DNA from: Streptomyces sp. NRRL F-5727
GTDB taxonomy: Bacteria; Actinomycetota; Actinomycetes; Streptomycetales; Streptomycetaceae
Assembly (NCBI RefSeq): GCF_000719555.1
Contig: NZ_JOGX01000118.1
Span: 1-19,512, forward strand
DNA length: 19,512 nucleotides
Direction of reading: 5' to 3'
The notes under the pieces are model-generated. The model saw nothing but the letters and a program-made list of their open reading frames with translations. It did not search any database and had not been told where the DNA came from. Position 1 is the first letter of the stretch; the number at the start of each line of letters is the position of its first letter. The position numbers and the translations under genes are program-made. Shown here one piece after another: positions 1 to 19,512 of this stretch.

Positions 1-2785
1 GCGAAGAGGCCGCAGAGGATCTCCTCGCGCGGGCTGCGCGGGGCACGGTGCGCGGTGCCGGCGGTGAAGTCGGGGGCGGGCAGGGCGCGGCGGTCCAGCT
101 TGCCGTTGGGGGTGAGGGGCAGGCCGGGCAGGGGGACGATCGCGGACGGCACCATGTGCGGGGGCAGGGTCCGGGCCAGGTGGTCGCGCAGGGCGGCCGG
201 GTCGGCGTCGCCGACGACGTACGCGACGAGGTGCCGGTCGCCGGGGCGGTCCTCCCGGACCACGACGGCCGCGTGGGTGACGCCGGGGTGGCGGCCGGCG
301 ACGGTCTCGATCTCGCCGGGTTCGATCCGGAAGCCGCGTACCTTGACCTGGCTGTCGGCCCGGCCGGCGATCTCCAGGGTGCCGTCGGCGCGCCAGCGGG
401 CGAGGTCGCCGGTGCGGTACACGCGGGCGCCGCGCGGTCCGTGGGGGTGGGCGACGAACCGTTCGGCGGTGAGGGCCGGGCGGTGGCGGTAGCCGTGGGC
501 GAGGCCGTCGCCGGAGACGTACAGCTCGCCGGTGACGCCCGGGGGGACGGGCTGGAGGCGGGCGTCGAGGACGTACACCTGGGTGTGGGCGAGGGGGTGG
601 CCGACGGGGACGGTGGCGCGTGCGGTGTCGTCGGCGGTGACCTGGTGGGCGTTGGTGAAGACCATCGACTCGACGGGGCCGTAGCCGTGGACGATCCGCA
701 GGTGTGGGAAGTCCCGGCGGACGCGCTGGAGATGGGCGAGGGAGGGTGCCTCGCCACCGGTCATGACCTGGCGCAGGGTGCGGAAGACCTCGGGGCGGGT
801 GTCGGCGATGACGGCGAAGAGGCCGGCGGAGAGCCAGACGGTGGTGACGGCGTGCGCGGCGACGAGGTCGGCGATCACGGCGGGGTCGGGGCTCTGGCCG
901 GGGGCGAGGACGCAGGTGCCGCCGTGCAGGAGGGCGGGCCAGAGCTCCAGGGTGAGGCCGTCCCAGGAGACGGGGGCGCACTGGAGCCACACCTCGTCCG
1001 GGCCGAAGGCCACGTACTCCTGGCCGAAGAAGGTGCGGACGGTGGCGCGGTGCGGGGAGGCGACGCCCTTGGGGCGGCCGGTGGAGCCGGAGGTGAAGAG
1101 GACGCAGGCGAGGTCGTCGGCGCGGACCCGCACGTCGGGGGCGGTGGCGGGGCGGGCGTCGATCAGGGCGCGGTCGGCCGGCGCGTCGGCGCGGACGAGG
1201 GTGAGGTCCGGCGGCAGCAGGGCGGCGAGCGCGCGGTGGGTGACGGCGGTGCGGACGCCGGCTTCCGCGACGATGGAGCGGAGCCGGTCCTCGGGGTGGT
1301 CGGGGTCCAGGGGGACGTAGGCGGCGCCGCACTTGAGGGCGGCGAGGATGCCGGTGACGAGGTCGGGGCCGCGGGTGACGAGGACGCCGACGACGTCGCC
1401 GTGGCCGACGCCGAGGCCGATGAGGTGGTGGGCGAGGCGGTTGGCGCGGGCGTCGAGTGCGGCGTAGCCGATCCGCTCGGTGCCGGAGATCAGGGCGGTG
1501 GCGTGGGGGGTGCGGGCGGCCTGGTCGGCGAAGAGTTCGTGCAGGGAGCGGTCGTGCGGGTAGGGGGCGGCGGTGTCGTTCCAGGTGGTGAGGGTGGTGT
1601 GGCGCTCCTCGGCGGAGAGGACGTCGAGGGTGCCGAGGGGGCGGTCGGGGTCGGCGACGGCGGCGTGCAGCAGGCGTTCGAGCCGGGTGAGGAGGGTGCG
1701 GGCGGTGGCGGGGTCGAAGAGGTCGGTGGCGAATTCGAGGCCGCCGTCGAGCCCGGCGGGGGCGCCGGCCCGGTCGTGGGTCTCGGCCAGGGCGAGGGAG
1801 AGGTCGAACTTGGCGGTGGTGTTGGTGACCGGCTCGGGGCGGGCGGTGGCGTCGCCGAGGCGTACGTCGGTCTCCTCGGTGTTCTGGAGGACGAGCATCA
1901 CCTGGAAGAGCGGGTGCCGGGCGAGCGAGCGGACCGGGTTCAGCTCCTCGACCAGCCGGTCGAAGGGCACGTCCTGGTGGGCGTAGGCGGCGAGGTCGGA
2001 CTCCCGGACCCGGGCGAAGAGGGTGGCGTGGGTCTCCCGGGCCAGGTCGCGCAGCCCCTGGTGGAGCCCGGGCCCGAACCGCACGGGCAGGACGGCGCCG
2101 TCGCCGCGGGTGTCGCCGGCGCGGGGCCGGTCGGTGGGCAGGGGCAGGGCGTCGGGCAGTCCGGCGAGGGCGTCGCGCCAGTGGTCGAGCTGCCGGGCGA
2201 GGAGGCTGTCGGGGTCGGTGTCGTCGCCGAGGAGGTCGCGCTGCCAGAGGGTGTAGTCGGCGTACTGGACGGGCAGCGGCGCCCATGAGGGTTCGTCCCC
2301 GGCGGCGCGGGCGGCGTAGGCCGTGGCCAGGTCGCGCAGGAGCGGGGTCATGGACCAGCCGTCGGCGGCGATGTGGTGCATCACCAGGAGCAGCACGTGG
2401 TCGCCCGTGTCGGCGGTGAGGAGGTGGGCCCGGAACGGGAGTTCGCCGGCGAGGTCGAAGCGGTGGGAGGCGGCGGCCCGGAGGGCGGCGGCCAGCTCGT
2501 CGGGGGTGTGCGGACGGTCGGTGACGGTCAGGTGGGGGCGGGCGTCCGCCGCCGGGACGACGGACTGGCGGGGCAGGCCGTCGACGGCCGGGAAGCGGGT
2601 GCGGAGGGGCTCGTGGCGGCCGGTGAGGTCGGTGAGCGCGGCCCGGAGGACGTCCGGGTCGACGGTGCCGCCGAGGCGGGCGGCGAAGGTCAGGTTGTAG
2701 GCGGTGCCGCCGGTGTCGCCCTGGGCGGTGTCGAGGAACCAGAGGCGCTGCTGGGCGTGGGAGAGCGGCAGTTCCACGGGGCGGG
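1..2785 (-). other. NRPS module 4: C4-A4-(T4 cut by window edge)
   Basis: C4 (about 2785-1605) has [11 protein letters not shown] and the catalytic HHIAADG at 2378-2358. At about 2016 an in-frame jump joins HATLF to [14 protein letters not shown], losing about 60 residues including the NTLVLR core, so C4 cannot be complete as written. A4 (about 1550-75) is intact: [11 protein letters not shown] loop, [54 protein letters not shown] and NGKLDRR. Its specificity residues read D-G-L-W-M-G-G-V-F-K, closest in pattern to Val-type codes, with low certainty. It differs from the other three A domains along its whole length. The first residues of a carrier domain ([11 protein letters not shown]) reach position 1, so the gene continues to the left. 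Confidence 0.87.
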
Positions 2786-5700
2786 CGGCGGGGCGCAGGG
2801 CCGGCCTGGCGGACGCGGCACCGTCGAGGCGGCGGGCGAGCGCGGCGACGGTGGGCGCCTGGAAGAGGTCGCGGACGCCGGCCTCGACGCCGAGGGCGGT
2901 GCGGATGCGGCCGGTGAGGCGGGCGGCGAGCAGGGAGTGGCCGCCGAGGTGGAAGAAGTCGTCGTCGACGCCGATGTCTTCGACGCCGAGGACCTGGGCG
3001 AAGAGGCCGCAGAGGACCTCCTCGCGCGGGGTGCGCGGGGCGCGGCCGCCGGCGGGCGCGCTGGTGTCGGGGGCGGGCAGGGCCTGGCGGTCGAGTTTGC
3101 CGTTCGGGGTGAGCGGGAGGGCGTCGAGGACGACGACGGCGGCGGGCACGAGGTGTTCGGGGAGCCGGGTCAGCGCGGCCTGGACCTCGCCGGGCTCGAC
3201 GCGGAACCCGCGGATCTTCACCTGCCCGTCGGCCCGGCCCAGGAACTCCAGGACGCCGTCGGCGCGTCGGCGGACCAGGTCGCCGGTGCGGTAGACCCGC
3301 TCCCCGGGGGAGCCGTACGGGTGGGCGACGAACCGCTCGGCGGTCAGGCCGCTTTGGCCCACGTACCCCCGGGCGAGGCCGACGCCGGCCATGTACAGCT
3401 CGCCGGCGACACCGACCGGGACCGGCCGCAGCCGCTCGTCCAGCACGTAGACGCGCTTGTCGGCGATCGGCCGGCCGACCGGGATCGACGGGGCGGTGGC
3501 GTCCCGGTCCTCGACCGTGTGGCAGCAGGTGAAGATCATCGACTCGACCGGCGAATAGCCGTTGACCAGCCGCAGCCCCGGATACTCCGCCCGCGCCTTC
3601 GCGATGTGCGCCACGGACAGCGGCTCGCCGCCCGTCATCAGCTGCCGCACACCCACTGCAGCCACACCTCGTGAACATCACGCAGGCCACGTCCTCCGGC
3701 CCCGCGATCCGTCCCAGGTCGGTGTCGTCCAGGCCGGCGATCGCGTCCGCCTCGGTGTCCAGGCGTACGAAGTCGGCGGCGGCGTCGCGCCAGCCGTCGG
3801 CGGGTTCGCCGGCGGTGACGATCAGCCGGGCCCCGGCGGTGTCGGCGACGGTGCGCAGCCGCTCGACGGGGAATCCGGCGTCGAGCAGGGTGTATCCGGC
3901 GCCCGCCTTGAGGACGGCGAGGACGGTGACGACGAGGTCGAGGTCCCGGTCGAGGAGGACGGCGACGGTGTCGCCGCGGCCCGTGCCCCGGGCCCGGAGG
4001 TGGCGGGCGAGCCGGTTCGCGGCGGCGTTGAGCTCCGCGTAGCCGATCGTGCGGTCCGGGAGGACCAGGGCGGTGGCGTCGGGGGTGCGGGCGGCCTGCC
4101 GCTCGAAGAGCTCGTGGACGCCCTCGGTCCGCGGGAGGGCGGTGGCGGTGGCGTTCCAGGTGTCGAGGAGCGTGGTGCGCTCGTCGGCGGCGAGGACGTC
4201 GAGGTCGCCGATCCGGCGGTCCGGCTCGGCCGCTGCCGCCGTGAGGAGGCGGACCAGGCGGTCGGCGAGCGCCTCGGCCGTCGTCCGGTCGAAGAGGTCG
4301 GTGGCGTACTCCAGGAAGCCGGTCAGGCCGGCGGGGGCGCCGTCCTCGGCGTGGTGCCGTTCGGCGACGAAGGTGAGGTCGAACTTGGCGCTGTGGCGCT
4401 CGGGGTGGGCGACCCGCACCTCGCAGCCCGGCAGGGCCGGGACCGGGGTGGCGTCCTGGAGGGCCAGCATCACCTGGAAGAGCGGGTGGCGGGCGAGCGA
4501 GCGGACCGGGTTCAGCTCCTCGACCAGCCGGTCGAAGGGCACGTCCTGGTGGGCGTAGGCGGCGAGGTCGGACTCCCGGACCCGGGCGCGCCCGCGCCGA
4601 GCCGGGTGAGCAGGGCGGCGAGGCCGGCCTGCACGACCATGAAGAGGGTGGAGTCGCTGCGGCGGGCGAGGTCGAGGAGCCGCCCGTGCAGCCCGGCGTC
4701 GAGGGCGAGGGGGACGCTGTCGCCGCGGTGGCTCGCGACGGGCGGCCGGGGCCGGTCGGTGGGGAGGGCCGTCGCGTCGGGGGCGCCGGCGAGGGCCTCG
4801 CGCCAGTGGTCGAGCTGGCGGCGGGCGAGGCTGTGCGGATCGGCCTCGTCGCCGAGGAGGGCGCGCTGCCAGAGGGTGTGGTCGGCGTACTGGACGGGCA
4901 GCGGCGCCCACTCCGGCGTACGGCCTTCGGCGCGGGCCGCGTAGGCGGTGGTGAGGTCCCGGGTCAGCGGGGTGAGGGACCAGCCGTCGGCGGCGATGTG
5001 GTGCGCCACCAGGAGCAGGACGTGGTCGTCGGCGGCGACGGTGAGCAGCGTGGCGCGCAGCGGCGGCTCGGCGGCGAGGTCGAAGCGGTGGGCGGAGGCG
5101 TCGCGGAGGGCCTGGGGCAGCTCCTGCTCGGCGCAGGCGGCCGTGTGCCAGACGGCGGCGGCGAGCGTGGGGGTGTCGGCGTCGAGGACGTGCTGCCAGG
5201 GCTCTCCGTCCGTCGTGGGGAAGACGGTCCGCAGGGCCTCGTGACGGGCCGTCACGTCGAGGACGGCCTGGCGCAGCGCGTCGGTGTCGAGGGGGCCGCG
5301 GACGCGGAGGGCGAGGGGCACGTTGTAGGAGGCGCTGGGTTCCTCGGCCTGGTCGAGGAACCAGAGGCGCTGCTGGGCGGAGGAGAGCGGGACGCGCTCG
5401 GGGCGCGGGGACGGCAGCAGGGGCGGGCGGGGGGCGGGACCGGCTCCGGTGCCGTCGTCGGTTCCGTCGGCGCCGGCGTCGGCGTCGAGGCGGGCGGCGA
5501 GTGCGGCGACGGTGGGGGCGTGGAAGAGTTCGCCGATGCCGACGTGGGCGTCGAGCGTGGTGCGGATGCGGCTGATCAGGCGGGCGGCGAGGAGCGAGTG
5601 ACCGCCCAGGTCGAAGAAGTTGTCGTGCGCGCCGACCCGTTCGACGCCGAGGACACCGGCGAAGAGCTCCGCCAGGGCGGCCTCGCGGGCCGTCCGCGGC

Positions 5701-8700
5701 TCCGCGCCGGCGTCGGCGGACGCGGTGGGCGCGGGGGCGGGCAGGGCCTGGCGGTCGAGCTTGCCGTTCGGGGTGAGCGGGAGGGCGTCCAGGACGGTGA
5801 AGCTGCCGGGCCTGAGGTGTTCGGGCAGGTGGGCGGTGGTGTGGGCGCGGGCGTCGGCCGGGTCGAGTACGGTGCCGGGCTCGGCGACGAGGTAGGCGGC
5901 GAGGCGCTTGTCGCCGGGCCGCTCCTCGCGGACCACCACGGCGGCCTGGCGGACCTGCGGGTGCCGCATGAGAACGGCCTGGATCTCGCCGGGCTCGACG
6001 CGGAAGCCGCGGATCTTCACCTGGCCGTCGGCCCGGCCGACGTACTCCAGGACGCCGTCGGCGCGCCGCCGGACCAGGTCGCCGGTGCGGTAGACCCGCT
6101 CGCCGGGGGCGCCGTGGGGGTGGGCGACGAACCGTTCCGCCGTCAGGCCGGGCTGGCCCAGGTAGCCGTGGGCCAGTCCCGCGCCGGTGAGGTAGAGGTC
6201 GCCGACGACGCCGGCCGGGACCGGGCGGAGCCGGTCGTCCAGGACGTACATCCGCTCGTGGGCGATCGGCCGGCCGATCGGGATGGCCGGGTGGCGGGTG
6301 TCCTCGGGGGTGATGGTGTGGGTCGACACGAAGATCATGGCCTCGACCGGTCCGTAGCCGTTGACCAGCCGCAGTCCCGGGTACTCCGCGAGCGCCTTCG
6401 CCGCGTGGGCGGGCGAGGCGGCCTCGCCGCCGCCGATGACCTGGCGCATCCCGGTGAAGCAGCCGGGGTACTCGTCGAGCAGGAAGTTCAGCAGGCTCGC
6501 CGACAGGTAGGCCGAGGTGACGCGGTGGCGGGCGATCAGCTCGGCGATCACGGCGGGCTCCGGCTTGCCGCCGGGCTGCAGGACGCAGGTGCCGCCGTGC
6601 AGCAGGGGGCCGAAGACCTCCAGGGCGAAGGCGTCCCAGGACATCGGCGCGGACTGCAGCCACACCTGGTCCGGGCCGAAGGCGACGAAGTCCTGGCCGG
6701 TGAGGGTGCCGGTGAGGGCCCGGTGGGGGGCCACCACGCCCTTGGGGACGCCCGTCGAGCCCGAGGTGAACATGACGCAGGCGGCGTCCTCGGGTCCGAC
6801 CGCGCGCCCGGGCGCGGAGGCGGCGCGGGCGGCGATGGCTGCCGCGTCGGGGTCGGCGTCGAGCCGGACCAGAGGGGTGTCGGGGCCGAGCACGTCACCG
6901 AGCTCTCCCGCCGTGACCACGCGCGCGAGTCCGGCGCGTCCGACGACGTCCCGCAGCCGCTCGCCGGGGAACCCGGGGTCGAGCAGGGTGTAGGCGGCGC
7001 CCGCCTTCAGCACGGCGAGCAGGGCCACGACGAGCCGCGGTTCGCGCTCCAGGAGGACGCCGACCGTGTCGCCGCGGCGCACTCCGAGCCCGACGAGGTG
7101 CCGGGCCAGCCGGTTCGCGGCGCGCTCCAGCTCGCCGTAGGTCATCCGCTCGTCGCCGGACACGAGGGCCGTCGCGCCGGCCGTCGCCCGGGCCTGCCGC
7201 TCGAACAGCTCGTGCACGGGCACCCCGTACGGCTCCGAGGGGGTGCTGCCCTCCCCGAGCAACTGCCGCCGCTCCCCCGCCGTGAGGACGTCCAGGTCGC
7301 CGACGGGTACGTCGGGCCGGGCGGCGGCCGCCTCCAGGAGGCGCACCAGGCGCGCCACCAGCGCCTCGGCGCTGTCCCGGTCGAACAGGTCCACGGCGTA
7401 CTGGGCGGTGCCGTGGATGCCGGTGGGGCGGCCGGCGACGTCGTAGCCCTCGGTGACGTCGAAGGTGAGGTCGAACTTGGCGACGTCGAGGGTGAGCACG
7501 CGCTGTTCGACGAGGTCCACGCCGGGCAGCCGCGGGGTGGCGACGGCGTTGTTCTGGAGGACGAGCATCACCTGGAAGAGCGGGTGGCGGGCGGGCGAGC
7601 GGACCGGGTTCAGCTCCTCGACCAGCCGGTCGAAGGGCACGTCCTGGTGGGCGTAGGCGGCGAGGTCGGACTCCCGGACCCGGGCGAGGAGTTCGCGGAA
7701 GGTCGGGTCGCCGGAGGTGTCCGTGCGCAGCACGAGGGTGTTGGCGAAGAAGCCGACCAGGTCGTCCAGGGCCTCGTCCGACCGTCCGGCGACCGGGGTG
7801 CCGAGGGGGATGTCGTCGCCCGCGCCGAGGCGGGTGAGCAGCGCGGCGAGGCCGGCCTGCACGACCATGAAGAGGGTGGAGTCGCTGCGGCGGGCGAGGT
7901 CGAGGAGCCGCCCGTGCAGCCCGGCGGGGAGGTCGACGGGGACGACTCCGCCGCGGTGCGAGGGGTGGAGCGGGCGGGGGCGGTCGGTGGGGAGGGTGGT
8001 CTCGTCGCCGAGTCCGGCCAGGGTCCGCCGCCAGTGCGCGAGCTGCCGGGCGAGGACGCTGTCCGGGTCGGCCGGGTCGCCGAGGAGGTCGCGCTGCCAG
8101 AGGGTGTAGTCGGCGTACTGGACGGGCAGCGGCGCCCACTCCGGCGTACGGCCCTCGACGCGGGCCGTGTAGGCCGTCGCCAGGTCGCCGACCAGCGGTG
8201 CCAGCGACCAGCCGTCGCAGGCGATGTGGTGCACGACGAGGAGCAGGACGTGCTCCCCCGGCCCGGCGTCGAAGAGGTGGGCCCGCAGCGGCGGCTCCGT
8301 GGCGAGGTCGAAGCCCCGGCGGGCGGCGGCGGTGAGGGCCTCGGGGAGTCCGTCCGGGCCGGGGGCGGTGTGGGTCCAGGGAACGCGGGCGTCCTCGGGG
8401 GCGGGCACCTCCTGGCGGGGCCGGCCGTCGGTCGCGGGGTGGCGGGTGCGCAGGGCCTCGTGGCGCTCCGCCAGGTCGGCGACGGCGCCGCGGAGGGCGT
8501 CGGCGTCGAGGGCGCCGCGCAGCCGGAGGGCGATCGGGACGTTGTACGTGGCTCCGCCGGCGGGTTCCTCACCGGTGTCGCGGCCCTCGGCCTGGTCGAG
8601 GAACCAGATGCGCTGCTGGGCGGCGGAGAGCGGGAGTTCGGCGGGGCGGGCGGCGGGGAGGAGGGCGGGCGGGGCTTCCGCTGCGCCGTCGAGGGCGCTG

Positions 8701-10214
8701 GCCAGGGCGGCGGGGGTGGGGGCCCGGAAGAGTTCGCGGATGCCGATCTCGACGCCGAAGGCGCGGCGGATGCGGCTGATCAGGCGGGCGGCGAGGAGGG
8801 AGTGGCCGCCGAGGAGCAGGAAGCTCTCGTCGGCGCCGACCTCGTCCACGCCGAGGACGTCGGCGAACAGTCCGCAGAGGGTGTGCTCGGCGGGTGTCTC
8901 CGGGGCGCGGCCGACCGGCGCGGTGCGGGCCTGCGGGGCGGGCAGGGCCTGGCGGTCGAGTTTGCCGTTCGGGGTGAGCGGGAGGGCGTCGAGGACGACG
9001 ACGGCGGCGGGCACGAGGTGTTCGGGGAGCCGGGACGGCGGCCTGGCGGACGTGCGGGTGCTTCATCAGCGCGGCCTGGACCTCGCCGGGTTCGATCCGG
9101 AAGCCGCGGATCTTCACCTGGCCGTCGGCGCGTCCGACGAACTCGACGACGCCGTCGGGCCGCATGCGGACCAGGTCGCCGGTGCGGTAGAGCCGTGCGC
9201 CGGGGGCGCCGTACGGGTGGGCGACGAAACGTTCCGCCGTCAGGCCCGGCCGGCCCGCGTACCCCCGGGCGAGGCCGACGCCGGCCATGTACAGCTCGCC
9301 CTCGGCGCCCGGCGGGAGGGGGCACAGGCGCTCGTCGAGGACGTGGATCTGCTTGTGGGTGAGGACGGAGCCGACGGGGATCGCGGTGTGCTCGGTGTCC
9401 CGCTCGCCGACGGTGTGGCAGCAGGTGAAGATCATGGACTCCACGGGCGAGTACCCGTTGACCAGCCGCAGCCCCGGGTACGCGGCGAGGGCCCGGGCCA
9501 CGTGCGGCACGGACAGCGGCTCGCCGCCCGTCATCAGCTGCCGCACGCCGTCGAAGCACCCCGGGTACTCGTCCAGGAGGAAGTCGAGGAGGCTCGCCGA
9601 GACGTGGACGGTGGTGACGCCGTGGGCGGCGATCAGTTGGGCGATGACGGCCGGCTCCGGGCGCGTCCCGGGCTGGAGGACGCAGGTGCCGCCGTGCAGC
9701 AGCGCCCCGAACAGCTCCAGCGCGAAGGCGTCCCACGACACCGGCGCGCACTGCAGCCACACCTCTTCCCGGCGTCCCGGGCGGCGACGGCGTCCGCCTC
9801 CGCGTCGACCGGGACGGGAAGCACCGGCGTACCGTCCCAGCGGCCGGCGAGCCGGGCCGTGGTGACGGCGTGGGCGGCGCCGGCCAGGGAGGCGATCTCG
9901 CGGACCCGTGCGGCGGGCAGGGCGGGGTCGAGGAGGGTGTATCCGGCGCCGGCCTTCAGGACGGCGAGGACGGCCACGACCAGCTCGGTGTCCCGCTCCA
10001 GGAGCACTCCGACGGTGTCGCCGCGCCGCACCCCGAGCGCGGTCAGGTGGCGGGCGAGGCGGTTGGCCCGGGCGTTCAGCTCGCCGTACGGGGTGCCCCG
10101 TCCCTCGAAGACCACGGCGGTGGCATCGGGGGTCCGGGCCGCCTGCTCCTCGAAGACCTCGTGGACGCAGTCCAAGGACACCTTCATCATCTCCATCGGT
10201 CGGGGCGTGGACAT
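1..10214 (-). CDS. Nonribosomal peptide synthetase, A-T-C-A-T-C-A-T-C-A-(T), 3' end outside window, frame broken as sequenced
   Basis: This is a multimodular NRPS assembling a peptide on phosphopantetheine carrier domains. It begins directly with an adenylation domain, so the first module is an initiation module. Three C-A-T modules follow, the last cut by the window edge just inside its carrier domain. The chosen start is the ATG at 10214 (MSTPRP...). ATGs a few codons later are also possible, and no good Shine-Dalgarno sequence precedes any of them. As sequenced the gene is not one open frame. Reading is continuous over 10214-9766, 9765-9035, 9034-4589, 4588-3671 and 3653-1, with frame changes at about 9765, 9034, 4588 and 3653-3670. 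Two further in-frame losses sit at about 3169 and 2016. Each break removes conserved core sequence. The gene is preceded by an MbtH gene and is the final visible gene of the cluster. NRPS identity is certain; whether the breaks are real is not. Confidence 0.9.
1925..2016. repeat. 92-nt intragenic repeat, copy in C4
   Basis: This tract encodes [20 protein letters not shown] and the following residues of the condensation domain. It is identical over 92 nt with the copies at 4497-4588 and 7595-7686. The in-frame loss in C4 begins exactly where identity with the other copies ends. Confidence 0.9.
3070..3169. repeat. 100-nt intragenic repeat, copy in A3
   Basis: This tract encodes the end of the adenylation domain ([31 protein letters not shown]). 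It is identical over 100 nt to 8935-9034 in A1. An in-frame loss of roughly 45 codons abuts its right-hand edge. Confidence 0.9.
4497..4588. repeat. 92-nt intragenic repeat, copy in C3
   Basis: Identical to 1925-2016 and 7595-7686. The frame-shifting break in C3 falls at the right-hand edge of this tract, at 4588/4589. Confidence 0.9.
5487..8645 (-). other. NRPS module 2: C2-A2-T2, intact
   Basis: This is the only module readable end to end, and it served as the internal reference for the damaged ones. C2 (about 8645-7290) has the [12 protein letters not shown] opening motif, the catalytic HHIACDG (HHxxxDG) motif, [12 protein letters not shown], and the full [32 protein letters not shown] stretch, quoted here only as its boundaries GDDIPLG to NTLVLR. 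A2 (about 7223-5733) has the intact phosphate loop [44 protein letters not shown] and the NGKLDR lysine. Its specificity residues read D-A-L-Y-I-G-G-I-F-K, related to Val-type DAxWxGGTFK codes; a medium aliphatic substrate is a weak guess. T2 (5681-5487) carries [10 protein letters not shown] with the modified serine at codon 5597-5595. No epimerase or methyltransferase insertion is present. Confidence 0.92.
7595..7686. repeat. 92-nt intragenic repeat, copy in C2
   Basis: Identical to 1925-2016 and 4497-4588. This copy continues into an uninterrupted C domain, so it shows what the flanking sequence of the other two copies should encode. Confidence 0.9.
8691..10214 (-). other. NRPS module 1: initiating A1-T1 (A1 damaged)
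   Basis: A1 starts at the protein N-terminus with no condensation domain before it. The N-terminal part ([39 protein letters not shown]) is normal. The sequence then jumps at about 9765 from the region before the TSGSTG phosphate-binding loop directly to [20 protein letters not shown], so the loop is absent. It continues through [16 protein letters not shown] and [12 protein letters not shown] second jump at about 9034 loses most of the C-terminal subdomain before [19 protein letters not shown] and the NGKLDR lysine motif. The readable specificity residues (GrsA numbering 235-331 plus K517) are D-A-L-H-M-G-G-I-F-K, with no confident substrate match; the GG-x-F-K ending recalls Val-type codes. 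T1 (8888-8691) is intact, with the LGGHS phosphopantetheine serine at codon 8801-8799. Confidence 0.85.
8935..9034. repeat. 100-nt intragenic repeat, copy in A1
   Basis: Identical to 3070-3169 in A3. A frame-shifting loss of about 40 codons of the A1 C-terminal subdomain abuts its right-hand edge at 9034/9035. Confidence 0.9.
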
Positions 10215-10276
10215 CGCGGGGTGGGGGAACGCGGGGCTGGAGCGCCGGGGTGGGAGGGCCGGGGCGGGCGGCCCGG

Positions 10277-10492
10277 TCAGCTCGCGGCGGTCTCGGCGAT
10301 CAGGCTCGCCGGGCGCATGTCGGTCCAGTGCGCGTCGACGTAGTCGAGGCAGCTCTGCCGGGAGGCGGCGCCGTGGACGGTGTTCCAGCCCTCGGGGACC
10401 TCGATGTCGGCCGGCCACAGGGAGTGCTGGTTCTCGTGGTTGACCAGCACCAGATAGGCGGCGTCGGCGTTCTCGAAAGGATTGGTGGTCAT
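10277..10492 (-). CDS. MbtH-like NRPS accessory protein
   Basis: This is a 71-residue MbtH-family protein. The family binds NRPS adenylation domains and is often needed for their folding or activity. Family hallmarks are visible: [10 protein letters not shown] (residues 18-27), VPEGW (32-36), the [14 protein letters not shown] stretch (48-61) and a following SL. Length is typical of the family. The start is the ATG at 10492, supported by an AGGAG ribosome-binding site at 10504-10500 with a 7-nt spacer. It lies 62 nt upstream of the NRPS start and 99 nt downstream of the amidase stop, so it is probably co-transcribed with the NRPS and is its likely partner. It carries no other domain. Confidence 0.96.
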
Positions 10493-10591
10493 CGGAATTC
10501 TCCTGTTCCTGAGTCGATTCCTCGGGGACATCGAAAAGCTAAGTCCGCCGCGCGTTCCCGAAAGGCAGCGAGCGGGGCAGCCGATCGGCAG
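10493..10591 (-). promoter_or_regulatory. Gap before MbtH/NRPS, possible internal promoter
   Basis: This 99-nt gap, the largest after the operon's packed upstream genes, is less GC-rich than the flanking genes. On the minus strand TAGCTT lies about 45 nt before the MbtH ATG and could be a -10 element, but no clear -35 accompanies it. A 10-bp palindrome GCCGATCGGC (10580-10589) follows the amidase stop without a U-tract. Confidence 0.25.
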
Positions 10592-12049
10592 TTACCGACG
10601 GATCCGGGGAGCCGGAACGCGAGGCGGAACTGCCGGTGTCCGGGGTCCGTCGCCGTGCCGCTCGGCCAGGAAAGCGGCGGGCAGCAGTCGCTCCAGCGCG
10701 GCCGGTCCGAACAGGGAGACGCCGACGGGCAGTTCGCCGGAGAATCCGGCGGGGACGGCGACGACGGGCCGGCCGGCCAGGGCCGGGAGGGTGGAGCTGG
10801 TCCGGGTGAACGGGTCGGGGCCGTCGTCGATGCGCCAGGCCGGGCCGCTGGTCGCGGCCATGAGGAGGTCCACGCCGTGTGCGGCCAGGGCCGTGTCGAT
10901 CAGGTCGCGGGCCCGTCGGCGGGTGCGCCGCCGGAGGGCCGCGGCGAGCGCCCGCTCCTCGTCCGTGAGTTCGGCGCACCGCTCCAGCAACTCCTGGCCG
11001 AAGAGGGCCAGTTCCACCGGGTCCCGGCGGTTCTCCGCGATGACCTCGTCCAGGGTGGCGGGCGCGCCGGGCCGGCCGCTCAGGTACCGCTCCAGTGAGG
11101 GCCGGAACTCGGCGCAGAGCGCGTCGAGTCCGTCGACGAGCATGTCCCGGGGCAGGGTGATCTCGACGGGGACGACGGTGGCGCCCGCGGCCCGGAGCCG
11201 TTCGGCGAGGCGTTCGGCGAGCTCCTGGGCGTCCGGGGCCATGCCCTTGACGTGCCACAGCCCCATCCGGACGGTCCCGGGCGGGGCCGGTGCGGCGGGG
11301 AGGGGGCGGCCGGTGAGGACGGCGAGGCAGAGCGCCGCGTCCGCCAGCCGGGGGGCCAGGGGTCCGAGGGTGTCCTGCACGGTGGAGATGGGCACGACAC
11401 CGGCCGTCGGCAGGGTGCCGGGCGCCGGTTTGATCGCGGCGACGCCGCAGACGCCCGCCGGGCAGACGAGCGAGCCGTCCGTCTCGGTGCCGAGGGCCAG
11501 CGGGGCCATTCCGGCCGCCACGGCGGCGGCCGAGCCGGCGGAGGAGCCCCAGGGGCTGTGCGCCGGGGCGTAGGGGTTGCGGGTCTGGCCGCCGACGGCG
11601 GACCAGCCCTCGATGCTGCGCGTGGAGCGGAAGTTGCCCCATTCGGTGAGGTTCGTCTTGCCGAGGACGACGGCCCCGGCCGCGCGCAGCCGGGTGACGA
11701 CCGCCGCGTCCCGTGCGGGAGGGGTGCCGGCGAGCAGCCGGGATCCGGCGGTGGAGGCGAGTCCCGCCGTGTCGATGTTGTCCTTGAGGAGGACCGGGAT
11801 GCCGTCGAGGGGGCCGAGGGGGGTGCCCCGGGCGTGGCGGAGGTCGGCGGCGCGGGCCTGTGCGGGGGCGGTGTCGTCGACCGCGAGGACGGCGCGGACC
11901 ACCGGGTCGGCGGTGGCGATCCGGTCCAGGCAGGCCGTGACCAGGTCCGTGCTGGTGAGGGCGGAGGAGCGCAGGCTCCGGGCCAGTTCGGCGACGGGCC
12001 GGTGCTGGAGGCCCGGCGGGTGGGGGGCCGGGGCGCCGGGGTCAGTCAA
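10592..12049 (-). CDS. Amidase-signature family amidohydrolase
   Basis: A 485-residue amidase-signature hydrolase, which cleaves C-N amide bonds using a Ser-cisSer-Lys triad. The triad can be placed at Lys89 (GIPVLLKDNID), Ser169 (PWGSSAGSAAAVAAG) and Ser193 (TETDGSLVCPAG). The 24-residue spacing between the two serines matches fatty acid amide hydrolase (217/241). The motif before the nucleophile reads T-D-G-S where the family usually has G-G-S. The start is a TTG at 12049 preceded by GGAGG (12060-12056) at 6 nt. It overlaps the MFS stop by 8 nt, so translation is probably coupled. No signal peptide is seen, so it acts in the cytoplasm. A GatA-type tRNA amidotransferase subunit is unlikely given the biosynthetic context and absent GatB/C. 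Likely roles are deprotection or maturation of the peptide, or hydrolysis of an amide intermediate; the substrate is unknown. Confidence 0.9.
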   Translation of the reverse strand: MTDPGAPAPHPPGLQHRPVAELARSLRSSALTSTDLVTACLDRIATADPVVRAVLAVDDTAPAQARAADLRHARGTPLGPLDGIPVLLKDNIDTAGLASTAGSRLLAGTPPARDAAVVTRLRAAGAVVLGKTNLTEWGNFRSTRSIEGWSAVGGQTRNPYAPAHSPWGSSAGSAAAVAAGMAPLALGTETDGSLVCPAGVCGVAAIKPAPGTLPTAGVVPISTVQDTLGPLAPRLADAALCLAVLTGRPLPAAPAPPGTVRMGLWHVKGMAPDAQELAERLAERLRAAGATVVPVEITLPRDMLVDGLDALCAEFRPSLERYLSGRPGAPATLDEVIAENRRDPVELALFGQELLERCAELTDEERALAAALRRRTRRRARDLIDTALAAHGVDLLMAATSGPAWRIDDGPDPFTRTSSTLPALAGRPVVAVPAGFSGELPVGVSLFGPAALERLLPAAFLAERHGDGPRTPAVPPRVPAPRIRR

Positions 12050-13331
12050 GGCGGGCCTCCCTGAGGAGGGGGACGAGGAGCACCGTGCCGAGGGCGGTCA
12101 GGGCGACCAGCGCGTGCAGCAGCAGCGCCCAGGTCATGCCGGCCCATTCGACGAGCGCCCCGATGACGAGGTTGCCGAGGGGCGCGGCGCCGAAGATGAG
12201 GAGGGCCTGGATGGACACGATCCGGCCGCGGACGGCCTCGGGCGCCCAGCGCTGGACGCAGGAGACCAGGACGGTGCCGACGAGCGCCGAGACGAGGCCC
12301 AGACCGGCGTACGGGGCGAGGGCGGCGGCCGTCGACGGGCTCCAGGCGAGGGCCGCCAGGCAGGCGGTCTGTCCGGCGGTGCCGACGGCGAGGACGAGCC
12401 CCGCGCGGCGGCGGGCGGGCCACACCAGCGTCAGCAGGAATCCGGCGGCGGCGCCGATGGTGAAGGCGGTCAGCAGCAGGCCGGCGCCGGCGGCGGCCGA
12501 ACCGTTCCGGTTCGCCATCAGGGCCACGCCGATGTTGATGGGTCCCGCTCCGGCGAACTCGGTGAGTCCGATCACGGTGATCACGGCCCTGAGCCGTGGC
12601 GCGGCGGCCACGGCCCGCAGCCCTTCGCCGATGCGGGCGGCCAGGGAGGGCTGCGGGGCGGCGGTGCCCGCGTCCTTCTCGGGTACGGGCTCCGCCTGTG
12701 CGGCGGCCCGCTCCCGCCGGGTCCGGACGCGGAGGACGGCGAGGGCCGACACCGCGTAGGTCACCGCGTTGACGGCGGCGACGAGCGGGATGCCGCCGAG
12801 GGCCATCAGGACGCCGCCGAGGGGTCCGCCGGCGGCCTGGCCGCCGCGCAGGGCGCCCAGGTAGAGGGCGTTGCCGCGGACGAGGTGGCGCTCGGGCAGC
12901 AGTCCGGCGCGCAGCGCGCCGGAGGCCGGGATGAAGAACGCGCCGAACAGCGCGAGGCCGGCCGCCGCCGCCACGAGCAGCGGCACGCCGGGGCCGAGGG
13001 CGAGCGCTCCGGCGGCGGCGAGCGCCATGACCGCGCAGCGGGCGAGGTCGGCGCCGACCATGACCCGGCGGGGGCCGGCGCTGTCGACGAGGGCGCCCGC
13101 GCCGAGCAGGGTCACCAGGCGGGGCAGGGAGGCGAGCGCGAGGACCGCGCCCGCCCGTGCGGGGCCGGTGTCGGCGGTGACCGTCCAGGCGAGCGTCACG
13201 TACCAGGCGGCGTCGCCGAGCGCGGACAGGCCCATGGCGAGGACGAAGCCCAGGTAGCCGCCGTCGGTGAGGCGGGCGTCCGCCGGGCGGACGGCGGCGG
13301 GCGCGGGGCCGGTGGCCATGCTTCCGCTCAC
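12042..13331 (-). CDS. MFS transporter, probable product exporter
   Basis: A 429-residue integral membrane protein of the major facilitator superfamily, of the type of drug or siderophore exporters such as EntS. Multiple hydrophobic helices are evident from GYLGFVLAMGLSALGDAAWY at the N-terminus to LLLHALVALTALGTVLLVPL at the C-terminus. A hydrophilic central loop (RVRTRRERAAAQAEPVPEKD) divides the two halves. Short basic loops such as DSAGPRRVMVGADLAR follow helix 2, as in MFS proteins. I chose the GTG at 13331, which overlaps the TGA of the upstream FMN gene as GTGA. An ATG 12 nt further in is an alternative. The likely job is export of, and self-protection from, the peptide; direction and substrate are inferred from context only. 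Confidence 0.88.
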   Translation of the reverse strand: MSGSMATGPAPAAVRPADARLTDGGYLGFVLAMGLSALGDAAWYVTLAWTVTADTGPARAGAVLALASLPRLVTLLGAGALVDSAGPRRVMVGADLARCAVMALAAAGALALGPGVPLLVAAAAGLALFGAFFIPASGALRAGLLPERHLVRGNALYLGALRGGQAAGGPLGGVLMALGGIPLVAAVNAVTYAVSALAVLRVRTRRERAAAQAEPVPEKDAGTAAPQPSLAARIGEGLRAVAAAPRLRAVITVIGLTEFAGAGPINIGVALMANRNGSAAAGAGLLLTAFTIGAAAGFLLTLVWPARRRAGLVLAVGTAGQTACLAALAWSPSTAAALAPYAGLGLVSALVGTVLVSCVQRWAPEAVRGRIVSIQALLIFGAAPLGNLVIGALVEWAGMTWALLLHALVALTALGTVLLVPLLREARLD

Positions 13332-14677
13332 GGCCGGTCGCCCAGGGGTCCGGTGGACGCGGCGGCCGGGGACGGCAGTCCGGCCCCGGGCGCCCACACG
13401 TCCTCGTGGGCGAGCGCGTCGGCCCGGTACTTGCCCATCGCGCTGACGAGCAGGCGCAGTTCGAGGGCGAGGGCCTCGACGAGGCGGACGAGTCCCCGCT
13501 CGGGGTCCTCCTCGACGGCGAGGAGCGCGGCCCGGCCGAGTCCGACGGCGGTGGCGCCGAGCGCGAGCGCCTTGGCCGCGCGGGTGCCCTCCCACATGCG
13601 GCCGGAGGCGAGGAGCGCGCCGGCGGGCGGGCCGACGCGGCGCAGGCACTCGCCGAGCGGCAGGCCGACTCCGTCGAGGAAGCCGAGCGGGGCCCATCCG
13701 GTGCCGCCCTCGGCGCCGTCGACGGTGACGGCGTCGGCGCCGGCCGCCCAGGCGACGGCGGCGGCCTCCCCGACGTCGCGTCCGGGGTGGAGCTTCACCC
13801 ACACCCGGGCGCGGGGGAAGTTGTTGCGCATCAGGCGGATCTGCTGGCGCAGGATCTCCTCGGTGAAGGTGCCGGGGCTGCTGCACCGCAGGACCCGCCC
13901 GTCGCCGCCGAGGGCGTCGTCGACGGCGTACTGCTCGGCGACGCGGGCGGCGGCGGCGCGGTCCAGGACGGTCATGCCGCCGAGTCCCGGCTTGGCGCCC
14001 TGGCCCACCTTCAGCTCGAAGGCGAGCCGGCCCGTGTCGAGCAGGGGCCGGGCGGAGGGGTCGCTGTAGACGAGGTTCCACACCTCGGCGTCGGCGTCCT
14101 CGGTGCTCTGCTGGACGGCGATGCCTCCGGTGCCGTCGGGCAGTTCGTCGAGGTAGGCGCGGATGCGGCCGAGCAGGGACCGTCCGGGGTCGCCGGACGG
14201 CGGGGTGCCGAGCCGGCCGTAGCCGTTGACGGGGATGACGTTCTCGCCGATCACCATGGGCAGGCCGAGCCGGCCGGCCTGCCGGCTGGCGGCGGTGCCG
14301 AGGTCGGCACTGGCCACCTGGGTGGAGCCGAAGGCCGAGAGGTAGGCCGGCAGCGGGGAGCGGAGGGCGCCCACGGCGGTGGCGAGGTCCACGTCGTGGT
14401 GGAGCGGCTCGCGGGCGAGGTCGATCAGCTTCTCCAGGCGGCGCGGCATGAAGACGGGCGGCACCAGGCGGAGTTCGTCCAGGAGGTCGGTCCCCGGTGC
14501 GGCGGTCCGCGGCCGGGCGGCGCCGAACAGGGTCCGTCCGTACGTCTCCCCCGGCGGGAAGAGGGCGGCGGTGCCGCGGCGGGCCCGGTCGCGTACGGCG
14601 TCGGCGGGGAAGCCGTCGGCCCTGAGGCCGGAGCCGTCCGGGTCCCGCGTCGTCTCGGTGGCGGGTCGGGGGCTCAC
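13328..14677 (-). CDS. Stand-alone FMN-binding glutamate synthase-like protein
   Basis: A 449-residue protein matching the FMN (synthase) domain of glutamate synthase large subunit, where 2-oxoglutarate and ammonia are reductively joined. Signature segments are ELKVGQGAKPGLGG (residues 221-234), WVKLHPGRDVGEAAAVAWAA (293-312), DGAEGGTGWAPL (320-331) and SGRMWEGTRAAKALALGATA (358-377), which build the FMN TIM barrel. The N-terminal glutaminase domain is absent. The only cysteines are C265 and C344, so the C-x5-C-x4-C 3Fe-4S ligands of GltB are missing. It therefore resembles the short, glutaminase-free FMN family. The start GTG at 14677 overlaps the stop of the upstream synthetase gene as GTGA. 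It could supply glutamate to the neighbouring mutase or catalyse another FMN-dependent amination or oxidation; the actual reaction is unknown. Confidence 0.87.
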   Translation of the reverse strand: MSPRPATETTRDPDGSGLRADGFPADAVRDRARRGTAALFPPGETYGRTLFGAARPRTAAPGTDLLDELRLVPPVFMPRRLEKLIDLAREPLHHDVDLATAVGALRSPLPAYLSAFGSTQVASADLGTAASRQAGRLGLPMVIGENVIPVNGYGRLGTPPSGDPGRSLLGRIRAYLDELPDGTGGIAVQQSTEDADAEVWNLVYSDPSARPLLDTGRLAFELKVGQGAKPGLGGMTVLDRAAAARVAEQYAVDDALGGDGRVLRCSSPGTFTEEILRQQIRLMRNNFPRARVWVKLHPGRDVGEAAAVAWAAGADAVTVDGAEGGTGWAPLGFLDGVGLPLGECLRRVGPPAGALLASGRMWEGTRAAKALALGATAVGLGRAALLAVEEDPERGLVRLVEALALELRLLVSAMGKYRADALAHEDVWAPGAGLPSPAAASTGPLGDRP

Positions 14678-15693
14678 GGGGCGACCACTCCCGGGACCTT
14701 CGGGTAGGCGCTGGCCTGCCAGACGGCGTCGAGGCCCGCGAGGTAGCGGGTGAAGCGCTCCAGGCCGATGCCGAATCCGGCGCTGTCCGGGATGCCGTCG
14801 CGGACCATCTGCAGGTACCAGCCGTACTTGGCGGGGTTCTCGCCGGTCTCCCGCATGCGGGCGACGATCCGGGCGTACTCGAACTCCCGCTCGCTGCCGC
14901 TGCACAGTTCGCCGTACCCCTCGGGGGCGAGGATGTCGAAGTTGCGGAGGGTGCCGGGCTCGTCCCGGCTCTCGCGGTCGTAGAAGCCGCGGGAGCCCTT
15001 GGGGTAGTCGGTGACGAAGAAGGGGCGCCCGGACTTGGCGGAGAGCAGCGCCTCGCCGTGCCAGTCGATCTCGGCGTCGGCGCTCTGCTCGTGGCCCAGG
15101 GCGCGCAGTTCGGCGACGGCCTCGGCGTGGGTGCGGTGCCCGAAGGGCTCGCCGAGGAGTTCGGTGAAGGCGCCGGTGTCGCGGCCGAGGGCCTCGAACT
15201 CCTCGGCGTGGTGGGCGACGGTCTCGCGCACGATGTGCCGGACGAGGTCCTCGCCGAGCCGGGTGATGTCCTCGCGGGAGGCGCCGGCGACCTCGACGTC
15301 GATCTGGTGGAACTCGGCCAGGTGGCGGCTGGTGTTCGCGGTCTCCAGGGGCTCCAGCCGGACGCAGGGCGCGATGCAGAAGATCTTGTCGAAGGCGAGC
15401 AGGGACGCCTGCTTGTAGAGGATGGCGCTGGTCATGAGCTTGTAGCGGTGGCCGTAGTAGTCGACGTCGACCTGCTTGGAGCCGCGCACGCCCGGGTCGG
15501 TGACCGGCCCGATCATCGGCGGCAGCATCTCGGTGAAGCCGTGCGCGCGCAGGAAGCCGCGGGCGGCGGTGAGCATGCCGTTCTGGAGCCGGATGACCGC
15601 GCGGGTCGTCGGGTCGGTCAGGTGGTCCGCGGGGGTGCCGGGCAGCCGGTCCGTGGTCGCGGGGGCTGCCGCCGGGTCGGTGAGGGGGAGCAT
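14674..15693 (-). CDS. AsnRS/AsnA-like class II synthetase lacking anticodon-binding domain
   Basis: A 339-residue class II aminoacyl-tRNA-synthetase core closest to asparaginyl-tRNA synthetase paralogues (archaeal-type asparagine synthetase). Those paralogues adenylate aspartate's side-chain carboxylate and let ammonia attack. Motif 2 is CVRLEPLETANTSRHLAEF (residues 110-128), with the ATP-contacting Arg in VRLEP and the RHLAEFHQIDVE stretch of Asp/Asn enzymes. Motif 3 is GFGIGLERFTRYL (306-318), with the invariant class II Arg313. The protein starts near motif 1 (about residues 31-65) and has no OB-fold anticodon domain, so a role in tRNA charging is unlikely. The ATG at 15693 lies 6 nt after the mutase stop, with AAGGA about 12 nt upstream. 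Context suggests amidation or amide ligation of 3-methylaspartate; ammonia versus another amine as acceptor cannot be told from sequence. Confidence 0.88.
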   Translation of the reverse strand: MLPLTDPAAAPATTDRLPGTPADHLTDPTTRAVIRLQNGMLTAARGFLRAHGFTEMLPPMIGPVTDPGVRGSKQVDVDYYGHRYKLMTSAILYKQASLLAFDKIFCIAPCVRLEPLETANTSRHLAEFHQIDVEVAGASREDITRLGEDLVRHIVRETVAHHAEEFEALGRDTGAFTELLGEPFGHRTHAEAVAELRALGHEQSADAEIDWHGEALLSAKSGRPFFVTDYPKGSRGFYDRESRDEPGTLRNFDILAPEGYGELCSGSEREFEYARIVARMRETGENPAKYGWYLQMVRDGIPDSAGFGIGLERFTRYLAGLDAVWQASAYPKVPGVVAP

Positions 15694-15699
15694 GGGCGT

Positions 15700-17121
15700 C
15701 TACCGTCCTTCTTCGGGGTGGGCCGCGCGGGCCGGCGGGCGGTGCCCGTCGTCGAGGGGCCGGTGGGCGGGCGAGGGGTCGAGGGCGGCGGCGTCGGAGC
15801 GCCGCTCCACGTGGCGGAGGGCGGTGAGCAGCCCTCCGGAGGTCAGGCGCGGCGCCCGGGCGGGCGCCACGATGCCGCCGAGCGGCATGCGGCCGACGGC
15901 GGACCAGCGCAGCCGTCCGTCGGTGTCGAGGTAGCTCCGGCTCCGCTGGGCGTTGTCGGGGTGGAGGCAGTAGGGGACGTCGAGGTAGCCGCGCGCGAAC
16001 GCCTGCGGCAGGGCGCGGCCGAGATCCGGGGAGAGTTCCAGGACGGCCTGGACGAGGGCGGACGCCTCGGCGTGGATTCCGGTGTCGGCGACCGGCGTCG
16101 GTGCCGGTCCCGTGGCGGCCGGGCCCGCCGTCGGTCCCTTCGCGGGCGGGAGGGTGCGGTCGCGCTCCGCCTCGGCGGCGCGGGCCGCCGCCTCCAGGGC
16201 GGCCACGTTCTCCGCCACGGTCGGGATGCGGTGGGCCTCCGCGGCGGTCTTCACGATGAGCCGGGCGGCACCGGTGCGGACCGCGAGCCGGGCCGAGTCC
16301 TCCAGGAGGAGCCGGGCGCCGCCGGGGGTGCGCGGGTACACGCCCATGTACGTGTAGACGACGATGTGCCAGTCGAGGCCGGGCAGCAGCTCCTCCGCCA
16401 GCCGCCGCAGGGCGTGCAGCGCCTCCTCGTCCTGCCCGGGGTCGGTCTGCTGGGCGTAGCTGAGGGAGACGCTGCGCAGACCGTGCTGGGCGAAGAACAG
16501 GGCCTCCAGGACGCTGAGCGCCACGAGCAGGCCCGGCGGGCACAGCTGGCCCATCATGCAGCCGCCGAAGGTCTCCATGTGGGGTTCGGCGCCGTGGTCG
16601 CGGGCCCGGGCGAGCAGTGCGCAGCTGCGGGCCCAGTTCTCGACGGACTCGGTCAGCGGGGTACGTCCGTAGGGCAGGCAGTACGAGACGGGGCCGCCCT
16701 CGGTGGCGTCGAGTCCGGCGCGGAGGAGCGCCGCGACGATGGACTGGGGGGCGGCGGAGCCGTGCCGGACCTGCACGGGGAAGTCGTGGTCCTGGATGCC
16801 GTGGAGGACGGACCGGGTGACGGCGGTGTCGTAGGTGACGAGGGGATAGCCGTTGAGCGGGACGCCGTCGGCGAGCGCGCGGCGGGCGGCGGTCTGGTCG
16901 CCGACGCGGGTGTAGCTGTCGAGGGTGACGGTGCCGACGGTGGTGGCGTCGGCGGCCCGGGTGGCGGCGAGGCCGGCCCGCATGGCGCGCGGGTCGCTCA
17001 TGCCCATGCGGGGCTGGACGACGAGCCGGCCGGCGTGCCGGGCGGCGGCGACGAAGGCGCCGAAGGAGCCGGGGGGCGACGCCGGCGGGACCGCCGGGGC
17101 GGGGTGGACGGGTGCGGTCAT
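15700..17121 (-). CDS. glmE: Glutamate mutase (methylaspartate mutase) large subunit
   Basis: A 473-residue catalytic E subunit of adenosylcobalamin-dependent glutamate mutase, which rearranges L-glutamate to (2S,3S)-3-methylaspartate. Family blocks are strongly kept: VQVRHGSAAP (residues 116-125, substrate-binding Arg), EGGPVSYCLPYGRTPLTESV (141-160), METFGGCMMGQLCPP (182-196), SVSLSYAQQTD (217-227), WHIVVYTYMGVYP (251-263) and ARLIVKTAAEAHRIPT (286-301). The length is close to the usual 480. A Pro/Ala-rich insert (about 325-344) and a low-complexity tail (440-473) are extra. The ATG at 17121 overlaps the small-subunit stop as ATGA, coupling the two subunits. In secondary metabolism such mutases feed 3-methylaspartate into nikkomycin, vicenistatin and friulimicin-type pathways. 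Confidence 0.95.
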   Translation of the reverse strand: MTAPVHPAPAVPPASPPGSFGAFVAAARHAGRLVVQPRMGMSDPRAMRAGLAATRAADATTVGTVTLDSYTRVGDQTAARRALADGVPLNGYPLVTYDTAVTRSVLHGIQDHDFPVQVRHGSAAPQSIVAALLRAGLDATEGGPVSYCLPYGRTPLTESVENWARSCALLARARDHGAEPHMETFGGCMMGQLCPPGLLVALSVLEALFFAQHGLRSVSLSYAQQTDPGQDEEALHALRRLAEELLPGLDWHIVVYTYMGVYPRTPGGARLLLEDSARLAVRTGAARLIVKTAAEAHRIPTVAENVAALEAAARAAEAERDRTLPPAKGPTAGPAATGPAPTPVADTGIHAEASALVQAVLELSPDLGRALPQAFARGYLDVPYCLHPDNAQRSRSYLDTDGRLRWSAVGRMPLGGIVAPARAPRLTSGGLLTALRHVERRSDAAALDPSPAHRPLDDGHRPPARAAHPEEGR

Positions 17122-17687
17122 GCGGTCACGCCCGCGGGGAGGCTTCTCAGGAAGGACCCGAAGGACGCCAGGCCCGCGCCGTCCTCGAAGACGGCGTCGA
17201 AACCGGCTTCGAGCAGGCTCGCGTGCTCGGTGCTCCCGGCGCCGCCGATGCCGAGCTTCCCGCCGATCACGACCGGGATGGCGGCGGTCTCGGGGTGGCC
17301 GCGCAGCTCCCTGACGACCCGTCGTCCGTCGTTGGCCCCGTGTCCGTTGACGCTGCTGATCACGACCAGGTCGGGGCGCTGCCGCCGGCACTCGCGGACC
17401 AGCAGCTCGTCGGGCACGCACGCCCCGAGGTTCGCGACCCGGTGGCCCAGCTCCTCCAGCAGCAGCTGCAGGAAGACGAGGTTCCAGGTGTGCGCGTCCG
17501 ACGCGACGCTGGAGACGATCACGTGGAGGCCGGAGTCCGGTGGCGCCGGCGCGACCGGGGCCGGTGCCGGCGCGACCGGGTTCGGTGCCGGGGTGACCGG
17601 GTTCGGTGCCGGGGTGACCGGGTTCGGTGCCGAGGTGATCGGGGTCGGTATCGGGGTGACCGGGGATACCGGGGTGCCCACTTCCAT
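17118..17687 (-). CDS. glmS: Glutamate mutase small subunit (cobalamin-binding)
   Basis: A 189-residue protein whose residues about 52-180 form a B12-binding Rossmann domain of the methylaspartate mutase S subunit. It would carry adenosylcobalamin to the E subunit encoded immediately downstream. Asp64 and His66 (SDAHTWN) form the DxH signature whose His ligates cobalt. ISSVNGHG (110-117) and GGKLGIGG (142-149) are the further cofactor-binding loops. The usual glycine of DxHxxG is Asn69 here. Residues 1-50 are a Pro/Ala/Thr/Val-rich tail of seven-residue repeats not found in the roughly 137-residue clostridial subunit. The ATG at 17687 keeps the tail in frame but has only a weak ribosome-binding site, so a later start cannot be excluded. 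This is the first gene of the tightly packed operon. Confidence 0.92.
   Translation of the reverse strand: MEVGTPVSPVTPIPTPITSAPNPVTPAPNPVTPAPNPVAPAPAPVAPAPPDSGLHVIVSSVASDAHTWNLVFLQLLLEELGHRVANLGACVPDELLVRECRRQRPDLVVISSVNGHGANDGRRVVRELRGHPETAAIPVVIGGKLGIGGAGSTEHASLLEAGFDAVFEDGAGLASFGSFLRSLPAGVTA
17551..17676. repeat. 21-bp tandem repeats coding a Pro-rich tail
   Basis: About six imperfect 21-bp units with consensus gtgaccgggttcggtgccgg plus one base start at 17551, 17572, 17593, 17614, 17635 and 17656. Units at 17572, 17593 and 17614 differ by only one or two bases. On the coding (minus) strand each unit gives the heptad PAPNPVT or a variant at the N-terminus of the glutamate mutase small subunit. 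Multiples of three keep the frame, so copy number can vary without disrupting the gene. Confidence 0.93.
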
Positions 17688-17747
17688 AGCCTGCCTTCGT
17701 TCGACATGACGGATGAGGTCTTTTCTCGCCCGCGATTCCCGGTCGTG

Positions 17748-17768
17748 CTCCGGATCGGTGTTCCGGAG
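17748..17768. repeat. 7-bp inverted repeat (CTCCGGA-n7-TCCGGAG)
   Basis: Perfect 7-bp arms flank a 7-nt spacer, 60-80 nt upstream of the mutase small-subunit start. No T-run follows on either strand, so it reads more like an operator half-site pair than a terminator. Confidence 0.45.
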
Positions 17769-17806
17769 AGGGACCTTCAGAGGTGCGTCCGGCGATTTCC
17801 CGGTGG

Positions 17807-17822
17807 GAATTCCCGGGAATTC
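17807..17822. promoter_or_regulatory. 16-bp perfect palindrome GAATTCCCGGGAATTC
   Basis: A perfect dyad in the gap upstream of the operon, about 120 nt before the first start codon. Its left half is one member of the iterated GATTCCCGG-like motif family in this gap. A protein-binding operator is the natural reading; no binding protein can be named from sequence. Confidence 0.45.
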
Positions 17823-17907
17823 GCGGCGCGCTTCTCGCGCGATTCCCGGGGGGGATTTCCCCGGCGTTCTTCTCCGCCGTGCGGGGCGTGTGTTCTCACC
17901 GTAGGGG

Positions 17908-17921
17908 GCGCCCCGGGGCGC
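17908..17921. repeat. 14-bp GC palindrome downstream of the regulator
   Basis: GCGCCCCGGGGCGC lies about 50 nt after the regulator stop codon. It could help end the regulator transcript, but no U-tract follows and there is almost no loop, so a terminator call is weak. Confidence 0.3.
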
Positions 17922-17969
17922 GGCCGGAAGTACGGGCGGCAGGTCTCCGGCAGTAACGCCGCGGGGAGT

Positions 17970-19265
17970 TCAGGCGACGGCGACGGCCTCCGGCACCGGC
18001 TCGTACGCGGCCGGGGTCCCGGGCCCGCCGGCGAGGGCGGACCGGACCCGGCGCAGGACGCGGAAGCGGTCCCGGCCGTCCTCGTCGGCGGTGCGGACCA
18101 GGCCGTGGACCAGCAGTCCGTAGACGGTGGCGGCGGTGTCGGCCGGGGACGCGCCGGTGAGCAGCGCGGCCTCCTCCAGGGTCCAGCTGCCGGGCAGCGC
18201 GGTGAGGACGGACAGGCGTCGCCGCAGCGGCGCCTCCAGTGCGGCGAGGCCGCGCCGGACGGCTCCGGTGCCGCTCCCGGGGCCGGTTCCCCAGGCGGCG
18301 GGCGGTGCCGCGAAGCACTCGGGGTCCCGGGCGAGGTGGTGCAGCAGCTCCTCCGGCGCGTGGACGAGCCCCCAGGCGGCCGTGGTCTCCAGCGCGCCGG
18401 GGACGCCGTCGAGCGAACGGCACAGCGCGGCGACGGCGGGCGTCGCGGCGGGGCGCGGGGCGTACGGCCGCAGGCGCCGCAGGTGGGACAGGAAGAGCCG
18501 GACGGCGGAGTACTCGGCGAGCGCGTCGGGATCGTGGTCGAGGGCCCGCCCGGGGACGGGCAGCGGGGCGATCGGCATGACCTGTTCGCCGGCGAACCGG
18601 GACGGGGCGGCCGCGGTGAGGACGATCCGCAGGCCGGGGGCGCGTTCCAGGAGGCGGTGGACGCCGGTGCCGTCGGCGCCGTGCCGGAGACCGTCGAGGA
18701 CGAGCAGGACGTCGTCTCCGGGGCCGTCCCCGCCTCCGGTCGCGTCCGGTTCCAGCCGCCGCAGCTCCCGCAGGTCGGGCGAGAGGCCGGCGGCCGGGAC
18801 CCACAGCACGCGCCAGCCGTGCACGTCGCGCAGGACGCCCGCCGCTTCCCGTACGAGCCGGGTCTTGCCGACGCCGCCCAGGCCGACGACGCTCACCAGA
18901 CGCTGCCGGTCGACCGTCAGCAGCTCGACGAGGGAGTGGAGTTCGTGCTCGCGCCCCACGGTGGTGCCGAGCAGGACGGGCAGGGCCTGGGCGACGGGGC
19001 GGGTGGTGGGGGCGCCCTCCGCCGGAAGGTGGTCACGCGCCGCGGCGTCGAACGCCTCGCGGGTGGTGCCGGTGAGCCGCAGGACGTCGGCGAGCAGCCG
19101 GACGGTCTCCTGCCGGGGACGGCGGGCGCGGCCGCTCTCCAGGTCGCGTATCGCGCGGACGCTGAGCGTGGCCAGGTCGGCCATCTGCTGCTGCGTCATG
19201 CCTCTGCGCCGGCGGTGGGCGCGCAGGAGTCCGCCGAAGTGGTCCGTCCCGGTGGTCGTGGTCAT
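17970..19265 (-). CDS. XRE-HTH / NB-ARC (STAND) transcriptional regulator
   Basis: A 431-residue probable cluster-situated regulator. Residues about 10-65 form a Cro/XRE helix-turn-helix (GGLLRAHRRRRGMTQQQMAD, SVRAIRDLESGRARRP). After a linker, VGRE (103-106) opens an NB-ARC NTPase module with Walker A GLGGVGKT (128-135) and Walker B VLLVLDG ending at Asp191. A GxP-like helix (CRSLDGVPGALETTAAW) follows. The protein ends without the TPR or WD40 sensor arrays or the C-terminal LuxR HTH common in larger STAND regulators, so it is compact. The ATG at 19265 is preferred because AGGGGG lies about 5 nt upstream; a GTG 33 nt earlier is in frame but lacks a ribosome-binding site. It probably controls the adjacent operon; activator versus repressor is not determinable. 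Confidence 0.9.
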   Translation of the reverse strand: MTTTTGTDHFGGLLRAHRRRRGMTQQQMADLATLSVRAIRDLESGRARRPRQETVRLLADVLRLTGTTREAFDAAARDHLPAEGAPTTRPVAQALPVLLGTTVGREHELHSLVELLTVDRQRLVSVVGLGGVGKTRLVREAAGVLRDVHGWRVLWVPAAGLSPDLRELRRLEPDATGGGDGPGDDVLLVLDGLRHGADGTGVHRLLERAPGLRIVLTAAAPSRFAGEQVMPIAPLPVPGRALDHDPDALAEYSAVRLFLSHLRRLRPYAPRPAATPAVAALCRSLDGVPGALETTAAWGLVHAPEELLHHLARDPECFAAPPAAWGTGPGSGTGAVRRGLAALEAPLRRRLSVLTALPGSWTLEEAALLTGASPADTAATVYGLLVHGLVRTADEDGRDRFRVLRRVRSALAGGPGTPAAYEPVPEAVAVA

Positions 19266-19512
19266 GGTTCCCCCTCTGCTGGTCGGTCGTTGCGTCACCC
19301 ATGGTCGGAAGCGGCGGGCGGACCCCGCATGGGTCGGCCGCCCCCAGATTCGGCGGCGGCCCGCGGCGGACGCCGGAGGAGCGCGGACGGCGGGCCGGCG
19401 CGGGGCGGCGGCGCCGTGGCGGACCCGGCGGAGAGGGGGCGGCGCGGGGTTCGGGGGCTGGTCGGGGAGCGGGTGACGGGGTGGGGCGCGGCGGGTGCGG
19501 GCGCGTGGGGGG
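19266..19512. other. Upstream region of the regulator, no confident gene
   Basis: This extremely GC-rich stretch holds the regulator's 5' region and runs off the window. A plus-strand frame from an ATG at 19329 stays open to the edge, but its Arg/Gly/Ala-rich translation matches no family I know and it has only a weak ribosome-binding site. Five closely spaced G-runs lie at 19453-19486. The window end prevents any decision. Confidence 0.4.

Follow-up and report, generated by a model that had tools for sequence, protein, structure and literature searches.

Four consecutive genes in a 19,512-nt stretch of the Streptomyces sp. NRRL F-5727 genome (contig NZ_JOGX01000118.1; hereafter "the window", meaning the whole stretch) make up, with a probability that we put at about 85%, a cassette that supplies 3-methylasparagine and is orthologous to slgE1-slgE2-slgZ-slgE3, in which the FMN protein is accessory to the amidation half. 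The gene set itself is already known from streptolydigin; the new findings bear on the FMN protein. The minus-strand order is GlmS, GlmE, AsnA-like synthetase, FMN protein, MFS protein and amidase, and an NRPS region adjoins this six-gene run:

17970..19298, minus strand: XRE/HTH regulator, upstream of the cassette (HTH_31, E 9.5e-12)
17118..17687, minus strand: GlmS-like B12-binding small subunit of glutamate (methylaspartate) mutase (PF02310, E 1.3e-14)
15700..17121, minus strand: GlmE-like large subunit of glutamate mutase (Met_asp_mut_E PF06368, E 6e-81)
14674..15693, minus strand: AsnA-like class II synthetase, SlgZ orthologue (tRNA-synt_2 PF00152, E 5.1e-55; NF005052, 462 bits)
13328..14677, minus strand: FMN-barrel protein of the GltB domain-2 type, SlgE3 orthologue (PF01645, PF01070)
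12042..13331, minus strand: MFS exporter-like protein (PF07690, E 4.8e-24)
10592..12049, minus strand: amidase-signature hydrolase (PF01425, E 3e-81)
3..9762, minus strand: NRPS region with at least four adenylation (A) domains (motif scan, reading frames, A-domain comparison and PDB matches)

A preliminary description of this DNA saw the four genes as overlapping or nearly touching, and indeed the GlmS/GlmE junction is ATGA, a 6-nt gap separates GlmE from the AsnA-like gene, and GTGA overlaps join the latter to the FMN gene and the FMN gene to the MFS gene. The identities it gave (mutase S and E subunits, AsnRS-paralogue synthetase, glutaminase-free FMN GltB domain) agree with the Pfam and NCBIfam matches.

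The cassette enzymes and their streptolydigin counterparts

All four genes have orthologues in S. lydicus (slgE1/slgE2/slgZ/slgE3) with 62-69% identity. The locus compared here, L083, is the streptolydigin locus of that organism, because its SlgN1 matches PDB 4gr5 over 567 aligned residues with the start residue as the sole difference. Streptolydigin thus provides a precedent for the combination, contrary to the earlier statement that it could not be matched to a known pathway. In the streptolydigin locus the AsnA-like, FMN and SlgN1 genes are contiguous, with the mutase genes on the opposite strand some 2 kb past slgN1, whereas in the window all are in one run; likewise SlgN1 is an MbtH-A fusion, whereas the window has a multi-module NRPS, with amidase and MFS genes in the run. 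Excerpts of PMC5357945 report that SlgE1-E3 and SlgZ supply or work on 3-methylaspartate, with the mutase as its source, and the portions of open-licence papers returned by a literature search hold the gene combination for streptolydigin only.

GlmS aligns with PDB 1cb7_A (E 1.7e-5), shares 69% identity with its S. lydicus orthologue across residues 56-170, and keeps the cobalt-ligand motif D-x-H as SDAHTWN. In a 77-row alignment, all 70 GlmS rows with letters at the motif read DxHxWN. The asparagine at the glycine of DxHxxG is also found in five mutases whose genomes lack the AsnA-like gene, so this change was rejected as a cassette-specific feature; a sixth and weakly related mutase (G058) reads DAHAVAN. 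GlmE is 62% identical to the S. lydicus copy and, aligned to 1cb7_B, keeps R66, R100, R149, E171, Y177 and Y181, active-site residues of the glutamate mutase E subunit. Neither subunit reaches its NCBIfam equivalog cut-off for methylaspartate mutase.

The AsnA-like protein scores 462 bits against NCBIfam asparagine synthetase A NF005052 (cut-off 368) and is 67% identical to S. lydicus SlgZ. Its alignment to the AsnRS 1x54 covers residues 125-432 of the latter only, and the N-terminal anticodon-binding domain is therefore missing; the match to archaeal asparagine synthetase A 3p8t is also confined to the core. It thus resembles the archaeal-type asparagine synthetase A, an AsnRS paralogue, in having the catalytic core without the anticodon domain and in keeping the class II motifs, but it is 45 residues longer than the 294-residue 3p8t, and its predicted substrate, unlike that of the archaeal enzyme, is 3-methylaspartate. 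SlgZ is reportedly the amide-forming enzyme of the streptolydigin pathway, and amidation of 3-methylaspartate by SlgZ would fit its family. The N-methylamide present in streptolydigin could suggest that the AsnA-like enzyme uses another amine in place of ammonia and so makes an N-substituted amide of 3-methylaspartate, but this we consider highly improbable, given that the window protein exceeds the asparagine synthetase A cut-off. Moreover, according to the excerpts of PMC5357945, the streptolydigin cluster has SlgM, a distinct methyltransferase, alongside SlgZ.

In the pathway that we propose, GlmS and GlmE with B12 would convert L-glutamate to (2S,3S)-3-methylaspartate, as expected from family chemistry and the conserved active site; the AsnA-like enzyme, judging from its family and from SlgZ, would then adenylate the side-chain carboxyl and amidate it with ammonia to 3-methylasparagine; and the adjoining NRPS would presumably use this unit. 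The product of the second step may be free 3-methylasparagine or an amide made after loading. The latter could occur because SlgN1 is listed as activating (2S,3S)-beta-methyl-L-Asp, that is, with 3-methylaspartate as substrate. The route from glutamate through 3-methylaspartate to an amidated building block, already suggested in the preliminary description, is supported by the streptolydigin orthologues and by omnipeptin, an NRPS depsipeptide from a soil metagenome. According to excerpts of PMC6710260, omnipeptin contains beta-methyl-asparagine, the unit predicted for the window (a likeness at the level of the product description), so that bacterial NRPSs can use it; this 2019 paper calls the unit new for bacterial NRPS products.

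Occurrence and possible role of the FMN protein

The AsnA-like protein was used to fetch the 80 best actinomycete loci; the complete set of four genes lies within 10 kb in 77 of them, and the grouping is therefore not due to chance. The start of the FMN gene overlaps or touches the end of the AsnA-like gene in 70/79 loci (starts chosen by script). When pairwise identities were correlated over 76 loci, four of the 80 being left out, the AsnA-like/FMN pair gave the highest value (r 0.91), a small difference from the other pairs (0.84-0.88). In Streptomyces sp. SM11 (L076, L116), the GlmS, GlmE and FMN genes lie side by side and the AsnA-like gene sits on a different contig, which counts against an obligate adjacency of the AsnA-like and FMN genes.

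Co-occurrence was examined in two genome samples (n=199 and n=394), with E-value limits, depending on the search, of 1e-30 and 1e-80 for AsnA-like, 1e-30 and 1e-40 for FMN, and 1e-20 and 1e-80 for GlmE proteins. AsnA-like hits at 32-33% (G043, G110) were excluded before counting as distant paralogues, G043, which also has a mutase, being counted as mutase-only, and for GlmE five hits that were weak or incomplete (G006, G055, G058, G060, G080) were dropped, leaving 53 of 58. The FMN and AsnA-like genes occur in exactly the same genomes (23/23), and the FMN gene without the AsnA-like gene in zero genomes of either sample. A mutase is present in 22 of these 23 genomes, and in the one exception (G113) the contig ends beside the AsnA-like/FMN pair. 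The preliminary description had tied its proposal to the mutase pair not being conserved alone across related clusters: the mutase does occur without the other two genes in 43 genomes, which, however, need not carry related clusters.

The FMN protein (449 residues, 69% identical to SlgE3 over 432 residues) has domain matches to Glu_synthase PF01645 (71.6 bits, cut-off 20.4) and FMN_dh PF01070 (37.8 bits) only. The glutamate synthase FMN-domain motif QGAKPGxGG is kept, whereas a class II glutaminase domain is absent from it and from the seven window proteins scanned, and the [3Fe-4S] cysteine loop C-x5-C-x4-C is absent from it and from nine other cassette members; the cysteine columns in a 98-row alignment are spaced differently. 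With profiles built from two sequences or one, GlxD was the nearest of three glutamate-synthase types (E 1.6e-18, vs 9.1e-12 for GltB). Among solved structures its sequence matches type 2 IPP isomerase 1p0k best (38 bits), glutamate synthase scoring lower (29 bits), and the place of the protein in the glutamate synthase group is therefore loose. With GlxD/MgsC (of GlxBCD or N-methylglutamate synthase; MgsC compared from a table in PMC6237917 only) it shares a length of about 440 residues and the glutamate-synthase FMN domain, and the two GlxD proteins compared likewise lack the [3Fe-4S] cysteines. However, GlxD adjoins genes for a class II amidotransferase and a GXGXG subunit as well as glnT, whereas no amidotransferase or GXGXG partner adjoins the window FMN protein, which is encoded among the mutase, AsnA-like, MFS and amidase genes.

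Since the occurrence of the FMN gene tracks the AsnA-like gene and not the mutase, the FMN protein probably acts in the amidation step or on what that step yields and not in glutamate supply, and its job has probably been mislabelled in the streptolydigin set. The published assignment of SlgE3 as a ferredoxin-dependent glutamate synthase, which here would feed the mutase with glutamate, draws on the reported role of SlgE3 and on slgE3 expression up to 9-fold higher at the onset of streptolydigin synthesis (excerpts of PMC5357945), and the kept QGAKPGxGG motif agrees with it. But the ferredoxin-dependent enzyme is described with FMN, one [3Fe-4S] cluster and glutamine hydrolysis, and the name fits badly because the glutaminase domain and the cluster cysteines are missing. 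In addition, the same genome encodes further PF01645 proteins, namely a long GltB as well as an FMN glutamate synthase, and the FMN gene was found in 0/43 genomes with a mutase but without the AsnA-like gene. We therefore regard a true glutamate synthase as unlikely, and the earlier placement of the FMN protein upstream, as a handler of glutamate or 2-oxoglutarate, is likewise not supported.

Most likely, the protein would have glutamate or the amidated amino acid as its substrate and would use flavin oxidation or imine chemistry, and it may pass ammonia to the AsnA-like synthetase. In the first case it would free ammonia from glutamate, by oxidase action or imine hydrolysis, so that the pair would amount to a glutamate-fed amide synthetase. 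The strict co-occurrence of the two genes, their touching ends and the GlxD-like sequence argue for such delivery, but archaeal-type AsnA uses free ammonia, the fold of the FMN protein does not discriminate, and SM11 has the two genes on different contigs, which leaves it conceivable but doubtful. Alternatively, the protein might modify 3-methylasparagine (imine formation and re-reduction, epimerisation or amine exchange), the true unit being a variant. The 3-methylaspartate unit of streptolydigin is, to our knowledge, neither epimerised nor oxidised although that cluster has the gene, and we hold such modification to be rather improbable, even though the FMN gene is found only with the AsnA-like gene. 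In favour of such modification, PMC6237917 describes the related N-methylglutamate synthase as proposed to transfer an N-methyl amine group. Taking delivery and remodelling together, a bolder reading, to which we give somewhat less than even odds, is that the FMN protein, including SlgE3, has been misassigned and is an Fe-S-free, glutaminase-free flavoenzyme and an obligate partner of the AsnA-like protein that delivers glutamate ammonia or remodels the amidated amino acid. If true, the two proteins would constitute an undescribed flavin-assisted amidation module across many actinomycete natural product clusters; the co-occurrence result makes the published SlgE3 assignment directly testable.

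The adjoining NRPS and accessory genes

A motif scan of the window placed A8 motifs near 9132, 6035, 3236 and 362; the NRPS reads in more than one frame, and the contig end cuts the region. The four A domains, one of them partial, are 59-64% identical to SlgN1. Compared with the SlgN1 domain, itself among the 104 A domains, 30 others had 58-67% identity and 73 had at most 47%. This split was dropped as proof of 3-methylasparagine loading, as the module-2 domain alone scores slightly higher against LgrA of linear gramicidin synthetase (572 bits) than against SlgN1 (550). Substrate codes, extracted with a regular expression and by visual inspection, are unreliable at position 278. The window A domains, as far as their sequences go, do not show loading of 3-methylasparagine.

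Across the loci the cassette stands beside differing NRPS and non-NRPS genes, and in 17/80, from the DNA fetched for each locus, the adenylation core motif was not seen. The cassette could serve as a sequence marker for 3-methylasparagine-type units and, with the whole set in nearly all of the best loci, the predicted building block could be assigned to many uncharacterised clusters.

The XRE/HTH regulator has a weak NTPase match (AAA_16, below its cut-off), and ORFs homologous to it are present in 43/80 fetched loci. Close copies of the MFS protein (49-78%; L022, L023, L032, L033, L039, L046) and of the amidase (57-83%; L022, L023, L032, L033, L046, L091) are confined to a subset of clusters.

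A streptolydigin-type gene set

The four genes of the preliminary description are present at the positions it gave; all are minus-strand genes, running GlmS-GlmE-AsnA-like-FMN protein, and their family-level naming is backed by Pfam and NCBIfam. The features are as follows:

17118-17687, minus strand, GlmS, glutamate mutase small subunit
15700-17121, minus strand, GlmE, glutamate mutase large subunit
14674-15693, minus strand, AsnA-like class II synthetase
13328-14677, minus strand, FMN protein
10592-12049, minus strand, amidase-signature gene adjoining the transporter; of the loci analysed, only six have close copies

The cassette junctions are ATGA, then a 6-base gap, then GTGA; the FMN gene in turn meets an MFS gene at another GTGA, with the amidase gene and then the NRPS beyond. 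The amidase could target the amide product or serve self-protection. The window spans all of its contig (C118, 19512 bases), and the cluster may therefore extend onto other contigs. The FMN gene product has its best match in S. roseofulvus (96%), and the best AsnA-like loci are those of S. narbonensis (91%) and S. gardneri (90%); from these matches the genus is taken to be Streptomyces.

When GlmE was aligned with mutase 1cb7_B, residues R66, R100, R149, E171, Y177 and Y181, which we take to be catalytic, were all conserved. The window GlmS retains D-x-H, with asparagine replacing the later glycine of the motif; this asparagine occurs in 70 of 77 cassette rows (the 70 with letters at that position), and the same change was found in five mutases of genomes without an AsnA-like gene. 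The GlmS N-terminus (17560-17687, minus strand) is proline-rich with NPVTPAP repeats, and the S. narbonensis copy differs here. The AsnA-like protein aligns with the catalytic core only of AsnRS and with asparagine synthetase A (3p8t); in these alignments it has no anticodon-binding domain.

In S. lydicus (locus L083), the protein encoded directly after the AsnA-like and FMN genes matches SlgN1 (PDB 4gr5) over 567 aligned residues, the sole difference being the start residue, which identifies this locus as the streptolydigin cluster. Its cassette copies are 62-69% identical to the window proteins. The substrate activated by SlgN1 is given as (2S,3S)-beta-methyl-L-Asp (PMC11253843; also PMC11355689), and beta-methyl-asparagine, reported as previously unseen among bacterial NRPS products, is described in omnipeptin from a soil metagenome (PMC6710260). 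These precedents therefore support the chemistry proposed earlier, in which 3-methylaspartate is converted to an amide as a building block, but not the accompanying claim that the combination matched no known pathway. The cassette is real and well conserved, and joins the streptolydigin-type sets that supply 3-methyl-Asx.

Distribution and arrangement

An AsnA-like search of the species genome collection yielded 201 stretches encoding some relative, of which the best 80 were analysed. Co-occurrence of all four genes within 10 kb was seen in 77 of these best 80 of 201 loci (70 of the 77 within 5.5 kb). Two of the three exceptions are on contigs of about 4 kb; in the third, L076 of Streptomyces sp. 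SM11, GlmS, GlmE and the FMN gene lie together on another contig, which shows that AsnA-like/FMN adjacency is not required. Order and strand are the same as in the window in 71/80 loci; in five the mutase instead follows the AsnA-like/FMN pair, and GlmS is inverted in one.

Two linear Streptomyces plasmids bear the cassette. On the Streptomyces sp. NBC_00829 plasmid, a second amino acid-tRNA-ligase-related protein (L107:6142-7200) is annotated in the cassette's cluster, where the A and C domains sit on separate proteins and a methyltransferase and a P450 are also encoded. An ornithine/aspartate carbamoyltransferase-like ORF (Pfam on the L064 copy) lies near the cassette in 16/80 loci (L064, L068, L070, L072, L075, L079, L080, L082, L085, L086, L090, L093, L095, L097, L099 and L100), and a carbamoyltransferase-type cluster is found on a linear plasmid (L106:15286-16209).

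In a first sample of 199 genomes including the strain's own, with AsnA-like proteins counted at an identity of at least 60%, 19 genomes carried the AsnA-like protein and the same 19 the FMN protein; a strong mutase was present in 53, 35 of them without either. A second sample of 394 genomes gave the AsnA-like protein in six, the FMN protein in the same six, and the mutase in 16 (10 without either). With shared genomes removed, the AsnA-like and FMN proteins occur together in 23 genomes of the two samples and the mutase by itself in 43; no genome has the FMN protein but lacks the AsnA-like protein. Among the 23, the mutase is about 6 kb off on the opposite strand in G003 and G030 and on another contig in G046; G113 has no mutase match, and its contig ends beside the AsnA-like/FMN pair. 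Thus, from this occurrence pattern, the FMN protein goes with amidation rather than with the mutase or glutamate supply.

Nature of the FMN protein

SlgE3, the streptolydigin orthologue, is labelled a ferredoxin-dependent glutamate synthase, an enzyme described as hydrolysing glutamine and containing FMN plus a single [3Fe-4S] cluster (PMC8097209). The C-x5-C-x4-C loop is conserved in the GltB (L102) and FMN glutamate synthase (L103) of the strain's own genome; neither the window FMN protein nor any of nine further cassette members in the same alignment has it. Across a 98-row cassette alignment, in which some loci appear twice via two collections, the cysteine at window position 344 is near-invariant (95 rows), other frequent ones being at 354 (76), 402 (51), 265 (28) and 370 (26). 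Their spacing differs from that of the cluster loop, and of the five cysteines the window protein has just those at 265 and 344.

The loop is likewise missing in the GlxD proteins examined, which are encoded beside amidotransferase, GXGXG and glnT genes. Of three profile types, GlxD matched the FMN protein best (E 1.6e-18), ahead of L103 (4e-14) and L102 (9.1e-12), a ranking that is indicative since the profiles are very small. The same domain is also ascribed to MgsC, a subunit of N-methylglutamate synthase (PMC6237917). Against solved structures, type 2 IPP isomerase (38 bits) outscored glutamate synthase (29 bits), and the predicted fold tied among several FMN barrels; both results argue against a firm placing. 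A reasoned case can be made that the flavin enzyme of the streptolydigin-type set is misassigned.

NRPS context

The four visible A domains of the window are 59-64% identical to SlgN1, although a single domain tested alone was equally LgrA-like. Within the window NRPS (1-10500, minus strand), the A8 motif at 9132 is in one frame, those at 6035, 3236 and 362 are in another, and a stretch near 4512-3665 is in the third; these frame jumps look like a putative assembly error in repeated modules.

The adenylation core motif was present in the DNA examined for 63/80 loci. In L024 (Kribbella), one of the 17 motif-free loci, Pfam identifies an ATP-grasp ligase, an ornithine/lysine N-monooxygenase and an amino acid permease; several others of the 17 have related ORFs. 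In L024-L026, L030 and L055, which lack the motif and have these three proteins alongside, a further protein matches DDAH below threshold, and the AsnA-like to FMN gene distance is 1.4-2.5 kb.
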